Shown: positions 1 through 64,000 of the stretch, piece after piece
Layout of the letters: each line of letters opens with the position of its first letter
Numbering within the stretch: position 1 is the stretch's first letter
NCBI GenBank assembly: GCA_003987775.1
Contig: RXJD01000016.1
Location: forward strand, 41,947-105,946
DNA length: 64,000 nucleotides
From: Mycobacterium sp.
GTDB taxonomy: Bacteria; Actinomycetota; Actinomycetes; Mycobacteriales; Mycobacteriaceae
Direction of reading: 5' to 3'
Notes under the pieces: generated by a model
Told to the model about the DNA's origin: nothing
The model's input: the letters and a program-made list of their open reading frames with translations, nothing else
The model's database searches: none
Position numbers and translations under genes: made by a program

Positions 1-210
1 GTCGTCGCACCCGTCCATGGCTTCGCGCATCGTGGCGGTGTCGAAGATGTCGCCCTGAAACCTCGTCACCTCGAGGTCGTCGATCGCGCGGGTGTTGGCG
101 GTGGGCCGCACCATCACACGCACGTCATGGCCGTCCTCGACCAGCAGGCGGGTCACGTGCGACCCGAGGAAACCGTTGGCGCCGATGACCAGTTTCGGCT
201 TACCGCTCAC
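1..210 (-). CDS. NAD-dependent epimerase/dehydratase, N-terminal fragment
   Basis: The first 70 codons of a leftward gene that runs off the window. Translation from GTG at 210 opens with a lysine-rich strand and a Rossmann glycine motif (GANGFLGSHV) typical of extended SDR/NAD-dependent epimerases. This is followed by the helix and the VRPTAN stretch that contacts the cofactor ribose or phosphate. Its start overlaps the stop of the upstream NTF2-like gene by 4 bases (GTGA), so the two are probably translated together. Position next to the NTF2-like gene and msrA matches M. tuberculosis Rv0139 (recalled, not searched). The substrate cannot be told from this fragment. Confidence 0.85.
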   Translation of the reverse strand, partial: MSGKPKLVIGANGFLGSHVTRLLVEDGHDVRVMVRPTANTRAIDDLEVTRFQGDIFDTATMREAMDGCDD

Positions 211-713
211 TGCGCTCCCCCGTATTGCTTCATGAAGGCGGCGGCGTCGTCGTCGAGGTTGCCGCATTCCTGCGCCTTGCGGCACCACTTCAGCGCGGCC
301 TGCACGAAGCGCAGCGGGTTGTAGATGTCTTCCTGGCGGCGCCACAGGCCGTCGCCGGCGTAGGTGATGATCGAGATGTTGGTCGCGGTGATCACGCTGC
401 CGTCGCCCGGGTCGCGCATCGGGTTGTCGAGTTCCATGATGATCCGCCCGGTCGGTTCGTCGATGACCGACCACAGTGACGGGAACTCCACCATGTGGCT
501 GCCCGGGAATGCCGTCATGGTCCGCTTGATCCAGGTGCGGACCTCGTCTCGCCCGTGCATGGTGCCGGCCGCGTGCTCGATGTATTCGACATCGGGGGTG
601 TAGTGCTGCACCCAGGCGTCCCAGTCGTGCGTTTCGGCGGCTCTGGCCACGGTCTGTTCGAACTGCGCGAAGGCCGCCGCCAGTTCACTTTTGGGGAATT
701 CCGGGCCGCTCAC
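207..713 (-). CDS. NTF2-like / SnoaL-like small-domain protein
   Basis: A 168-aa single-domain protein. The run of helices followed by DWDAWVQHYTPDVEYIEHA, then alternating strands (GRIIMELDNPMRDPG, SVITATNISIITY), is the cone-shaped alpha+beta NTF2/SnoaL fold used by small isomerases, cyclases and lyases. Starts at GTG 713 and couples by a GTGA overlap to the downstream epimerase, which suggests that both act on the same small molecule. Context corresponds to Rv0138 in M. tuberculosis (from memory). The catalytic role is not known. Confidence 0.8.
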   Translation of the reverse strand: MSGPEFPKSELAAAFAQFEQTVARAAETHDWDAWVQHYTPDVEYIEHAAGTMHGRDEVRTWIKRTMTAFPGSHMVEFPSLWSVIDEPTGRIIMELDNPMRDPGDGSVITATNISIITYAGDGLWRRQEDIYNPLRFVQAALKWCRKAQECGNLDDDAAAFMKQYGGAQ

Positions 714-785
714 GAGCCGTTACACCTCACGGGCGGAGTGTAGCCTGGGGGCGTTATCGGCCCCGGGCCGGTTAGGAGGACAGCA

Positions 786-1301
786 ATGACGAGCACGCAA
801 AAGGCCATCCTCGCGGGTGGCTGCTTCTGGGGCATGCAGGACCTGATCCGCAGGCAGCCCGGTGTGGTCTCCACCCGCGTCGGCTACAGCGGTGGCGACG
901 TGCCCAACGCGACTTACCGCAACCACGGCACCCATGCCGAGGCGGTGGAGATCGTCTTCGACCCGTCGGCCACCGACTACCGCACCCTGCTGGAGTTCTT
1001 CTTCCAGATCCACGACCCCACCACGAAGAACCGCCAGGGCAACGACCGCGGGATGAGCTACCGCTCGGCGATCTTCTATCTGGACGACGAACAGAAGCGG
1101 GTGGCGCTGGACACCATCGCCGACGTCGAGGCGTCGGGATTATGGCCGGGCAAGGTGGTGACCGAGGTTAGCCCCGCGGGCGACTTCTGGGAGGCCGAAC
1201 CCGAGCACCAGGACTACCTGCTGCGCTACCCCAACGGCTACACCTGCCACTTCGTGCGGCCGGGCTGGAAGCTGCCGCGACGGGCCAAGGCTACTCAGTA
1301 G
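786..1301 (+). CDS. msrA: Peptide methionine sulfoxide reductase A
   Basis: Reduces methionine-S-sulfoxide in proteins and free methionine, repairing oxidative damage in the cytosol. The 171-aa product carries the family signature GGCFWG with nucleophilic Cys13, and a second cysteine at position 154 in YPNGYTCHF that would resolve the sulfenic acid through a disulfide regenerated by thioredoxin. A strong Shine-Dalgarno (TAGGAGG at about 772-778) precedes ATG 786. The 3' end overlaps the convergent P450 gene by 11 bases. Order P450/msrA agrees with Rv0136-Rv0137c. Confidence 0.97.
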
Positions 1302-2643
1302 CTTGGGAAGGACGGCGCCTGACCACCATTTGGCCGCCGTCTTTCGGCACGAACGCCACCCCCCGGCCGTGCCACGCCTCGTCCGGCGCGGTGGTGGGTT
1401 CGATGACGAACTGGCGCAGCACCGTTCGCAACACCACGTCCATCTCCATGTTGGCGAATGCGGCGCCCACGCAGCGCCTGGTGCCGCCACCGAACGGGAT
1501 CCAGGCGAACGCGGGCGGTTTGTGACCGATATACCGCTGCGGATCGAAGCGCCCGGGGTCGGGGAAGACGTCCGGATTCTGGTGTATCCGGCCGATATTG
1601 ACGATGATCGAGTAACCACGGGGTATCACCCACTCACCGAGTCGGTAGGTCTCCGGGTAGACGTGCCGGCCGGCGAGGTCGATGACCGTCCGGGCCCGCT
1701 GCACCTCGAGAATCGTGGCCTGCCGCAGCTCACTGCCGCCGTTGCGGGCTTCTTCGACGAGATCGGCCAGCAGCGCGGGGTGGCGGGTGATTCGCTCGAA
1801 GGCCCACGCCAGCGTCGAGGCGGTGGTTTCGTGTCCGGCGGCCAGCAGCGCCAGCAGTTCGTCGCCAATGTCCTTGCGGGACATCACCGAGCCGTCGTCG
1901 TAGGTGCTGCGCAGCATCAACGCCAGCACGTCGGTGCGATCGGCGAAGTTGGGATCTGAACGTTCCCGGTCGATCAGTTTGTCGATGACCACGTCATACT
2001 TCTGCCGGAATTCCGACAGCCTGCCCCACGGACTGAATCGGCCCCGGAAACCACCGTAGTCGCGCTTGGGCTTGGGTACCGCGGCCAGCCGGGAGCCCAG
2101 CGTCACCCACGGCGGAATGATCGTGCGCAACTCGTCGAGTTCTGCTCCCTCGGCACCGAAGACCGCGCGCAGGATGGCGTTCAGGGTGATGTGCATCATC
2201 GACGGCAACGTCGCGAACGACTGCCCCTGCGGCCAGCCGGCAGCCTCGCGCAGCGTCTCCTCCTCGATGATCGCCTCGTAGTTCTTCATGCTCTTGCCGT
2301 GGAAGGGGGGCGCCAGCAGACGGCGCCGACGGCGGTGGTCGTCACCTTCGAGCCCGAAGACCGATCCCGACCCGAACATCCGGCTGAGGTTGGGCTGGAT
2401 GTTGCCGAGTTCATCCGGGCTGGTGGTGAAGACCTGTTTGGCCAGCTGGGGATCCGACACCATCACCATGTGGCCGTACATCGGGATGTGCATGGTGACG
2501 GCGGGGCCGTAGCGTTCGGTCACGCGTCGCAGCATCCCCTTGCGCGAGAACGCGAAGATCATGCCTTGCAACAGCTTCGGGATACGGGTGGCCGGCGGCA
2601 GCTTGACTTCGGACACTGCGCGGGCATCGATTGCTTGGCTCAC
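1291..2643 (-). CDS. cyp138: Cytochrome P450, CYP138-type
   Basis: A heme monooxygenase of about 450 aa. Visible motifs are the I-helix oxygen-activation site (AAGHETTAS), the K-helix ExxR (EVQR) and the heme-binding loop [10 protein letters not shown] with the cysteine thiolate. The reading frame is open further upstream to about 3021 but that extension crosses the divergent TetR gene and its operators. GTG 2643 (VSQAIDAR) leaves a normal-length P450 and a candidate -10 (TAACGT, 2665-2660) just upstream. Divergent to a TetR gene and convergent with msrA, exactly as Rv0135c-Rv0136-Rv0137c. The substrate is unknown; the family assignment rests on context as much as on sequence. Confidence 0.85.
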
Positions 2644-2682
2644 GGAAGTGCGACTCCCTACGTTATGCCCCCGTACCGAGGG

Positions 2683-2702
2683 TTGGTACTGCGGTGTACC
2701 AA
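2683..2702. promoter_or_regulatory. Operator 1 of the divergent P450/TetR promoter
   Basis: A perfect inverted repeat TTGGTAC-N6-GTACCAA. It lies 40 bp upstream of the P450 start, over the likely -35 region of that leftward promoter. A second copy of the same GGTAC-N6-GTACC core follows at 2718-2733. The symmetry, size and location fit a TetR-family binding site; that the adjacent TetR binds here is inferred. Confidence 0.7.
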
Positions 2703-2717
2703 GGGCTTTCCCTGTAC

Positions 2718-2733
2718 GGTACTCTGTGGTACC
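2718..2733. promoter_or_regulatory. Operator 2 of the divergent P450/TetR promoter
   Basis: GGTAC-N6-GTACC, the same core as operator 1, with centres 33 bp (about three helical turns) apart so both face the same side of the DNA. It overlaps TACTCT (2720-2725), a candidate -10 for the rightward TetR gene, so binding here would give autorepression. Confidence 0.65.
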
Positions 2734-2760
2734 AAAGGTGACAAGCGAAGGGCCCCGACC

Positions 2761-3360
2761 GTGACCGCTCTGGCTGATGACGGGGCGCAACCCGATCCGT
2801 TCCGGCAGCGGCTGCTCGACGGCCTGGCCGCGTCGATTCGCGAACGCGGATATCGCGCCACGACGGTCGCCGACATCGTCCGGCATGCCCGCACCTCCAA
2901 GCGCACGTTCTACGACCAGTTCACCAGCAAGGAACAGTGTTTCCTCGACTTGCTGCGGGCCGAGATCGAGCTCCTGGCCGAGGACATCCGGATGGCGGTC
3001 GACCCCGACGCCGACTGGCATCAGCAGATTCGCCAGGCCGTCGAGGGCTATGTCGGCAACATCGAGTCCCGGCCGGCCATCACGCTGAGCTGGATTCGCG
3101 AACTGCCCTCGCTGGGCGACTACGCCCGCCCGGTTCAGCGTCAGGGACTCGAGCTACTGACCGGCCTGCTGGTTAATTTGAGTGGGAGTCCGGGATTTCA
3201 GCGCGCGAACCTGCCGCCGCTGACCGTTCCGTTGGCAGTGATCCTGGTGGGGGGCTTGCGGGAGCTGGTGGCGCTGGCCGTCGAGGACGGCCGGCCGGTG
3301 CGGGAGATCGTCGAACCGGCCGTCGACGCCTCAATTGCGCTGCTCGGGCCGCGACACTGA
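2761..3360 (+). CDS. TetR-family transcriptional regulator of the P450 gene
   Basis: A 199-aa regulator. The N-terminal helix-turn-helix is clear (about residues 14-60: YRATTVADIVRHARTSKRTF followed by YDQFTSKEQC), and the remainder is an all-helical ligand-binding and dimer domain. GTG 2761 is taken as start because the longer open frame upstream runs through the operators. It is divergent from the P450 gene across a 117-bp region holding two matching palindromes, so it is the likely repressor of both. It occupies the place of Rv0135c. The ligand may be the P450 substrate or a related lipid; this is inference. Confidence 0.88.
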   Translation: MTALADDGAQPDPFRQRLLDGLAASIRERGYRATTVADIVRHARTSKRTFYDQFTSKEQCFLDLLRAEIELLAEDIRMAVDPDADWHQQIRQAVEGYVGNIESRPAITLSWIRELPSLGDYARPVQRQGLELLTGLLVNLSGSPGFQRANLPPLTVPLAVILVGGLRELVALAVEDGRPVREIVEPAVDASIALLGPRH

Positions 3361-3474
3361 AATGCCCTGCTTCCAATGCATTTGAGTGTGCCTCTACGCT
3401 GATACCACCGCGGGAATCCCGTGCTGGACGCACACCCGAAGCCGTGCCCGCACACTCGACCGCCGGGGCGGGGC

Positions 3475-3480
3475 TACGCT
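3475..3480 (+). promoter_or_regulatory. Candidate -10 box for a leaderless TOBE-ADH transcript
   Basis: TACGCT ends 6 bases before ATG 3487, and there is no clear Shine-Dalgarno between them. In mycobacteria a TANNNT hexamer at this distance usually marks a transcript that begins at the start codon. Confidence 0.4.
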
Positions 3481-3486
3481 CCAACG

Positions 3487-3699
3487 ATGCGCCTCTCCAC
3501 CCGCAATCAACTGAAGGGCACCGTCACCGAGGTCAACCTCGGCAGTGTCATGGCGATCGTCAAGATCCGATTGGACGGCGGCGATCAAATCGTCACGTCG
3601 TCGATCACCAAAGACGCCGCACTCGACCTCGGGCTCGAAGTCGGCCAGCAGGCGACGGTATTCATCAAGTCCACCGAAGTCACGATCGGCGTCGAATGA
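3487..3699 (+). CDS. TOBE-domain (Mop-like) molybdate-binding protein
   Basis: A 70-aa protein that is a single TOBE/Mop domain. It opens MRLSTRNQLKGTV and continues with VTEVNLGSVMAIVKI, the typical beta-barrel pattern of molybdopterin-pbp or ModE C-terminal domains, ending in an STEVTIG strand. Stand-alone Mop proteins oligomerise and store molybdate or tungstate. It overlaps the downstream alcohol dehydrogenase by ATGA, so both are co-translated, which is unexpected because that dehydrogenase is a zinc enzyme. No molybdenum enzyme is seen nearby. Confidence 0.85.
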   Translation: MRLSTRNQLKGTVTEVNLGSVMAIVKIRLDGGDQIVTSSITKDAALDLGLEVGQQATVFIKSTEVTIGVE

Positions 3700-4739
3700 C
3701 GGCCACCATGCGCGCCGAGCGCTTCTACGCCGACACCAAACGCGTTGTGCTGGAAGATGTTCCCATCCCCGAGCCCGGGCCGGGCGAAGTCCTGGTCAAG
3801 GTGGCGTTCTGCGGGATCTGCCACTCGGACCTGAGCCTGATCAACGGAACGTTCCCGGCCCAGGCGCCGGTGGTGACCCAGGGCCACGAAGCCTCGGGCA
3901 CCATCGCCAAACTCGGGCCGGACGTGACCGGCTGGTCGGAGGGCGACCGCGTGGTGGTCGCGGCCGGGCGCCCCTGCCTGACGTGTCCGAACTGCCGTCG
4001 CGGCGACCTGTCGAACTGCCTGCGGATCCAGTTGATGGCGTTCGCCTATGACGGCGCGTGGGCCGAGTACACGGTGGCGCAGGCGGTGGGTCTGACCTGG
4101 GTACCCGACAACGTTCCGCTGGAGCAGGCCGCCATCCTGGCCGACGCGGTGTCCACGCCGTTCGGCGCCGTGGTCCGGACCGGCAAGGTCGCGATCGGGG
4201 AATCGGTCGGGGTATGGGGCGTCGGCGGGGTCGGCACCCATATCGTCCAATTGGCCAAGCTGGTCGGCGCGGTGCCGGTGATCGCCCTCGACATCAACCC
4301 GGCCGTGTTGGACCGCGCGCTGGAAATCGGGGCCGACTATGCCTTCGACACCCGAGACGACCAGTTGCAGGACAAGATCGCCGAGGTCACCGGCGGCCGG
4401 AAACTGGACGTCGCGTTCGACGCCGTCGGACTGAAGGTGACGTTCGAGCAGGCGCTGGAATCGCTGACCGCCGGCGGCCGCATGGTCGGCGTGGGCATGA
4501 GCGCGGAGTCACCGACCGTCGGGCCCACCGCGATGTTCGGGCTGAGCCGCAAGCAGGCGCTCGGGCATCTCGGCTATCAGAACGTCGACATCGAGACCCT
4601 GGCCAAGCTGGTTTCCTATGGGCGCCTTGATCTTTCGCGATCCATCAGCCAGGTCATCCCGCTGCAGGACATCCACGCCGGCATCGAGATGCTGGAGCGC
4701 CAGGAGGGCAACCCGATCAGGATCCTCGTCAAGCCCTGA
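3696..4739 (+). CDS. Zinc-dependent alcohol dehydrogenase
   Basis: A 347-aa medium-chain dehydrogenase. Catalytic zinc ligands are seen in GICHSD (Cys42) and QGHEASG (His63, Glu64). Structural zinc ligands are Cys94, Cys97, Cys100 and Cys108 (CLTCPNC and LSNC). The NAD(P)-binding Rossmann segment is VWGVGGVGTHIVQLAK. Starts at ATG 3696 inside the stop of the TOBE gene. Converges on and overlaps the ephF-like gene by 11 bases. It oxidises a primary or secondary alcohol to an aldehyde or ketone; the substrate is not evident. Absent from the M. tuberculosis version of this locus as I recall it. Confidence 0.92.
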   Translation: MTATMRAERFYADTKRVVLEDVPIPEPGPGEVLVKVAFCGICHSDLSLINGTFPAQAPVVTQGHEASGTIAKLGPDVTGWSEGDRVVVAAGRPCLTCPNCRRGDLSNCLRIQLMAFAYDGAWAEYTVAQAVGLTWVPDNVPLEQAAILADAVSTPFGAVVRTGKVAIGESVGVWGVGGVGTHIVQLAKLVGAVPVIALDINPAVLDRALEIGADYAFDTRDDQLQDKIAEVTGGRKLDVAFDAVGLKVTFEQALESLTAGGRMVGVGMSAESPTVGPTAMFGLSRKQALGHLGYQNVDIETLAKLVSYGRLDLSRSISQVIPLQDIHAGIEMLERQEGNPIRILVKP

Positions 4740-5622
4740 GAAACGCGCGCAGTCTGTCGAGCACCAGATCGGGACGCTGGCTGACGATCCAGTGGCCCAC
4801 GCCCTCGACCAGTTCGACCTCGAAATCGGTGATGTGGTCGGCATATCCGTCGATCAGGTCGGGCGTGATCACCGGGTCCTCGACACCGGAGAGCCAGCGC
4901 ACCGGCACCTCGACCCGCGCGTCATCGAATTCCCCTCGCATCCAGCGCAGCATCTCTCCGGTCTGGAATGACCGGTACCACCGGGACCCGGCCTCGGCGT
5001 GCCCGGGCTGGCGCATGCAGTCGATATAGAGCCGGATGTCCTCGTTGGGCATTGCGAAGCCGCCGCCGACCCAGCCGAGCAGGAGACGGGCGAAGCGCGC
5101 CTTGGGATCGCTGAGCAGTCGCGGCCCGATCGCCGGCAGCGAGATCGGGATCTGGTACCAGAGTCGCCAGATGTTGCGGACCGACGACAGATCGCGCTTC
5201 ACCCAGGGCGCGACGGTGTTCATGCCGAAGAAGCCGGTCACCCGGTCGGGGTGGCGCAGCATGAGAATGAAGGCCACCGGCCCGCCCCAGTCGTGTGCGG
5301 CGAGCTTGACCGTGGCGATGCCGAGTTTGTCCAGCACCGCCAACAGGTCGCCGGCCATCTCGTCCTTGGTGTACGTCGACCGTGGCGCGGAACTCCAGCC
5401 CGCACCGCGCAGGTCGGGGCACAGCACCCGGTAACCGTCGGCGGCCAGCGGGCCGATCAGCGCGTGCCACTCCCACCAGTTCTCGGGGAAGCCGTGAACC
5501 AGCATCACGGCCGGTCCGTCGGCCGGGCCGGCGTCGGCGACATGGATGGTGACACCGTCGCCGACATCGATGAACCGGTGTTCGACGCCCTCGAGGACGG
5601 GCAGGGAGATGGTCATGGTCAA
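4729..5622 (-). CDS. ephF: Epoxide hydrolase EphF-like (alpha/beta hydrolase)
   Basis: A 297-aa alpha/beta hydrolase. It has the oxyanion loop HGFPENWWEW (residues 43-52), the nucleophile elbow HDWGG with Asp111, and a C-terminal catalytic histidine in GVGHWIV. An aspartate nucleophile marks the epoxide hydrolase/haloalkane dehalogenase branch rather than esterases. The gene follows the sulfotransferase by 5 bp and is probably co-transcribed with it. Sequence style and position fit M. tuberculosis EphF (Rv0134), which hydrates epoxides, perhaps of lipids. ATG 5616 is an alternative start. Confidence 0.82.
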   Translation of the reverse strand: MTMTISLPVLEGVEHRFIDVGDGVTIHVADAGPADGPAVMLVHGFPENWWEWHALIGPLAADGYRVLCPDLRGAGWSSAPRSTYTKDEMAGDLLAVLDKLGIATVKLAAHDWGGPVAFILMLRHPDRVTGFFGMNTVAPWVKRDLSSVRNIWRLWYQIPISLPAIGPRLLSDPKARFARLLLGWVGGGFAMPNEDIRLYIDCMRQPGHAEAGSRWYRSFQTGEMLRWMRGEFDDARVEVPVRWLSGVEDPVITPDLIDGYADHITDFEVELVEGVGHWIVSQRPDLVLDRLRAFLRA

Positions 5623-5627
5623 AGAAC

Positions 5628-6863
5628 CTACGTCAGGAATCGCTCGACGTAGGGCGCGAACCGGGTTCGCAGGTCGTCGTCGGCGAGCCCGAACATCTCG
5701 TATGACGTGGCCACGGTGCCCAGCCGCCCGCGCTGATGGCCGGCCAGGTATCTGCTGATGGCCGCGCGTGCGGCGTCGGTGAACGGTTCGCCGGCCAGTG
5801 CGTAGAGGCGCTCGGCCACGCCGAGTTCGTCGGCCATGAAGTCGTCGAAGCGGACGTCGACGGAACGGTCCGGGCCGATCACGTCGCGATCCCGAACCAG
5901 CGCATTGAGCATCTGTTCGAGGCGGTCGATCCAGTACCCGGCAATCTGCTCGACCGGAACCGGGGAGCGGTGCATGCGCGCGGAATAGGTGATCATCGCG
6001 ACCATCGACAGCGCCACCGGCACCGGGTCGCGGTGGGTGAAGACGACGATGCTGTCCGGGAAGACGCGATTGAGCACCGGCACCTGTTCGAGATGCTGGG
6101 GCGACTTCAACAACCAGCGCTCGCCGCCGCGCAGGAACTGCATCGCCCTGAGTTGGGTGGCGAGATAGTGGTAGTGCGGCGTCTGATCGTGGGACTGGTA
6201 GTAGTCACGCCAGGCGGGAACATGGGCCAGCGTCTCGAACAGCATCGTCGAAAAGTCGTTGGCCAGCAGCTGGATTTCTTCGTGGACGTGATCTGTGGTC
6301 ATCTCGTGCATGAGCGCGAAATGCGGCATCACCAGGTTGATCACACTGACTGCAACGTCCATGCGTGCGCGCCGCGGATCCGGCTCGGTGCCGGCTTCCG
6401 ACGGCAGCGGAAAGGGTTCGTTGCTCTCCCAGTAGGGCATGGTGCGGAAGGTGGGCGCTGAGGCCAGCAGGTTGTGCAGGTGGGTGGTGCCGGTGCGCGG
6501 CAGTCCGGCGATCACCACCGGCGAGCGCAGTTCGATCTCGTTGATTTCGGGGTGGCGGTGCAACAGGTCGGCCAGCAGCAGCCGGTTCTTCAGCAACTGC
6601 AGTAGCTGCCCATAGAAGTTGACCACCCCGGCCGGGTGCAGTCCGTCGATGTCGCGCAACGCGGATAGGTAAACGTCGAGCCGTTCCCGGTAGTCGGCTG
6701 GACCGAAATCGTGCAGCCCTGTGTCGGCACTTGCTTTGGCGCACAACGCCTCAGCATCCAACGGACAATCGGGCGCCAACGCGGCCATCATGTCCAGGAT
6801 GGGCTGCGCTTCAGCGCTGAAGCGGGGCTCGGCCAGGTCTGTCAAGCGAACGGGTTCGGTCAC
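5628..6863 (-). CDS. Sulfotransferase family protein
   Basis: A 411-aa PAPS-dependent sulfotransferase. The 5'-phosphosulfate loop is GLPRTGTTHLHNLL (about residues 118-131), and the 3'-phosphate motif is FTHRDPVPVALSMVAM. Mycobacteria carry many of these enzymes; they sulfate glycolipids, trehalose lipids or hydroxylated small molecules in the cytosol. GTG 6863 is preceded by TAACAT (6877-6872), a fitting leaderless -10 box. It is divergent from a TetR gene and co-directional with the ephF-like gene 5 bp downstream. Confidence 0.88.
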   Translation of the reverse strand: MTEPVRLTDLAEPRFSAEAQPILDMMAALAPDCPLDAEALCAKASADTGLHDFGPADYRERLDVYLSALRDIDGLHPAGVVNFYGQLLQLLKNRLLLADLLHRHPEINEIELRSPVVIAGLPRTGTTHLHNLLASAPTFRTMPYWESNEPFPLPSEAGTEPDPRRARMDVAVSVINLVMPHFALMHEMTTDHVHEEIQLLANDFSTMLFETLAHVPAWRDYYQSHDQTPHYHYLATQLRAMQFLRGGERWLLKSPQHLEQVPVLNRVFPDSIVVFTHRDPVPVALSMVAMITYSARMHRSPVPVEQIAGYWIDRLEQMLNALVRDRDVIGPDRSVDVRFDDFMADELGVAERLYALAGEPFTDAARAAISRYLAGHQRGRLGTVATSYEMFGLADDDLRTRFAPYVERFLT

Positions 6864-6891
6864 GGCGACTTATGTTACTCTGAGTTTCGTA
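6864..6891. promoter_or_regulatory. Compact divergent promoter, sulfotransferase/TetR
   Basis: Only 28 bp separate two divergent start codons. On the minus strand TAACAT (6877-6872) and on the plus strand TACTCT (6876-6881) are candidate -10 boxes that overlap, so the two promoters should exclude each other. A weak inverted repeat TTAC-N10-GTAA (6875-6892) spans the same bases and may be the TetR site. Confidence 0.45.
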
Positions 6892-7464
6892 ATGGTAGAA
6901 GAGTCTGGCCGGCCCCGCGATCCGCGCATCGACGCGGCGGTCCTGAGCGCCACCGTCGAGTTGCTGGCGGAGACGGGTTACCCGGGGTTGCTGGTCTCCG
7001 CGATCGCCGGGCGCGCCGGCACCAGTAAGCCCGCGATCTATCGGCGCTGGGCGAGCAAAGCGCACCTCGTGCACGAAGCGGTGTTCCCGATCAGCGCCTC
7101 GACCGAAATCCCCGATACCGGCTCGCTGTGCCAGGATCTGCGCGAAATGGTCTGCCGCACAAGGGACGTACTGAGCACTCCGGCTGCTAGGGCGGCACTG
7201 CCCGGCCTCATCGGCGAGATGGCCGCAGACCCCACCCTGCATTCGGCGCTGCTGGAGCGTTTCGCCGGCCTGATCGGCGGCGGGCTCCACGACCTGCTCG
7301 CGAAGGCTGCGGCACGCGGCGAGGTTCGCTCCGACGTGACCGCCGCCGAGCTCGCCGAAGCGGTGGCCGGCGTGACACTGCTCGGCCTGCTCACCCGAGT
7401 GGAACTCGACGACACCTGGATCGACCGCACTACGACGTTGCTGCTGAGAGGAATTGGCGCATGA
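6892..7464 (+). CDS. TetR-family transcriptional regulator
   Basis: A 190-aa regulator with a canonical N-terminal helix-turn-helix (YPGLLVSAIAGRAGTSKPAI followed by YRRWASKAHL, about residues 28-57) and a helical C-terminal domain of the TetR_C type. ATG 6892 is chosen because it removes an upstream extension that lies inside the divergent gene. It overlaps the DUF1214 gene by ATGA, so regulator and effector are one operon, and it faces the sulfotransferase-ephF pair, the likely second target. Confidence 0.9.
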   Translation: MVEESGRPRDPRIDAAVLSATVELLAETGYPGLLVSAIAGRAGTSKPAIYRRWASKAHLVHEAVFPISASTEIPDTGSLCQDLREMVCRTRDVLSTPAARAALPGLIGEMAADPTLHSALLERFAGLIGGGLHDLLAKAAARGEVRSDVTAAELAEAVAGVTLLGLLTRVELDDTWIDRTTTLLLRGIGA

Positions 7465-8564
7465 CGCACGAATCGACGACGGCCTGGCGAGAGCTGGTCG
7501 CCACCCTGGGCGAACTTGACCGTTCCTTCCTCGAGGGCGATCGTGCCGTGACAGACGACCGGCATGTCGCCGACGGGTACCGCATGCTCGGCGCGACGCT
7601 CGGGGTGGCGTTGGACAGCTACCTGTTCCCGGAACCGGGTCGCCCGCAGTTCGTCGCGGTGAACACCCCGTTCCGGCGAGATCGCCGATGGGGCGGCGAC
7701 AACACCGACGCCTATTACTACATGTGCCCGGTCGACCCGGACCGCCGTTACCGCATCAGCGGCAATAAGGGTGACAGCGTGTACTTTTCGGTGACGGCGT
7801 ACAACGAACCGTCACCGGGTGCCTGGTCGGACCGCGTGGTTGCGATCGTCCGCGACACCGACCTCGACATCGACGCCGACGGCAACTTCTCCTTCGAATT
7901 CCCACCGACACCCGACGCTGCGGCCCTGATGACACGCGACTACCAGGCCGACCCGCTGACCGGCCGCCCCGTCGTCTGGAATATCGAGGCGCTCGACGGG
8001 CCCGAACCGATCCGGCACGGCGACTCAGAAACCGCGGCCCGGTTGCGCGCGGCGACCGCCTGGTTGCGCACCATGTTCGCCATCGTGCCGCTGCCGGTCG
8101 GGACGCGCGCCGACGACGCTCATGCACTCGGCCACGAAGTCGCGCACGCCGCAAACGAATTCGCGGATCCCTACCAGGTTCCGGATGCCAACTTCGGCTG
8201 GTCGGCGCGCGATGCCTGCTACGCCTACGGCAGTTTCGTACTCGGGGAGGACGAGGCGCTGGTCATCACGCACCGCCCGCCGCCGTGCCGGTTTTGGAAC
8301 ATGGTGGTGTGGAACCAGTTCATGGCCACTTACGGCGCTTCGGACGCACGCTGCTCGGTCAACGGGCACAGCGCCGTGCCGAACGCTGACGGGTCGGTGA
8401 CAATCGTCTTGTCGGCTGCGGGGACGGCTCATCCCAATTCGCTGGCCACACTGGGCTATCCGCGCGGGAACCTGGCGTTCCGCTGGTTCCTCGCCGACTC
8501 GGTACCGGCGCGTCCGGAGGTACAGCTGGTCAAGGTGTCCGAGGCGCCGACCACGCCCGCTTGA
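7461..8564 (+). CDS. DUF1214-domain protein
   Basis: A 367-aa protein without signal peptide or membrane segment. The central part (VDPDRRYRISGNKGDSVYFS, then a DADGNFSFEF strand) and the C-terminal HPNSLATLGYPRGNLAFRWF are characteristic of the DUF1214 family, often found near lipid and steroid oxidation genes in actinobacteria. The biochemical function is unknown. Translationally coupled to the TetR gene; ends 67 bp before a convergent LLM gene, with a hairpin between. Confidence 0.75.
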   Translation: MTHESTTAWRELVATLGELDRSFLEGDRAVTDDRHVADGYRMLGATLGVALDSYLFPEPGRPQFVAVNTPFRRDRRWGGDNTDAYYYMCPVDPDRRYRISGNKGDSVYFSVTAYNEPSPGAWSDRVVAIVRDTDLDIDADGNFSFEFPPTPDAAALMTRDYQADPLTGRPVVWNIEALDGPEPIRHGDSETAARLRAATAWLRTMFAIVPLPVGTRADDAHALGHEVAHAANEFADPYQVPDANFGWSARDACYAYGSFVLGEDEALVITHRPPPCRFWNMVVWNQFMATYGASDARCSVNGHSAVPNADGSVTIVLSAAGTAHPNSLATLGYPRGNLAFRWFLADSVPARPEVQLVKVSEAPTTPA

Positions 8565-8569
8565 CCCCT

Positions 8570-8631
8570 CGCCGAGCGTGAAATGGGGGCGGGAAAATCA
8601 CCAAAAAGCCACCCTCAGTTCACGTTCGGCG
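8570..8631. terminator. Bidirectional intergenic hairpin between convergent genes
   Basis: CGCCGAGCGTGAA (8570-8582) pairs with TTCACGTTCGGCG (8619-8631); the only non-Watson-Crick position is a G-T wobble. The 36-base loop is A/G-rich. It fills the gap between the stop of the DUF1214 gene and the stop of the LLM gene, a typical place for a shared terminator. Similar GAGCGTGAA hairpins recur in mycobacterial intergenic regions, from memory. Confidence 0.55.
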
Positions 8632-9687
8632 CTACGTGGCGCGCACCAACTCGATCGCCCGGCCCAGCGTGTCGAGCTTCTCGCCCAATGTCTCGCCCGC
8701 CGGATAGAGCCGCACCGTGGTCACCCCCGCGTCGCGCCACACCGCCAGCCGGGCGCGCACCATCTCCTCGGTGCCGATCAGGGTGGTGGCAAGCACCATT
8801 TCGTCGGTGATCAAAGCGGCGGCTGCGGGCCGGTCGCCGGACTGCCAGCGTTCCCGCACCGCGGCGGCCACCTCGCTCCAGCCCTGCCGGCTGTAGGCCT
8901 GGTTGTAGAAGTTGGTGCTGGCCGAGCCCATTCCGCCGAGACTGAACGCGAGTTCCGCCTTGCGTCCGGCCACCATCTCGCGCAGCACGTCGTCGTCCGC
9001 CGCGAAGGCGACCTCGGCGCCCTGGCAGATGTCGAGGTCGGCGCGGGTGCGACCGGATGCGGCCAAACCCTCGTCCAGGTGGGCGAAGTAGGCATGGTCG
9101 GCACCCTCGGGAACGAAGCTGGTGCCTAACCAGCCGTCGGCGAGTTGCCCGGTGAGTCGCAGCATGGCCGGCGACAGAGTGGCCAGATAGATGGGAATCG
9201 GGTGTTCGGGTCGGGTGGACAACCGCATCGGTTTCGCCTCGCCGCCTGGTCGGGGGATCTGGAACTCCCGGCCGCAGTAGGAGATTTTGCCGCCCTGGAA
9301 GACCTGCCGGACGATCTCGACGGTCTCGCGGATGCGCGACAACGGCCTGTCGAAGGCGATGCCGTGCAGGCCTTCGATCACCTGCGGCCCCGAGGCGCCG
9401 AGGCCCAGCAGGAAGCGGCCCCCGGACAGGTTGGACAACGTGATCGCCGTCTGGGCGACCAGCACCGGCGACCGGGTACCGACCTGCATGACGCCGGAAC
9501 CGAGCAGCATCGTGTCGGTGCGGGCCGCGAGATACCCCAGCGCCGACGGGGCGTCAGCCCCCCACGCCTCGGCGACCCAGCACATGTCGAGCCCGAGCCG
9601 TTCGGCCTCGGCCACGAAATCCACGGTTTCGGCCACGTGCGCGGTTTGGGCCGTGGACAATTCGACCGTGGTCGCAGTCCGCATCAC
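8632..9687 (-). CDS. LLM-class F420-dependent oxidoreductase
   Basis: A 351-aa luciferase-like TIM-barrel enzyme. Family features are AERLGLDMCWVAEAWGADA near the N-terminus, GSGVMQVGTRSPVLVAQTA, and the coenzyme-binding SGGRFLLGLGASGPQV. Mycobacterial members of this length commonly use F420 rather than FMN; the cofactor is inferred. GTG 9687 overlaps the stop of the SRPBCC gene by four bases (ATG 9684 is possible), so the pair is co-translated. The substrate is unknown, but a lipid-binding SRPBCC partner suggests a hydrophobic one. Confidence 0.88.
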   Translation of the reverse strand: MMRTATTVELSTAQTAHVAETVDFVAEAERLGLDMCWVAEAWGADAPSALGYLAARTDTMLLGSGVMQVGTRSPVLVAQTAITLSNLSGGRFLLGLGASGPQVIEGLHGIAFDRPLSRIRETVEIVRQVFQGGKISYCGREFQIPRPGGEAKPMRLSTRPEHPIPIYLATLSPAMLRLTGQLADGWLGTSFVPEGADHAYFAHLDEGLAASGRTRADLDICQGAEVAFAADDDVLREMVAGRKAELAFSLGGMGSASTNFYNQAYSRQGWSEVAAAVRERWQSGDRPAAAALITDEMVLATTLIGTEEMVRARLAVWRDAGVTTVRLYPAGETLGEKLDTLGRAIELVRAT

Positions 9688-10208
9688 CGCACCCCGTGCT
9701 CGGCCAGCCTCTTGATCGCCGCCAGCGTCTTGTCGATCGCGGCCTCGAACTCCCGCAGCCGGACGAACACTATCTTCTGTTCCTTGTCCGGCATCGCATC
9801 GATGGCGTTGGACAACCCCGAACGGCCGGGCCCCATCTGCGTCCAGAACGAGAGCACGGTGCCTCCGTCGCGGGGGGTCAACCGGAATCGCCAGGTGGCT
9901 GCTGGGTATTCGGGTTCACCGACCGCCCAGGCGAATTCGCGGGGCCGGTCGAAGGAAACGATGTGTGACGTGGTGCTCCATCGCCCGAACGCCTCGTGCT
10001 CGTTGTGCCCGACGAACCGGGCTCCGATCCGGGGTTCGCTGACTCCATCCAGCCACGACACCGATTGCAGCTCGTTGCTCAGGGTCGGCATCAGCTCGAT
10101 GTCGGAGACCAGGCTCCAGACCCGTTGCGGCTCGGCGTCGACCCAGGTCGAGGATTCCACCGTCGGTTTGTCCGCATAGCGCGCGCCGGTCCACTCCATT
10201 CGGCCCAT
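9684..10208 (-). CDS. SRPBCC-family lipid/polyketide-binding protein
   Basis: A 174-aa START/SRPBCC helix-grip protein. It has an N-terminal strand (TVESSTWVDAEPQRVWSLVS), then helices and seven-strand-like segments (GARFVGHNEH, TTSHIVSFDRPREFAWAV, TWRFRLTPRDGGTVLSFW), and a long C-terminal helix. Such proteins bind or cyclise hydrophobic ligands. It is the first gene of a two-gene leftward unit with the LLM oxidoreductase (GTGA overlap). Confidence 0.82.
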   Translation of the reverse strand: MGRMEWTGARYADKPTVESSTWVDAEPQRVWSLVSDIELMPTLSNELQSVSWLDGVSEPRIGARFVGHNEHEAFGRWSTTSHIVSFDRPREFAWAVGEPEYPAATWRFRLTPRDGGTVLSFWTQMGPGRSGLSNAIDAMPDKEQKIVFVRLREFEAAIDKTLAAIKRLAEHGVR

Positions 10209-10238
10209 TCTCCACCCAAGTCCACCCGAAAACGCAGT

Positions 10239-10293
10239 GAGACTGCGCCCAGGGATACCCGATGTCGAAATGACACACCCTGGGCGCAGTCTC
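10239..10293. terminator. Perfect 16-bp inverted repeat downstream of the desaturase
   Basis: GAGACTGCGCCCAGGG (10239-10254) and its exact complement CCCTGGGCGCAGTCTC (10278-10293) flank a 23-base loop. It sits between the desaturase stop (10320) and the SRPBCC start (10208), both leftward. It would fold in the desaturase transcript and separate the two units. No U-tract is present, so it may be a mycobacterial-type terminator, a transcript stabiliser, or a dispersed repeat. Confidence 0.55.
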
Positions 10294-10319
10294 GGCGCCG
10301 TCAGCTCAGGCTCGAACGG

Positions 10320-11426
10320 TTATGCGGCCACCAGCTCCAATTCGGCCGGAGCGGATTCCTTCGGCCGCCGGTGCCACGAGTCCGGAACGCTCAGCCGGAT
10401 GATCTTGCGCACCACGGTGCCGAACTGCTTGAGCAGCGGTCCCTTGTTGTAGGGGATGCCGTAGCGCTCGCAGATCTCCTGAACCTCCGGCGCGATCTCC
10501 GCGTACCGGCGGGCCGGAATGTCCGGGAACAGATGGTGCTCGATCTGGTGTGACAGGTTGCCGGACATCACGTGGAAGAACTTGCCGCCGGTCAGGTTCG
10601 CCGAGCCGAGCACCTGGCGGAAGTACCACTGGCCGCGCGACTCGTTCTCGGTCTCTTCCATGGTGAATTCCTGCGTGCCCTCCGGAAAGTGGCCGCAGAA
10701 GATGATCGTGTAGGCCCACACGTTGCGCATCAGGTTCGCCGTGAGGTTGCCGGCGAAGACGAACGGCGCGAACGGCCCAGCCAACAGCGGGAAGGCCACG
10801 TAGTCCTTCAGTGTCTGACGACGGACCTTCCGCCAGATCTCCCGCAGCGTGTCGCGCTTGTCACGCAGCGTGATCTCTCCGGCGCGGATCCGCTCGGTCT
10901 CCAGCTCGTGCAGCGCCACACCGTATTGGAACAGCACCATCAGCAGGAACGCGTAGACCGGATTGCCCAGGAAGTACGGCTGCCAGCGCTGGTCCTCGCT
11001 CATCCGCAGGATGCCGTAGCCGATGTCGCGGTCCATGCCCACGATGTTGGTGTGGGTGTGGTGCATGTAGTTGTGCGAGTGTCGCCACTGGTCCGACGGG
11101 CAGGCGCTGTCCCACTCGAAGTCGCGGCCGGAGATGGTCGGGTCACGCATCCAGTCGTACTGGCCGTGCATGATGTTGTGACCGACCTCCATATTGTCCA
11201 GGATCTTCGCGAAGCCCAGCATCGCGGTGCCGAACAACCAGGTCGGCGGCAGGAACAGCAGCGCACGACCGCCGACCTCCAGGGCGCGCTGGGCCTTGAT
11301 GACCTTGCGGATGTACTCCGCGTCCTTTTCACCAAGGTCGGCCATCACCCGTTCCCTGATGGCGTCGAGCTCCCGGCCGAAGGCGTCGGCCTGCTCCTTG
11401 GTCAGCGTGATCTTGTTCTGCGACAT
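10320..11426 (-). CDS. Membrane fatty-acid desaturase, DesA3-type
   Basis: A 368-aa di-iron membrane desaturase. Three histidine boxes are visible: GHNIMHGQ (H1), HSHNYMHHTH (H2) and SHQIEHHLFP (H3). Hydrophobic pairs lie around LLFLPPTWLFGTAMLGF and the FAPFVFAGNL region. By family it introduces a cis double bond (stearoyl-CoA delta-9 type) at the inner membrane. The reductase encoded just upstream matches the partner gene order Rv3229c (desA3)-Rv3230c of M. tuberculosis, which lies elsewhere in that genome. Regulated, by inference, by the TetR gene divergent from the reductase. Confidence 0.9.
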   Translation of the reverse strand: MSQNKITLTKEQADAFGRELDAIRERVMADLGEKDAEYIRKVIKAQRALEVGGRALLFLPPTWLFGTAMLGFAKILDNMEVGHNIMHGQYDWMRDPTISGRDFEWDSACPSDQWRHSHNYMHHTHTNIVGMDRDIGYGILRMSEDQRWQPYFLGNPVYAFLLMVLFQYGVALHELETERIRAGEITLRDKRDTLREIWRKVRRQTLKDYVAFPLLAGPFAPFVFAGNLTANLMRNVWAYTIIFCGHFPEGTQEFTMEETENESRGQWYFRQVLGSANLTGGKFFHVMSGNLSHQIEHHLFPDIPARRYAEIAPEVQEICERYGIPYNKGPLLKQFGTVVRKIIRLSVPDSWHRRPKESAPAELELVAA

Positions 11427-11487
11427 GGCTTTTCCTCCTTGAAGTGTGTGTTGGCAAAAGGGCTGTTGAAGGGCTGTTGGAGTGCTG

Positions 11488-12561
11488 CTAGAGGGCCAGA
11501 TCGACGTCGCCGACCGGAACGGTGACGCAGATCTGCACGTCCTCGTCGGGGGCGGTGGAGACGGCGCCGGTGATCAGATTGCGCACGGTGCCGGAGGTCT
11601 TGCGGCGCGTGCAGGTGTGGCAGATGCCCATCCGGCATCCGTTCTGCGGCTTGAGGCCGGCCGATTCGGCCTGCTCCAACAGCGACCGCCCGTCATCGGT
11701 GACGTCGACCTTGCTGTCGGCGAAAGTGACCCGGCCACCGGTCGGGTTGGCCGGCGGCTCGAACACCGGCGGCACGAAACTTTCAGTGAACACATTTTCA
11801 CAGAGTCCCTTGACGGCATCGACCAAAGCGTCTGGCCCGCAGACGAACACCGCGTCGGGCGCCTCCATCGCGGCGGCCAGATGCTCGGCGCCGAAACGGC
11901 CTTTCAGATCACCCGAACCCGAACGGGTGAAGCCGTGCAGGACCCGAACCCCGCGCATTGCTGCCAGTTCCTCGCGGTAGCACGCCTCCTCGGGGGTGCG
12001 GGCGTAGTGCACGAACGCGAGCTCGCCGGAATGCCCCCGCGCGACCAGCGTGCGCAGCATCGCCAGCACGGGCGTGATTCCGCTGCCGCCGGAGATGAAC
12101 AGGATGCGGCGGGGCAGTTGCTCCGGCAGTACGAAGTCACCGCCGACGCCGTCCAGGCCGACCACCATGCCGCGGCGGGCCCGCTCGTACAGGTAGCTCG
12201 ACACCAGTCCGCCGTCGTGCACACCGACGGTCAGCTCGATCTCCGTGCTGCCCTCGACGTTTGCCGGGGAGTAGCACCGCGAGTGCATCCGCCCGTCGAT
12301 CTCGACGGTCACGTTCACGAACTGGCCGGCCCGGGCGTGGTGGCGCTCAGTGAACGCGGCGTTCGGAGCCAGCGTCAGGGTGACGCTGCGCGGGGTGGTC
12401 CGCCGCACGTCGACCACCTTGGCGCGGGCCTCACCGGAGGTCCACGTCGGCGTCACGAGCTCGGTGTACCGGTCGACGCCGTGCGGGCCGGTGAGCAGAT
12501 CAACGAGGTCGGAACTCAGGACTCGCTTGGCGATCGTCCGAGTGAAAGTTTGAGTGAACAT
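11488..12561 (-). CDS. Desaturase electron-transfer reductase (FAD/NAD(P)H, 2Fe-2S)
   Basis: About 357 aa. The order is an FAD-binding barrel with RCYSP(A)N, then an NAD(P)-binding domain with ISGGSGITPVLAMLR and FVCGPDALVDA, then a C-terminal plant-type [2Fe-2S] ferredoxin domain (GCRMGICHTC plus a distal Cys in VQICVTV). It passes electrons from NAD(P)H to the di-iron desaturase encoded next. ATG 12561 is chosen over the longer frame because the latter runs into the promoter. The start overlaps GTGAAC half sites also found in the divergent operator. Confidence 0.9.
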   Translation of the reverse strand: MFTQTFTRTIAKRVLSSDLVDLLTGPHGVDRYTELVTPTWTSGEARAKVVDVRRTTPRSVTLTLAPNAAFTERHHARAGQFVNVTVEIDGRMHSRCYSPANVEGSTEIELTVGVHDGGLVSSYLYERARRGMVVGLDGVGGDFVLPEQLPRRILFISGGSGITPVLAMLRTLVARGHSGELAFVHYARTPEEACYREELAAMRGVRVLHGFTRSGSGDLKGRFGAEHLAAAMEAPDAVFVCGPDALVDAVKGLCENVFTESFVPPVFEPPANPTGGRVTFADSKVDVTDDGRSLLEQAESAGLKPQNGCRMGICHTCTRRKTSGTVRNLITGAVSTAPDEDVQICVTVPVGDVDLAL

Positions 12562-12622
12562 GTGTACACCGTGACACCGGTCGGTGCAGGTGGTCAAGGG
12601 TTTTCACCCGTTCTGTGTTACG

Positions 12623-12637
12623 GTTCACATAGTGAAC
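12623..12637. promoter_or_regulatory. Operator of the desaturase/TetR divergent region
   Basis: A perfect palindrome GTTCAC-ATA-GTGAAC. The TetR start codon (GTG 12632) is inside its right half, so repressor binding would block a leaderless TetR transcript directly. It lies 61 bp upstream of the reductase start. GTGAAC half sites also occur at 12554-12559. Similar GTGAAC-based sites are known for the Pseudomonas DesT desaturase repressor, a family parallel recalled from the literature. Confidence 0.65.
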
Positions 12638-13318
12638 AGTCGTACTCCTAGCTCACACTCGCGGCGGTCGAGCCGAGAACGGGGGCGCGAAAGCTCCCGT
12701 GATACGCCCTCGCGCGAGGAACGCAAAGAGGCAACCCGGCGGGCGATCATCGCCGCGGCGCTCAAGGCACTCAACGACCGCAGTTTCAGCAATCTGAGCC
12801 TGCGTGAGGTCACCCGGGAGGCGGGCATCGTTCCGGCGGCCTTCTACCGGCATTTCGAGTCGATGGAGGCACTCGGCCTGGTGCTGATCGACGAATCCTT
12901 CCGCAGCCTGCGCGACACGCTGCGCGGGGCCCGGGCCGGCAAGCTGGACCCCAGCCGGGTTATCGAGTCCTCGGTGGAGATCCTGATCGGCAGCGTCGCC
13001 GAACAGCGCGAGCACTGGCGCTTCATCTCACGCGAGCGCTCCACCGGCGTTGCCGTGCTGCGCTACGCGATCCGCACCGAGATCAGGCTGATCGTGTCTG
13101 AGCTGGCCACCGACCTGGCCCGGTTTCCCCGGTTGAACGAGTGGAGCACCGAGGATCTCAACGTGCTGGCAAGCCTGTTCGTCAACGCGATGATCGTCAC
13201 CGCCGAGGCCATCGAAGACGCGCAGAGCGCCGAAGCGCTGGAAGACATTCACCGCACCGCGGTCAAACAGCTCCGGATGATCACCATCGGGGTCGCTTCA
13301 TGGAAGAGCGAACCCTGA
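12632..13318 (+). CDS. TetR-family regulator of the desaturase system (DesT/FabR-like)
   Basis: A 228-aa regulator. It has a basic, serine-rich N-terminal tail, a helix-turn-helix (about residues 45-75: FSNLSLREVTREAGIVPAAF followed by YRHFESMEAL), and a helical effector domain. The HTH sequence resembles DesT/FabR regulators that sense acyl-CoA saturation. GTG 12632 lies within the GTTCAC-ATA-GTGAAC palindrome. Divergent from the reductase-desaturase operon; probably represses it and itself. The acyl-CoA ligand is inferred from the family. Confidence 0.85.
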   Translation: MNSRTPSSHSRRSSRERGRESSRDTPSREERKEATRRAIIAAALKALNDRSFSNLSLREVTREAGIVPAAFYRHFESMEALGLVLIDESFRSLRDTLRGARAGKLDPSRVIESSVEILIGSVAEQREHWRFISRERSTGVAVLRYAIRTEIRLIVSELATDLARFPRLNEWSTEDLNVLASLFVNAMIVTAEAIEDAQSAEALEDIHRTAVKQLRMITIGVASWKSEP

Positions 13319-13630
13319 TCAGACCTCGTTCTCGTCAACGACCTGGAACAACGAGGGTCCGTCCTCGGGAACACCGTCGATCTGACCGCGGTGGGCGCGG
13401 CCGGGCATGTCATCGACCGGCTCGACATCCGGGATGACATCGGGCTCCTCTTCGGCGAGCCGCTGGTCCAGCGACTCCCCCTCGCGCTCTTCCCGCGCGG
13501 TCATGCCGAACTTGTCGGCCTCGCTCCAACCCTCGGGCGGATCGACGACGATGTCTCCGTCATCGTTGAGCAGCTCGTCGGAGTCGGTGGACTCGGACGG
13601 GTCCAGGGTGTTGTCGGGACCGGTTTCCAT
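13319..13630 (-). CDS. DUF5709 family acidic protein
   Basis: A 103-aa, very acidic and probably largely disordered protein. The segments VVDPPEGWSEADKFGMTA and EREGESLDQRLAEEEPD match the DUF5709 pattern common in mycobacteria and relatives. ATG 13630 is chosen; a longer frame adds an unlikely Cys/Trp-rich leader. Its stop abuts the convergent TetR gene stop. No function is known. Confidence 0.8.
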   Translation of the reverse strand: METGPDNTLDPSESTDSDELLNDDGDIVVDPPEGWSEADKFGMTAREEREGESLDQRLAEEEPDVIPDVEPVDDMPGRAHRGQIDGVPEDGPSLFQVVDENEV

Positions 13631-13659
13631 AGCCGCATTATTTCCCACCGGCGGTGCGG

Positions 13660-14421
13660 CTAAACAGACAGCGGGAACCCACCACTGACCTTGAGGGTTT
13701 CGCCGGTGATGAACGACGCATCGTCCGAGCACAGGTAGAGCATCGCCGCCACCACGTCGTCCATCGTGCAGAGCCGGTGCACCAGCTGAAGGTCGTGGAC
13801 GTAATCCTCGACCAGCGATCGCGGCACATCGGCGAGTGCGCTCTCGGTGTTGGTCATTCCGGGCGCAATCGCGTTGACGCGGATCAGGTCCGGCGAGAGC
13901 TCGGAGGCAAAGGCCACCGTCAAGCCGCGCACCGCCAGTTTGGACACCCCGTAGGGGGTACTGCTGGAATAACCGGCCGCCGACGACATGTTCAGCACCA
14001 CCCCGCCACCACGGCCGCGCATCGAATCACGGCACGCCAGAGTGCAATTGATGACTCCCATGACATTGACGTCGAACATGCCGCGCAGGTCCGCACGGGA
14101 GAGGGCGCCAAACGGCTGGTTGTACTTCATCAGGTGGCGGCCGGCGTTGTTGATGAGAATGTCGACGCCACCCAATGTTTCGGCCGCAACCGCCACCGCG
14201 GCGTCGACCTGATATTCGTCGGCCACGTCGCAGGGCACCGCGATCGACTGCGCCCCTTGCGATGTCAGTTCGGCGGCCACCTGGGCGGCACTCGCGATGT
14301 CGATGTCGGCGATCACAACGCCGGCCCCACGAGCCGCGAGCGCCCGAGCGAAAGCGCGCCCGAGCCCGGCGGCCGCGCCAGTGATGAACGCGGTCTTGCC
14401 GGCGAACGCCTGCCCGGTCAC
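13660..14421 (-). CDS. Short-chain dehydrogenase/reductase
   Basis: About 253 aa. It has the Rossmann motif TGAAAGLGRAF, the NNAG motif, the catalytic Ser-Tyr-Lys (SSAAGYSSSTPYGVSK) and a C-terminal GGFPLSV. It is an NAD(P)-dependent oxidoreductase of unknown substrate. GTG 14421 overlaps the upstream GNAT stop as GTGA, the coupling used repeatedly in this window. ATG 14445 would add eight residues and overlap by 28 bases. Confidence 0.88.
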   Translation of the reverse strand: MTGQAFAGKTAFITGAAAGLGRAFARALAARGAGVVIADIDIASAAQVAAELTSQGAQSIAVPCDVADEYQVDAAVAVAAETLGGVDILINNAGRHLMKYNQPFGALSRADLRGMFDVNVMGVINCTLACRDSMRGRGGGVVLNMSSAAGYSSSTPYGVSKLAVRGLTVAFASELSPDLIRVNAIAPGMTNTESALADVPRSLVEDYVHDLQLVHRLCTMDDVVAAMLYLCSDDASFITGETLKVSGGFPLSV

Positions 14422-15032
14422 TGCGGGTCGCGCCACATCGGCCACAGCGTCGGACCACCGTCGGGAATCGTGATCTCCCCGGTTACCCGGAAGCCGAAAC
14501 GTTCGTAATACGGCACGTTTTCAGGCTTGGAGGACTCTAAGTAGGCGGGGCAGTACTCGGCGTCGCAACGCTGCAACCGGGACCGCATCAGCACCTGCCC
14601 GAAACCCCGGCCACGAACGTCCGGATCGCTGCCGACGACCGCCAGATACCAATGCGGCTCTTCTGGATGCGCGCGTTTCATGATCTCCTGCAGCTCACGG
14701 CCCCGCTGGGTTCGCGTCCCGAACGCCCGCAGGAAGGTGGGCAGCTGCGCCAGTTCCGCCCAGCGTGATTCCCGCCATTGATTCGGCGGATCCCACAGTG
14801 CGGCCGCACCGATGTCCGCTCCTTCGCAGGCCACCTCGACGCCGCCGCGCGGCAGATGGTGATGGCGGGTCATCGTGGCGAACACCCGGCCCAGGTGCTT
14901 CCGCCGCGCGTCATCGTCGGGCAGGATCCACATCGTGACCGGGTCGTCGAAGAAGGCGCGGCCCAGAGTGCGGCTCAACTTGCGAAGGTCAGCTTTGTGC
15001 GCCGGGCGCGCCTGCGGAGTCACCTCACTCAC
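14418..15032 (-). CDS. GNAT-family N-acetyltransferase
   Basis: About 204 aa from GTG 15032. The acetyl-CoA-binding motif A is seen as HWYLAVVGSDPDVRGRGFGQVLM, followed by ESSKPENVPYYERFGFRV (motif B, C-terminal strand). It transfers an acetyl group to an amine of unknown identity. Context between the SDR and fgd2 corresponds to Rv0133. A longer open frame to 15263 runs into the divergent fgd2 gene and is not favoured. Confidence 0.85.
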   Translation of the reverse strand: MSEVTPQARPAHKADLRKLSRTLGRAFFDDPVTMWILPDDDARRKHLGRVFATMTRHHHLPRGGVEVACEGADIGAAALWDPPNQWRESRWAELAQLPTFLRAFGTRTQRGRELQEIMKRAHPEEPHWYLAVVGSDPDVRGRGFGQVLMRSRLQRCDAEYCPAYLESSKPENVPYYERFGFRVTGEITIPDGGPTLWPMWRDPQ

Positions 15033-15108
15033 GGTAGGTGGCTGAGGTGAGGCACGCCAGCCTGTGCGCTGAAGGTGTGGGGGCAGGGGGCGAGGGTATT
15101 CCGATGCC

Positions 15109-16182
15109 ATGACCGGTCTCTCGAGAAGGGCGATGGCGCAGCTGGCCGCCGGAATGGGCGTGGCTGCTGCCGCCGGGCTGTCCGGTTGCCAGTCACGGCA
15201 GGCGCCCGGGTCCGCGCAGCCGCGGGATGTCGGATTCGTGTTGTCCCACGAGCAGTTCCGCACCGATCAACTGGTCTCGCAGGCGCAGGCCGCCGAGAAC
15301 GCCGGGTTCACCTACGTCTGGGCCAGCGATCATCTGCAGCCGTGGCAGGACAACCAGGGACACTCCATGTTCCCCTGGCTGACGTTGGCACTGGTGGGCA
15401 ACAGCACCAGCCGGATCTCCTTCGGCACCGGGGTGACCTGCCCGACCTATCGCTACCATCCGGCCACCGTCGCGCAGGCATTCGCGTCACTGGCCATCCT
15501 CAGTCCGGGCCGGGTCTTTCTGGGCCTTGGCACCGGTGAACGTCTCAACGAGCAAGCCGCCACCAACACCTACGGCAACTACACCGAGCGTCACGACCGG
15601 CTGGTAGAGGCGATCGGATTGATCCGGCAGCTGTGGAGCGGCGAGCGAATCTCCTTCGAAGGCAAGTATTTTCAGACGAACTCGCTGAAACTGTACGACG
15701 TGCCCGCCGCGCCGCCGCCGATCTTCGTGGCCGCCGGCGGACCCAAGAGCGCAACGCTGGCCGGTCGGTACAGCGACGGGTGGATCGCCCAGGCGCCCGA
15801 TATCACGAACGCGAAACTGCTCGCCGCGTTCAACGCGGGCGCGCAGCAGGCAGGTCGCAACCCCGCCACCATGGGCAAGCGTGCCGAGTTGTTCGCCGTC
15901 GTCGGTGACGCCGCTACCGCCGCGCGCGCCGCGGCGCTGTGGCGATTCACCGCCGGCGCCGTCGATCAACCCAACCCCGTCGAGATCCAGCGCGCCGCCG
16001 AGACGAATCCGACCGAGAAGGTGCTCGGCAATTGGACCGTGGGCACCGACCCGGCTGTGCACATCAACGCCGTGCAGGCGATTCTCGAAGCGGGTGCCGT
16101 GCCGTTCCTGCACTTCCCCCAGGATGACCCGCACACCGCGATCGACTTCTACCGCACCAGCGTGCTGCCCAAACTGCGCTGA
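15109..16182 (+). CDS. fgd2: Tat-exported F420-dependent hydroxymycolic acid dehydrogenase (fHMAD)
   Basis: A 357-aa LLM-class F420 enzyme with a twin-arginine lipoprotein leader: SRRAMAQ at residues 5-11, a hydrophobic alanine run, then the lipobox LSGC (Cys27). The barrel shows WASDHLQPWQD, TGVTCPTYRYHPATVAQA and GLGTGERLNE, close to F420-dependent glucose-6-phosphate dehydrogenases. The M. tuberculosis counterpart Rv0132c oxidises hydroxymycolic to ketomycolic acids in the envelope and needs F420 outside the membrane. Placed beside fadE1 and htdZ as in M. tuberculosis. Whether this species makes ketomycolates is not shown here. Confidence 0.9.
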   Translation: MTGLSRRAMAQLAAGMGVAAAAGLSGCQSRQAPGSAQPRDVGFVLSHEQFRTDQLVSQAQAAENAGFTYVWASDHLQPWQDNQGHSMFPWLTLALVGNSTSRISFGTGVTCPTYRYHPATVAQAFASLAILSPGRVFLGLGTGERLNEQAATNTYGNYTERHDRLVEAIGLIRQLWSGERISFEGKYFQTNSLKLYDVPAAPPPIFVAAGGPKSATLAGRYSDGWIAQAPDITNAKLLAAFNAGAQQAGRNPATMGKRAELFAVVGDAATAARAAALWRFTAGAVDQPNPVEIQRAAETNPTEKVLGNWTVGTDPAVHINAVQAILEAGAVPFLHFPQDDPHTAIDFYRTSVLPKLR

Positions 16183-16244
16183 TCCTACGATGGTGTGACT
16201 CAACGATGCCGGCGCAGCGCTGCGCCGGGGAACGGTGGCCAACC

Positions 16245-17540
16245 GTGTGGGACTTCGAAACGGACCCGGAATACCAGGCCAAGCTGGACTGGGTCGAGAA
16301 ATTCATGGTCGAGGAACTCGAACCGCTCGATCTTGTCGCGCTCGATCCGTACGACAAGCAGAACGCCGAGATGATGGCGATCCTGCGGCCGTTGCAGCAA
16401 CAGGTCAAGGAACAGGGGCTGTGGGCCGCCCATCTGACGCCCAAACTCGGCGGGCAGGGCTTCGGTCAGGTGAAACTCGCGTTGCTCAACGAGATCCTCG
16501 GACGTTCCCGATGGGCGCCGTCGGTATTCGGTTGCCAGGCTCCCGATTCGGGCAACGCCGAGATTCTGGCGCTGTTCGGCACCGAGCAGCAGAAAGCGCG
16601 CTATCTGCAGCCCCTGCTGGACGGCGAAATCACCTCCTGTTACTCAATGACCGAACCACAGGGTGGTTCGGACCCGGGACTGTTCGTCACCTCGGCGACC
16701 CGCGACGGTGACGACTGGATCATCAACGGCGAGAAGCGGTTCTCCACCAACGCAAAACACGCGTCGTTCTTCATCGTTATGGCTGTCACCAATCCGGAGG
16801 GCCGCACGTACGAGAAGATGTCGCTGTTCATCGTGCCGGCCGAGACACCGGGCATCGAGATCATCCGCAATGTCGGTGTGGGCGCCGAATCCTCCAAACG
16901 CGCCACCCACGGCTACGTTCGCTATCGCGACGTCAGGGTGCCCGCCGATCACGTCCTCGGCGGCGAGGGGCAGGCGTTCATGATCGCGCAGACGCGCCTG
17001 GGCGGCGGCCGTATCCACCATGCGATGCGCACAATCGCCTTGGCGCGCCGCGCTTTCGACATGATGTGCGAGCGCGCGGTGTCCCGTCAGACCCGGCACG
17101 GGCGACTGTCCGACTTCCAAATGACCCAGGAGAAGATCGCCGACAGCTGGATCCAGATCGAGCAGTTCCGATTGCTGGTGCTGCGCACCGCGTGGCTGAT
17201 CGACAAACACCACGACTACCAGAAGGTGCGTCGCGATATCGCGGCGGTGAAGGTCGCGATGCCCCAGGTTCTGCACGATGTGGCGCAGCGCGCCCTGCAC
17301 CTGCACGGCGCGCTCGGCGTGTCCGACGAGATGCCGTTCGTCAAGATGCTGGTGGCCGCCGAATCGCTGGGCATCGCCGACGGCGCGACCGAGTTACACA
17401 AGATGACCGTGGCCCGCCGCACCCTGCGCGAATATCAGCCTGTGACAACGCCTTTCCCGTCACAGCACATACCGACGCGCAAGGCCGAAGCGGAGGCGCG
17501 ACTGGCCGCCCGACTGGAGCACTCCATCGCCGAGTTCTGA
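16245..17540 (+). CDS. fadE1: Acyl-CoA dehydrogenase FadE1-like
   Basis: About 431 aa from GTG 16245 (start VWDFETDPEYQ). ATG 16206 would add 13 residues that do not look family-like. Acyl-CoA dehydrogenase signatures are SCYSMTEPQGGSDPG (flavin and acyl binding), RIHHAMRTIALARRAFDMM, and a C-terminal LHGALGVSDEMPF. It performs the FAD-dependent first step of acyl-CoA beta-oxidation; electrons pass to ETF. It follows fgd2 by 62 bp in the same direction, as Rv0132c-Rv0131c. Confidence 0.9.
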   Translation: MWDFETDPEYQAKLDWVEKFMVEELEPLDLVALDPYDKQNAEMMAILRPLQQQVKEQGLWAAHLTPKLGGQGFGQVKLALLNEILGRSRWAPSVFGCQAPDSGNAEILALFGTEQQKARYLQPLLDGEITSCYSMTEPQGGSDPGLFVTSATRDGDDWIINGEKRFSTNAKHASFFIVMAVTNPEGRTYEKMSLFIVPAETPGIEIIRNVGVGAESSKRATHGYVRYRDVRVPADHVLGGEGQAFMIAQTRLGGGRIHHAMRTIALARRAFDMMCERAVSRQTRHGRLSDFQMTQEKIADSWIQIEQFRLLVLRTAWLIDKHHDYQKVRRDIAAVKVAMPQVLHDVAQRALHLHGALGVSDEMPFVKMLVAAESLGIADGATELHKMTVARRTLREYQPVTTPFPSQHIPTRKAEAEARLAARLEHSIAEF

Positions 17541-17617
17541 CGCCCGTATCCCGCGACACTGACATCGGGCACAAGACACGCCGCAGAGTGAGTGCCTGCC
17601 ATCAATCTCGGTGGCGA

Positions 17618-17650
17618 ACCTAGGTGATACCTAGGTGATACCTAGGTGAT
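17618..17650. repeat. Three exact 11-bp tandem repeats spanning the htdZ stop codon
   Basis: ACCTAGGTGAT is repeated three times without spacer (17618-17628, 17629-17639, 17640-17650). Each copy holds the palindrome ACCTAGGT. The leftward htdZ gene ends inside the third copy: its TAG stop is at 17644-17642. The array extends into the gap before the convergent fadE1 gene. Unit size (11) is not a multiple of three, so copy number changes would not extend the protein. Confidence 0.9.
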
Positions 17651-18097
17651 GTAGCGGACGATGCTCTCGGCCACGCAGGCCGGCTTGGCCGACCCTTCGA
17701 TCTCGACGGTCGTGGACACCACCGCCTGCACCGCGCCGTTGCCGACGTCGTCGACGCTGACCAGTGAGCTCGTCGCACGCACCCGCGACCCCACCGGCAC
17801 GGGGGCCGGGAAGCGAACCTTGTTCAGGCCGTAATTGATCGCCAGCTTGATGCCCTTGACGGTGTACATGTCGTGCTGTAGCCGCGGCAGCAGCGAGAGG
17901 GTCATGAACCCATGCGCGATGGTGGTCCCGAACGGCCCCTTCGCGGCTCGTTCCGGGTCCACGTGGATCCACTGGTGGTCACCGGTCGCGTCGGCGAACA
18001 GGTTGACCTCCTCCTGACTGATCGTCACCCAGTCGCTCTGTCCGATGGTCTCCCCCGCCGCCGCGGCGAGGTCGGCGACTGACTCGAAGGTGCGCAT
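17642..18097 (-). CDS. htdZ: (R)-specific enoyl-CoA hydratase, MaoC-like
   Basis: A 151-aa single hot-dog protein. The hydratase 2 motif with catalytic Asp and His is present: FADATGDHQWIHVDPERA, then GPFGTTIAHGFMTLSLLP. It hydrates trans-2-enoyl-CoA to (R)-3-hydroxyacyl-CoA. ATG 18097 follows an AGGAGAGA Shine-Dalgarno; the longer open frame to 18628 is a shadow of the phosphoesterase gene. Length and position equal M. tuberculosis HtdZ (Rv0130). Its last codons read into an 11-bp tandem repeat. Confidence 0.92.
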   Translation of the reverse strand: MRTFESVADLAAAAGETIGQSDWVTISQEEVNLFADATGDHQWIHVDPERAAKGPFGTTIAHGFMTLSLLPRLQHDMYTVKGIKLAINYGLNKVRFPAPVPVGSRVRATSSLVSVDDVGNGAVQAVVSTTVEIEGSAKPACVAESIVRYIT

Positions 18098-18142
18098 GGT
18101 CTCTCCTCTGGTCCTGATGGCGCCCGGGTATGCATAGAACTT

Positions 18143-18655
18143 ATGCGGCTCCTGCTGATCACCGACACCCACGTCCCGAAACGCGCCCGCGACCTCCCTG
18201 CGCCGGTATGGGACGAGGTCGCCGCCGCCGACGTCGTCATCCACGCCGGCGACTGGGTGACGCCGGACCTGCTGGACCGACTCGAGGACGCGTCCGCCCG
18301 GCTGATTGCGTGCTGGGGCAACAACGACGGCGACGAACTGCGGTCCCGGCTGCCCGAGCGCGCGGACGTGGACCTGGGTGGACTGCGCTTCACCGTCGTG
18401 CACGAGACAGGCAGCGCCGCAGGCCGCGACGCGCGGATGTCTCGGCTCTACCCCGAGACCGACGTGCTGGTGTTCGGCCACAGCCACATCCCATGGGACA
18501 CCACCACAAACACCGGACTGAGGCTGCTGAACCCGGGCTCGCCGACCGATCGGCGCCGGCAACCGTTCTGCACGTACATGACGGCCACGGTGGACCAGGC
18601 CAGCGCCCAGCTCGACGTGACGCTGCATCAGCTCCCTGCGGTGCGCCGGGAATAA
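18143..18655 (+). CDS. YfcE/MJ0936-type metallophosphoesterase
   Basis: A 170-aa calcineurin-fold phosphodiesterase. Metal ligands occur in the expected order: DTHVP (Asp-x-His), HAGDW, GNNDGD, VVHE and GHSH. Members hydrolyse phosphodiesters with Mn2+ or Ni2+ in the cytosol; the natural substrate is usually unknown. It starts 45 bp from the divergent htdZ gene and ends just before the MarR operator, so it may or may not be read through into the MarR-ABC unit. Confidence 0.88.
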   Translation: MRLLLITDTHVPKRARDLPAPVWDEVAAADVVIHAGDWVTPDLLDRLEDASARLIACWGNNDGDELRSRLPERADVDLGGLRFTVVHETGSAAGRDARMSRLYPETDVLVFGHSHIPWDTTTNTGLRLLNPGSPTDRRRQPFCTYMTATVDQASAQLDVTLHQLPAVRRE

Positions 18656-18676
18656 ATAGCTCGGCTACAGAGCTAT
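18656..18676. promoter_or_regulatory. MarR operator over a leaderless promoter
   Basis: A perfect inverted repeat ATAGCTC-N7-GAGCTAT. Its right arm overlaps TATTAT (18674-18679), a strong -10 that ends 5 bases before GTG 18685. Binding of the MarR protein would shut off its own operon; release by a drug-like ligand would induce the ABC exporter. Binding itself is inferred. Confidence 0.7.
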
Positions 18677-18684
18677 TATGGACC

Positions 18685-19140
18685 GTGGTGGAAACCAAGA
18701 CCGATGTGGTCGCTGACCTGCCGCGGATCCTCGGCAGGTTCCGTCGTCAACTGCGCCGGGCCGCAGGCACCGGATATCCGGCCGGGCGGCTCTCCGAGTC
18801 GCAGGCCGAATTGTTGCGCCTCGTCTCGCACCGCCCGGGAGTGTCGGTCAGCGTCGCCGCCGCCGAATTGGGCCTCGTGCCCAACACCGCCTCCACCCTG
18901 GTGTCCAAGCTGTCCTGCGCGGGATTGCTGGAACGGACGGCGGACCCGGACGACCGACGGGTGAGCCGGCTGCGGCTCACCGAATCGGCTCAGCACGTGA
19001 TGGACGCGACGGCGGCAACGCGCCGTGCCGTGCTCGCCGACCTGGTCGATGAGCTTGACGACGACCAGATCGGGGTATTGGCCAAGGGGCTGGAGGTGCT
19101 CGAAGAGATGACCAGGAAGCTGCAGGAGCGATGCACATGA
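18685..19140 (+). CDS. MarR-family transcriptional regulator
   Basis: A 151-aa winged-helix regulator. The recognition region is VSVSVAAAELGLVPNTASTL followed by VSKL, and the wing is TADPDDRRVSRLRLTESA, with the DxRxxR-like DDRR motif of the family. Flanking helices form the dimer. GTG 18685 fits a leaderless transcript (TATTAT at 18674-18679). It overlaps the ABC ATPase start by ATGA, so regulator, ATPase and permease form one operon, a common arrangement for drug-efflux systems. Confidence 0.9.
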   Translation: MVETKTDVVADLPRILGRFRRQLRRAAGTGYPAGRLSESQAELLRLVSHRPGVSVSVAAAELGLVPNTASTLVSKLSCAGLLERTADPDDRRVSRLRLTESAQHVMDATAATRRAVLADLVDELDDDQIGVLAKGLEVLEEMTRKLQERCT

Positions 19141-19937
19141 CAGACGCAATCGATTGCCGGCACCTGACCTATCGCTATGGCCAGCACACGGCCGTCGACG
19201 ACGTGACTTTCACGGTGCGGCCAGGCGAGACCATGGGTCTGCTCGGCCCCAACGGTGCCGGCAAGACCACGGTGGTAAGGGTGCTGACCACTCTGGCGCC
19301 GGTCCAGCACGGCGAACTGCGCATCTTCGGACTGGATGCGAAAAGCCAGACGATCGATATACGAAGCAATATCGGCTATGTGCCACAACAACTTTCCATT
19401 GAGACGACGTTGACCGGCCGGCAGAACGTGACCTGGTTCGCCAGGCTGTACGGCGTCCCGCGGGCCGAGCGGACCCAGCGTGTTGAACAGGCGCTGGCCG
19501 CGATGGATCTGCTCGATGTGGCCGACAAGCCCGCATCCAGCTACTCCGGCGGCATGGTGCGCCGTCTGGAAGTGGCGCAGGCCCTGGTCAACCGCCCCTC
19601 GCTACTGGTGCTGGACGAACCGACCGTCGGCCTGGACCCCATCGCACGCGACGGTGTCTGGACGCAGGTCCGCCGGATGCAGGAGCAGTTCGGCATGACT
19701 GTGCTGTTGACCACCCACTACATGGAAGAAGCGGACGCATTGTGCGACCGGGTCGCACTGATGCATCGCGGCGCACTGCAGGCCGTGGGCAGCCCTGAGG
19801 AGTTGAAGGCGGCCCTGTCGCCGGAGGCCACGCTCGAAGATGTCTTCCGCCACTATTCGTCGGCCGGTCTCACCCAAGACTCGTCAGATATCAGCGAAAT
19901 CCGGGCCGTCAGAAGGGTGGCCCGCCGTGTCGGTTGA
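19137..19937 (+). CDS. ABC exporter ATP-binding protein (DrrA-like)
   Basis: A 266-aa nucleotide-binding subunit. Walker A is GPNGAGKTT, the Q-loop is GYVPQQ, the signature is YSGGM, Walker B is LLVLDEP, and the switch His is in TTHYMEEAD. The C-terminal extension after LEDVFRHYSS resembles DrrA/ABC-2-type ATPases. It powers the permease encoded next. ATG 19137 overlaps the MarR stop; ATG 19131 is an alternative. Confidence 0.94.
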   Translation: MTDAIDCRHLTYRYGQHTAVDDVTFTVRPGETMGLLGPNGAGKTTVVRVLTTLAPVQHGELRIFGLDAKSQTIDIRSNIGYVPQQLSIETTLTGRQNVTWFARLYGVPRAERTQRVEQALAAMDLLDVADKPASSYSGGMVRRLEVAQALVNRPSLLVLDEPTVGLDPIARDGVWTQVRRMQEQFGMTVLLTTHYMEEADALCDRVALMHRGALQAVGSPEELKAALSPEATLEDVFRHYSSAGLTQDSSDISEIRAVRRVARRVG

Positions 19938-20751
19938 TCACACCCCCCCAGTCACCTTCGAACTGGTTCGCGCTCCACACGGATTGGACAGGGCCAGAGC
20001 GACATTGAGCCGCATCGGCGCGTTCGCGATCGTGGAACTGCAGAAGTTGCGGCACGACCGGACCGAGCTCGTGATGAGGATGGTGCAGCCAGCGCTGTGG
20101 CTGCTGATCTTCGGCACCACCTTCAGCCACCTGCGCGTGATCGACACCGGCAACGTCAGCTATCAGGCGTTCCTGGCCCCCGGCATCATCGCCCAGTCGG
20201 CATTGTTCATCTCAATTTTCTATGGCATACAGATCATCTGGGACCGTGATTCGGGCGTCCTGGCAAAGCTGATGGTGACGCCGGCGCCCGCCTCGGCCCT
20301 GATCACCGGCAAGTCGTTCGCTGCCGGGGTGCGGTCGGTGGCACAGGTGGTCGGCGTGCTGGCGCTGGCCTACGCGACAGGCATCGGGCTTACCGTGAAT
20401 CCGCTGCGGATTCTGGCGGCAATGGTCGTCGTCATGCTCGGCGCGGCGTTCTTCGCCTGCCTGTCAATGACATTGGCCGGTCTGGTGCGTAACCGTGATC
20501 GCCTGATGGGTATCGGTCAGGCCATCACCATGCCACTGTTCTTCGCCTCCAATGCGCTGTATCCGGTTGACGTCATGCCGGGCTGGTTGCATGCCCTGAG
20601 CAAGGTCAACCCGCTCAGCTACGAGGTCGACGTGCTGCGCGCGCTGTTGATCGGCACCCCATTTCACCTCGTGGACGTCATCGTGCTGCTGGTGGCGCCG
20701 ATCGTCGGAATCGTCACCGCGTCAACATTTTTGCGGCGCCTCGTCGCATAG
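19927..20751 (+). CDS. ABC-2 type permease
   Basis: A 274-aa integral membrane protein with about six hydrophobic segments (for example PALWLLIFGTTF, APGIIAQSALFISIFYGI, ILAAMVVVMLGAAFFACLSM, LVDVIVLLVAPIVGIVTAST). The segment AITMPLFFASNALYPVDVMP is the conserved ABC-2 pattern (PLxFxSNALYPxxxMP). GTG 19927 overlaps the ATPase gene by 11 bases. With the ATPase it probably exports a hydrophobic toxic compound under MarR control. Confidence 0.92.
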   Translation: MSVDHTPPVTFELVRAPHGLDRARATLSRIGAFAIVELQKLRHDRTELVMRMVQPALWLLIFGTTFSHLRVIDTGNVSYQAFLAPGIIAQSALFISIFYGIQIIWDRDSGVLAKLMVTPAPASALITGKSFAAGVRSVAQVVGVLALAYATGIGLTVNPLRILAAMVVVMLGAAFFACLSMTLAGLVRNRDRLMGIGQAITMPLFFASNALYPVDVMPGWLHALSKVNPLSYEVDVLRALLIGTPFHLVDVIVLLVAPIVGIVTASTFLRRLVA

Positions 20752-20880
20752 CGCATTCAGCGGCGTACCAAAAGGCGACGATACCCTTCCGGTGGCCATT
20801 CGTTACCCGACGGTGACCGGCTGAACTGGTATCCGGCCCGACTCCCAATCGTTAGCCAACCGCGACAAAGTTCTCCGGCC

Positions 20881-20914
20881 ACGACGGGCTCGCCGGGCCC
20901 GTCGTCTGTGTTTC
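20881..20914 (+). terminator. Hairpin between the ABC operon and fbpC
   Basis: ACGACGGGC (20881-20889) pairs perfectly with GCCCGTCGT (20897-20905) around a 7-base loop, followed by CTGTGTTTC. It lies 130 bp after the permease stop and 67 bp before the fbpC start. It probably ends ABC transcripts, leaving fbpC to its own promoter; it could instead be part of the fbpC leader. The rest of the 220-bp gap shows nothing further I can support. Confidence 0.5.
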
Positions 20915-20950
20915 ACTCGCCCAAGAACAGATTCCACGAGTGGCAGATGA

Positions 20951-22012
<1,062 letters not shown>

Positions 22013-22031
22013 CGGGTTGCCACCAGAGCCA

Positions 22032-22077
22032 CATCGGCAGCAGCGCTACGGCCAGCGCTGCTGCCGATGTTCCTTTT
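22032..22077 (+). terminator. Strong terminator after fbpC
   Basis: CATCGGCAGCAGCGCT (22032-22047) and its exact complement (22054-22069) form a 16-bp stem with a 6-base loop, followed by TTCCTTTTC. This is a near-ideal intrinsic terminator for fbpC. Being symmetric, it may also stop the convergent DUF1275 transcript that ends at 22100, though the tail is poorer in that direction. Confidence 0.85.
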
Positions 22078-22099
22078 CGGAAGGTAGCAGCGCCCCCGA

Positions 22100-22780
22100 T
22101 TAATCCAGCAACCCGCGGCGGTCGGCGTGCAGGTAGGTGTAACACGTGGTCACCAGACACACGACCGCGGCGACACCGAGCATCTGAGTGCCGCTGACCA
22201 CCAAGCTGATCGCCCCTCCGATCGCCGCGCCCAGCATGAACGTCGCGAGCATCATGAAGTAGCCGAACCAGTCCTCGATCCGCCCCCCGGCCATGTGACG
22301 TTCGATGCCCTGGCCCATTTTCACCAGCGTGCCCGTCACGTAACTCAGCGGAATCGACACTTCGCCGTCCTTGACGAAAGAAGTGTTCAGCGCACCGATC
22401 CCGAAGACCACGAACATGATCGGCACGAAATCGAGCAGGGTCTGCTCCCACCCGCCCAGCACGATATCGAGGGCCGTCGCGAACACCAGACAAAAGGTGG
22501 TCAGCACCGTCGGACCATGCGGGTGCTCAGCCCAGAACCGGCGCCGGCACACCGACGAGACGATCACCCCGGCCACGAAACACAGCAGCAGCGTGCCCGC
22601 ACTCAATGACAGGGTCACGTCGTCCCGGAACACCCCCAGCACGGCACGCTGGGCATTTCCGGTCATGAACGTGACGAAGTACCCCTCCGAGTGGGTGAAT
22701 GCGGTGGCTCCGAGCACCCCGGCCAATGCGGCCAGCACCCAGGCCAGTCTCGCTTCGCTGTCGTACATCTCTTTCTGCAC
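22100..22780 (-). CDS. DUF1275 (YoaK-like) membrane protein
   Basis: A 226-aa protein with about six membrane segments. It carries the DUF1275 hallmark FVTFMTGNAQRAVLG after the first helix and a second-half SYVTGTLVKMGQGIE repeat of the same motif. The family is of unknown function, sometimes described as small transporters. It is read in the same direction as mak and treS, but 60 bp downstream of mak. Its position corresponds to Rv0128, though I do not claim homology. Confidence 0.82.
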   Translation of the reverse strand: MQKEMYDSEARLAWVLAALAGVLGATAFTHSEGYFVTFMTGNAQRAVLGVFRDDVTLSLSAGTLLLCFVAGVIVSSVCRRRFWAEHPHGPTVLTTFCLVFATALDIVLGGWEQTLLDFVPIMFVVFGIGALNTSFVKDGEVSIPLSYVTGTLVKMGQGIERHMAGGRIEDWFGYFMMLATFMLGAAIGGAISLVVSGTQMLGVAAVVCLVTTCYTYLHADRRGLLD

Positions 22781-22840
22781 ACGAGCATGCTTCCAGAGCG
22801 ACGCGACTTGGGCACCCCAAAGGGCATAGCCGACCTCGAG

Positions 22841-24198
22841 TCAGGCCGTCGTCAGACGTGCGATCGAGCGCAGCGGTATCGGCAGCCAGGTAGGCCGGTG
22901 CCGTGCCTCGTATCCGGTCTCGTAGACCGCCTTGTCGAGCTCATACGCGGCCAGCAGCAGCGCCGAATCGCGCGGGTCGATCCCGGACGCGGCCGCGTAG
23001 CCGTCGCAGAACGCGGTGCGGTTGCGCTCGACCCATTCCCGGGCCCGCGCCGCCTTCTGCTTGTCCGCCGCGTTCTCCACCAACGGCCCGTAGGCCGCGT
23101 ACTCGAAGGACCGCAACACCCCGGCGACGTCGCGTAACGGTGAATCCGGTGCACGCCGCTCCTTCAGCGGCTGGCCCGGCTCACCTTCGAAGTCGATCAG
23201 CACCCAGCTCTCCGGGGTTCGCAGCACCTGTCCCAGGTGCAGGTCGCCGTGCACCCGCTGCACGGTGATCTGCTCGTCGGCCAGCTTGCCGAACCGCTCC
23301 TCGATTGTCGCGGCGTACTGCTCGAGTTCAGGCACCGTGGCCACGGCCGCGCTGAGCCGCGACAGCACATGGTCCAGCGGAAAGACCGTCTGCGACGTCC
23401 CGAGGGTCTCGGCCAGGGTGGCGTGCACCGACGCCACCGCCTCGCCGAGCCGATAGGACTCGCCGGCGAAGTCACCGCCGACCTCATGGGCGTAGAGGTC
23501 ACCCTCGGCAAACAGATCGCGGACGCTGGCGGTGGCCATCGCCCAGCCCTCGGCCGCGTTGGCCGCGAACGCGGTGACCATGCCCAACGGCGACGACGCG
23601 TCCGGATCGCCCGCCGCGCCCACCTCGTAGGCGCCGAGCAACTTCGCGACGTGCGTGTTGCCCGCGCGGCCGAGCACCCGGTTGAGCTCGATGTCGGGGT
23701 TGATACCGGGGCTGACCCGCCGGAACACCTTGAAGATGGCGCAGGGTGCCCGGTCGAAGATCACGCTGGTGTTGCTCTGCTCGGCGTCCGAGACCCGCGG
23801 ATAGGCGTCCAGCGGCAATCCGGCGCCGGGCTCTTTGGAGAACCTGACCTGGCTTTCGGACTCGCCCCGCACGGCCGCGGAGTCGATCAGCGACAGCAGG
23901 AACTGCGCGGCCGACGGGTCGTACAGCGCGTCGAATGCCGTGTGATCTTCGGCCGAACCGATGGTGGCCAGGGTGCTGTACTCGGTGACCGGCTCGGTGT
24001 CCCAGCCCACGATCACCTGGTAGCGCTCGGTGAAGCCGTCGGCATAACCGACGTCGACCAGCACCAGGTCCAGGTTCGTGCGCAGCGGGACCACCAGCGA
24101 TACGTCGGCGGTGGACAGTTGCCGGTTGCGCCCGGCGTACCACCGTTGCTGGGGGAGCCAGTCCGCCCAGGGGAGGTTTGCGGGCATTGTCGGGCGGG

Positions 24199-24202
<4 letters not shown>
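22841..24202 (-). CDS. mak: Maltokinase
   Basis: A 453-aa kinase that phosphorylates maltose to maltose-1-phosphate with ATP, feeding GlgE in the trehalose-to-alpha-glucan pathway. Aminoglycoside-phosphotransferase-like motifs are visible: the catalytic loop [11 protein letters not shown] and the metal-binding [15 protein letters not shown]. The N-terminal cap begins [16 protein letters not shown] as in mycobacterial Mak (455 aa in M. tuberculosis). ATG 24202 overlaps the treS stop (ATGA); the longer frame to 24670 is discarded because it lies within treS. Confidence 0.95.
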
Positions 24203-26001
<1,799 letters not shown>

Positions 26002-26102
26002 GATGCCACGGGTACCCGACGCACCTGGTTAAGAATCACCCGAAGCAACCCGACTCCGAACACGACGGTGAATCACGGCCAGCGCCAAACGAATTGACTC
26101 GA

Positions 26103-27167
26103 TCAGGCCGGAGGACCCTCCGCCAGGGTCACGTTCTCGGTGCGGGCGACCCCGGTTTTGGTGGTGAAGCTGATCGAAACCATGTCGCCCGGGTGGTGCC
26201 CGTTGAGCGCATCGGACATCGCGGTGGCCGAGTTGATCGGGACACCGTCAAGGGCGGTGATGATGTCACCGTTGGAAATCCCCGCCGCCGCGGCAGGAGC
26301 GTTGCCGACGACGCGCTGGACCCGTGCGCCGCTGCCGTTGTTGTCGACGACACCGAGGCCGAGGAAGGCCGTGGGGCCGACGTGCACGGTGGGCGACCCG
26401 CCGCCGGACCGGATGTTGTTGGCGATGCTCATCGCCGTCCCGATCGGAATGGCGAAGCCCTGACCGCCCTGCGACATCTGGAAGTTCTCGGTCGCCGCGG
26501 TGTTCATACCGACCACCTGACCCGCGCCGTTGACGACCGGCCCACCGGAGTCGCCGGGCTGGATCGCGCCGTCGAACTGGATCAGTCCGTTGAGGGTCTC
26601 GGCGGCCCCGGTCAAGGAGTCGGACGCCTGCACGGTCTGGTTGACGGCCAGCACCCTGCCGGCGACAGCGCGCGGAGTACCACCCTGGCCACCGGTGTTG
26701 CCCATGGCCACGACCGGCTCACCCACGCTGACGCCGCCACCGATGGAGGCGGTGGGCAGACCGCCGGCCCCGCGCAGCTGCAACACCGCGACATCCTGGG
26801 TGCGGTCATACCCGACGACGTCCACGCCGTACGTGCGTCCGTCGCCGACGCTGAAGGCGCTGATGTCGGTGGCGCCCGAGATGACGTGGTTGTTGGTCAG
26901 CACGACGCCGTTGGGGTCGATGACGATGCCGGTGCCGGCTCCCACCGCGTTGTTGTAGCCCAGCTTGGTGTTGATGTTGACCACCTGCGGACCGACCTGG
27001 CCGACAAGCGCCGACGGGTCGAGTGGCACCGCCGGGAACTGCTTGTACGGCGCAGCCTGGGCGGGCGCCGGAGGCGTTGCCAGACCCAGTCCGCAGACCA
27101 TTCCCACAACGGCCATGACCGCAACCGGCCATGACCACCTGAATGAACGGTGGCGCGTTTTGCTCAT
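26103..27167 (-). CDS. pepA: Secreted trypsin-like serine protease PepA with PDZ domain
   Basis: A 354-aa HtrA-like protein. The signal peptide ends near AQA-APYKQF. Catalytic triad residues occur in LTNNHVISG (His), DRTQDVAVLQL (Asp) and QPGDSGGPVV (Ser). The C-terminal PDZ domain starts near GLGVVDNNGSGARVQRV. It acts outside the membrane, probably in envelope protein quality control. ATG 27167 follows an AGGAGG Shine-Dalgarno eight bases upstream. Corresponds to Rv0125 (355 aa); the gap to treS is about 100 bp. Confidence 0.95.
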   Translation of the reverse strand: MSKTRHRSFRWSWPVAVMAVVGMVCGLGLATPPAPAQAAPYKQFPAVPLDPSALVGQVGPQVVNINTKLGYNNAVGAGTGIVIDPNGVVLTNNHVISGATDISAFSVGDGRTYGVDVVGYDRTQDVAVLQLRGAGGLPTASIGGGVSVGEPVVAMGNTGGQGGTPRAVAGRVLAVNQTVQASDSLTGAAETLNGLIQFDGAIQPGDSGGPVVNGAGQVVGMNTAATENFQMSQGGQGFAIPIGTAMSIANNIRSGGGSPTVHVGPTAFLGLGVVDNNGSGARVQRVVGNAPAAAAGISNGDIITALDGVPINSATAMSDALNGHHPGDMVSISFTTKTGVARTENVTLAEGPPA

Positions 27168-27384
27168 CCGGTAATCCTCCTGCGTCGGGCTAATAGTCAT
27201 ATTGTCCCAGCCGTAAGGTCCGGGCGGCGGCGCTGTCTGGGACCACCGTAATCCAGATACCCATTTAAACGGTGGTCAGGCACCAATTCGGCGAAATGCC
27301 GGATCGCATCCGAGTCAAATGGGCACCGAGTTAAAAACAGCCTAAGCCGACGGACCCGCTAACGGCCTAATCCAATAGGCCGGT

Positions 27385-27400
27385 GGTGACTTACGTCACC
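27385..27400. promoter_or_regulatory. Palindrome upstream of the F420/PPOX gene
   Basis: GGTGAC-TTAC-GTCACC is an exact inverted repeat, 30 bp before GTG 27430 and just upstream of TAAGCT (27418-27423), a plausible leaderless -10. It lies in the 262-bp divergent gap with pepA, which otherwise holds AT-rich patches (27265-27275, 27330-27345) but no further element I can name. Confidence 0.45.
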
Positions 27401-27429
27401 GGGTAATGCGCCGGTTCTAAGCTGGTGGC

Positions 27430-27828
27430 GTGGACGCCCGGGCCTGGTTCGCTCGATCCCCGGTGGCGCGGCTGGCGACTGTGGCGCCTGACGGAATACC
27501 GCACCTGGTGCCGGTGGTGTTCGCGGTCGACGGGGACGTCGTCTACACCGCGGTCGATGCCAAGCCCAAGAAACACCAGCGGCTGCGCCGGCTCGCCAAC
27601 ATCGAGCACAACCCGGCGGTCAGCCTGCTCGCCGACCACTACGCCGAGGATTGGACGCAATTGTGGTGGGTGCGCGTTGACGGCACCGCCACCGTCGCGG
27701 CCGACGGCCCCGCACTGCACACGGGTTACCGGTTGCTGCGCGCGAAATATCCGCAGTACCAATCTGTTCCGTTGGACGGGCCGGTCATCACCGTGACCGC
27801 AACGCGCTGGTCCAGCTGGCACGCCTGA
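27430..27828 (+). CDS. PPOX-class F420-dependent oxidoreductase (TIGR03668-like)
   Basis: A 132-aa split-barrel flavin/deazaflavin-binding protein. Segments [20 protein letters not shown] and [20 protein letters not shown] are characteristic of this F420-binding family, and [12 protein letters not shown] follows. GTG 27430 fits a leaderless transcript. Corresponds to Rv0121c in M. tuberculosis. The physiological substrate is unknown. It is co-directional with fusA2, 135 bp upstream of it. Confidence 0.88.
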
Positions 27829-27963
27829 CGTAGCAGTGACATAGGGGCGCCCCCGACCCTTGTGCTGGGCCGCGGTTGGGAGAAAAGTTGCTCGTGCGTC
27901 CTGTGGGCTGGATCACGCCGCGTACGGGAGTCGGCGGCACCCCGGGAGAACTGGAGGATTGTC

Positions 27964-30135
27964 ATGGCCGACAGAGTGAGTGGTTCCCCGGGCGCGAGCA
28001 CGGCCCCCACCGCATCGGGTCCGGACGGCATCCGCAACGTCGTCCTGGTCGGACCCTCCGGCGGCGGCAAGACCACCCTGGTCGAGGCGCTACTCGTCGC
28101 TGCCGGAGTGTTGTCCCGGCCCGGGTCGGTCACCGACGGCAGCACGGTCTGCGACTTCGACGACGCCGAAATCCGCCAGCAACGGTCGGTGGGTGTCGCG
28201 GTGGCGTCCCTGGCGCACGCCGGCGTCAAGGTGAACCTGGTGGACACACCCGGATACGCCGACTTCGTCGGCGAACTGCGCGCCGGACTGCGTGCCGCCG
28301 ACTGCGCCCTGTTCGTCATCGCCGCCAACGAGGGCGTCGATGAGCCCACCAAGTCGCTGTGGCAGGAGTGCAGCCAGGTCGGGATGCCCCGCGCGGTGGT
28401 CATCACCAAGCTCGACCACGCCCGCGCCAACTATGGCGAGGCGCTCGATGCCGCGCAGAACGTGTTCGGCGACAAAGTTTTACCGCTGTACCTGCCGACC
28501 GGCTCACCCGTGTCGGGCTTGATCGGGCTGTTGTCGCAGACTCAGTACAACTACTCCGACGGCAAGCGCACCGAGTCGGAGCCCGACGCCTCCGAAGCCG
28601 ACCGGATCGAGGAAGCCCGCGGCAGCCTGATCGAAGGCATCATCGAGGAGTCCGAGGACGAATCGCTGATGGAGCGCTATCTCGGCGGTGAAGTCATCGA
28701 CGAGTCAGTCCTGATCCAGGATCTGGAGAAGGCGGTGGCCCGCGGGTCGTTCTTCCCGGTCATCCCGGTATGCAGCAGCACCGGTGTGGGCACCTATGAA
28801 CTACTGGAAGTCGCCACCCGAGGCTTCCCTTCGCCCCGCGAACACCCGCTGCCGGAGGTCTTCACACCGCAGGGCGCCACGCACGAGGAATTGGCCTGCG
28901 ACGTCGACGCGCCACTGCTCGCCGAGGTCGTCAAGACGACGTCGGACCCCTACGTCGGCCGGGTCAGCCTGGTCCGGGTGTTCTCCGGGACCATCAAGCC
29001 CGATGCGACGGTCCATGTATCGGGACACTTTTCGTCGTTCTTCGGCAACGGCAGCTCAGGTCCGCACGGGCACGGCAGCACGCACCCCGACCACGACGAA
29101 GACGAGCGGATCGGGGTGCTGTCGTTCCCGCTCGGCAAGCAGCAGCGGCCCGCATCCGCAGTGGTGGCCGGCGACATCTGCGCGATCGGCAAGCTGAGCC
29201 GGGCCGAGACCGGCGACACGCTGTCGGATAAGGCCGAACCGCTGGTGCTCAAGCCGTGGAACATGCCGGAACCGTTGCTGCCGGTCGCGATTCAGGCGCA
29301 CGCCAAGACTGACGAGGACAAACTGTCGGTCGGGCTGGGGCGGTTGGCCGCCGAAGACCCCACACTGCGGATCGAGCAGAACCCGGAGACACACCAGGTG
29401 GTGCTCTGGTGCATGGGTGAGGCCCATGTCGGCGTGGTGCTCGAGGCGTTGTCGAACCGCTACGGCGTCACCGTGGACACCGTCGAATTGCGGGTGCCGT
29501 TGCGAGAGACGCTGGGCGGCAAGGCGAAAGGCCACGGGCGGCACGTCAAGCAGTCCGGTGGCCACGGCCAGTACGCGGTGTGCGACATCGAGGTGGAGCC
29601 GCTACCGGAGGGCGGCGGCTTCGAGTTCGTGGACAAGGTGGTCGGCGGTGCGGTGCCGCGCCAGTTCATCCCGAGCGTGGAGAAGGGCGTCCGGGCGCAA
29701 ATGGAGAAGGGCGTGCACGCCGGCTATCCGATGGTGGACATCCGCGTCACCCTGCTCGACGGCAAGGCGCACAGCGTCGACTCCTCAGACTTCGCGTTCC
29801 AGATGGCGGGCTCGCTGGCCTTGCGCGAGGCGGCGGCCGCGACGAAGGTGATCCTGCTGGAACCGATCGACGAGATCTCGGTGCTGGTGCCCGACGACTA
29901 TGTCGGCGCCGTGATGGGCGACCTGTCCGGCCGTCGGGGCCGGGTGCTGGGGACCGACACCGCCGGCCACGAGCGCACGCTGGTGAAAGCCGAGGTGCCG
30001 CAGGTGGAATTGACCCGCTATGCCGTCGACCTGCGCTCCCTGGCGCACGGTGCGGCATCGTTCACCCGCACGTTCGCCCGCTACGAGCCGATGCCGGAAT
30101 CCGCTGCCGTCAAGGTGAAGGCGACGGCCGGCTGA
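27964..30135 (+). CDS. fusA2: Elongation factor G-like protein FusA2
   Basis: A 723-aa translational GTPase homologue. Residues near the N-terminus give G1 (GPSGGGKTT), G3 (DTPGYADF) and G4 (TKLDH). Domains II-V follow, with EF-G-like VGGAVPRQFIPSVEKGVR. ATG 27964 is preceded by GGAGG. A His/Gly-rich insertion (about residues 360-385, near SSGPHGHGSTHPDHDEDE) replaces ordinary domain II sequence. Mycobacterial FusA2 is a non-essential EF-G paralogue with no elongation activity shown; possible roles in ribosome recycling or stress are inferred. Confidence 0.93.
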   Translation: MADRVSGSPGASTAPTASGPDGIRNVVLVGPSGGGKTTLVEALLVAAGVLSRPGSVTDGSTVCDFDDAEIRQQRSVGVAVASLAHAGVKVNLVDTPGYADFVGELRAGLRAADCALFVIAANEGVDEPTKSLWQECSQVGMPRAVVITKLDHARANYGEALDAAQNVFGDKVLPLYLPTGSPVSGLIGLLSQTQYNYSDGKRTESEPDASEADRIEEARGSLIEGIIEESEDESLMERYLGGEVIDESVLIQDLEKAVARGSFFPVIPVCSSTGVGTYELLEVATRGFPSPREHPLPEVFTPQGATHEELACDVDAPLLAEVVKTTSDPYVGRVSLVRVFSGTIKPDATVHVSGHFSSFFGNGSSGPHGHGSTHPDHDEDERIGVLSFPLGKQQRPASAVVAGDICAIGKLSRAETGDTLSDKAEPLVLKPWNMPEPLLPVAIQAHAKTDEDKLSVGLGRLAAEDPTLRIEQNPETHQVVLWCMGEAHVGVVLEALSNRYGVTVDTVELRVPLRETLGGKAKGHGRHVKQSGGHGQYAVCDIEVEPLPEGGGFEFVDKVVGGAVPRQFIPSVEKGVRAQMEKGVHAGYPMVDIRVTLLDGKAHSVDSSDFAFQMAGSLALREAAAATKVILLEPIDEISVLVPDDYVGAVMGDLSGRRGRVLGTDTAGHERTLVKAEVPQVELTRYAVDLRSLAHGAASFTRTFARYEPMPESAAVKVKATAG

Positions 30136-30140
30136 CAACG

Positions 30141-31658
30141 TCACCCGGGCCGGCCGAAGCGCGCCGACACCGCGCGGCGGTCCAGCGAGCCCTTGGCCGT
30201 GTGCGGCAGGTCCTCGGCTTCCTGGAAGGTGGCGGGAATCTCGAAGGGCGCCAGACGATCCCGGCAGAACTCGGTGAGTTCGCCGGCGGTGGGTGACGCA
30301 CCCCGCGGCACGACGACGGCCGCGACGGCTTCCCCGTACATCGGGTGCGGCACGCCGAAAACGGCCACTTCCAACACATTCGGGTGAGTGGCGAGGACGC
30401 CTTCGACGCGCTCCGGAGAAATCTTCTCCCCGCCGCGGTTGATGAGTTCCTTGATCCGCCCACGGATGCTGAGGTCACCGGCCTCGGACAGCGTCCCCAG
30501 GTCACCGGTGCGCAACCATCCGTCGGTGAAATTCGCCGCGGTGATCGTGGGATCACCGAGGTAGCCCCGGACCACGGTGGCGCCGCGCAGCCACACTTCG
30601 CCGACCGCGCCCGGCTCGACGGGCTGCCCGTCGTTACCGGCGATGCGGATCTGCGGCCCGGTCGAGCGGCCGACCAGTCCGGTCGAAGCCGCGGGGTTGG
30701 TCTCCTGGTCGATACCGGTGCTCGCCACCTGGTGGGTGGCCTCGGTCATCCCGAAGGCACACACCACGGGCGCGGAGAACTCGGTGTGCAGCGCCTCGGC
30801 CACCTCGGGGGTGAGCGGCGCGCTGCAGGAGCGGATGAAACGCAAAGCGGCGTTGGGCTTTTCCTCTGATGACGCCCGCTCCAGCAGGATCTGGTGAATC
30901 GTCGGCACGGCCGTGTACCAGGTCGCCCGCACCGCGTCGATGTCGTCCCAGAAGGTATGCGCCGAGAACCGTCCCCGGGCGGGCAGCAACACGGTGCCAC
31001 CGGATGCCAGGGTCGCCAGCAACGCGGCGATCAGCCCGTGCCCGTGGTAGAGCGGCATCACCGCGACGGTGGCGTCGCGCGGGCCGAGCTGATATCCGGC
31101 GATGATGGCCCGCACCGACCCGGCGATGTTGTCGTGCGTCCAGGGCACCATCTTGGGCAATCCGGTGGTACCGCCGGTGAACATGATCATCGCGTCGTCG
31201 TCGTGCAGGCCCTCCGGGGAGTCCGTCGCCGGGCCCGGCTCGGTGGACGCGGTCAGGCGCGCCGCGAACGCGCCGTCCAGGGGGGTCACGGTAATCGGCC
31301 ACCACCCGGACTCGTGGTCGTCGACCAGCACGGCACGGGCGCCCGCGGCCTCGCTGCGGGCGCGTTGCTCTGCGACCGGCAGCGCCGGGTCCAGCGGAAC
31401 CACGATCAGGCCCGCGCGCAAGGCCGCCAGCAACCCGACGACGAACTCGGCATTACTGCCCGCACGCAGGGCCACCCGGTCCCCCGGGTTCAGGCCGGCC
31501 CCGGTCAGTTGGGCGGCCAGGTCGTCAGTGAGACGAAGCAGGTCGCGGTAGGTGATCGGGATGCGGTCGTCGGTGACGATGAGCGCGCGCGCATCCGGCG
31601 CGTGGGTGGCTGCCGCTTCGATCAGATCGGTGAAGCGCACATTCTGCACGGAAGTCAT
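30141..31658 (-). CDS. fadD7: Acyl-CoA synthetase FadD7
   Basis: A 505-aa adenylate-forming enzyme. The P-loop is MFTGGTTGLPKM, the A5 core FGMTEATHQ, the A7/A8 region LRTGDLG and GGEKISPERVEGVL, and the C-terminal catalytic lysine AKGSLDRR. It activates a carboxylic acid to its CoA ester. It stands next to oxcA, an oxalyl-CoA decarboxylase homologue, so oxalate is a possible substrate; this is inference from context. Convergent with fusA2 (5-bp gap) and divergent from oxcA. Confidence 0.92.
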   Translation of the reverse strand: MTSVQNVRFTDLIEAAATHAPDARALIVTDDRIPITYRDLLRLTDDLAAQLTGAGLNPGDRVALRAGSNAEFVVGLLAALRAGLIVVPLDPALPVAEQRARSEAAGARAVLVDDHESGWWPITVTPLDGAFAARLTASTEPGPATDSPEGLHDDDAMIMFTGGTTGLPKMVPWTHDNIAGSVRAIIAGYQLGPRDATVAVMPLYHGHGLIAALLATLASGGTVLLPARGRFSAHTFWDDIDAVRATWYTAVPTIHQILLERASSEEKPNAALRFIRSCSAPLTPEVAEALHTEFSAPVVCAFGMTEATHQVASTGIDQETNPAASTGLVGRSTGPQIRIAGNDGQPVEPGAVGEVWLRGATVVRGYLGDPTITAANFTDGWLRTGDLGTLSEAGDLSIRGRIKELINRGGEKISPERVEGVLATHPNVLEVAVFGVPHPMYGEAVAAVVVPRGASPTAGELTEFCRDRLAPFEIPATFQEAEDLPHTAKGSLDRRAVSARFGRPG

Positions 31659-31839
31659 TCACAGCTCCTTCGTCCGTCTCAACGAGAACCCTGCCGGTGC
31701 CGGTCAGCGCTGTCCAATACCGATCCGCTAATAGTCGATAAACAGCGTGAATCACCGGATAGCGACCGGGTCTTGGACACGGCAGCCGAACCGGACGACA
31801 GTGAGTGCCGAGACACCAGCCAAGAGAGGGGCGGCCACC

Positions 31840-33531
31840 ATGACCGAACCGCTGACCGACGGCTTTCACCTGGTGGTGGATGCGCTGAAGGCCAACGATG
31901 TGGACACCATCTACGGGGTCGTGGGCATCCCTATCACCGATCTGGCGCGCACGGCGCAGGACGCCGGCATCAGGTATATCGGCTTTCGTCATGAGGGATC
32001 GGCCGGCAACGCCGCTGCCGCCGCCGGGTTTCTGACGCAGCGCCCCGGTGTGTGCCTGACGACCTCGGGTCCGGGTTTCCTCAACGGCCTGCCCGCATTG
32101 GCGAATGCCACCACGAATTGCTTTCCGATGATTCAGATCTCAGGATCCAGCAGCCGGGCGGTGGTGGATCTGCAGCGCGGTGACTATCAGGACATCGACC
32201 AGCTCAACGCGGCGAGGCCATTCGTCAAGGCGGCCTACCGAATCGCACGCGTCGAGGACGTCGGGCGCGGCGTCGCGCGGGCCGTTCGCGCAGCCCTATC
32301 CGGCCGGCCGGGCGGTGTCTACCTGGACATTCCGGGCGAAGTGCTAGGACAGTCGATGACGCGATCCGCAGCGGCAGAATCGATTTGGCGTGTGGTGGAC
32401 CCCGCGCCCCGCCAGCTGCCGGCGCCCGAGGCGGTCGACCGGGCACTCGACATCCTGGGCCGGGCCGCCAGACCGCTGATCGTGCTGGGCAAAGGCGCCG
32501 CCTATGCCCAGGCGGACAAGGTGATTCGGGAATTCGTCGAAAGCACCGGCATCCCCTACCTGCCGATGTCGATGGCCAAGGGCCTGCTGCCCGACTCGCA
32601 CCCGCAATCGGCCGCGGCCGCTCGTTCGCTGGCCATCTCCCGCGCCGATGTGGTGCTGCTCATCGGTGCCCGACTCAACTGGCTGCTGGGACATGGCGAG
32701 TCACCGCAATGGTCGGCCGACAGCAGGTTCATTCAGGTCGACATCGAGGCGGCGGAGTTCGACAGCAATCAGCCGATCGAGGCGCCGCTGGCGGGTGACA
32801 TCGGATCGGTGATGGCGGCGTTGCGCGATGGCCTTGGCGATCACCCGATCAGCGCGCCAAGCGAATGGGCTGCCGAACTCGCCGAGCGCAAGGCCCGCAA
32901 CGACGCCAAGATGGCCGAGCGGCTCGCCGAGGATCCACACCCGATGCGTTTCTACAACGCGCTGGGCGCCATTCGGACCGTGCTGCAACGTAACCCGGAC
33001 GTCTATGTGGTCAACGAGGGGGCCAACGCGCTGGACCTGACCCGCAATGTCATTGACATGGAACTGCCGCGACACCGGCTGGACACCGGAACCTGGGGCG
33101 TGATGGGCATCGGTATGGGCTACGCCATCGCCGCGGCGGTCCAGACCGGCCGGCCCGTGGTCGCCATCGAGGGCGACAGCGCATTCGGCTTCAGCGGCAT
33201 GGAGATCGAAACCATCTGCCGCTACCGGCTTCCCGTCACCGTCGTCATCCTCAACAACGGCGGCGTGTATCGCGGTGACGAAGCGGGCTCCGGGTCCGAC
33301 CCGGCGCCGACGGTACTGAACTCGGGCGCACGTCACGAGTTGCTCGCAGAGGCGTTTGGCGGCAAGGGATATCACGTGACGAATCCGGAGGAACTGGAAG
33401 CTGCGCTGTCCGAAGCCCTCGATTCAGCCGGACCCGCCCTGATCGACTGCCGGCTCGACCCCGCCGCCGGTGTGGAAAGTGGGCACCTGTCCGCCCTGAA
33501 TCCCAAGAGCGCCGCGACGTCTACGGGTTGA
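31840..33531 (+). CDS. oxcA: Thiamine-diphosphate enzyme, oxalyl-CoA decarboxylase family
   Basis: About 563 aa from ATG 31840, with an AGAGGGG Shine-Dalgarno; GTG 31801 is possible. The activating Glu of the ThDP fold is in FRHEGSAGNAAAAAG. The ThDP/Mg2+ motif is GDSAFGFSGMEIE ending in LNNGG. Family enzymes decarboxylate oxalyl-CoA to formyl-CoA, or cleave 2-hydroxyacyl-CoA. Divergent from fadD7, suggesting acid activation then decarboxylation. It overlaps the convergent oxyS by 11 bases. Corresponds to Rv0118c. Confidence 0.9.
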   Translation: MTEPLTDGFHLVVDALKANDVDTIYGVVGIPITDLARTAQDAGIRYIGFRHEGSAGNAAAAAGFLTQRPGVCLTTSGPGFLNGLPALANATTNCFPMIQISGSSSRAVVDLQRGDYQDIDQLNAARPFVKAAYRIARVEDVGRGVARAVRAALSGRPGGVYLDIPGEVLGQSMTRSAAAESIWRVVDPAPRQLPAPEAVDRALDILGRAARPLIVLGKGAAYAQADKVIREFVESTGIPYLPMSMAKGLLPDSHPQSAAAARSLAISRADVVLLIGARLNWLLGHGESPQWSADSRFIQVDIEAAEFDSNQPIEAPLAGDIGSVMAALRDGLGDHPISAPSEWAAELAERKARNDAKMAERLAEDPHPMRFYNALGAIRTVLQRNPDVYVVNEGANALDLTRNVIDMELPRHRLDTGTWGVMGIGMGYAIAAAVQTGRPVVAIEGDSAFGFSGMEIETICRYRLPVTVVILNNGGVYRGDEAGSGSDPAPTVLNSGARHELLAEAFGGKGYHVTNPEELEAALSEALDSAGPALIDCRLDPAAGVESGHLSALNPKSAATSTG

Positions 33532-34456
33532 GGTTGCGCAGCTGCGCGGCAAAGAACTCGTCGAGTTTGAGGTGCCGGGCCGAGGTGACCAGCGCGCGGG
33601 CCACCGGCGATCCCGGGCCGGATGCGTTGGTGGCCAGCCCGATCAGCGCTCGCGGTGCGGGATCGGTCAACTCGACAGCCCGGATCTCGCCGCGGGTCGG
33701 TGTCATCCAGAGCCAGGTATGCGGCACGACGGTGGCCCAGTTGCCGTTCGCCACTTGCGCGAACAAGGAAGCAACGGAATCCGTCTCGACCTGGGGGTGC
33801 ACCGTGACGTCATGTTCGGCGAACGCCGCGTCGATGACCTGCCGGTCGCGCATGTCGGTGGTGAGCAGGGCCAGTGGCAGCTGCGCCGCGTCCGGCCAGC
33901 GCAGCGTGGATGCGCCCGGCGGCAGCATGTCCGATCGCGCCAACAGCACATACTGTTCCTCGTAGAGCGGCAGGAGTGCCACATCCTGGCTGTCCCTGAC
34001 GTCCGCCGGATGCGCGATGACGGCGTCGAGCTCGAATTCGTGCAGGCGCCGGTACAGTTCGGTCGTGGCCAGCCGGGAGCTGATCTGCACCTTTGCCAAG
34101 GGGTGGGCCGAGCAAAAGGCCGACAGCACCAGGGACGCCGTCGTGGACGCGGTCGGCACGGTGCCCAGCCGCAGCGTTCCGGTAATGCCGGACTGCACCG
34201 CGTGCACCTCGGCCTTGAACGCGTCGTGCTCGGCCAGAATCCGCTTTGCCCACACCACCAATCGCTCCCCCTCGGGGGTCAGCCCCTCGAAACTGTGGCC
34301 GCGATTGATCAGCGTCACATTGAGTTCTCGCTCAAGCTTGGCAATTGCCGCCGACAGCGCTGGTTGGGAGACGTAACACTTCTCGGCGGCGCGGGCGAAA
34401 TGGCGTTCCTGGGCCACTGCGACGAAGTACTCCAGCTGGCGGAAGAGCACCCGCAC
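33521..34456 (-). CDS. oxyS: LysR-family regulator OxyS
   Basis: A 311-aa LysR-type regulator. Its helix-turn-helix is EYFVAVAQERHFARAAEKCYVSQPALSAAI (about residues 9-38), followed by a linker helix and a two-lobe periplasmic-binding-like effector domain. The mycobacterial OxyS (Rv0117) has been described as an oxidative-stress regulator repressing katG. Convergent with oxcA and divergent from ldtA as in M. tuberculosis, so oxcA, fadD7 or ldtA may be targets. Confidence 0.9.
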   Translation of the reverse strand: MRVLFRQLEYFVAVAQERHFARAAEKCYVSQPALSAAIAKLERELNVTLINRGHSFEGLTPEGERLVVWAKRILAEHDAFKAEVHAVQSGITGTLRLGTVPTASTTASLVLSAFCSAHPLAKVQISSRLATTELYRRLHEFELDAVIAHPADVRDSQDVALLPLYEEQYVLLARSDMLPPGASTLRWPDAAQLPLALLTTDMRDRQVIDAAFAEHDVTVHPQVETDSVASLFAQVANGNWATVVPHTWLWMTPTRGEIRAVELTDPAPRALIGLATNASGPGSPVARALVTSARHLKLDEFFAAQLRNLNP

Positions 34457-34633
34457 CTCCTGGTGGCCGTGGGCACGATCCCGCTGAGGCTAACGCGTGC
34501 GTCCCGGCCGGGCCAGTCTGGCGCTGCGCTCCGTCCCCGCTACGGCGAAATTGTTTGCTATGGCCCGCGGTCCCGGGATAGCCCCTAGAATGACGGAGTC
34601 GTGTTTATCGCACCGTCCCGAAGGGTGAAGGCC

Positions 34634-35389
34634 ATGCGTCGAGCGGTTCGTTATCTGTTTGTCGTGGTGGCCAGCGCGACAATGGCCGCGGCCGGGTCGG
34701 GCAGCCCGGCCACCGGCGCCGTCCCGGTACCCCACCCCGTGCCCGGCGTCGCCTCGATTTTCCCGTCCAACGGCGCGGTAGTGGGGGTGGGAGCCCCCGT
34801 CGAGGTGACCTTCACTGCCCCGGTCCTCGATCACCGTGCCGCCGAGCGGTCCATCCACATCGGCTCGCCGTCGAACATGACCGGTCACTTCCGCTGGCTC
34901 GACGGCAACCTCGTGCAGTGGGTTCCAGACCGGTACTGGCCCGCGCACAGCCACGTGTCGGTGGGCGTGCAGGAACTGACCGAAGGCTTCGAGACCGGTG
35001 ACGAACTGCTCGGTGTGGCAAGCATCTCCGCGCACACCTTCACCGTCAGCCGCAACGGCGAGGTGCTGCGCACCATGCCGGCCTCGATGGGTAAGCCGAG
35101 CCGCCCCACGCCGATCGGGAACTTCAACGCCATGTCCAAAGAGCGCACCGTCGTGATGGACTCGCGGACGATCGGCATCCCGCTGAACTCCTCCGACGGA
35201 TACCTGATCACCGCCTCATACGCGGTTCGCGTCACATCGAGTGGCGTGTACGTGCATTCGGCGCCGTGGTCGGTGGGCCAGCAGGGCTATGCGAACGTCA
35301 GCCATGGCTGCATCAACCTCAGTCCGGACAACGCCGCCTGGTACTTCAACCAGGTCAACATCGGCGATCCCATCGACGTGGTGGCGTAA
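34634..35389 (+). CDS. ldtA: L,D-transpeptidase LdtMt1-type
   Basis: A 251-aa exported enzyme that forms 3-3 cross-links in peptidoglycan and is inhibited by carbapenems. It has an N-terminal signal/anchor (residues 5-22), an Ig-like domain (ASIFPSNGAVVGVGAPVEVTF), then a YkuD catalytic domain with YVHSAPW and SHGCINLS, nucleophile Cys226. Length and cysteine number equal M. tuberculosis LdtMt1 (Rv0116c). ATG 34634 has a GAAGGGTGAAGG ribosome site; GTG 34601 close to TAGAAT (34586-34591) could be a leaderless alternative. Confidence 0.94.
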   Translation: MRRAVRYLFVVVASATMAAAGSGSPATGAVPVPHPVPGVASIFPSNGAVVGVGAPVEVTFTAPVLDHRAAERSIHIGSPSNMTGHFRWLDGNLVQWVPDRYWPAHSHVSVGVQELTEGFETGDELLGVASISAHTFTVSRNGEVLRTMPASMGKPSRPTPIGNFNAMSKERTVVMDSRTIGIPLNSSDGYLITASYAVRVTSSGVYVHSAPWSVGQQGYANVSHGCINLSPDNAAWYFNQVNIGDPIDVVA

Positions 35390-35392
35390 GGC

Positions 35393-37033
35393 TCACCCCA
35401 CTCCGGCCTGGACGATCTTCACCACCACCAGCACCACGGCGACCACCAGGTAGGCCCGCAGGGTGAACAGGCCCGCGCGCCGCGTGGGTGACATCACCGG
35501 GCGCTCGAGTGTCGCGAGATCCGGTGTCTGCCAATAGTTGAGGTCCTGCGCGCGCTCCGCGTGGGTCAGCCGCGGCGTCGGGTCCCGACGATTCGAGAGG
35601 ACCGTGACGACACCCCCGAGAATGCCAACCAACACACCGGCACCCATCCCGATCCCGATGGTCGACGTCGACAGCCGCGGAAACAGGGTCGCGGCCGTCA
35701 ACGCCAGCGACAGCAGTACCAGACTCCACACGATGGTCCAGGCAACGATGTTCTGCCGCAGGCTGTTTGACCACGGCCCCAGCAACGTGCGGTCGTTGCA
35801 GAGCAACACCAGGAACACGGTGGCCGACGGCAGCACCACACCCGCCAGAGCCTGCACGCCCTGCGTGATCAGGCCCAGCACATGGTCCGGGCTGAACGCG
35901 ACGGCCGCCGACACGGCGAGCAGCAGCGCGTAACCGCCGTAAAACCATGGCGCCTCGGTGATCTTCCAGTGCAACGAATGCCGCTTGCCGAGTGCGTCGC
36001 CGACGGCGTACGTGGTGGCCAGCCCGATCGCGTTGGCGCCGATCAGTGATGCGTCGAGCAGGATGACCGCGAACAACACGCCGACGGTCCTGCTGCAGTG
36101 CTGAGCCAGACCCGCGGCCACCGCACCTGCGTCGGTGAAGTTGCCGGCATCGGGGGTTCCCGCCAATCCGAAGGCGGTCACCGCCATCAGAGCCGTCGCC
36201 CCGACCACCACGACGACGATGCCCAGCGCGAGATCGGCACGCGCGTAAGGGATCCAGCGCGTGGTGATGCGCTTGTCCACCACGTTTGACTGCTGGAAGT
36301 ACAACTGCCAGGGCGCCACCGTCGTGCCCACGATCGCGACGACCAACAGCAGCACCGTCGAGTTGAGCCCGCCCGGGAACTGCGGCGTCAGCCCGCCGAT
36401 TGTGGCGGTCCAGGTCGGACGCACCAGCAGCGCCATCGGGATGATCACCACGTTCACCGCAATCAGCAGGAACATCAACGCTTCCCAGCGGCGGAACGAT
36501 CCCCCGGCCACCACCGCGAACAGCAACACGGCGGCGGCGGGGATCGCGACGCTCTTCGGGCAACCCAGGAACCCGAGCGCCAGCGACACACCGATGAACT
36601 CGGTGACGATCGTCAGTGCGTTGAGCAGCAACAGATCACCGACGCTGAATGCGCCCCAGAACTTCCCGAACCGCTGAAAGATCAAGCGTGCGTGCCCAAC
36701 TCGGGTGACCACGCCCAGCCGCAGCGCCATCTCCTGGTTGACGTACAGCACCGGAACCAGCAGCGCCAGCGTCCACAACAGGGCCATCCCGTAGTTCTGG
36801 CCGGCCTGCGCGTAGGTCGCGACGCCACCGGCGTCGTTGTCCCCGACCATCGCGATCAGGCCGGGACCGCTGATGACCAGCAGAGTCCGCAGCCGACGCC
36901 AGCGTCCGTTGACGTGGCCGTCGCGGCCGATACGGCCGAAGGCACCGACGATGTCGCCGGTGTGCGCGCGATCCAGCACCGAAGGTTCGGCCACCGCGGG
37001 CAGCACTGGACGAGGGCTTGAGAGCGACGTCAT
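35393..37033 (-). CDS. NRAMP-family divalent cation transporter, probably magnesium (NRMT-like)
   Basis: A 546-aa protein with about eleven membrane segments and a long cytosolic N-terminus (residues 1-50). The first helix has GPGLIAMVGDNDAGGVATY, where ordinary NRAMP proteins have a DPGN motif. The sixth helix has VGTTVAPWQLYF (236-247), where manganese/iron NRAMPs have a methionine in MPH. Loss of that methionine is the mark of NRAMP-related magnesium transporters. An M-box Mg2+ riboswitch precedes it on the same strand, which supports Mg2+ import. A 41-aa ORF ends 4 bases upstream. Confidence 0.85.
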   Translation of the reverse strand: MTSLSSPRPVLPAVAEPSVLDRAHTGDIVGAFGRIGRDGHVNGRWRRLRTLLVISGPGLIAMVGDNDAGGVATYAQAGQNYGMALLWTLALLVPVLYVNQEMALRLGVVTRVGHARLIFQRFGKFWGAFSVGDLLLLNALTIVTEFIGVSLALGFLGCPKSVAIPAAAVLLFAVVAGGSFRRWEALMFLLIAVNVVIIPMALLVRPTWTATIGGLTPQFPGGLNSTVLLLVVAIVGTTVAPWQLYFQQSNVVDKRITTRWIPYARADLALGIVVVVVGATALMAVTAFGLAGTPDAGNFTDAGAVAAGLAQHCSRTVGVLFAVILLDASLIGANAIGLATTYAVGDALGKRHSLHWKITEAPWFYGGYALLLAVSAAVAFSPDHVLGLITQGVQALAGVVLPSATVFLVLLCNDRTLLGPWSNSLRQNIVAWTIVWSLVLLSLALTAATLFPRLSTSTIGIGMGAGVLVGILGGVVTVLSNRRDPTPRLTHAERAQDLNYWQTPDLATLERPVMSPTRRAGLFTLRAYLVVAVVLVVVKIVQAGVG

Positions 37034-37036
37034 GCC

Positions 37037-37162
37037 CTAGACCGCCAGCACCGCAAGGGGGCTCCGCGCTACGTAGGCGTCGGCGCGCTCTTGGGCGGTC
37101 ATGTGCAGCGAAGCCTTCAATGCGCCGGCCCAGCGGCGAATGGCGAAAGTCACGTTGGTCAT
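37037..37162 (-). CDS. 41-aa small ORF between the M-box riboswitch and the transporter
   Basis: ATG 37162 is preceded by CAGGAG at a normal distance. The product begins MTNVTFAIRRWAGALKASLH and ends ADAYVARSPLAVLAV. A basic amphipathic segment is followed by an acidic one. Its TAG stop is 4 bases before the transporter start (GGGC between), so translation of the two is probably coupled; the transporter has no good ribosome site of its own. I do not recognise a family. It could be a structural small protein or a leader that couples ribosomes to the transporter start. Confidence 0.55.
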   Translation of the reverse strand: MTNVTFAIRRWAGALKASLHMTAQERADAYVARSPLAVLAV

Positions 37163-37345
37163 TGGACTACTCCTGACGGATAGCCCGACTGGCTCGCGTC
37201 TGGCGCGCGGCAGTATCTCAGCCGGCGGATATGCCGGAGCCGGATCGGGACAGGATGGATTTCAGATACGGACTATCGCCGGGACTCATCTCGCCCTCAC
37301 CCCCTCACGGCCAGGACACACGCGGGTGTCACCATATCCACCACA

Positions 37346-37377
37346 GAGAGACGCGAACGCCCGACAGAACGTCGAGC
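37346..37377 (-). terminator. Candidate expression-platform hairpin of the M-box
   Basis: On the minus strand GCTCGAC (37377-37371) pairs with GTCGGGC (37365-37359) around GTTCT, followed by a pyrimidine-rich GTTCGCGTCTCTCT. It begins directly at the 3' side of the riboswitch closing stem, where a magnesium-stabilised structure would free a terminator. The stem has seven pairs including one wobble, so it is weak. The remaining leader (37163-37345) holds other small hairpins and two mini-ORFs that I do not claim as genes. Confidence 0.35.
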
Positions 37378-37545
37378 GCACCCCTCTCGTCGGAGCTTTG
37401 GCACTGCACGGCGTATCCGGGCCGAAGACCGGAAGCCACTTGGGCTCAACCCTTAAGCCGGGAAGAGCTGTCCTGACCCGGGGCGTCTTTCGACGTTCGG
37501 GGTCAGTGGCCTGTATCCATGCAGACGCCTCACCTACCGAGGTGC
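37378..37545 (-). ncRNA. M-box (ykoK) Mg2+-sensing riboswitch
   Basis: Read on the minus strand, the 168-nt segment holds the conserved M-box blocks in order: GGTAGGTGAGGC near the 5' end (37538-37527), GGATACAGGCCACTG, CGTCGAAAGACGCC hairpin, then near the 3' end CCGTGCAGTGCCAAAGCTC. The outer stem can pair GCACCTC with GAGGGGTGC. M-box RNAs fold when Mg2+ is plentiful and switch off magnesium uptake genes. It lies 215 nt upstream of the small ORF and 345 nt upstream of the transporter on the same strand. Confidence 0.92.
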
Positions 37546-37556
37546 TTGCAGGTCCC

Positions 37557-37585
37557 ATGGTGGCACTGCGATCCCAGCACGTCAA
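37557..37585 (-). promoter_or_regulatory. Candidate promoter of the M-box transcript
   Basis: On the minus strand TTGACG (37585-37580) and CACCAT (37562-37557) are separated by 17 bases, placing a start of transcription at about 37550, just before the riboswitch. The -35 is good and the -10 poor. The opposite strand carries TACCCT (37609-37614), a leaderless-type -10 for the O-methyltransferase at 37622. Confidence 0.4.
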
Positions 37586-37621
37586 ACGCGGTAGTCACGG
37601 CAAGCGCCTACCCTCGGCGGT

Positions 37622-38278
37622 ATGGCAAACACGTTGCAGGATCCCGCGGTGGCTTCGACGCTGGAGCGGATGTACAGCGCCGCGCAGGACCAGATGGCGC
37701 AATTGCAGGCGAGGAGCGGCGATTTCGACCGCCCGATGACGGCGGCCGAGCGTACCGAGGCGATGAGCGAGTTCTACATCCCGGTGACGCCGGAAGCCGG
37801 TCAGCTGCTCTACGCGCTGGTGCGGGGTAGCCGTCCGGCGACGGTCGTCGAATTCGGGATGTCCTTCGGCATCTCCGCGATCCATCTGGCCGCGGCCGTG
37901 CGGGACAACGGCAGCGGCACCGTCATCACGACCGAGCTCAGCGACAGCAAGATTGCCGCAGCCAAGCGGACATTCGCCGAGACGGGGCTCGACGGGGTGA
38001 TCTCCATCCTGGAGGGCGACGCCCTGTCCACCCTGGCCGACCTGCACGGTCCGGTGGACTTCGTGCTGCTGGACGGGTGGAAAGACCTGTACCTGCCGGT
38101 GATCAAACTGCTGCAACCGTCGCTGTCCCCGGGTGCACTGGTGGTCGCCGACAACACCGAGTCGGCCGACCTCAGGCCGTATCTGGATTACGTGCGCGAT
38201 CCGGGCAACGGTTACGTGAGCTTCAACTTCCCGGTGCGGGCCACTGACAGCATGGAATTGAGCTGCTGGACCGGTTAG
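37622..38278 (+). CDS. Class I SAM-dependent O-methyltransferase
   Basis: A 218-aa methyltransferase. The SAM motif I is VVEFGMSFGISAIHLAA, the acidic loop TTELSD, and VDFVLLDGWKDLYLPVIKLL is the catechol-O-methyltransferase/CaiE-like segment. ATG 37622 follows TACCCT by 7 bases, suggesting a leaderless transcript. It overlaps the convergent acyltransferase by 4 bases. Substrate unknown. Confidence 0.88.
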   Translation: MANTLQDPAVASTLERMYSAAQDQMAQLQARSGDFDRPMTAAERTEAMSEFYIPVTPEAGQLLYALVRGSRPATVVEFGMSFGISAIHLAAAVRDNGSGTVITTELSDSKIAAAKRTFAETGLDGVISILEGDALSTLADLHGPVDFVLLDGWKDLYLPVIKLLQPSLSPGALVVADNTESADLRPYLDYVRDPGNGYVSFNFPVRATDSMELSCWTG

Positions 38279-40272
38279 CGGACCGACTCTTCCAGCCAGG
38301 GCAACATCCACTTGACCCCTTCCGGGGTGAGGTGCACACCGTCGCTGCGGACCTTGATGCCGTCGACCTTGGCGGTGTAAACGCCGTCCGGGCAGAGCTT
38401 TTTGTTGAGGTCGACGATACCGACCTTCGGACGCTGTCCGATTGCGTTGCGCAACATGGTGTTCCACTGGTTGACCCGGTCCGGTTGGTCCTCCGGGTAC
38501 AGCCGTCCGTCCGGTTTCTCACCGCCGCGGCTGTAGGGCACCGTGGCGACCATCACCCGTACCCCGGTCGAGCCCACGATGTCGAGCGCCCGATTCAATT
38601 CGAAGTTCAGGTACGCGTCGAACGCCGGGTCGCCGATGTGGGTCCACTTGCCCTCGTTCACCCGGTCGACAGTCTCCCAACGGCCGATGACCAGGAGCGC
38701 GACATCCGGTCGGTCCTGGGCGATCTGGGCTGCCCAGCGGCCCGGCCAGGTGTCGCATTCGGGTCGCTGCTCCAGCGTCTGACCGATGTAGCGGTACGGC
38801 GTGCCGCGCACCAGGCTGCACCCGATGACGGTGTGGTCGATGAACCGGAACCCGGGTGTGGGCGGCAGGAAGTGCATCATCGTCCAGCCGATCGAATCAC
38901 CGAACACCGAAACGGTGAACGGCTGATTGGGATCTCGCGGACCTGGCGCTGGCCGGTTGTCGATGGGGGGTGAGGGCGACACCGCCGCCACCGCGGAAAC
39001 CCCGGGCGGCAGCCCGACTTCGTGCAGGCCGGTGCCGACCGGCACCACCAGGATCGTCGCCGCGGCAGCGCTGGCCACGGTGGCCGCGGCCAACGGCAAC
39101 AGCGGAACCCGTTGCGGCCGCCAGCGCCGGATCGGTTGCTCGATCGCCCAATACGAGATTCCGGCCACCGCGAGCGTGAGCACACAGCGGGCGCCGAACA
39201 GGTTGAGTCCCGACCATCCGGTGCGTTCACCGTTGAGCACCAGGAAGATCGGCCAGTGCCACAGGTAGACGCCGTAGGAGATCGCGCCCAGCCACACCAG
39301 CGGGCGCCAGGCCAGCACCCGCGCCACCATTCCCCGCTGCTCGAGTGCCACCGGGGCGACCACCAGGACGGCGGCTATGGCCACCACGATCAGCAGCCCG
39401 TGCCGGAACTCGCTTGCGCTACCCGAGGCGTAGTGCGTCAGCGCCGCCAGCGCAGCCAGACCGGCAACCGGCAGTGCCCGTGCCACCCGGCGTGCCCAGC
39501 GGGTCCGGATCAGGCACCACCCACGGTTGAGCGCCGACCAGTCTCTGACCAGTAGGGCTGACGCCGCGGCACCCACCAGCAGCGCCTGGGCGCGGGTGTC
39601 GGTGCCGAAATAGATCCGGTCGCGGGTGGTGTCGGAGGTGAAGACGATCGCGGCCGCGGCCGAGGCCGTCGCACCGAGCGTGGCAATCACGAAGGCGGCG
39701 AACCGAACATGACCGACGGTGATCTTGGCGAAGTAGCGCCGGGCCCGCGCGGCCAAGATCAAGGTGATCCCGATCAGCAGTACCGGCCAGACGATGTAGT
39801 ACTGCTCCTCCACCCCCAGCGACCAGGTGTGCTGCAGCGGAGACGGCGCGCCCTGGGTGAAATAGTCGGTCTTCTGGGCCACGAACCGCCAGTTGGCCAC
39901 CCACGCGAAGGCGGCGATCGCGTCCCCGCGCAAACCGTCGAGCGACTGGTAGGGCAGAAACTCGCGGGCGACGCCCACGGTGAGCACCATCAGCACCAGG
40001 GCCGGCAGCAGGCGGCGCGCACGCCGTATCCAGAAGCCGGTGAGGTCGATACGACCGGAGCGTCCCAATTCGTCGAGCAACAACGACGTGATCAGGAATC
40101 CGCTGAGGACGAAGAAGATGTCCACGCCGATGAAGCCGCCACCGACACCCGGAACACCGCCGTGCCCAATCAGCACCAGGACGACGGCTACGGCACGCAG
40201 GCCGTCCAACGCGGGGATGCCGCTAGGCCGGTCCCCCCGGTCCCACGCCGCCCGTCGGCCGGCCCGCCGCAC
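38275..40272 (-). CDS. OafA/YrhL-type membrane acyltransferase with SGNH domain
   Basis: A 665-aa protein. The acyltransferase-3 domain covers about residues 15-370, with ALDGLRAVAVVLVLIGHGG (catalytic His), DIFFVLSGFLIT, RRARRLLPAL and ten or so membrane helices. An extracytoplasmic SGNH domain follows with FGDSIGW and DGVHLTPEG (Asp-x-x-His). It moves acyl groups across the membrane onto glycans or glycolipids. It matches Rv0111 in order next to the rhomboid gene, from which the catabolic island now separates it. Confidence 0.92.
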   Translation of the reverse strand: MRRAGRRAAWDRGDRPSGIPALDGLRAVAVVLVLIGHGGVPGVGGGFIGVDIFFVLSGFLITSLLLDELGRSGRIDLTGFWIRRARRLLPALVLMVLTVGVAREFLPYQSLDGLRGDAIAAFAWVANWRFVAQKTDYFTQGAPSPLQHTWSLGVEEQYYIVWPVLLIGITLILAARARRYFAKITVGHVRFAAFVIATLGATASAAAAIVFTSDTTRDRIYFGTDTRAQALLVGAAASALLVRDWSALNRGWCLIRTRWARRVARALPVAGLAALAALTHYASGSASEFRHGLLIVVAIAAVLVVAPVALEQRGMVARVLAWRPLVWLGAISYGVYLWHWPIFLVLNGERTGWSGLNLFGARCVLTLAVAGISYWAIEQPIRRWRPQRVPLLPLAAATVASAAAATILVVPVGTGLHEVGLPPGVSAVAAVSPSPPIDNRPAPGPRDPNQPFTVSVFGDSIGWTMMHFLPPTPGFRFIDHTVIGCSLVRGTPYRYIGQTLEQRPECDTWPGRWAAQIAQDRPDVALLVIGRWETVDRVNEGKWTHIGDPAFDAYLNFELNRALDIVGSTGVRVMVATVPYSRGGEKPDGRLYPEDQPDRVNQWNTMLRNAIGQRPKVGIVDLNKKLCPDGVYTAKVDGIKVRSDGVHLTPEGVKWMLPWLEESVR

Positions 40273-40399
40273 GGGAGCAACCCATCGAGACCTGGGTGCA
40301 GAACGTGCCGGTGCGGGATTCTTTCCGCCCGGCTCGGTTTTCGCTGTCAGCGCGCCCTGACCACGTCCTCGTCCGGCGCCGAATGTGATGCCGATACGT

Positions 40400-40440
40400 C
40401 GCTGCCCCTCCTCTTGATCCGAGAAATTTTAGGGGCGGCG
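40400..40440. terminator. Hairpin between the catabolic operon and the acyltransferase
   Basis: CGCTGCCCCT (40400-40409) pairs with AGGGGCGGCG (40431-40440), nine Watson-Crick pairs and one wobble, around a 21-base loop containing AAATTTT. It lies about 66 bp past the crotonase stop and would end the leftward catabolic transcript before the acyltransferase. The rest of the 233-bp gap shows no other clear element. Confidence 0.4.
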
Positions 40441-40505
40441 CGGCCGGAATCGGCGTACGACACGCGGAATTGCCGAAGAACCGCAACGGATTTGCCGCGC
40501 CGGGG

Positions 40506-41312
40506 CTAGCTGCCGGTGAAGGCGGCGGGGCGCCGCTGGTGGAATGCCGACGCTCCTTCGATGAAGTCGTCGGACTGCACCAGGATCGCCTGTCCTTGCA
40601 GCTCGCGTTCGAACGCAACCTCAATCCCGTCCAGACTGGCCGCGTTGATCGCCGCCTTGGTGGCCGCGAACGCGGCCGACGGACCGGTCAGCAGCGCCCG
40701 GATGACCTTGGCCACCTCCCAGTCGAGTCGCTCTGGTGGATGAATGGCGCTGATCAGACCCCACGTCAGTGCCTCAGCCGCGGACAGTCGCTCGTTGAGC
40801 AACGCGATGCGCATCGCCCTGCCGCGGCCTATCGTCGCCGCCAGTGACGCCGAAGCGCCGGCGTCGGGCATCAGGCCCATTCTGGTGACTCCCAGCGTGA
40901 AATAGGCCGTCTCGGCCGCCAGCACCAGGTCGCACGCCAGGATCAGGGAGATGGCGTTTCCAGCGGCCGGGCCTTGCACGACGGCGACGACGGGCTGTGG
41001 CATCGCGGTGATGGCGCGCACCACCCGATTCCCTTCTTCGCCGAAGTTGATCGCCGAGCCGACGCCGTGCCAGTCGTCGACGTTCATGCTGGCTCCGGCG
41101 CTGAAGGCGCGGCCCGCACCACCCAGTCGCACGACCTTGATTTCGGGGTCGGTCGCCGTGGCCTCCAGCAGGTCGGCGAGACCCGACAGCACCGGCACGG
41201 TGAGCGCGTTGAGACTTTCCGGCCGGTCGAACGTCACCGAGAGCACTCCGTCGACCCGACTGACCGATAGCCCTTGCAGCGTGGTCGTCAGTTCCGCTTC
41301 GTAGTTGCGCAT
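40506..41312 (-). CDS. Crotonase-fold protein lacking both catalytic glutamates
   Basis: A 268-aa enoyl-CoA hydratase/isomerase family protein. ATG 41312 has GAAAGGAAG upstream. The CoA fold is clear: RAFSAGASM, VVQGPAAGNAISLILACDLV, and ISAIHPPERL. Aligned without gaps to mitochondrial crotonase, the two catalytic Glu residues (rat Glu144 and Glu164) fall on Val142 and Arg168. It is therefore unlikely to be a simple hydratase; other crotonases use different residues for hydrolysis, decarboxylation or C-C cleavage. Last gene of the catabolic series; a 93-bp gap may carry its own promoter. Confidence 0.88.
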   Translation of the reverse strand: MRNYEAELTTTLQGLSVSRVDGVLSVTFDRPESLNALTVPVLSGLADLLEATATDPEIKVVRLGGAGRAFSAGASMNVDDWHGVGSAINFGEEGNRVVRAITAMPQPVVAVVQGPAAGNAISLILACDLVLAAETAYFTLGVTRMGLMPDAGASASLAATIGRGRAMRIALLNERLSAAEALTWGLISAIHPPERLDWEVAKVIRALLTGPSAAFAATKAAINAASLDGIEVAFERELQGQAILVQSDDFIEGASAFHQRRPAAFTGS

Positions 41313-41361
41313 GCCCGTCTTCCTTTCGTCTGCCCCAGCCCAAAGGCCGCTAAGCGAAAGA

Positions 41362-41390
41362 TACATCAGTGCATACGATCCATCAATGTA
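41362..41390. promoter_or_regulatory. Possible operator upstream of the crotonase gene
   Basis: TACAT (41362-41366) and ATGTA (41386-41390) are inverted around a 19-base centre, in an AT-richer patch within the 93-bp gap between the CoA-transferase stop and the crotonase start. On the minus strand TGATG also occurs twice. A separate promoter here is possible but unproven. Confidence 0.25.
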
Positions 41391-41405
41391 GCCGATGTCA
41401 CGGTC

Positions 41406-42605
41406 CTATGCCGATCCGGCGGCTCCGCTGTCGACACCGGCATCGATGCAGTTCAGGCCCAGTTCTCCGAGCACCTCGGAGGTGTGTGCCCCCAAACCCG
41501 GCGCGGGACCCGAGATGCCGCCGGGTGTGCGGGAGAACCAGGTCGGCACGCCCGGGAACCGTACCGGGCCGTGTGGGCTGTCCACCGTCTCGAAGAACCC
41601 GACCGCATCGAGCTGCGGGTCATCGAACAGTTCGGCCGGAGACGACAGCGCTGACGCCGGTATCTCCAGCTCGCGGAGCAGGTCCAGCCATTCCGCGGTG
41701 GTGCGCTGGGCGAACGTCTCGGCGAGCAATGCGTAGATCGCGTCGATCCGGCCGGCGCGGCCCTCCAGCGTGGCGTAATCCTCGCTGACCCAGGCGGGCT
41801 GCACGGCATCGGTGAACGCGGCCCAGTGCTTGTCGTTGTAGATCAGGGCCGACAGGTAGCCGTCACTGGTGCGGTACGGCCGGCGGTTGGGCGCCACCGT
41901 GCGGGGGTAGACGGCGGGACCCAGTGGCGGATCGAACATGGCGCCGTTGGCATGCTCGACCAGCATGAACGAGGCCATCGCCTCGAACATGCCGATCTCC
42001 ACCTCCTGACCCTCACCGGTGCGTTCCCGATGGAAGAGCGCCATCATCGTCGCGTAGAGCGCCGTCAGGCCGGCGACCTTGTCGGCCACGATCGTCCCCA
42101 CATAACTGGCTTCACCGGTCAGCTGCTGCTGCACGGACGGCAACCCGCAGGCGGCCTGGATGGTGTCGTCGTAGGCCGGCAGGTCCCGTTTCGGCCCGCG
42201 CCGGCTGTAGCCGTAGCAGTTGGTGTAGACGATCGCGCTGTTGAGGGCGGCGACCTCGGCGTAGCTCAGTCCGAGCCGCCCGATCGCCGCGGCCCGCATC
42301 GAGTGGATGAACACGTCGGCGCGTTCGATCAGCGCATGCAGGGCGGTCCGGCCGGCGTCGGACTTCAGATCCAGGGTGATGGCGCGTTTGCCGCGATTGA
42401 CATTGACGAAGACGCCGCTCATCCCGGGTGCCGGCCCTACCGAGACGTAGCGGGTGTCATCACCCTGCGGGGGTTCGATCTTGATGACGTCGGCACCCAT
42501 GTCGGCCATGATCTGGGTGCAGTAGGGGCCCATCACCATCGCGGTGAGGTCGACGACGCGCACGCCCGCCAGCGGCCCGGACTTCGACGACTTGGAGTCA
42601 GACAT
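41406..42605 (-). CDS. Class III CoA-transferase (CaiB/BaiF family)
   Basis: A 399-aa enzyme moving CoA between acyl groups. It has the N-terminal GVRVVDLTAMVMGPYCTQIM segment, then GADVIKIEPPQGDDTR, and the region of the catalytic aspartate in LPAYDDTIQAACG. ATG 42605 overlaps the upstream SDR stop by 8 bases. In the island it would form the CoA thioester of a ring-opened acid from another CoA donor. A longer open frame to 42770 is a shadow. Confidence 0.9.
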   Translation of the reverse strand: MSDSKSSKSGPLAGVRVVDLTAMVMGPYCTQIMADMGADVIKIEPPQGDDTRYVSVGPAPGMSGVFVNVNRGKRAITLDLKSDAGRTALHALIERADVFIHSMRAAAIGRLGLSYAEVAALNSAIVYTNCYGYSRRGPKRDLPAYDDTIQAACGLPSVQQQLTGEASYVGTIVADKVAGLTALYATMMALFHRERTGEGQEVEIGMFEAMASFMLVEHANGAMFDPPLGPAVYPRTVAPNRRPYRTSDGYLSALIYNDKHWAAFTDAVQPAWVSEDYATLEGRAGRIDAIYALLAETFAQRTTAEWLDLLRELEIPASALSSPAELFDDPQLDAVGFFETVDSPHGPVRFPGVPTWFSRTPGGISGPAPGLGAHTSEVLGELGLNCIDAGVDSGAAGSA

Positions 42606-43533
42606 GGTGGGCATTCTCCTTGATCGCCCACGCCGCTGACTCGAAGCTGTACCGGATGTGATCGGCGTGACCGTTCGGAACCGCCGGGAAGACCAGCGGC
42701 GCGCTGAGATCCCGCACGGCATAGAGCTGTTCGGCGACATCCTCGATGGTCCAGGCCAACCGTTGCACACCCGGAGTCTCGGCGGCCACCGCGCGGGCCA
42801 CCCGGCCGGCGATGGCGATCAGCACTTCACCGTTGATCGGGCAGGACTCGTGCGCGAGAAACCCCACCACGGGCGCCACCAACTCGGCCCCCATCGGCGG
42901 ATAGGCCGAAATATCGAGTCCTTCGGCCATTCTCGTCACCGCGGACGGCACGATGACGTTGCACAGCACGCCCTCCGCCGCGCCTTCGAGCGCCACGACA
43001 TTGGACAGACCGATGAGGCCGGCTTTGGCGGCGGCGTAACTGGCGACGCCGTGGTTTCCGTACATACCACCGATCGAGGAGGTCAGCACGATACGGCCAT
43101 AGCCGGCTTCACACATCAGCGGGAATGCGGGACGCACCACATGAAACGCGCCGCGCAGATGGACGTCGAGCACGGCGTCGAAGTCCTCGTAGCTCAGCTC
43201 CTTCAGCGAGCCGCGCCGGACGTTGCCTGCGTTGTGGATCAGGATGTCGACGCGCCCGAAGTGATCGAGCGCCGTTTGGATGATTGCCTGCCCGCCCGCC
43301 GGGGTGGTCACCGACTCGGCGCAGCTGACCGCTGTACCGCCGGCCGCGCTGATCTCTGCCGTAACCTCCTGCGCCGGTACGGCATTCGTGCCGTCACCGG
43401 TCAGCGTGCCGCCGGTGTCGTTCACCACGATCTTCGCGCCGCGGGCGGCCAGCATCAGGGCGTATTCACGTCCGAGGCCTCTGCCAGCACCGGTGATCAC
43501 GGCAACCCGGCCGTCGAATCTCAGTTCGGTCAT
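42598..43533 (-). CDS. Short-chain dehydrogenase (MFE-2-like)
   Basis: A 311-aa SDR. Motifs are TGAGRGLGREYA, an aspartate/asparagine pair VVNDTGG after the second strand, HNAG, and the catalytic SSIGG, SYAAAK. The sequence resembles the dehydrogenase part of peroxisomal multifunctional enzyme 2, which oxidises 3-hydroxyacyl-CoA or hydroxysteroids. ATG 43533 overlaps the monooxygenase stop (ATGA). An extended C-terminus (residues 240-311) is typical of this subgroup. Confidence 0.88.
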   Translation of the reverse strand: MTELRFDGRVAVITGAGRGLGREYALMLAARGAKIVVNDTGGTLTGDGTNAVPAQEVTAEISAAGGTAVSCAESVTTPAGGQAIIQTALDHFGRVDILIHNAGNVRRGSLKELSYEDFDAVLDVHLRGAFHVVRPAFPLMCEAGYGRIVLTSSIGGMYGNHGVASYAAAKAGLIGLSNVVALEGAAEGVLCNVIVPSAVTRMAEGLDISAYPPMGAELVAPVVGFLAHESCPINGEVLIAIAGRVARAVAAETPGVQRLAWTIEDVAEQLYAVRDLSAPLVFPAVPNGHADHIRYSFESAAWAIKENAHHV

Positions 43534-45368
43534 CGCAGTTCGAGACCGTCCAGGTCGCCCGCGGCGCGCCACTGCGCGAGCAGGTCGCCGAAGGCGTAGA
43601 AGCCGGGTCCGTACGGTTCTCCGAGATGTGAGCGGATTCCCTCGGTGCCGCCACCTTCGTTGTTGTAATAACCGGGCGTGCATTCCGAATCGAATTGGCT
43701 GTTGTCGATTGCGGTCTCCCGGATGGTTCGGCACCACGCGTCCTGCGCCTGCTGACTGGGTTCCACCGTCGTCGCGCCGCGCGCCAGGGCTTCCGCAATG
43801 ACGTAGGCGATGTGCTCGCCCTGCAGTTCGTAGTTGGCGGCGATGTTCGCCGAGATGCCGACCTGGGTGAAGCCGGTGAAGAACTGGTTCGGAAACCCGC
43901 GGCTGGTCATGCCGTGCAACGTCCGGTAACCATCGCGCCAGTGGTCGAACAGCGACAGCCCGTTTCGGCCTTCGATCGTCTCCATCGAGTAGCGGCGCCG
44001 GAGTTCGGTGGTGATCTCGAATCCACTCGCATAGATGATGCAGTCGACCTCGTATTCGATCCCGTTTGCCACCAACCCGTTTGCCGTCGCGCGCTCGACG
44101 CCCTTGGTGCCGGAGACATCGACCAGGGTGACATTCGGACGGTTGAAGGTAGGCAGATAGTCGTCGTTGGTGCACGGTCGTTTGCACAGGAAGCGGTAGT
44201 AGGGTTTGAGCGCCTCGGCGGTCTCCGGGTCGTCGACGATATCCTCGATCCGGCGGCGCAGCCGCTCCATCAGCTTGTAGTCTTCCTCCTCGCGGATGCC
44301 CATGAACTGCTCGGGGGTCATGGTCGCCGGATCCGGCAGGGCGAGCACCCGGGCGGCCGTGTTGCGGCCGAGCTCGGTCCAGAAGTCGCAGACGAGGTCG
44401 GGCTGCCCCAGCGCCATTCCCTCGAACGTCCAGGCATGGAAGTTGCGCTGACGTTCCTTCTGCCAACCCGGCCGCAGCGACCGCGCCCATTCCGGATCGG
44501 TCGGCGTATTGTTGCGCACCCCAACCGAAGAGGGGGTGCGCTGAAACACGTAGAGATGCTTGGCGTATCGGCCCAGGAACGGCACGATCTGCACGGCGGT
44601 GGCCCCGGTGCCCACGACGGCGACCCGCTTGTCGCTCAGACCGGTCAGCCCGCCGGTGGCGTCCCCGCCGGTATAGCCGTAGTCCCAGCGCGACGAGTGG
44701 AAACTGTGTCCCCTAAAGTCCTTGATCCCCGGGATGCCCGGCAGTTTCGGTCGGTGAAACGGCCCCGAGGCGACCACCACGAACCGTGCCCGGATATCGT
44801 CGTCACGATTGGTGCCGACCCGCCAGCGCTGAATGTCGTCATCCCAGTGCAGTGTCCGCACCTGAGTGGAGAACAGCGCGGAATCGTAAAGCCCGTAATG
44901 CTTCCCGATGCGCCGGCAATGCTCGTAGATCTCGGTGCCGTCAGCGAACTTCTTACTCGGTATGAAATTCAGCTCTTCCAGAAGAGGTATATAACAGTAT
45001 GATTCGTTGTCACATTGCAGGCCGGGGTAACGGTTCCAATACCACACACCACCGAAGTCGCCGCCCAGTTCGATGATTCGGACGTCGTCGACACCGGCCT
45101 TCTTCAGGTGAGCGGCGCACAGCAGGCCGCCGAAACCCCCGCCGAGCACCGCCACGTCGATGTCGGCGGAGATCGGATCACGGACCAGATCGGGCGAGTA
45201 CGGGTCGATCTCGTAGAAGCCGGCGAAGTCGTCCACCAGTTCGATGTACTGCCGGGAACCTTCTGGGCGCAGCCGTTTTTCACGCTCCCGCCGGTACTTC
45301 TCACGCAGCGCAGGCAGGTCGATGTCGTCAGGTGTCGCGGTCGGCGGGCAGTCGGAAATGCCGGTCAT
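43530..45368 (-). CDS. Type I Baeyer-Villiger-like flavoprotein monooxygenase
   Basis: A 612-aa FAD/NADPH enzyme. The first Rossmann motif is GGGFGG (residues 76-81), the Baeyer-Villiger fingerprint FxGxxxHxxxW is met exactly (Phe218, Gly220, His224, Trp228), and the second Rossmann is VVGTGATAVQIVP. An N-terminal extension of about 70 residues matches the longer subgroup that includes phenylacetone- and steroid-type enzymes. It inserts oxygen next to a ketone, giving an ester or lactone. ATGA overlaps on both sides place it inside the operon. Confidence 0.93.
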   Translation of the reverse strand: MTGISDCPPTATPDDIDLPALREKYRREREKRLRPEGSRQYIELVDDFAGFYEIDPYSPDLVRDPISADIDVAVLGGGFGGLLCAAHLKKAGVDDVRIIELGGDFGGVWYWNRYPGLQCDNESYCYIPLLEELNFIPSKKFADGTEIYEHCRRIGKHYGLYDSALFSTQVRTLHWDDDIQRWRVGTNRDDDIRARFVVVASGPFHRPKLPGIPGIKDFRGHSFHSSRWDYGYTGGDATGGLTGLSDKRVAVVGTGATAVQIVPFLGRYAKHLYVFQRTPSSVGVRNNTPTDPEWARSLRPGWQKERQRNFHAWTFEGMALGQPDLVCDFWTELGRNTAARVLALPDPATMTPEQFMGIREEEDYKLMERLRRRIEDIVDDPETAEALKPYYRFLCKRPCTNDDYLPTFNRPNVTLVDVSGTKGVERATANGLVANGIEYEVDCIIYASGFEITTELRRRYSMETIEGRNGLSLFDHWRDGYRTLHGMTSRGFPNQFFTGFTQVGISANIAANYELQGEHIAYVIAEALARGATTVEPSQQAQDAWCRTIRETAIDNSQFDSECTPGYYNNEGGGTEGIRSHLGEPYGPGFYAFGDLLAQWRAAGDLDGLELR

Positions 45369-46543
45369 GCCAACGCATTCTCCGGTAATGCCGCGGCATG
45401 CAGTGGCGCCGCCATGTCGTGCACGGCCGGCAGCACCTCTTCGGCGAACAAGCGAGTGCTGTCCATCGCCTCGTCATAGGGCATGGTGCCGAATTGCGGG
45501 ACGATGGTCAGCTCGGCGAACGAGCATGCCTCCTGGGCAGCGACGATCCGGTGATAGATCTCGTCCGGCGTGCCGATCAGCAGGTTGGAGGCGTGATAGC
45601 CCGGCGTCTTCGGCGCACCTTTGGCGTCCGTGGTGACCGAGGATGCCAGCACCGCGGTGGCGGTGGCTTCCCGCGCCGCATAGGCCTCGTATCCCTTGAC
45701 ACCCTTGAAGTTCGACGCGTCGGCGAAGCCGTAATGGACCGTCACGTCCCGGTTGGCCGTCCAGATCCATTCCTCCGATTTCGCGGCGTTCCGGGCGTCT
45801 GAGACGCAGTACATGAACATGACGTTCTTGGGCTGGCACGGCGGCAGCCCCTCCTCCTTGCGGAAGATGTTCACCTGCTGCACTTCCCGGCCGGCGTCCT
45901 CGATGGGCTTGTTTCCCACGAACAACGGCACCATGCCGCGCCGGGAGAGGATTTCCAGTGACTCCGCGGTCGAGGACGAGCTGTAGATGCGGGAGAACAG
46001 GTCGGTGCTGCGCGGCTCGGGCCGAAGCGACATCTCCGGCACCCGGAAGATCTCTCCCTCGTAGGAGAACCGCTCACCGGAGAGCGCCAGTTGCAGGATG
46101 TCCAACGTCTCGTTGAACCGCTGACGGCTCTCCTCCCGCGGCACGCCGACGGCGTCGAACTCACCCTTGGACACTCCGCGCCCGATCCCGATGGTGTCGT
46201 AGCGGCCGTTGGAGATGATGTCGAGATAGGCGATCTGATGCGCCAGGCGGACCGGATGCCACCACGGCGCCACCACGACGAAGGTGCCCAGGCTGATCTG
46301 CTCGGTACGGCCGGCGAAGTAGCTCAACGCCTGAATGGGGTTGGGCGTCATGCCATACGGTGTCCCGCAGTGTTCCGGCATCCAGATGCCGTCGAATCCG
46401 AGCGGTTCGGCCAGATCGGCGATGGCCAGGGTGCTCTGCACGCACTCCCAATCCGGCGTGGTCGGTGGCCGGCTGAAGTCTTCGGCGAGCACGCGCTCCC
46501 AGTCCTGCGAGTTGTGCGCTCCGAAGCCGAGATTGACCTTCAT
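45365..46543 (-). CDS. LLM-class flavin-dependent monooxygenase (LimB-like)
   Basis: A 392-aa luciferase-like TIM-barrel protein. Features are LAEPLGFDGIWMPEHCGTPYG, GTFVVVAPWWHPVRLAHQIAYLD and GRYDTIGIGRGVSKGEFDAVG. FMN-dependent relatives include limonene monooxygenase and type II Baeyer-Villiger enzymes of terpene pathways; the exact reaction is not determined. It overlaps the Rieske gene and the type I Baeyer-Villiger gene by four bases each. Confidence 0.88.
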   Translation of the reverse strand: MKVNLGFGAHNSQDWERVLAEDFSRPPTTPDWECVQSTLAIADLAEPLGFDGIWMPEHCGTPYGMTPNPIQALSYFAGRTEQISLGTFVVVAPWWHPVRLAHQIAYLDIISNGRYDTIGIGRGVSKGEFDAVGVPREESRQRFNETLDILQLALSGERFSYEGEIFRVPEMSLRPEPRSTDLFSRIYSSSSTAESLEILSRRGMVPLFVGNKPIEDAGREVQQVNIFRKEEGLPPCQPKNVMFMYCVSDARNAAKSEEWIWTANRDVTVHYGFADASNFKGVKGYEAYAAREATATAVLASSVTTDAKGAPKTPGYHASNLLIGTPDEIYHRIVAAQEACSFAELTIVPQFGTMPYDEAMDSTRLFAEEVLPAVHDMAAPLHAAALPENALA

Positions 46544-47901
46544 CGTTGTATCTCCGTCTCTGTTGCCAATGGTTGCGGGGCGCCGGTCCCCATGTACTGC
46601 GCGAGGTTGCGGTGCAGGTTTGCGGTGCTGCGTTCCATGTAGGGGTTGGGCTTCGGCCCGCGGAAACCGAGCGACTTCATCCCTTGCTGCACCGCGGCCA
46701 TGTTGGAGAAGTCCTGCGGCAGCACACTGCGCCAGTTCGGGTCATCCGGCGGTGCGTACACCCATTCGGTCTGCGGCTCTTCGCCTTCGGGGTACAGCTC
46801 GTAGCAGGAGGCTTCGAAGATGCACTGGTCGGGGTCATAGCCGTGCGGCCGCGCGCTGTAGCACAACGCGGTGGTCAGGCCCTGGCCGATTTGGAAATTC
46901 GGGAAGATCTGCCAGGCTGTGCCGCTGCTGGCCAGGTGCTCGGGATCGATGGCCGGCCAGATCACGCCGCGCGCAGCGTCGTCGTTGCGGGCCGAGGTGA
47001 GCCAATGATCGAGCACCCGGTCGGCCGGCGCGTCCTGCGGCAACTCGTCGACGAGTCGCAGTGCCGCGTCCACCAAGGTCCTGGTGGTGGTCGCATTGGT
47101 CTCCTCGAGCGTGTAGAGCTGCATTTCGGCGGTGGACACGCGGGGGTCCGCCCCGGTGCCGAGCCGGATCTTGGATTTGGTCTCGGCCAGATCCTTCGGT
47201 GCGTCATAACCGATGTTGCTGTGCCTGCCGTGCGCGGCCGCCCAGCCGCGGAAGTTGCCGAACTTGTTGAACTGGGGATGTGTGGTCGCGACGTGGTAGG
47301 TCTCGTTGAAGGCCTCCATCGCGACCTTCCAATTGCACTGGAAATGCAGCCACTTTCGCCACTTGCAGCGCATGTCCTGCAGATTGAACGGATCCAGCAT
47401 GGTCGCGGCCGGCTCGAGGTAGTCGCGCAACGGCTCGGCTGCGGGGTCCATGTTGATCCAGATCCAGCCGCCCCAGGTGTCGACGTGGACCATGCCCAGG
47501 TGGGTGTTCTCCGGGGTCAGCGCGCCCTGCCAGTCGGCCCGTTCGGGGACGTGGATGCAGCTGCCGTCCTGGCCGTAGGTCCAGCCGTGGAAGCCGCAGA
47601 CGAATGACTTCTTCTGCCCGCACGCGCTTTTGGCGCCGGCGGGGGTGTCCACCAGGCGGCGGCCGCGGTGTACGCACACATTGTGGTGCGCCTTGAAAGT
47701 GTCAGGGCCGGTCCGCACCACCAGGATCGAGTCGTCGAGGATGTCGTAGGTCAGGTAGCTGCCCACCTTGGGCAGATCCTCCACCCGGCCCACCTGCTGC
47801 CATACCCTGCGCCACAACCTGTCCCGTTCCGCGCGCGCATAGTCCTCGGAAAGGTAGGCCTCGACGCCGATCGTGACCGGGGCCGTCAATTCGTCGTCCA
47901 T
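46540..47901 (-). CDS. Rieske non-heme iron oxygenase, large subunit
   Basis: A 453-aa oxygenase. The Rieske [2Fe-2S] ligands are CVHRGR (Cys76, His78) and CGFHGW (Cys102, His105). The mononuclear iron motif lies in AMEAFNETYHVATTHPQF. ATG 47901 is preceded by AGGAGGTGAG. It hydroxylates its substrate with electrons from a reductase and ferredoxin; no such partners are in this window, so they must be borrowed. It is second in the leftward island operon. Confidence 0.92.
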   Translation of the reverse strand: MDDELTAPVTIGVEAYLSEDYARAERDRLWRRVWQQVGRVEDLPKVGSYLTYDILDDSILVVRTGPDTFKAHHNVCVHRGRRLVDTPAGAKSACGQKKSFVCGFHGWTYGQDGSCIHVPERADWQGALTPENTHLGMVHVDTWGGWIWINMDPAAEPLRDYLEPAATMLDPFNLQDMRCKWRKWLHFQCNWKVAMEAFNETYHVATTHPQFNKFGNFRGWAAAHGRHSNIGYDAPKDLAETKSKIRLGTGADPRVSTAEMQLYTLEETNATTTRTLVDAALRLVDELPQDAPADRVLDHWLTSARNDDAARGVIWPAIDPEHLASSGTAWQIFPNFQIGQGLTTALCYSARPHGYDPDQCIFEASCYELYPEGEEPQTEWVYAPPDDPNWRSVLPQDFSNMAAVQQGMKSLGFRGPKPNPYMERSTANLHRNLAQYMGTGAPQPLATETEIQR

Positions 47902-47912
47902 CTCACCTCCTG

Positions 47913-48776
47913 CTAGTCCCACCGCTTGATCGCGTCACGGAAGGAGTCGTCCTTGAGGAACAGCGAGGTGTTGTCCGCTCCCAGATGTCCCCATTTGAGA
48001 TTCAGGCCGCCGTCGACCAGCAGCGTCTGCCCGGTGACATAGGTGGACAGATCCGACAGCAGAAACAGGACGGCACCGGCCACCTCGCCGGGGCGGCCAC
48101 GCCGACCCATGGCGATGGCACGGCGGTCCCGGTGCGGATCGTCGTCGGTGTAGGTCTGCGATGCCGGCGTCGCAGTGACGCCGGGCGCGACGGCGTTGAC
48201 CCGGATGGCCTGTCCGCCATCGTCATACGCCAACTCGGCGGCCATGGTCCGGGTCGCGGCGACTATCGCGGCCTTGGCGGTGCCGTAGGCGATGTGGAAG
48301 GGCGCGGTGTTCATCCCGCTGATCGAGGAAATCGACACGATGGAGCCGGGGAGCCTGCGGCGCTTGAGTTCTGCCGCCACGGCCTGACTCGTGAAGAACA
48401 TCGTCTCCAGGTTCTGTGTGAACAACTCGCGCCAGTCGCTGCGCGTCACCCGGGTGGACGGCATCCACGTCGAGGGATCCGCGCCACCGGCGACGTTGAC
48501 CAGACCATAGAGCTGTCCGTCGGCACGGGTGGCGGCCTCCATGGCCGCAGCCACCCCGGCATCGGTGGACACGTCGGCGGCAACCGGAACCACCGCCAAT
48601 CCTTCGTCCACCAGCGGCGTGATGTGTCGATCGAGATTGTCGCGGCCACGGCTGACCGCGACCACGGTCGCGCCGGCTTCCGCGACGATGCGCGTCACCG
48701 TGGTGCCGATACCGCCGCCCGCGGCCCCGGCCACCACGATGACCCGGCCGGCAAGGCCCAGCAGCGCCGAGCTCAT
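47913..48776 (-). CDS. Short-chain dehydrogenase, first gene of the leftward island operon
   Basis: A 287-aa SDR. It has a slightly unusual glycine motif AGAAGGGIGTTV, then VNVAGG, a catalytic SISSISG with AYGTAK, and a C-terminal VDGGLNLKWGHLGADNTS extension. It would oxidise a hydroxylated intermediate to a ketone. The start codon lies 5 bp from a TGTCCGGACA palindrome and 14 bp from TATCAT (48796-48791), giving a very short leader. Confidence 0.9.
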   Translation of the reverse strand: MSSALLGLAGRVIVVAGAAGGGIGTTVTRIVAEAGATVVAVSRGRDNLDRHITPLVDEGLAVVPVAADVSTDAGVAAAMEAATRADGQLYGLVNVAGGADPSTWMPSTRVTRSDWRELFTQNLETMFFTSQAVAAELKRRRLPGSIVSISSISGMNTAPFHIAYGTAKAAIVAATRTMAAELAYDDGGQAIRVNAVAPGVTATPASQTYTDDDPHRDRRAIAMGRRGRPGEVAGAVLFLLSDLSTYVTGQTLLVDGGLNLKWGHLGADNTSLFLKDDSFRDAIKRWD

Positions 48777-48781
48777 TCAAT

Positions 48782-48791
48782 TGTCCGGACA
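48782..48791. promoter_or_regulatory. GntR-type operator at the leftward catabolic promoter
   Basis: TGTCCGGACA is a perfect palindrome within TTGTCCGGACATG. On the minus strand it sits directly after TATCAT (48796-48791), a -10 box, and 5 bp before the SDR start. It fits the GT-N-AC core of GntR operators and matches the site at the other end of the divergent region. Confidence 0.6.
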
Positions 48792-48876
48792 TGATAATGA
48801 CGTGCATCCATTAGAGAGCATGATTCTCTCGTGACAGTCTGCGCGTCAAGGCCGATCGTGTTCACGCTGGTCGCTA

Positions 48877-48893
48877 TTGTCTGGACCAGGCAA
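48877..48893. promoter_or_regulatory. GntR-type operator at the rightward catabolic promoter
   Basis: TTGTCTGG-A-CCAGGCAA is an inverted repeat with one mismatch. It shares TTGTCnGGAC with the first operator. It overlaps TATTGT (48875-48880), a -10 box, and the ATG at 48893 of the SMP-30 gene. Between the two operators a GAGAG-N7-CTCTC repeat (48814-48830) is also present. Confidence 0.6.
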
Positions 48894-50500
48894 TGATTGC
48901 TATCGTCCGACCGGTGAACGCTGCTCGTTACAGCGCCGCACGGCCTGCGACTCTTGCCGCAGGCTGGACCCTGACGCGGCTCACCGAGCCCAGCCGGCTG
49001 TTCGGGGCGAACGGTTTGCGCACCGGCCCCGATGGCCGGATCTACATCGCGCAGGTCACCGGCAGCCAGATCAGCGCGCTCGACCTGCGCACCGGTCACC
49101 TCGACACCGTGAGCGCCAAGGGTGGCGACATCATCGCCCCCGATGACGTGGCGTTCGACCCCGACGGCAACCTCTATGCGACCGAGGTGATGGACGGACG
49201 GGTGAGCGTCCGCGACACCGCGGGCCGCACCCGGGTGCTGCGCGACGATCTGCCGTCTGCCAACGGCATCACCGTCCATCACGGCCGGGTGTTCGTCGGC
49301 GAATGCCGCGCGGGGGGGCGCCTGGTGGAACTCGACCGGAGCGGCGGCGCCCCCACGTTGCTGCTGGAGAACGTGCCGTCACCGAACGCCATGGAGGTGG
49401 GCCCGGACGGGTACTTGTACTTCCCGGTGATGGGAGCCAATGAGATCTGGCGTATCGACCCCGATGGTGGTGAGCCACAACGGGTGGCGGGTGATCTCGG
49501 CGTGCCCGACGCGGTCAAATTCGACTCCGAGGGCTTCCTCGTGTCGACGCAGGTGCACAGCGGCCAGGTACTGCGCATCGACCCGCGTACCGGGCGACAG
49601 CAGATGTTGGCGCAGCTCAATCCAGGACTGGACAACCTGACCTTCGCCGACGACCGGTTGTTCGTCTCGAATTTCACCGGGGAGATCACCGAGATCTTCC
49701 GGGACGGCCAGACCCGGACGGTGCTGGACGGCGGGCTGAACTGGCCATTGGACCTGGCGTTCGGTGCCGACGGCAACCTCTACATCGCCGACGGGACATA
49801 CTGCTACGCGCTGCTCGCAGACGGCACGCTGCGCACCGCCGGAATGCTGTTCAGTCCGGGCTACCCGGGATTTCTGCGCGGACTGGCGGCCGCCGGATGC
49901 GGCGAGTTCATCGTCACCACCTCGAACGGAGAGATCGCCCGCTACCGGCCGGCGGGCAGCGAAAGCCAGGTGCTGGCACAGGGTTTCGACCAGCTTTATG
50001 GTGTCGCCGTCACCGCTGACGGCGGGATCGTGGCGGCCGAGCTGGGCGCGGGCCGGGTGGTGGGGATCCGCTCGGGTGAGGTGGAGGTGCTGGCCGCGGG
50101 TCTGCACGAACCCGTCGGCGTGGCCGTCACTCCCGAGGGGGCCTGCCTGGTGTCCGAGGCCGGGGCAGGGCGAGTAGTCAGGCTGGGTGACACCCGGCCG
50201 GTGATCGAGGGACTGCAACGGCCACAGGGGCTGGTCGTTCTCGATCGGCAGGTATTCGTGGTCGACGCCGCCGCAAAGGAACTCGTCGCCGTCGACCTGG
50301 ACGACGGGACCCGGGTCACCGTCGCGGCGGACCTGCCGGTCGGCGCGCCTCCGGGTGTCGTGCCCAAGCCGCTGCGCGGGATGCCACCATTCTCCGGACC
50401 GCAGGGACCGTTCGCCGGCATCGCCGCCGGACCTGACGGCACGCTGTACGTTTCCGCTGACGCCGAGGGCAGCGTGCTGGCGCTGCGCCGGGAAAGATGA
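48893..50500 (+). CDS. SMP-30/gluconolactonase-like beta-propeller protein, double length
   Basis: A 535-aa cytosolic protein built of many propeller blades. Blade signatures repeat along its length: GPDGRIYIAQ, DPDGNLYATE, GPDGYLYFPV, GADGNLYIAD, TADGGIVAAE, TPEGACLVSE and GPDGTLYVSA. Typical SMP-30 lactonases have about 300 aa, so this looks like two propellers or one enlarged one. The family hydrolyses lactones with a divalent metal; in this island it could open the Baeyer-Villiger lactone. ATG 48893 appears leaderless and overlaps the operator. Confidence 0.85.
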   Translation: MIAIVRPVNAARYSAARPATLAAGWTLTRLTEPSRLFGANGLRTGPDGRIYIAQVTGSQISALDLRTGHLDTVSAKGGDIIAPDDVAFDPDGNLYATEVMDGRVSVRDTAGRTRVLRDDLPSANGITVHHGRVFVGECRAGGRLVELDRSGGAPTLLLENVPSPNAMEVGPDGYLYFPVMGANEIWRIDPDGGEPQRVAGDLGVPDAVKFDSEGFLVSTQVHSGQVLRIDPRTGRQQMLAQLNPGLDNLTFADDRLFVSNFTGEITEIFRDGQTRTVLDGGLNWPLDLAFGADGNLYIADGTYCYALLADGTLRTAGMLFSPGYPGFLRGLAAAGCGEFIVTTSNGEIARYRPAGSESQVLAQGFDQLYGVAVTADGGIVAAELGAGRVVGIRSGEVEVLAAGLHEPVGVAVTPEGACLVSEAGAGRVVRLGDTRPVIEGLQRPQGLVVLDRQVFVVDAAAKELVAVDLDDGTRVTVAADLPVGAPPGVVPKPLRGMPPFSGPQGPFAGIAAGPDGTLYVSADAEGSVLALRRER

Positions 50501-50509
50501 AGGGCCACA

Positions 50510-51244
50510 ATGTCTGACGCGAAGCTGGCCGACCACCGCTACCTCCAGGTGGCACGCACGTTGCGCAAGGAGATCGTGGACGGGGTTTATCCCGTCGGCT
50601 CCCAACTCCCGACCGAGCACGAACTGTGCGAGCGGTTCGCGGTCAGTCGCTACACGGTCAGGGAGGCGCTGCGCAGGCTGCGTGACGACAACCTGGTGTC
50701 ATCCCGGCCGCGTACCGGAACGCTCGTCGTGCCACGGCCATCCGCGGATTCCTATGTGCAGCATGTCATGTCGATCAACGACCTGCTCGATTTCGCGTCC
50801 GGTACCCGGTTCGCCATCGAGTCCGTCGCGATGGTCAGCATCGATGACGACCTGGCCGCGCGCACCGGCCTGGCCGTCGGCGAGCAATGGCTGTCGGTTC
50901 GCGGGGCGCGCCAGGCCGTCGAGTCGACGCTGTGCCGCACGGAGTACTACATCAACCGGGAGTTCGCGGCGGTCGGCCGCCTGCTGCAGCGCCACGAAGG
51001 GCCGATCTTTCCCTTGATCGAGGACCTGTTCGGGCTCAGCATCGTTGAGGTGCACCAGGAGATCAGCGCAGTGCTGCTGTCCGCCGACCTCGCGACCGAC
51101 CTGGACGCCGAGCCGGGCACTCCCGCGTTACAGGTTCAGCGCACCTACCGCGCTTCGGATGATCGGGTGGCCCAGGTGACCATCAACACGCACCCGGCGT
51201 CGCGATTCCGTCATTCGATGACAATGCGGCGTGTCCGTGGTTAG
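50510..51244 (+). CDS. GntR/HutC-family regulator of the catabolic island
   Basis: A 244-aa regulator. The winged helix-turn-helix is at residues 10-75 (GSQLPTEHELCERFAVSRYT, then VREALRRLRDDNLVSSRPRTGT), followed by a UTRA ligand-binding domain ending VQRTYRASDDRVAQVTINTHP. It is 9 bp downstream of the SMP-30 gene and overlaps the acyl-CoA synthetase by 14 bases. It is the only regulator in the island and the likely owner of the TTGTCnGGAC sites, binding an acidic or CoA intermediate as inducer. Confidence 0.92.
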   Translation: MSDAKLADHRYLQVARTLRKEIVDGVYPVGSQLPTEHELCERFAVSRYTVREALRRLRDDNLVSSRPRTGTLVVPRPSADSYVQHVMSINDLLDFASGTRFAIESVAMVSIDDDLAARTGLAVGEQWLSVRGARQAVESTLCRTEYYINREFAAVGRLLQRHEGPIFPLIEDLFGLSIVEVHQEISAVLLSADLATDLDAEPGTPALQVQRTYRASDDRVAQVTINTHPASRFRHSMTMRRVRG

Positions 51245-52820
51245 GAAACTGATCGACGGGCGGTGGCTCCGTTGGGACGACGAGCGGGCCGCGGCGGCGT
51301 ACGCGCAGGGACTCTGGATCGACGGCACAGTGGCGGACGCCCTGCGGGAGGCCGCCGCGCGCACACCCGAGCGGGTAGCACTGGACGACGGCGAGCACCG
51401 TCTGACGTGTGCGGACCTCCACCGGCGGGCCACGGCGCTCGCACACGTCCTGCGGTCGCGGGTTCCGCCGGGCAGCGTGGTGTCGTTCATGCTGCCCAAC
51501 TGGCACGAGGCCGCGGTGATCTACCTGGCCAGCACGCTCGCGGGCATGGTGGCCAACCCGATCCTGCCGTCTTTGCGGGACCGTGAACTCCGCTTCATCC
51601 TCGAAGACGCGGGCAGCCGGATGGTGTTCATTCCGTCGGCATTCGGGCGCCATGACTTCGCGGCGATGCTGCACAGGGTGACAGCGGAGCTGACGTCGCC
51701 GCCGGATGTCGTTGTGGTGCGTGGAGATTGCGAAGCGGGTCAGATCCCGTTCGACTCACTGGTTTCGCCCCCCATGCCGCTGCCCGCGCCCGATCCCGAC
51801 GCCGTACGCATGATCCTGTACACCTCGGGAACCACCGGTCGACCGAAAGGGGTTCTGCACAGCCACAATTCGATCCATGCGCTGCTCCGCCAGATCGGCG
51901 GGCACTGGCTGGTGGAGCCGGGGGACGTGTTCCTGGTGGCCTCACCGATCGCGCATATCGGCGGCTCGATCTACGCCTTCGAGGCACCGCTGCTGCTGGG
52001 TGTCACCGCTGTGCTGATCGAACGCTGGGACGCCGACGAGGCGGTGCGGCTCATGGTCGCGGAACGTTGCACCCATATGGCCGGCGCGACACCATTCCTC
52101 GATCAACTGCTCTCGGCGGCCGAAAAGGTGCCTACCCGGTTGCCCGACCTCAAGGTCTTCATCTGCGGTGGGGCGTCCGTGTCGCCGACCTTGATCAGCA
52201 AGGCCGCAGCATATTTCGACTCTGCCGTCGTCACCCGGGTGTACGGGTCGACGGAGGTTCCGGTGACCACGGTCGGTTCACCGGGCAATCGCGACCACGC
52301 GGCCTGCACCGACGGGCGGCCCGGCATTGCCGACGTGAAATTGGTGGACGGGGAGATCCGCGTGCGGGGGCCGCAGATGCTGGTGGGCTACCTGCATCCG
52401 GAGGACGAAGACGAATCCTTCGACGCCGACGGCTACTTTCGCACCGGTGATCTGGCGCGCTGGGTGGACGACGAATACCTCGTGGTCACCGGCCGCGCGA
52501 AGGACATCATCATCCGAAACGGCGAGAATATTTCGCCGAAGGAAGTCGAGGACGTCCTGGCCGGCCATCCCGGCATCGCCGAGGTCGCCATCGTCGGGCT
52601 ACCCGACGAACGCACCGGCGAGCGCGCGTGCGCCGTCGTCGTTCCGCGGGCTGCGCCGGGACCGGATGTGGCGAGCCTGTCGGACTTTCTGGGGGCGTCC
52701 GGCGTCGCGCGCTTCAAAGCTCCCGAGCAGGTGGTCATCTGGGACGACTTGCCGAAGAACGACGCGGGCAAGGTGCTCAAGCATCAGATCAAGGCGGCGC
52801 TGACGGAGGCGGAGCACTGA
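51231..52820 (+). CDS. Acyl-CoA synthetase (AMP-forming)
   Basis: A 529-aa adenylate-forming ligase. The P-loop is LYTSGTTGRPKG, A5 is VYGSTEVP, A7 FRTGDLA, A8 GRAKDIIIRNGENISPKEVE, and the C-terminal lysine NDAGKVLKHQ. It activates a free acid with ATP and CoA. The N-terminal RWLRWDDERAAAAYAQGLW resembles cyclohexanecarboxylate- or benzoate-type ligases. GTG 51231 overlaps the regulator gene. In the island it probably activates a ring-opened acid. Confidence 0.93.
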   Translation: MSVVRKLIDGRWLRWDDERAAAAYAQGLWIDGTVADALREAAARTPERVALDDGEHRLTCADLHRRATALAHVLRSRVPPGSVVSFMLPNWHEAAVIYLASTLAGMVANPILPSLRDRELRFILEDAGSRMVFIPSAFGRHDFAAMLHRVTAELTSPPDVVVVRGDCEAGQIPFDSLVSPPMPLPAPDPDAVRMILYTSGTTGRPKGVLHSHNSIHALLRQIGGHWLVEPGDVFLVASPIAHIGGSIYAFEAPLLLGVTAVLIERWDADEAVRLMVAERCTHMAGATPFLDQLLSAAEKVPTRLPDLKVFICGGASVSPTLISKAAAYFDSAVVTRVYGSTEVPVTTVGSPGNRDHAACTDGRPGIADVKLVDGEIRVRGPQMLVGYLHPEDEDESFDADGYFRTGDLARWVDDEYLVVTGRAKDIIIRNGENISPKEVEDVLAGHPGIAEVAIVGLPDERTGERACAVVVPRAAPGPDVASLSDFLGASGVARFKAPEQVVIWDDLPKNDAGKVLKHQIKAALTEAEH

Positions 52821-52821
52821 C

Positions 52822-53592
52822 ATGCAGGTAGCGATCGTGACGGGCGCCACCGGAGGGATCGGATTCGGTTGCGCGGCAAAGCTTGCCGAGTCGGGAATGG
52901 CCGTGTTGGGGACGGGACGGGACGAGGCGAAACTGGCCCAATTGGCAGCGGCGATCGGCGACCCCGAACGGGTGGCGACCGTGGCGGTCGACCTCGTCGA
53001 CGACGACGCACCTCGCCGGATCGTCGATGCCGCCATCTCCCAGTGGGGCCGCGTCGATTTCCTGGTCAACGCCGCCGGGATCGGCAGCCCCCAGCCTCTG
53101 CACGAGACCGATGACGAATCCCTGGACCATTTCCTGGCTTTGATGCTGCGCGCGCCGTTCCGGTTGGTGCGTGAGGTGCTGCCGCAGCTGCGGCCCGGCT
53201 CGGGGATCGTCAACATCACGTCGACGTTCGCGGTGGTGGGCGGCATGCGCGGCGGGGCCTACTCGGCGGCCAAGGGCGGGCTCACCGCGATGACCACGCA
53301 CATCGCCTGCCAGTACGGGGCGCAGGGAATACGCTGCAACGCAGTGGCTCCCGGCGTCATTCAGACGGCCATGACCGAACACCGGCTGGCTGACGAGCGG
53401 TTCCGGCGGATCAACGTCGAGATGACACCGCACCAGCGGCTGGGCACCGTCGACGACGTCGCCGGCACGGTGGCGTTTCTCTGCTCGCCCGGTGGTGCCT
53501 TCATCAACGGCCAGACCATCGTCGTCGACGGCGGGTGGAGCGCCACCAGGTACCTTTCCGAGCGGGCGTTGAACTCCGAGTGGAAGACCTGA
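52822..53592 (+). CDS. Short-chain dehydrogenase/reductase
   Basis: A 256-aa classical SDR. Motifs are TGATGGIGFG, NAAG, NITSTFAVVGG with the catalytic AYSAAKGG, and VDGGWSATR near the C-terminus. It begins one base after the acyl-CoA synthetase stop, so it is the last gene of the rightward island operon. It is the third SDR of the island and may act on a hydroxyacyl-CoA or alcohol intermediate. Ends 6 bp before a convergent SRPBCC gene. Confidence 0.92.
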   Translation: MQVAIVTGATGGIGFGCAAKLAESGMAVLGTGRDEAKLAQLAAAIGDPERVATVAVDLVDDDAPRRIVDAAISQWGRVDFLVNAAGIGSPQPLHETDDESLDHFLALMLRAPFRLVREVLPQLRPGSGIVNITSTFAVVGGMRGGAYSAAKGGLTAMTTHIACQYGAQGIRCNAVAPGVIQTAMTEHRLADERFRRINVEMTPHQRLGTVDDVAGTVAFLCSPGGAFINGQTIVVDGGWSATRYLSERALNSEWKT

Positions 53593-53598
53593 ACGGCA

Positions 53599-54060
53599 TC
53601 AACGCATTTCGAAGTGATGCCGGATGCCGTAGAGCATCTTGGCGTGTGCCTTGACGGCCTCGCGGACGGTGAACGCGGCCAGCGGCCGGGGCGCGGCGAA
53701 CCGGATCCGTTCGGTGACCCGGGTGCCGCCGTCGATCGGCTCGAAACCCACCGTCGCGCGCAGCCGCACGCCGGGCGACTGGTCGGCCTCGGTCTGCACG
53801 TCGCCGCTGACCGGGACGTAGAGCCGTGCCCGGTAGGTCACCTTCATCGCGACCGGCCCCAGCGGAATCCGGTCCACCACTTCATAGCTCACCCGGTAGC
53901 CGTCCGGCGTCTCGGTACGGGACAACAGCTCGACCGACACGATCAGCGGGTGCACCAGCCTGATGTTGTCCAGGTCGACGTAGTAGTCGCGAACCTGATC
54001 AGGCGGTGCGGGCACCTGTTCGGTCAATGTTCGTTCCGCGCGAGCGATCCACCAGGTCAT
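53599..54060 (-). CDS. SRPBCC-family protein
   Basis: A 153-aa START-like protein from ATG 54060. Segments ERTLTEQVPAPPDQVRDYYVD, RVSYEVVDRIPLGPVAMKV and VGFEPIDGGTRVTERIRF are the helix-grip pattern, with a long C-terminal helix. It binds an unknown hydrophobic ligand or acts as a cyclase. It lies 13 bp downstream of the rhomboid gene in the same direction, so is probably co-transcribed with it. Confidence 0.8.
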   Translation of the reverse strand: MTWWIARAERTLTEQVPAPPDQVRDYYVDLDNIRLVHPLIVSVELLSRTETPDGYRVSYEVVDRIPLGPVAMKVTYRARLYVPVSGDVQTEADQSPGVRLRATVGFEPIDGGTRVTERIRFAAPRPLAAFTVREAVKAHAKMLYGIRHHFEMR

Positions 54061-54073
54061 GCCGACTCCCCCG

Positions 54074-54934
54074 TCAGGTGAACTGGGCAAGGAGCGACGC
54101 CGTGCGCCACCACACCAACACCCCGAACAGAACCAGCATCGCGACCGTCGCCGCCGCCTGGATGAGATCCCGTCGCTGCCGGGGCGCATAGACGTATGCC
54201 GCCGAAACCACCGCACCCGCGACCAATCCGCCCACGTGTCCCTGCCAGCTGATCTGCTGCGAGCTCACCAGGGGCACCACGAACGTGAAGACGAGGTTGA
54301 ACACGATCACCGCGACCACCCAGCGGACGTCGAGGGTGAGCCGCTTGGCCACCACGAACGTCGCGGCGAACAGGCCGAACACCGCCCCCGACGCGCCCGC
54401 CGTCGCCGTATTGAGCGGGGACAACAGATAGACCAGCACCGAACCGCCGAGGCCGCTCAACGCATACAATCCGCCGAATCGCAATCTGCCCAGCCACATT
54501 TCCAGTGGCGGCCCCACGACGTACAGCGCCCACATGTTCAGCAGCAGATGGGTGGGGCCGTAGTGCAGGAACGCCGACGTCACCAGGCGGTAGTACTGGC
54601 CGTCGGCGACCGCGGGCGGCCACAGCGCGAATTGCCGTTGCACGTCCGGGATCGCCATCTCGGCGACGAACGCCAGCACGTTGACGGCGATCAGCGCGAT
54701 GGTGATGACCGGCATACCGGAGCGTTCCCGACCGCCGAAGCGTGTCCGCTCCGGCCTGATGGTCCGGGCGCCGGCCTGCACGCACTCCACACACTGATGG
54801 CCGACGGCGGCGCTGCGCATGCAGTCACCACAGATCGGCCGCTCGCACCGGGTGCAGTGGACATACGTCTGGCGGCCGGGGTGCCGGTAGCAGGTCGGCG
54901 CTTCGGCCGGCGACCGCGTCTCGTGTGTTTCCAT
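54074..54934 (-). CDS. Rhomboid-family intramembrane serine protease with N-terminal zinc finger
   Basis: A 286-aa membrane protease. Residues 15-51 form a B-box-like zinc finger (Cys15, His18, Cys27, Cys30, Cys35, Cys38, Cys48, Cys51). Six or seven membrane helices follow. The catalytic serine is Ser182 in GASGAVFG and the histidine is His233 in WQGHVGGL; the HLLLNMWALYVVGPPLE segment is typical. It cuts membrane proteins within the bilayer. Position next to the Rv0111-like gene (before island insertion) matches Rv0110. Confidence 0.93.
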   Translation of the reverse strand: METHETRSPAEAPTCYRHPGRQTYVHCTRCERPICGDCMRSAAVGHQCVECVQAGARTIRPERTRFGGRERSGMPVITIALIAVNVLAFVAEMAIPDVQRQFALWPPAVADGQYYRLVTSAFLHYGPTHLLLNMWALYVVGPPLEMWLGRLRFGGLYALSGLGGSVLVYLLSPLNTATAGASGAVFGLFAATFVVAKRLTLDVRWVVAVIVFNLVFTFVVPLVSSQQISWQGHVGGLVAGAVVSAAYVYAPRQRRDLIQAAATVAMLVLFGVLVWWRTASLLAQFT

Positions 54935-54956
54935 CGCCTACCCACCTTAGCCACTG

Positions 54957-54976
54957 CCCGCCGAGAAATCGGCGGG
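54957..54976. terminator. GNRA-loop hairpin between the secreted protein and rhomboid genes
   Basis: CCCGCCGA (54957-54964) pairs exactly with TCGGCGGG (54969-54976) around GAAA (TTTC on the minus strand). It sits 22 bp before the rhomboid start and 62 bp after the secreted protein stop, both leftward. It may end the secreted-protein transcript or lie in the rhomboid leader. No U-tract follows. Confidence 0.45.
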
Positions 54977-55037
54977 GTAGGTATTGCCGTTGTACCGCAA
55001 CGGATTACAGAGGAGGCGGGCTCAGCATTGAATCGAT

Positions 55038-55604
55038 CTAGCGGCGCGGGTAGCTGGGACTGCGGTCAGGGTCGGAGTCCCGGGTCGCATCGACGCGAGC
55101 CCGGTCACGAGCGTCGGACGGATAGGAAGTGTCGGTACACCACCAAGCGTCGCACAGCTTTGCCCACCACAGCGGCACCGGAAGCGGGGAGGCGCCGCAG
55201 CCCAAAACGCCATAGGAATTCGGATCCCCGTCGCCATTACCCACCGAAGATGCCACGAATTGATCGACCAATGTTGCGGTCTGACCGTCTACGTTGATCT
55301 CGCAGTGCACATTTCCGGAAAACGGTGGCGGAATGCTCACCTGCATGCCCGCTTTGGCCGAATCGGCGAGCATCGTGTTGGTGGTGAATTCGCGACCGGT
55401 AGCGCTCAGCGGAGCGGTCGCCGTATAGGTGTCGTTGACCATGTAAATTACCCGCGCACCGGAAATGGGCGCGTCGACCTTGACCGTATATGTCACGGTG
55501 TGCGGATTATGCGGGTCGGCCGATGCCACCGCGAGGAACAGTGGTGAGTTGAACGCGGCGCAAACCACGCAAACGATCGCGATCCATTCGCGGCGCCCGA
55601 TCAT
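55038..55604 (-). CDS. Secreted hypothetical protein (MmpS-like fold suspected)
   Basis: A 188-aa protein from ATG 55604. A signal peptide (REWIAIVCVVCAAFNSPLFL, cleavage near ASA-DPHN) leads to strands VTYTVKVDAPISGARVIYMV, FTTNTMLADSAKAGMQVSI and NVHCEINVDGQTATLVDQ. This resembles the beta-sandwich of mycobacterial MmpS proteins, which is an inference from pattern only. Four cysteines (in VHCEI, LGCG and LCDAWWC) may form disulfides. The C-terminal 30 residues are Asp/Arg-rich and probably disordered. Confidence 0.7.
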   Translation of the reverse strand: MIGRREWIAIVCVVCAAFNSPLFLAVASADPHNPHTVTYTVKVDAPISGARVIYMVNDTYTATAPLSATGREFTTNTMLADSAKAGMQVSIPPPFSGNVHCEINVDGQTATLVDQFVASSVGNGDGDPNSYGVLGCGASPLPVPLWWAKLCDAWWCTDTSYPSDARDRARVDATRDSDPDRSPSYPRR

Positions 55605-55705
55605 GACGGGAGACTCTACGCCCCACCTGCGTTGTGGACTAGGCCTTCTCGGCACACTTCGAGGTTTCTCAACCGCCTACACCAGGCTGCATATTGACGC
55701 GAACG

Positions 55706-55770
55706 ATATTTCAAAAGAATGGTCGCCGATGGCCCGCCTCACCGAGCCGATAACACGGAAAAATATTTCA
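55706..55770. promoter_or_regulatory. AT-rich leader region of the multicopper oxidase gene
   Basis: Within the 232-bp divergent gap the octamer ATATTTCA occurs twice (55706-55713 and 55763-55770), each in an A/T-rich patch unusual for this DNA. The region is upstream of the oxidase and may hold its promoter and a regulator site. No palindrome typical of CsoR or RicR is recognised. Confidence 0.3.
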
Positions 55771-55836
55771 GGGTTCTTTGCACCGGCACCGTAGGTTACG
55801 CTCTGCGCGACGTCCTCAGTGAACCAAGGATTCATA

Positions 55837-57522
55837 ATGGATTCTGCTCTGATCCGGCGCCGGTTGCGCGAAAGCACGGTGGACCGCAGAACATTCCTGG
55901 CGCTGGCGGCGGCGACCGCCGGCGCGGGCCTGATGCGAAGTGCCGCTCCGGCACGGGCCGGGGCTGAAGAACTTCGCGATCTGGATGCTGTTCGCAGCGA
56001 AAACGGCGTGCTGGACTACACGCTGGAGGTGGTGACCAATCCCGTCGAGCTGGGTGGCCGTCAGGTGACGCTGGAGACGTACAACGGGCAATTCCCCGGA
56101 CCGATCTTGCGTATACGCCAAGGCGACAACCTCCGGATTCTGCTGAAAAACCGCATCGTCCCGGTGGGCATTCCGACCAACAACGCGTTCATGGTGCCCT
56201 ATTGCGCGTCGAAGTCCAACGATCCGCGGTACGACACCCGGCGTGCCTGCATGCACGATTTCTGGAATCGTTGGGAGAGAAGACAAACGATCGTCCAGGA
56301 GCTGATTGACACCAACCTGCACACCCACGGTTTGCAGGTGTCTCCGGAAGATCCGGGTGACAACGTCGGCCTGCAACTGGGCCCGCTGCAAGACCACCAG
56401 TACAGCTACAACATCCCGGCGAACCAGCCGACAGGTCTGCACTGGTATCACCCCCACTTCCACACGGCGACAGCGCACCAGCTGTGGAACGGGCTGTGCG
56501 GCCCGATCATCGTCGAAGGCGACATCGACGCGATACCGGAGATCGCCGAGATGCGGGAGCGCACCATCGTCATCAACGAGATGTGGATCGCCGACGACAG
56601 CGCCGAGGTGCCTTTTGCCGTGGTGGTTCCGATGGCGGGTCACGCACCGTTCGAATCGATCCCCGCGGTGCCGTCGTCGATGTACTTTCCGCTCAACGGC
56701 CAGATTCTGCCGGATATCAGCATCAAACCGGGCGAGGCGCAGCGCTGGCGAGTGCTCAATGCGTGCCCGCACCGGTCGATCTGGTTGCACGTGGAAGGCC
56801 ACGCCCTGCACCAGATCGGCACGGACGGAACGCCTTATCCCGCGCCCAGAACTCGACAGAACATCATGCTGGCCGCGGGCAACCGGGCCGAGTTTATCGT
56901 CAAAGGCGGCGAGCCCGGCCGCTACCGGGTCTACGCCGCGGCCTACGACCAGGGCCACCCCGGCGGTCCCCGCCCGTCAATGCCGTTGGGCACGCTGGTG
57001 GTACGCGGCGCCTCGACCACCAGCCGCATGCCCACAACTCTGGTCGAACCGCCGCGGATGCCGAACCTCCCGGTGACCCGGCGCCGCACCATGGTCTTCT
57101 CCGGGGACATCACCGGCCGGACCGGAATGGGAGTGCAATTCCTCATCGACGGCCAGGAGTTCGATCACCACCGGGTCGATGCCGAGGTGGAGGCCGGCAC
57201 GATCGAAGAGTGGACGCTCATCAATGAAGACGTCTTCCAGCACCCAATTCATATTCATGTCAACCCGTTTCAGGTCGTCGACATCCACGGGATCCCGGAC
57301 GGCGACACGAGTTGGCAGACCGAGCCGGACGTGTGGTGGGACACCTTCCGCCTACCGCCGTTCGGCCGCTACACGCTGCGGATGTACTTCCGCCCGGACG
57401 TGACGGGCACGACCGTCTACCACTGTCACATCCTGCCGCACGAGGACCGAGGAATGATGGGCCTGCTGAAGATCGACCCGCCTGGACAGCACGAACACCA
57501 CGAACACCACGACATGGAGTGA
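55837..57522 (+). CDS. Tat-exported multicopper oxidase
   Basis: A 561-aa three-cupredoxin oxidase. The twin-arginine leader is VDRRTFLALAAATAGAGLM with a cleavage region near ARAGAEE. Copper ligands appear as HTHG, HWYHPHFH, HPIHIHVNPFQ and HCHILPHEDRGMM, giving the type 1 site and the trinuclear cluster. The C-terminus is His-rich (QHEHHEHHD). ATG 55837 has AAGGA upstream. Such enzymes oxidise Cu+, Mn2+ or phenols outside the membrane; the His-rich tail hints at metal handling. The M. tuberculosis copper oxidase MmcO is a different locus. Confidence 0.92.
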   Translation: MDSALIRRRLRESTVDRRTFLALAAATAGAGLMRSAAPARAGAEELRDLDAVRSENGVLDYTLEVVTNPVELGGRQVTLETYNGQFPGPILRIRQGDNLRILLKNRIVPVGIPTNNAFMVPYCASKSNDPRYDTRRACMHDFWNRWERRQTIVQELIDTNLHTHGLQVSPEDPGDNVGLQLGPLQDHQYSYNIPANQPTGLHWYHPHFHTATAHQLWNGLCGPIIVEGDIDAIPEIAEMRERTIVINEMWIADDSAEVPFAVVVPMAGHAPFESIPAVPSSMYFPLNGQILPDISIKPGEAQRWRVLNACPHRSIWLHVEGHALHQIGTDGTPYPAPRTRQNIMLAAGNRAEFIVKGGEPGRYRVYAAAYDQGHPGGPRPSMPLGTLVVRGASTTSRMPTTLVEPPRMPNLPVTRRRTMVFSGDITGRTGMGVQFLIDGQEFDHHRVDAEVEAGTIEEWTLINEDVFQHPIHIHVNPFQVVDIHGIPDGDTSWQTEPDVWWDTFRLPPFGRYTLRMYFRPDVTGTTVYHCHILPHEDRGMMGLLKIDPPGQHEHHEHHDME

Positions 57523-57524
57523 CG

Positions 57525-58235
57525 ATGCGCCGTCCACTGTTTGTCGTGCTCACCCTGGCGGCGTTGTCGGCTATCGGCGTTGCCACCGCTGAGCCGTCTC
57601 AGCAACCCATGGAGAACCAAGGGCGGTACAGCTTCAACCAACAGCATCGGGACAATCTGAGTTGGTGGAACCGCACCTGGGTTCCCCAGCTCATCCCCAA
57701 GGGCGCCCTGCTGGAAGTGCAGCTGCCCAGCGATCCCATCCACTGGATTCCTTACGGCGAGCCCGATTGTCAGCCCAGCCCAGGCTGGGACTGGGCCGAG
57801 ATCAGCGGTTCCTGGTACCCGGACGGTCCGCCCAGACATCAACGGGTGGCCGTGCAGCTGGAGGGTCAGCGGACCGTCCCCAACCAGAACCGCTATCGGG
57901 AATCAGCAAATCCCTACGAGTTGCCGGGTGTCTACATCCCGTTCGAGAAGCGGGTGATCGGCAGTTCGACCATCACCATTTTCGACTACCGGCTGCTGCC
58001 GGGACCCGAGGACGATTACTGGGCGGGCAGAGGGCTGGCGACCATTTGCCTGCGGCCCGACCCGATTCCCCAGGACGTGAGGGTGCTGGGTTTTCCGCCT
58101 GACACCCCGCCTACGTACGTATTGACGCTTGTCGTCGGCGTGCGCCAGGCATCTTTCGGGGGCGGATTGCCCCCCACCCCGCTGCCGCTGCCGCCGGAAG
58201 TGCACCTCGAACCGGACGGTCCGCCCGGCTCCTGA
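57525..58235 (+). CDS. Secreted hypothetical protein paired with the multicopper oxidase
   Basis: A 236-aa protein with a cleaved signal peptide (residues 1-22, ending VATA-EPSQ). It is rich in Trp, Pro and Tyr (SWWNRTW, GWDWAEISGSWYPDG) and ends in a proline-rich tail (PPTPLPLPPEVHLEPDGPP). No domain is recognised. It starts 2 bp after the oxidase stop, so the two are co-expressed and may work together outside the membrane. Confidence 0.75.
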   Translation: MRRPLFVVLTLAALSAIGVATAEPSQQPMENQGRYSFNQQHRDNLSWWNRTWVPQLIPKGALLEVQLPSDPIHWIPYGEPDCQPSPGWDWAEISGSWYPDGPPRHQRVAVQLEGQRTVPNQNRYRESANPYELPGVYIPFEKRVIGSSTITIFDYRLLPGPEDDYWAGRGLATICLRPDPIPQDVRVLGFPPDTPPTYVLTLVVGVRQASFGGGLPPTPLPLPPEVHLEPDGPPGS

Positions 58236-58267
58236 GGCTATTTCCTCGCCTGCCGAGTTGACCTACT

Positions 58268-58501
58268 GTGACAAATGTGGAGTCACACGGAACCCCCGAA
58301 TTGGTGCCCGTCGAGAATTTGCATTCAGGTGACCCGATCACCGACGGCGGCCAGCGGTACATCGTTCTCGAATCCAAGGCCGTCGGCGACGGCTGCGTAG
58401 TCCTTGAGCTGGAGTCCCGGGTGGACCACCATCTCCAGGTCATCGAGAAGTCGTTCCCGGCCGGGTACCACGTCGGCCGGGCTAATCACCGATATTTGTA
58501 G
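58268..58501 (+). CDS. Small hypothetical protein
   Basis: A 77-aa acidic protein from GTG 58268. It is mostly beta by pattern (VENLHSGDPITDGGQRYIVL, GDGCVVLELES). No signal peptide, no recognised family. The pattern of a short SH3-like or KOW-like barrel is suggestive only. It is 32 bp downstream of the secreted protein. TACTGT (58262-58267) directly before the start is too close to serve as a leaderless -10. Confidence 0.5.
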   Translation: MTNVESHGTPELVPVENLHSGDPITDGGQRYIVLESKAVGDGCVVLELESRVDHHLQVIEKSFPAGYHVGRANHRYL

Positions 58502-58566
58502 GGCGGATTTCCCGAGTCCCCTGTTTCTACGCGTGGCCACTCCGGGGCCACCGCGCAATTTGTTTA

Positions 58567-58962
58567 TTGCACAATTCAACTCCGCGGTGGCCGTTGATCG
58601 TTGGGATTATCGGGATCGGGCGTCGGCACGCCGACATCGCCGCCCTGACCTCGGTGCTGCACGACGACATCCGGCTCGAGATGCCGCCGATGCCGGAGTG
58701 GTTCACCGGCCGCGATGACGTGGTGGGCTTCCTGGCCCGCCGTGCCTTCGGGGCTCCGGACGATCTGGTGATGATGCCGACGCACGCCAACGCACAGCCC
58801 GCGGTCGCCGAATACCGGCGTAACGCCGATAACATCATGGCAGCCCATTCCATCCAGGTCCTCACCTGCGATTCCCGGGCTGGGACACCCGGGATCGCAG
58901 CGATGACCGTCTTCCTCGATCCGACGCTGTTCGCCGCGTTTGGCTTGCCGCTCACCCGGTAA
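58567..58962 (+). pseudogene. ECF sigma factor remnant (C-terminal SnoaL-like domain only)
   Basis: About 131 codons open from TTG 58567. From about residue 20 the sequence reads ADIAALTSVLHDDIRLEMPP, then MPEWFTGRDDVVGFL, then PTHANAQPAVAEYRR and TVFLDPTLFAAFGLP. This matches the C-terminal domain of SigG/SigJ-type ECF sigma factors. The sigma2 and sigma4 regions that should precede it are missing, no good start codon or ribosome site is present, and the upstream 100 bp does not encode them in any frame. It is either a decayed gene or a rare free-standing domain. Confidence 0.55.
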
Positions 58963-59047
58963 CCCAGCGGCTTTGCGCCGGGCCGTGTGGACAGGTCCTC
59001 GAGGCGCCGGGAGGATTGGCGCGATAGGCGTGATCGAAGGGTGACGG

Positions 59048-62000
59048 ATGAAGATACCGGGTGTGGCCGACCTTGTCGGCACTCTCACCGGTGGAGCAGT
59101 TCAGGCGCTACAGGCAGGGGTCAACGGGGCGGCGGGTGCAGTTGAAGCGGTCCAGAATCTGACGAGCCCGGTAACAGACCTGGTGGGGCCGGTGGTGCAG
59201 GCGGTTGCCAGCAACACCGGCCGCGCGATCGGCCTCGGGAGCGCGGTCAACGGAGCCCCGGAACCCGTCACGCCTCCGGTGCGCTGGCACAGCGGCAGAC
59301 GGGTCCATCTGGACCTCGATCCGCTGCTGCCTTTCCCCCGCTGGCACGAATACGCTCCGGTGATCGAGGAGCCGGTCCGCCGGATCGCCGGGGTGGACAA
59401 GGCCCACGTCGAAGGCGCCCTGGGCCGGTTGGTCATCGAAATCGCCCCGGACGCCGACGCCGACGACGTCCTTGACGAGGTGCGCGAGACGGCGGCGGCG
59501 GTGGCCGCCGACCTCACCGCCGCCGAAACCGGCCCCACACCACATTCCGCACCGTTCGCGGACCCGGGCAATCCGCTGGCGATTCTGGTGCCACTGACGG
59601 CCGCGGCGATGGATGCCGTCGCGGTCGGCGCCGCCGTCACCGGCTGGTTCACCCGGTTGCCCGTGGCACCGCGCAGCGCGCGGGCCGCTGCCGCGCTGAT
59701 GAACTATCAGCCGCGAGTGGTGGCCGTGCTGGAGTCCCGGCTGGGCCGCGTCGGAACCGACATCGCCCTCAGCGGTTCGACGGCGCTTGCGTACGGACTG
59801 AGCCAGTCGGTCGGGACCCCGCTGCTGAATCTCACGCAACGCGGGCTGCAGTTGTCCGAAGCCGCGGCGCACCGGCAGCGTTGGCGGGAACGGGAGCCCG
59901 AACTCGCCTCGCCCGCCCGGCCGCAGGCGCCGGTGGTTCCCATCCTCTCGTCAGCCGCGGACGAGCACACCCCCCGGCACAACTGGGCCGCCGCCGCCGC
60001 GGGTGAAGCCTCGCACGTCGTGGTGGACGGTGCCATCGACGCCGCGATCGACACCGGCAAGGGCTCCATGAAAGGCCCGATCGAGAACTACGTAGACCAG
60101 GCCGCGAGCGGCTCGGTGATCGCCGCGGCGGGCGCACTGTTCGCCGGCGGAGGCGCCGCCGAGGCGGCCGAGGCGATCCTGGCCGGAGTGCCCAAGGCCG
60201 CGCACGTCGGTCGCGAGGCGTTCGCGACCACCCTCGGCCGCGGCCTGGCCAACGCCGGGCTGCTGCTGCTCGATCCGGGTGCGCTACGCCGCCTGGACCG
60301 GGTGCAGGTGGTGGTCATCGACGGCGCCGCGCTGCGCGGCGACCACCGCGCGGTTCTGCGCGCCCAGGGCGACGAGCCGGGCTGGGACGACGACCGCGTC
60401 TACGAGGTCGCCGACGCGTTGCTGCACGGCGAGGAGGCACCCGAACCCGACCCCGACGAACTGCCCGCTATCGGTGCGCGGCTGAAATGGATTCGGTCGC
60501 AAGGACCGTCGGCCACGCCGGCGCAGGGGCTCGAGCACGCGGAACTGATCAACGACGGCGACCGGGTGGGCAGCGTGGACGTGGGGTGGGAAGTCGACCC
60601 CTTCGCAATCCCGCTGATGCAGACCGCCCACCGCACCGGCGCCCGGGTGGTGCTGCGCCACGTAGCCGGCACCGAAGACCTTTCCGCCAGTGTCGGCTCC
60701 ACCCATCCCCCCGGCACGCCGCTGCTCAAGCTGGTCCGCGAGTTGCGGGCCGACCGTGGACCGGTACTGCTGATCACCGCGCTGCACCGCGATTTCGCTT
60801 CCACCGACACGCTGGCCGCACTGGCCATCGCCGACGTCGGAGTCGCCCTGGACGACCCGCGCGCGGCCACGCCGTGGACCGCCGACATCATCACCGGAAC
60901 CGACCTGGCCGCCGCGGTACGGATCCTGTCCGCACTGCCGGTGGCCCGTGCCGCCAGTGAATCCGCCGTGCACCTGGCCCAGGGCGGCACCACTCTGGCG
61001 GGGCTGTTGCTGGTCACCGGTGAGGACGGCAGAACCAGTAATCCGGCGTCCTTCCGGCGCTGGCTCAATCCGGTCAATGCCGCGGCGGCCACGGCACTGC
61101 TGGGCGGGGTGCTGTCGGCCGCGCGGGTATTGCGGCTGCCCGACCCCACGCCGCAGCCGTTGACGGCCTGGCACGCGCTGGACCCCGAAATCGTCTACTC
61201 GCGCCTCGCCGGCGGGTCGCGTCCGCTGGCGATCGAGTCCGACACCCCGACCTGGCGCCGGCGGCTCGACGACTTGTCCTACGAACCGGTGGTGGCTCCG
61301 TTGCGCGGCCCGGCTCAGACCCTGGGAAGGCTGGCGGCCGCCACCCGTGTGGAGTTGCGCGATCCGCTGACTCCGATCCTGGCGGTGGGTGCGGCGGCAT
61401 CGGCCATCGTAGGCAGCAATGTCGATGCGCTGCTGGTCGCGGGAGTCATGGCGGTCAACGCGATAACCGGCGGCGTGCAACGGCTTCGGGCCGAGGCGGC
61501 GGCCGCGGAACTCTTCGCCGAGCAGGATCAGCTGGTGCGCCGCGTCGTGGTGCCCGCGGTGGCGACCACCCGGCGCCGGCTGGAGGCCGCCCAGCACGCC
61601 ACCCGCACCGCAACCGTGTCCGCCAAGAAGCTTCGGCCCGGAGACGTCATCGACCTGGCCGCCCCCGAGGTGGTACCGGCCGACGCCAGGATTCTCGTTG
61701 CCGACGACCTGGAAGTCGACGAGTCCTTCCTCACCGGGGAGTCGCTGCCCGTCGATAAGCAGGTGGATCCGGTCGCCGTCAACGACCCCGAACGAGCGAG
61801 CATGCTGTTCGAGGGCAGCACGATCGTCGCGGGACGCGCGCGGGCGATCGTCGTCGCAACCGGCGTCGGCACCGCGGCGCAACGCGCGATCTCGGCGGTG
61901 GCCGACATCGAGACCTCGGCCGGCGTGCAGGCCCGGCTGCGGGAGCTGACCAGCAAGGTGCTGCCGCTCACCCTGGCCGGCGGCGCGACGGTGACCGGAT

Positions 62001-63871
62001 TGTCGTTGCTGCGCCGCACATCGTTGCGGCAGGCGGTAGCCGACGGCGTCGCCATCGCGGTCGCCGCGGTCCCGGAAGGTCTGCCGCTGGTGGCGACCCT
62101 GTCGCAGCTCGCCGCCGCTCAGCGCCTGACGACACGCGGCGTCCTGGTGCGGTCTCCTCGCGCCATCGAGGCTCTGGGCCGGGTGGACACCGTGTGTTTC
62201 GACAAGACCGGCACCCTCACCGAGAACCGGCTGCGCGTGGTGCGTTCGGTACCGACGGGCATCGGCCCCGACGGGCCGTTCCCGGAGGCTGACGACCCGC
62301 AGGCCGTCGCGGTGCTGCGTGCCGCCGCGCGTGCCTCGACGCAGCCGCACGACGGCGAGGGACACGCGCACGCCACCGACGAGGCGATCATCACGGCCGC
62401 GAGTTCCCTTGACGGCGAGGGTGATTCGCCGTGGACCATCCTCGCGGAGGTGCCCTTCGAATCCAGCCGCGGCTACGCCGCCTCCATCGGTTCGGAGCCC
62501 GACGACGCGGCGCCCGTCCTGATGCTCAAGGGCGCGCCGGAGACCATCCTGCCGCGCTGCCGATCCGTCGCCCCCGAGTCCGAGGCGCTGGTGGACAGCC
62601 TCGCCGCCCAGGGTTTGCGGGTGCTCGCGGTCGCGCGGCGCCCCTGGGAACTCCCCACCACCGACTGCGACACCGATTCCGACGCCGTCGACGCCGCCGC
62701 GCACGACCTGGAGCTGATCGGTTACGTCGGACTGGCCGACACCGCCCGACCGTCGGCCCGCCCGCTGATCGAGGCGCTGGTGGAAGCCGAGCGCAACGTG
62801 GTGCTGATCACCGGTGACCACCCCATCACCGCACGTGCGATCGCCCGTCAGCTCGGCCTGCCCGAGGACGTTCGGGTGGTGACCGGCGCCGAGTTCGCCA
62901 GCATCGACGCCGAGGGGCACACCAAACTGGCGTCCGACGTCCAGGTGTTCGCGCGGGTCAGCCCCGAGCAGAAGGTGCAGATCGTCGCGGCGCTGCAACG
63001 CGCCGGCCGGGTGACCGCCATGGTCGGCGACGGCGCCAACGACGCCGCCGCCATCCGGATGGCCGACGTCGGGATCGGGGTCAGCGGTCGCGGGTCCTCG
63101 GCCGCCCGGGGAGCGGCCGACATCGTGCTCACCGACGACGACCTGGGCGTGCTGATCGACGCGCTCGTGGAGGGCCGCAACATGTGGGCCGGCGTTCGCG
63201 ATGCGGTCACCATTCTGGTTGGCGGCAACGTCGGCGAGGTGTTGTTCACCATCCTGGGGACCGCGTTCGGGCAGGGCCGGGCACCGGTGGGGACCCGGCA
63301 GCTGTTGCTGGTGAACCTGCTCACCGACATGTTCCCCGCCCTGGCGGTCGCCGTCACGTCCCAGTACGACGACCCCGAAGACGACGAGGAACTCACCGCG
63401 GAGCAGATCGAGGAGGCCCGCTGGGCGCTGCAGCGCCAACTGCTGACCCAGCCGGCCCCGTCCCTCGACGAGCCGCTGATGCGCCAGATCGTCAACCGCG
63501 GGGTCATTACCGCTGCCGGCGCGACAACCGCCTGGGCCATCGGTCGCTGGACGCCGGGCAGCGAGAGAAGAACCGCGACAATGGGTTTGACCGCACTGGT
63601 GACCTCGCAGCTGACGCAGACCCTGATGACCCGAAGCCACAGCCCGCTGGTGGTGGCGACGGCGCTGGGCAGCGCCGGCGTGCTGGTGGGCATCATCCAG
63701 ACGCCGGTGCTGAGTCAGTTCTTCGGTTGCACACCACTGGGACCGGTGGCCTGGTCGGGCGTCATCGGCGCCACGGCGGGAACGACAGCGATCTCGGTGC
63801 TGGCGCCGCATTGGCTGAACAAGGCGGTCGGCGCGGTGCAACCGGCACCGGAATCCGAGGACTCGGAGTAG
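59048..63871 (+). CDS. ctpI: Giant P-type cation ATPase CtpI
   Basis: A 1607-aa P-type ATPase. The first half (1-800) has a heavy-metal-associated-like segment (about 80-160) and long alanine-rich regions without a known role. The ATPase core follows: LTGES (896-899 for TGES), PEGLP in the fourth membrane helix (1009-1013), the phosphorylation site DKTGT (Asp1052), and GDGAND (1327-1332). PEGLP is typical of Ca2+-type P2 pumps. ATG 59048 has AAGGGTGACGG upstream. It corresponds to Rv0107c (about 1630 aa); the ion carried is not established. Confidence 0.95.
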   Translation: MKIPGVADLVGTLTGGAVQALQAGVNGAAGAVEAVQNLTSPVTDLVGPVVQAVASNTGRAIGLGSAVNGAPEPVTPPVRWHSGRRVHLDLDPLLPFPRWHEYAPVIEEPVRRIAGVDKAHVEGALGRLVIEIAPDADADDVLDEVRETAAAVAADLTAAETGPTPHSAPFADPGNPLAILVPLTAAAMDAVAVGAAVTGWFTRLPVAPRSARAAAALMNYQPRVVAVLESRLGRVGTDIALSGSTALAYGLSQSVGTPLLNLTQRGLQLSEAAAHRQRWREREPELASPARPQAPVVPILSSAADEHTPRHNWAAAAAGEASHVVVDGAIDAAIDTGKGSMKGPIENYVDQAASGSVIAAAGALFAGGGAAEAAEAILAGVPKAAHVGREAFATTLGRGLANAGLLLLDPGALRRLDRVQVVVIDGAALRGDHRAVLRAQGDEPGWDDDRVYEVADALLHGEEAPEPDPDELPAIGARLKWIRSQGPSATPAQGLEHAELINDGDRVGSVDVGWEVDPFAIPLMQTAHRTGARVVLRHVAGTEDLSASVGSTHPPGTPLLKLVRELRADRGPVLLITALHRDFASTDTLAALAIADVGVALDDPRAATPWTADIITGTDLAAAVRILSALPVARAASESAVHLAQGGTTLAGLLLVTGEDGRTSNPASFRRWLNPVNAAAATALLGGVLSAARVLRLPDPTPQPLTAWHALDPEIVYSRLAGGSRPLAIESDTPTWRRRLDDLSYEPVVAPLRGPAQTLGRLAAATRVELRDPLTPILAVGAAASAIVGSNVDALLVAGVMAVNAITGGVQRLRAEAAAAELFAEQDQLVRRVVVPAVATTRRRLEAAQHATRTATVSAKKLRPGDVIDLAAPEVVPADARILVADDLEVDESFLTGESLPVDKQVDPVAVNDPERASMLFEGSTIVAGRARAIVVATGVGTAAQRAISAVADIETSAGVQARLRELTSKVLPLTLAGGATVTGLSLLRRTSLRQAVADGVAIAVAAVPEGLPLVATLSQLAAAQRLTTRGVLVRSPRAIEALGRVDTVCFDKTGTLTENRLRVVRSVPTGIGPDGPFPEADDPQAVAVLRAAARASTQPHDGEGHAHATDEAIITAASSLDGEGDSPWTILAEVPFESSRGYAASIGSEPDDAAPVLMLKGAPETILPRCRSVAPESEALVDSLAAQGLRVLAVARRPWELPTTDCDTDSDAVDAAAHDLELIGYVGLADTARPSARPLIEALVEAERNVVLITGDHPITARAIARQLGLPEDVRVVTGAEFASIDAEGHTKLASDVQVFARVSPEQKVQIVAALQRAGRVTAMVGDGANDAAAIRMADVGIGVSGRGSSAARGAADIVLTDDDLGVLIDALVEGRNMWAGVRDAVTILVGGNVGEVLFTILGTAFGQGRAPVGTRQLLLVNLLTDMFPALAVAVTSQYDDPEDDEELTAEQIEEARWALQRQLLTQPAPSLDEPLMRQIVNRGVITAAGATTAWAIGRWTPGSERRTATMGLTALVTSQLTQTLMTRSHSPLVVATALGSAGVLVGIIQTPVLSQFFGCTPLGPVAWSGVIGATAGTTAISVLAPHWLNKAVGAVQPAPESEDSE

Positions 63872-63897
63872 CCCGCGAAGTCCGACTTGTCGGTGTC

Positions 63898-63914
63898 CCC
63901 CAATAGAATTGGGG
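63898..63914. promoter_or_regulatory. Palindrome over the promoter of the last gene
   Basis: CCCCAAT-AGA-ATTGGGG is an exact inverted repeat. It contains TAGAAT (63904-63909), a -10 placed 6 bases before ATG 63916, so it may be both operator and leaderless promoter. It is also 26 bp after the ctpI stop and could act as a weak terminator hairpin. Confidence 0.45.
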
Positions 63915-63915
63915 T

Positions 63916-64000
63916 ATGAGTTGCAGCACGCGGGACGACTGGGCCGAGGCGCTGGGCGCGCTTGGCGAGTCGGTGTCGCGGCTGCTGGACCTCACCGCGG
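63916..64000 (+). CDS. Probable 13E12/DUF222 family protein, N-terminal fragment
   Basis: The first 28 codons of a gene cut by the window end. The opening MSCSTRDDWAEALGALGESV and SRLLDLTA resembles the N-terminus of 13E12-repeat/DUF222-HNH endonuclease proteins (pattern S-S-T-R-E-E ... ALGAL). Those proteins are abundant, mobile and of unclear function in mycobacteria. The call rests on a short stretch. Confidence 0.5.
   Translation, partial: MSCSTRDDWAEALGALGESVSRLLDLTA

Follow-up and report, generated by a model that had tools for sequence, protein, structure and literature searches.

Mutual exclusivity of a luciferase-like monooxygenase and a ThDP enzyme with an aldehyde dehydrogenase in a conserved, putatively catabolic mycobacterial cluster

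Camphor degradation in Pseudomonas putida combines a type II, LLM-type Baeyer-Villiger monooxygenase (BVMO), a type I BVMO and a CoA step. The pentalenolactone pathway is biosynthetic and not CoA-linked catabolic. FMN luciferases convert aldehydes to acids. In Caenibius tardaugens, a type I BVMO and a luciferase-like flavin monooxygenase (LLM) are described as functionally redundant in progesterone oxidation in the available portion of the report (PMC12239570).

Here, an eleven-gene cluster was analysed in the window, a 64,000-nucleotide stretch of Mycobacterium sp. DNA. The open-access literature searched held no description of this gene set and no identical, already assigned cluster, in agreement with the initial annotation, which had named no described pathway with exactly these genes. 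The accessible part of a paper on M. abscessus (PMC11925935) gave no link to the cluster. Our main reading, with a probability of roughly 0.6, is that the genes form a conserved mycobacterial catabolic regulon in which the LLM may stand in place of an unrelated pair, a thiamine-diphosphate (ThDP) enzyme and an aldehyde dehydrogenase (ALDH), at one C-C-cleaving oxidation.

Gene content and regulation

All eleven open reading frames were confirmed in the order and on the strands that had been claimed, and matches to Pfam and NCBIfam profiles confirmed their families:

40506..41366, minus strand: crotonase-family protein (Pfam ECH_1)
41406..42614, minus strand: class III (CaiB/BaiF) CoA-transferase (Pfam CoA_transf_3, 373.7 bits; 143/148 loci)
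42598..43533, minus strand: SDR2, short-chain dehydrogenase (adh_short, 138 bits; 146/148 loci)
43530..45368, minus strand: type I BVMO, PtlE/polycyclic-ketone-monooxygenase-like (motifs, NCBIfam PtlE, PDB 5mq6)
45365..46543, minus strand: LLM (Pfam Bac_luciferase, 174.8 bits), the variable slot of the cluster
46540..47922, minus strand: Rieske non-haem iron oxygenase alpha subunit (Pfam Rieske and Ring_hydroxyl_A, over cut-off)
47913..48776, minus strand: SDR1, short-chain dehydrogenase, heading the leftward operon (PF13561, 180 bits; YxxxK at 164; 147/148 loci)
48777..48913, no strand: divergent promoter region with two operator copies
48781..48792, no strand: operator site 1, SDR1 side (TTGTCCGGACAT in the window)
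48876..48888, no strand: operator site 2, propeller-gene side (ATTGTCTGGACCA in the window)
48914..50500, plus strand: SMP-30/NHL-type protein, predicted two beta-propellers, possible lactonase (Pfam SGL, 56.8 bits)
50510..51244, plus strand: GntR/HutC-type (UTRA) regulator (Pfam GntR and UTRA; 141/148 loci)
51231..52820, plus strand: acyl-CoA synthetase, cyclohexanecarboxylate-CoA-ligase-like (AMP-binding, 244 bits)
52822..53592, plus strand: SDR3, short-chain dehydrogenase (Pfam; YxxxK at 147)

From SDR1 through the Rieske, LLM, BVMO and SDR2 genes to the CoA-transferase, consecutive genes overlap by 10, 4, 4, 4 and 17 bases, and the 39-base gap before the crotonase gene is the only minus-strand junction without an overlap. 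The plus-strand gaps are 9, -14 and 1. The CoA-transferase and SDR2 genes most likely start at 42614 and 43533, as longer frames reach into the upstream neighbour gene. The conserved N-terminus suggests that the beta-propeller gene probably starts at the GTG at 48914, not at the ATG at 48893.

Both operator copies were found in all 143 divergent promoter regions examined (the window and 142 loci), with the sites 95-97 bp apart in 137 of them. The family-wide palindrome is TTGTCCGGACAA, and the GntR/HutC regulator is its presumed reader. This operator pair is common to both units. The earlier proposal of a divergent catabolic cluster is supported, and the cluster is probably one regulon. A relaxed operator pattern gave 3 matches in the whole genome compared to 1 for a control pattern; no regulon is therefore claimed beyond the cluster, and the idea of a large one was dropped. 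The operator could also be used directly in a search for the inducer.

The BVMO carries the FxGxxxHxxxWD motif (FRGHSFHSSRWD at 218), GxGxxG as GGGFGG at 76, and GTGATA at 253. It scored 694.6 bits with the NCBIfam PtlE model (neopentalenolactone/pentalenolactone D synthase), which is under the 1100 equivalog cut-off, and its best PDB match was 5mq6 (E 1.7e-129), which we take to act on polycyclic ketones. Rieske alpha subunits are marked by CxH...CxxH cluster ligands and a (D/E)xxHx4H iron site; both are present here, at 83 and, as ExxHx4H, at 207. The eleven genes include no Rieske beta subunit, ferredoxin or reductase, so that the multicomponent dioxygenase set is incomplete, and no flavin reductase. 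The best NCBIfam match of SDR2, PRK07791, was under its cut-off, and SDR2 is a probable hydroxyacyl-CoA dehydrogenase. The acyl-CoA synthetase scored best with TIGR03208 (cyclohexanecarboxylate-CoA ligase; 360.9 bits, under the 792.3 cut-off) and had no match in a PDB search at E<=1e-60.

The LLM far exceeded the Bac_luciferase cut-off of 27.9 bits, and the fold search agreed with its membership in this superfamily, its structure being predicted with moderate confidence (pLDDT 67). The best matches by sequence and fold were FMN luciferases and RslO1 (7bip). RslO1 was dropped as a mechanistic guide since PMC12903851, in its available portion, treats RslO9 and no luciferase-fold enzyme.

The product of the first rightward gene had been called lactonase-like; its SGL domain scores over the Pfam cut-off of 26.3 bits. 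SMP-30/gluconolactonase is a single six-bladed propeller with a lactonase site. The AlphaFold2 model (pLDDT 91) contains about 47 strands, a number that suffices for two propellers and does not fit the single six-bladed one; its best fold matches were the propeller arrays of LRP6 and megalin (TM ~0.37). The protein also scored 147.9 bits over five stretches with the ScyD/ScyE family NF033206, above the 80-bit cut-off. Since the predicted fold is a double propeller, lactonase was not kept as a certain identity and is only a possible one.

Spread and loss across the genus

Of 396 genomes of the genus, 303, or about three quarters, have a close BVMO orthologue, and pieces of the cluster were kept at eight of nine chosen sites that lack the BVMO. 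This wide spread and these remnants argue that the site was emptied by loss. The initial annotation had described an island inserted between Rv0111- and Rv0110-like genes, and the flanking genes do lie 13 kb apart in the window genome. However, the spread and the remnants contradict a recent horizontal acquisition, and the GC3 of the cluster (0.81-0.87) equals that of its flanks (0.81-0.88), which gives no hint of recent import. On these three grounds a recent insertion was ruled out as hardly credible. The cluster is old and widespread among mycobacteria, and its decayed remnants suggest an environmental trait that was lost in some lineages.

Loci were gathered via the BVMO, LLM or ThDP gene as pieces of 20-22 kb, in which some outer genes are cut off. 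SDR1, SDR2, the CoA-transferase and the propeller gene are each present in 143-147 of the 148 mycobacterial loci with BVMO and Rieske genes, an arrangement far beyond chance. A pair of acyl-CoA dehydrogenase genes accompanies about half of the loci (28/66 with LLM, 39/76 with ThDP). The crotonase, earlier counted as a pathway member, was found at >=60% identity in only 5 of the 148 loci and was excluded as a core gene. Only M. gordonae/asiaticum-type loci have it joined to the operon, with shorter pieces in L011 and L017.

LLM and ThDP states

LLM was present in 100 of the 303 BVMO genomes and the ThDP enzyme in 202. No genome had both, and the single genome with neither is 58% complete. The ThDP gene was sought anywhere in the genome with a cut-off of E<=1e-150, and none was found in any of the 100 LLM genomes. 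All 66 LLM loci have the LLM gene directly between the Rieske and BVMO genes. Among the 87 uncut ThDP loci, 86 have an ALDH gene next to the ThDP gene, and this ALDH is absent from all LLM loci. Three Mycolicibacter-type genomes (L049-L051) have the ALDH in the cluster and the ThDP gene elsewhere (82-83% identity, 3/3); an LLM search of them was empty, with no positive genome within that search. The ThDP gene is thus kept even when unlinked. The initial annotation listed the LLM and missed its mutual exclusivity with the ThDP enzyme and ALDH, the most informative fact about the cluster.

The CoA-transferase and SDR2 occur in every locus of both states (66/66 and 76/76). An NDMA-dependent alcohol dehydrogenase was found in 32 of 76 ThDP loci and in none of 66 LLM loci; the states thus differ in this further respect as well. 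That the exclusivity merely follows from BVMO type was ruled out because the two BVMO types cross-cut the states, each being found with either. Of 14 loci outside the genus that have Rieske and BVMO genes, 12 carry the ThDP gene, once as a contig-end fragment, and none an LLM orthologue; L058 and L093 had neither gene within the locus stretch examined.

At least two state changes were forced by the starred branches of a five-gene core-gene tree, and a single LLM clade was rejected (AU p = 0.00023, 44-row subset); the three-gene tree gave four changes. With only two changes on the five-gene tree, much of the exclusivity could be due to lineage history. Its hypergeometric P of 7e-81 ignores descent and carries no weight as evidence.

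Because the two were never found together in the genomes searched, the single LLM probably does the job of the ThDP enzyme and ALDH. A more specific version is put forward tentatively: two or more replacements between the LLM and the pair may have occurred within an otherwise unchanged regulon, with the LLM using O2 to cleave a 2-oxo acid or 1,2-dicarbonyl oxidatively in one step where the pair takes two. Another possible explanation, which we consider somewhat unlikely, is that there are two haplotypes with different substrate ranges, in which the LLM and the pair act at different points and exclusivity reflects descent and block-wise recombination. The few independent switches (2-4) and the restriction of the alcohol dehydrogenase to the ThDP state would fit this, but the core genes are alike in both states and 0 of 303 genomes have both. 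Also, the LLM and the pair occupy different places in the cluster, so that a single recombination event would not readily exchange one for the other, and the ThDP gene of L049-L051 lies outside the cluster altogether. It is quite unlikely that the LLM replaces ALDH alone, by luciferase-type aldehyde oxidation or as an F420-dependent dehydrogenase, with another cell enzyme doing the ThDP step. Luciferases are among the nearest solved relatives of the LLM, and the F420-dependent domain family TIGR03619 is its best NCBIfam match; however, that score (114.8 bits) is under the 166.9 cut-off, and the absence of the ThDP gene from the LLM genomes speaks against it. If the LLM does replace the pair, exclusivity in genome data would by itself predict what class of reaction an uncharacterised LLM carries out.

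Proposed pathway and known systems

We infer every reaction and the class of substrate, and likewise that the LLM and the pair are functionally equivalent, as follows. The GntR/HutC regulator would sit on the two operator copies and release both units once an intermediate is formed. Ketones would arise from a bulky alicyclic substrate through the action of the Rieske enzyme and the SDRs, the BVMO would insert oxygen beside the ketone, and a hydrolase, perhaps the propeller protein, would open the product. The CoA ligase and CoA-transferase would form thioesters, and SDR2 would run beta-oxidation, helped in about half of the loci by paired acyl-CoA dehydrogenases. One step would break a C-C bond beside a carbonyl and yield a free acid. 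In most cluster-bearing mycobacteria and most relatives outside the genus, a ThDP lyase/decarboxylase would produce an aldehyde that ALDH then oxidises; in the lineage of the window and a second lineage, an FMN-type LLM would use O2 to take the same substrate to the same acid.

The substrate is most likely a bulky alicyclic compound of terpenoid or steroid-like type. Of the full ring-breakdown route first proposed, the catabolic cluster and a plausible alicyclic or steroid-like substrate remain, without the crotonase. A progestogen-like steroid side-chain or ring pathway is unlikely. The 5mq6 match of the BVMO would suit it, and the partner acyl-CoA dehydrogenases are similar to pimeloyl-CoA dehydrogenase, IpdE2 and 4x28, the last presumably a cholesterol-pathway enzyme. 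The C. tardaugens BVMO and LLM both oxidise progesterone, but the four-gene pdc cluster lacks a Rieske or ThDP gene in the portion of the paper available (PMC12239570), and known steroid ring-cleavage genes are absent from the eleven. An apocarotenoid-type pathway, for example for abscisic acid, in which CoA activation and trimming of the side chain to a methyl ketone would precede the BVMO step, is very unlikely. In Rhodococcus sp. P1Y, a BVMO has been proposed to convert dehydrovomifoliol to rhodococcal acid (PMC9599779, available portion) and a related cluster lies on a Rhodococcus plasmid, yet the Rieske enzyme and paired acyl-CoA dehydrogenases are not obviously required for such a side chain. 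Through this analysis, an anonymous catabolic cluster of about three quarters of the genus becomes a testable pathway.

Among described systems, the pdc progesterone cluster resembles this one, by description, in holding a type I BVMO and an LLM together; in contrast, it has four genes and TetR and LuxR regulators, and no Rieske, ThDP or CoA genes are described in the available text (PMC12239570). The camphor pathway, also alicyclic, likewise combines an LLM with a type I BVMO, but its 3,6-diketocamphane monooxygenase ranked only 29th in the LLM fold search and was absent from the 10 sequence matches of the LLM at E<=1e-10. Likeness to pentalenolactone enzymes is distant: the BVMO falls far under the PtlE equivalog cut-off, and PtlD (2-oxoglutarate dioxygenase) is the second-best model, far under cut-off, for a TauD-like gene of the Rhodococcus cluster. 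The ThDP enzyme of the cluster has an intermediate position among acetolactate synthase, oxalyl-CoA decarboxylase and 2-hydroxyacyl-CoA lyase. It shares a family with the lyase/decarboxylase and ALDH systems of alpha-oxidation-like one-carbon shortening, but it is under every curated cut-off shown and scores highest with acetolactate-synthase models.

The cluster and its site

The cluster consists of eleven closely packed genes in two divergent units, and our family assignments confirmed the protein families named for them in the initial annotation: SDR1, a Rieske oxygenase, a luciferase-like monooxygenase (LLM), a type I Baeyer-Villiger monooxygenase (BVMO), SDR2, a CoA-transferase and a crotonase on the reverse strand, and a lactonase-like protein (the propeller protein below), GntR, an acyl-CoA synthetase and SDR3 on the forward strand. 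The host genome is 7.29 Mb. The cluster is flanked by the following genes:

38275-40272, acyltransferase-3/SGNH gene, on one side
53599-54934, polyketide-cyclase-like gene and rhomboid gene, on the other side

A multicopper oxidase with a twin-arginine-like start was also seen at 55819-57522.

Named genomes were scanned with the BVMO, and of 582 stretches that matched, the best 80 were retained; among these, the nearest named relatives of the BVMO were two M. gordonae records (94% identity). The synteny set comprised those 80 loci, five annotated plasmid stretches and 100 further stretches from the genus, hand-picked with large contigs favoured and with genomes carrying the LLM and genomes carrying a thiamine-diphosphate (ThDP) enzyme both included. 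Because of this hand-picking, LLM and ThDP frequencies were taken from whole-genome searches. With a BVMO of at least 60% identity and a Rieske protein of at least 70% required, 148 mycobacterial loci were obtained, among which six pairs had identical Rieske proteins. SDR1 was present in 147, SDR2 in 146, the CoA-transferase and the propeller gene in 143 each, GntR in 141, the acyl-CoA synthetase in 135, SDR3 in 109 and the crotonase in 5; these loci were limited to 20-22 kb, so that some outer genes, such as SDR3, were truncated away. In the whole-genome search, the BVMO was found in 303 of 396 genus genomes (E≤1e-220). The cluster is real and old.

The earlier proposal that the cluster was inserted at this site was not borne out. 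Nine genomes with the acyltransferase and without a BVMO match were checked (chosen, not sampled), and cluster pieces persisted in eight. Three retained the CoA-transferase, acyl-CoA synthetase and SDR3 (L194, L195, L197), the first with additional gntR and sdr2 fragments. Of the other five, L198 held the synthetase and SDR3; L199, pieces of the alcohol dehydrogenase and half of an aldehyde dehydrogenase (ALDH); L200, fragments of gntR and of the synthetase; L201, fragments of SDR3 and of a second synthetase; and L202, an ALDH only. The ninth (L196) had neither cluster pieces nor a rhomboid match within 19 kb. Most simply, an ancestor had the cluster at the same site and it was later lost.

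Plasmid versions were also observed. An M. branderi plasmid (L089, 14537-19925) carries a core version with Rieske, BVMO, SDR2 and CoA-transferase genes, together with ThDP, ALDH, TauD-type dioxygenase and P450 genes; the record also has a MobF relaxase gene. Near the version on a Sphingobium plasmid (L092) lie Cas9 and Cas2 genes (13034-15883; type II CRISPR, as annotated).

LLM or ThDP enzyme with ALDH

The strongest new point is an exclusive choice between the LLM and a ThDP enzyme with an ALDH. In an all-against-all comparison of the gene families around the cluster, the ThDP-ALDH pair was present among mycobacterial loci only where the LLM was absent. Searches of the 396 genomes found the LLM in 100 (E≤1e-120) and the ThDP enzyme in 205 (E≤1e-150). 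The 303 BVMO genomes divided into 100 with the LLM, 202 with the ThDP enzyme, none with both and one, 58% complete, with neither. Three ThDP genomes had no BVMO; one of these (L139) retains only the ThDP, ALDH and acyltransferase genes of those sought.

In the 148 loci, the counts were LLM 66, ThDP 76, both 0 and neither 6. Of the loci with neither, L039, L042 and L048 are short contigs. The other three, of Mycolicibacter type (L049-L051), retain the ALDH inside the cluster and have the ThDP gene elsewhere in the genome, and their genomes gave no LLM match at E≤1e-60. The LLM lies between the Rieske and BVMO genes in all 66 LLM loci, none of which has the partner ALDH. Among 87 uncut ThDP loci, all genera taken together, 86 have an ALDH directly beside the ThDP gene. 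The gene preceding the ThDP gene is the CoA-transferase or a member of the acyl-CoA dehydrogenase block in 74 of 89 loci. Unlike other loci, M. kyorinense (L025, 4598-7734) has the pair between the propeller gene and SDR1.

Two to four state changes were counted. In a five-core-gene FastTree phylogeny (139 loci, one of them cut and without a state), LLM loci form clades of 22 and 43, and the M. kyorinense lineage is sister to the smaller. In a 44-row IQ-TREE subset, two changes were required, each of them forced by starred branches, and a single LLM clade was rejected (AU p 0.00023, LG+G4). A three-gene tree with outgroups required four, with the 22-locus clade shifting to the base. Six were counted on the BVMO tree, cut locus included, because two BVMO types cross-cut the LLM and ThDP states. 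Loci from other genera speak for ThDP as the earlier state: the gene was present in 12 of 14 such loci (once as a contig-end fragment), and an LLM orthologue in none, one having an LLM of 26% identity.

The two BVMO types, which share about 66-73% and 77-94% identity with the BVMO of the window, also cross-cut the core-gene tree, as if the BVMO gene alone had been exchanged between clusters.

The divergent promoter region

The unusual feature of the SDR1-propeller intergenic region is a conserved pair of sites. We compared 143 regions (137 distinct sequences), from the window and 142 loci; of the 143 loci that contain both genes, only L025 was excluded, for its gap of >700 bp. A TGTCYRGACA site with at most one mismatch occurred in all 143 and was perfect in 119, compared to 0.07% (perfect) and 1.8% (one mismatch) of Markov-shuffled regions. 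A partner site (≤2 mismatches) lay 95-97 bp away in 137 regions; in the remaining six the spacing was 85-108 bp. Across the whole window, the pattern was not enriched (4 observed, 6.3 expected). We infer that the GntR protein reads this pair, and the cluster is probably co-regulated.

Proposed chemistry and described systems

The closest solved protein to the BVMO is 5mq6. The host genome encodes a second PtlE-like BVMO (L002; G000:C53, 43463-45217), which scores higher on the PtlE model than the cluster BVMO (803 vs 694 bits). The nearest matches of the LLM, by sequence and by a structure model of moderate confidence, are FMN luciferases and RslO1. The ThDP enzyme falls in the acetolactate synthase/oxalyl-CoA decarboxylase/hydroxyacyl-CoA lyase group, with an invariant HHE motif (18 aligned rows). 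As a lyase, it would make an aldehyde that the ALDH would oxidise to an acid, and the LLM may form an acid by direct flavin oxygenation of a 2-oxo or 1,2-dicarbonyl compound. One LLM could replace both enzymes, since both routes would give the same acid from the same compound.

Many loci have additional genes for alpha/beta acyl-CoA dehydrogenase pairs that resemble pimeloyl-CoA dehydrogenase and IpdE2, and for an NDMA-dependent alcohol dehydrogenase (above its cut-off). These suggest CoA-linked degradation of a bulky acid. Abscisic acid is a less likely rival candidate, on which PMC9599779 and PMC7996341 bear. One genus genome has a 38-41% LLM relative with one internal stop, near SDR-, acyl-CoA ligase- and type I BVMO-like frames and a P450-like frame named by reading sequences.

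No description of the cluster was found in the largely open-access literature searched, bioRxiv preprints excepted. The nearest case found there is C. tardaugens, in which, according to PMC12239570, a BVMO and an LLM are redundant for progesterone. This is a precedent for an LLM replacing another oxygenase, but not for the exchange of an LLM with a ThDP enzyme and ALDH proposed here.
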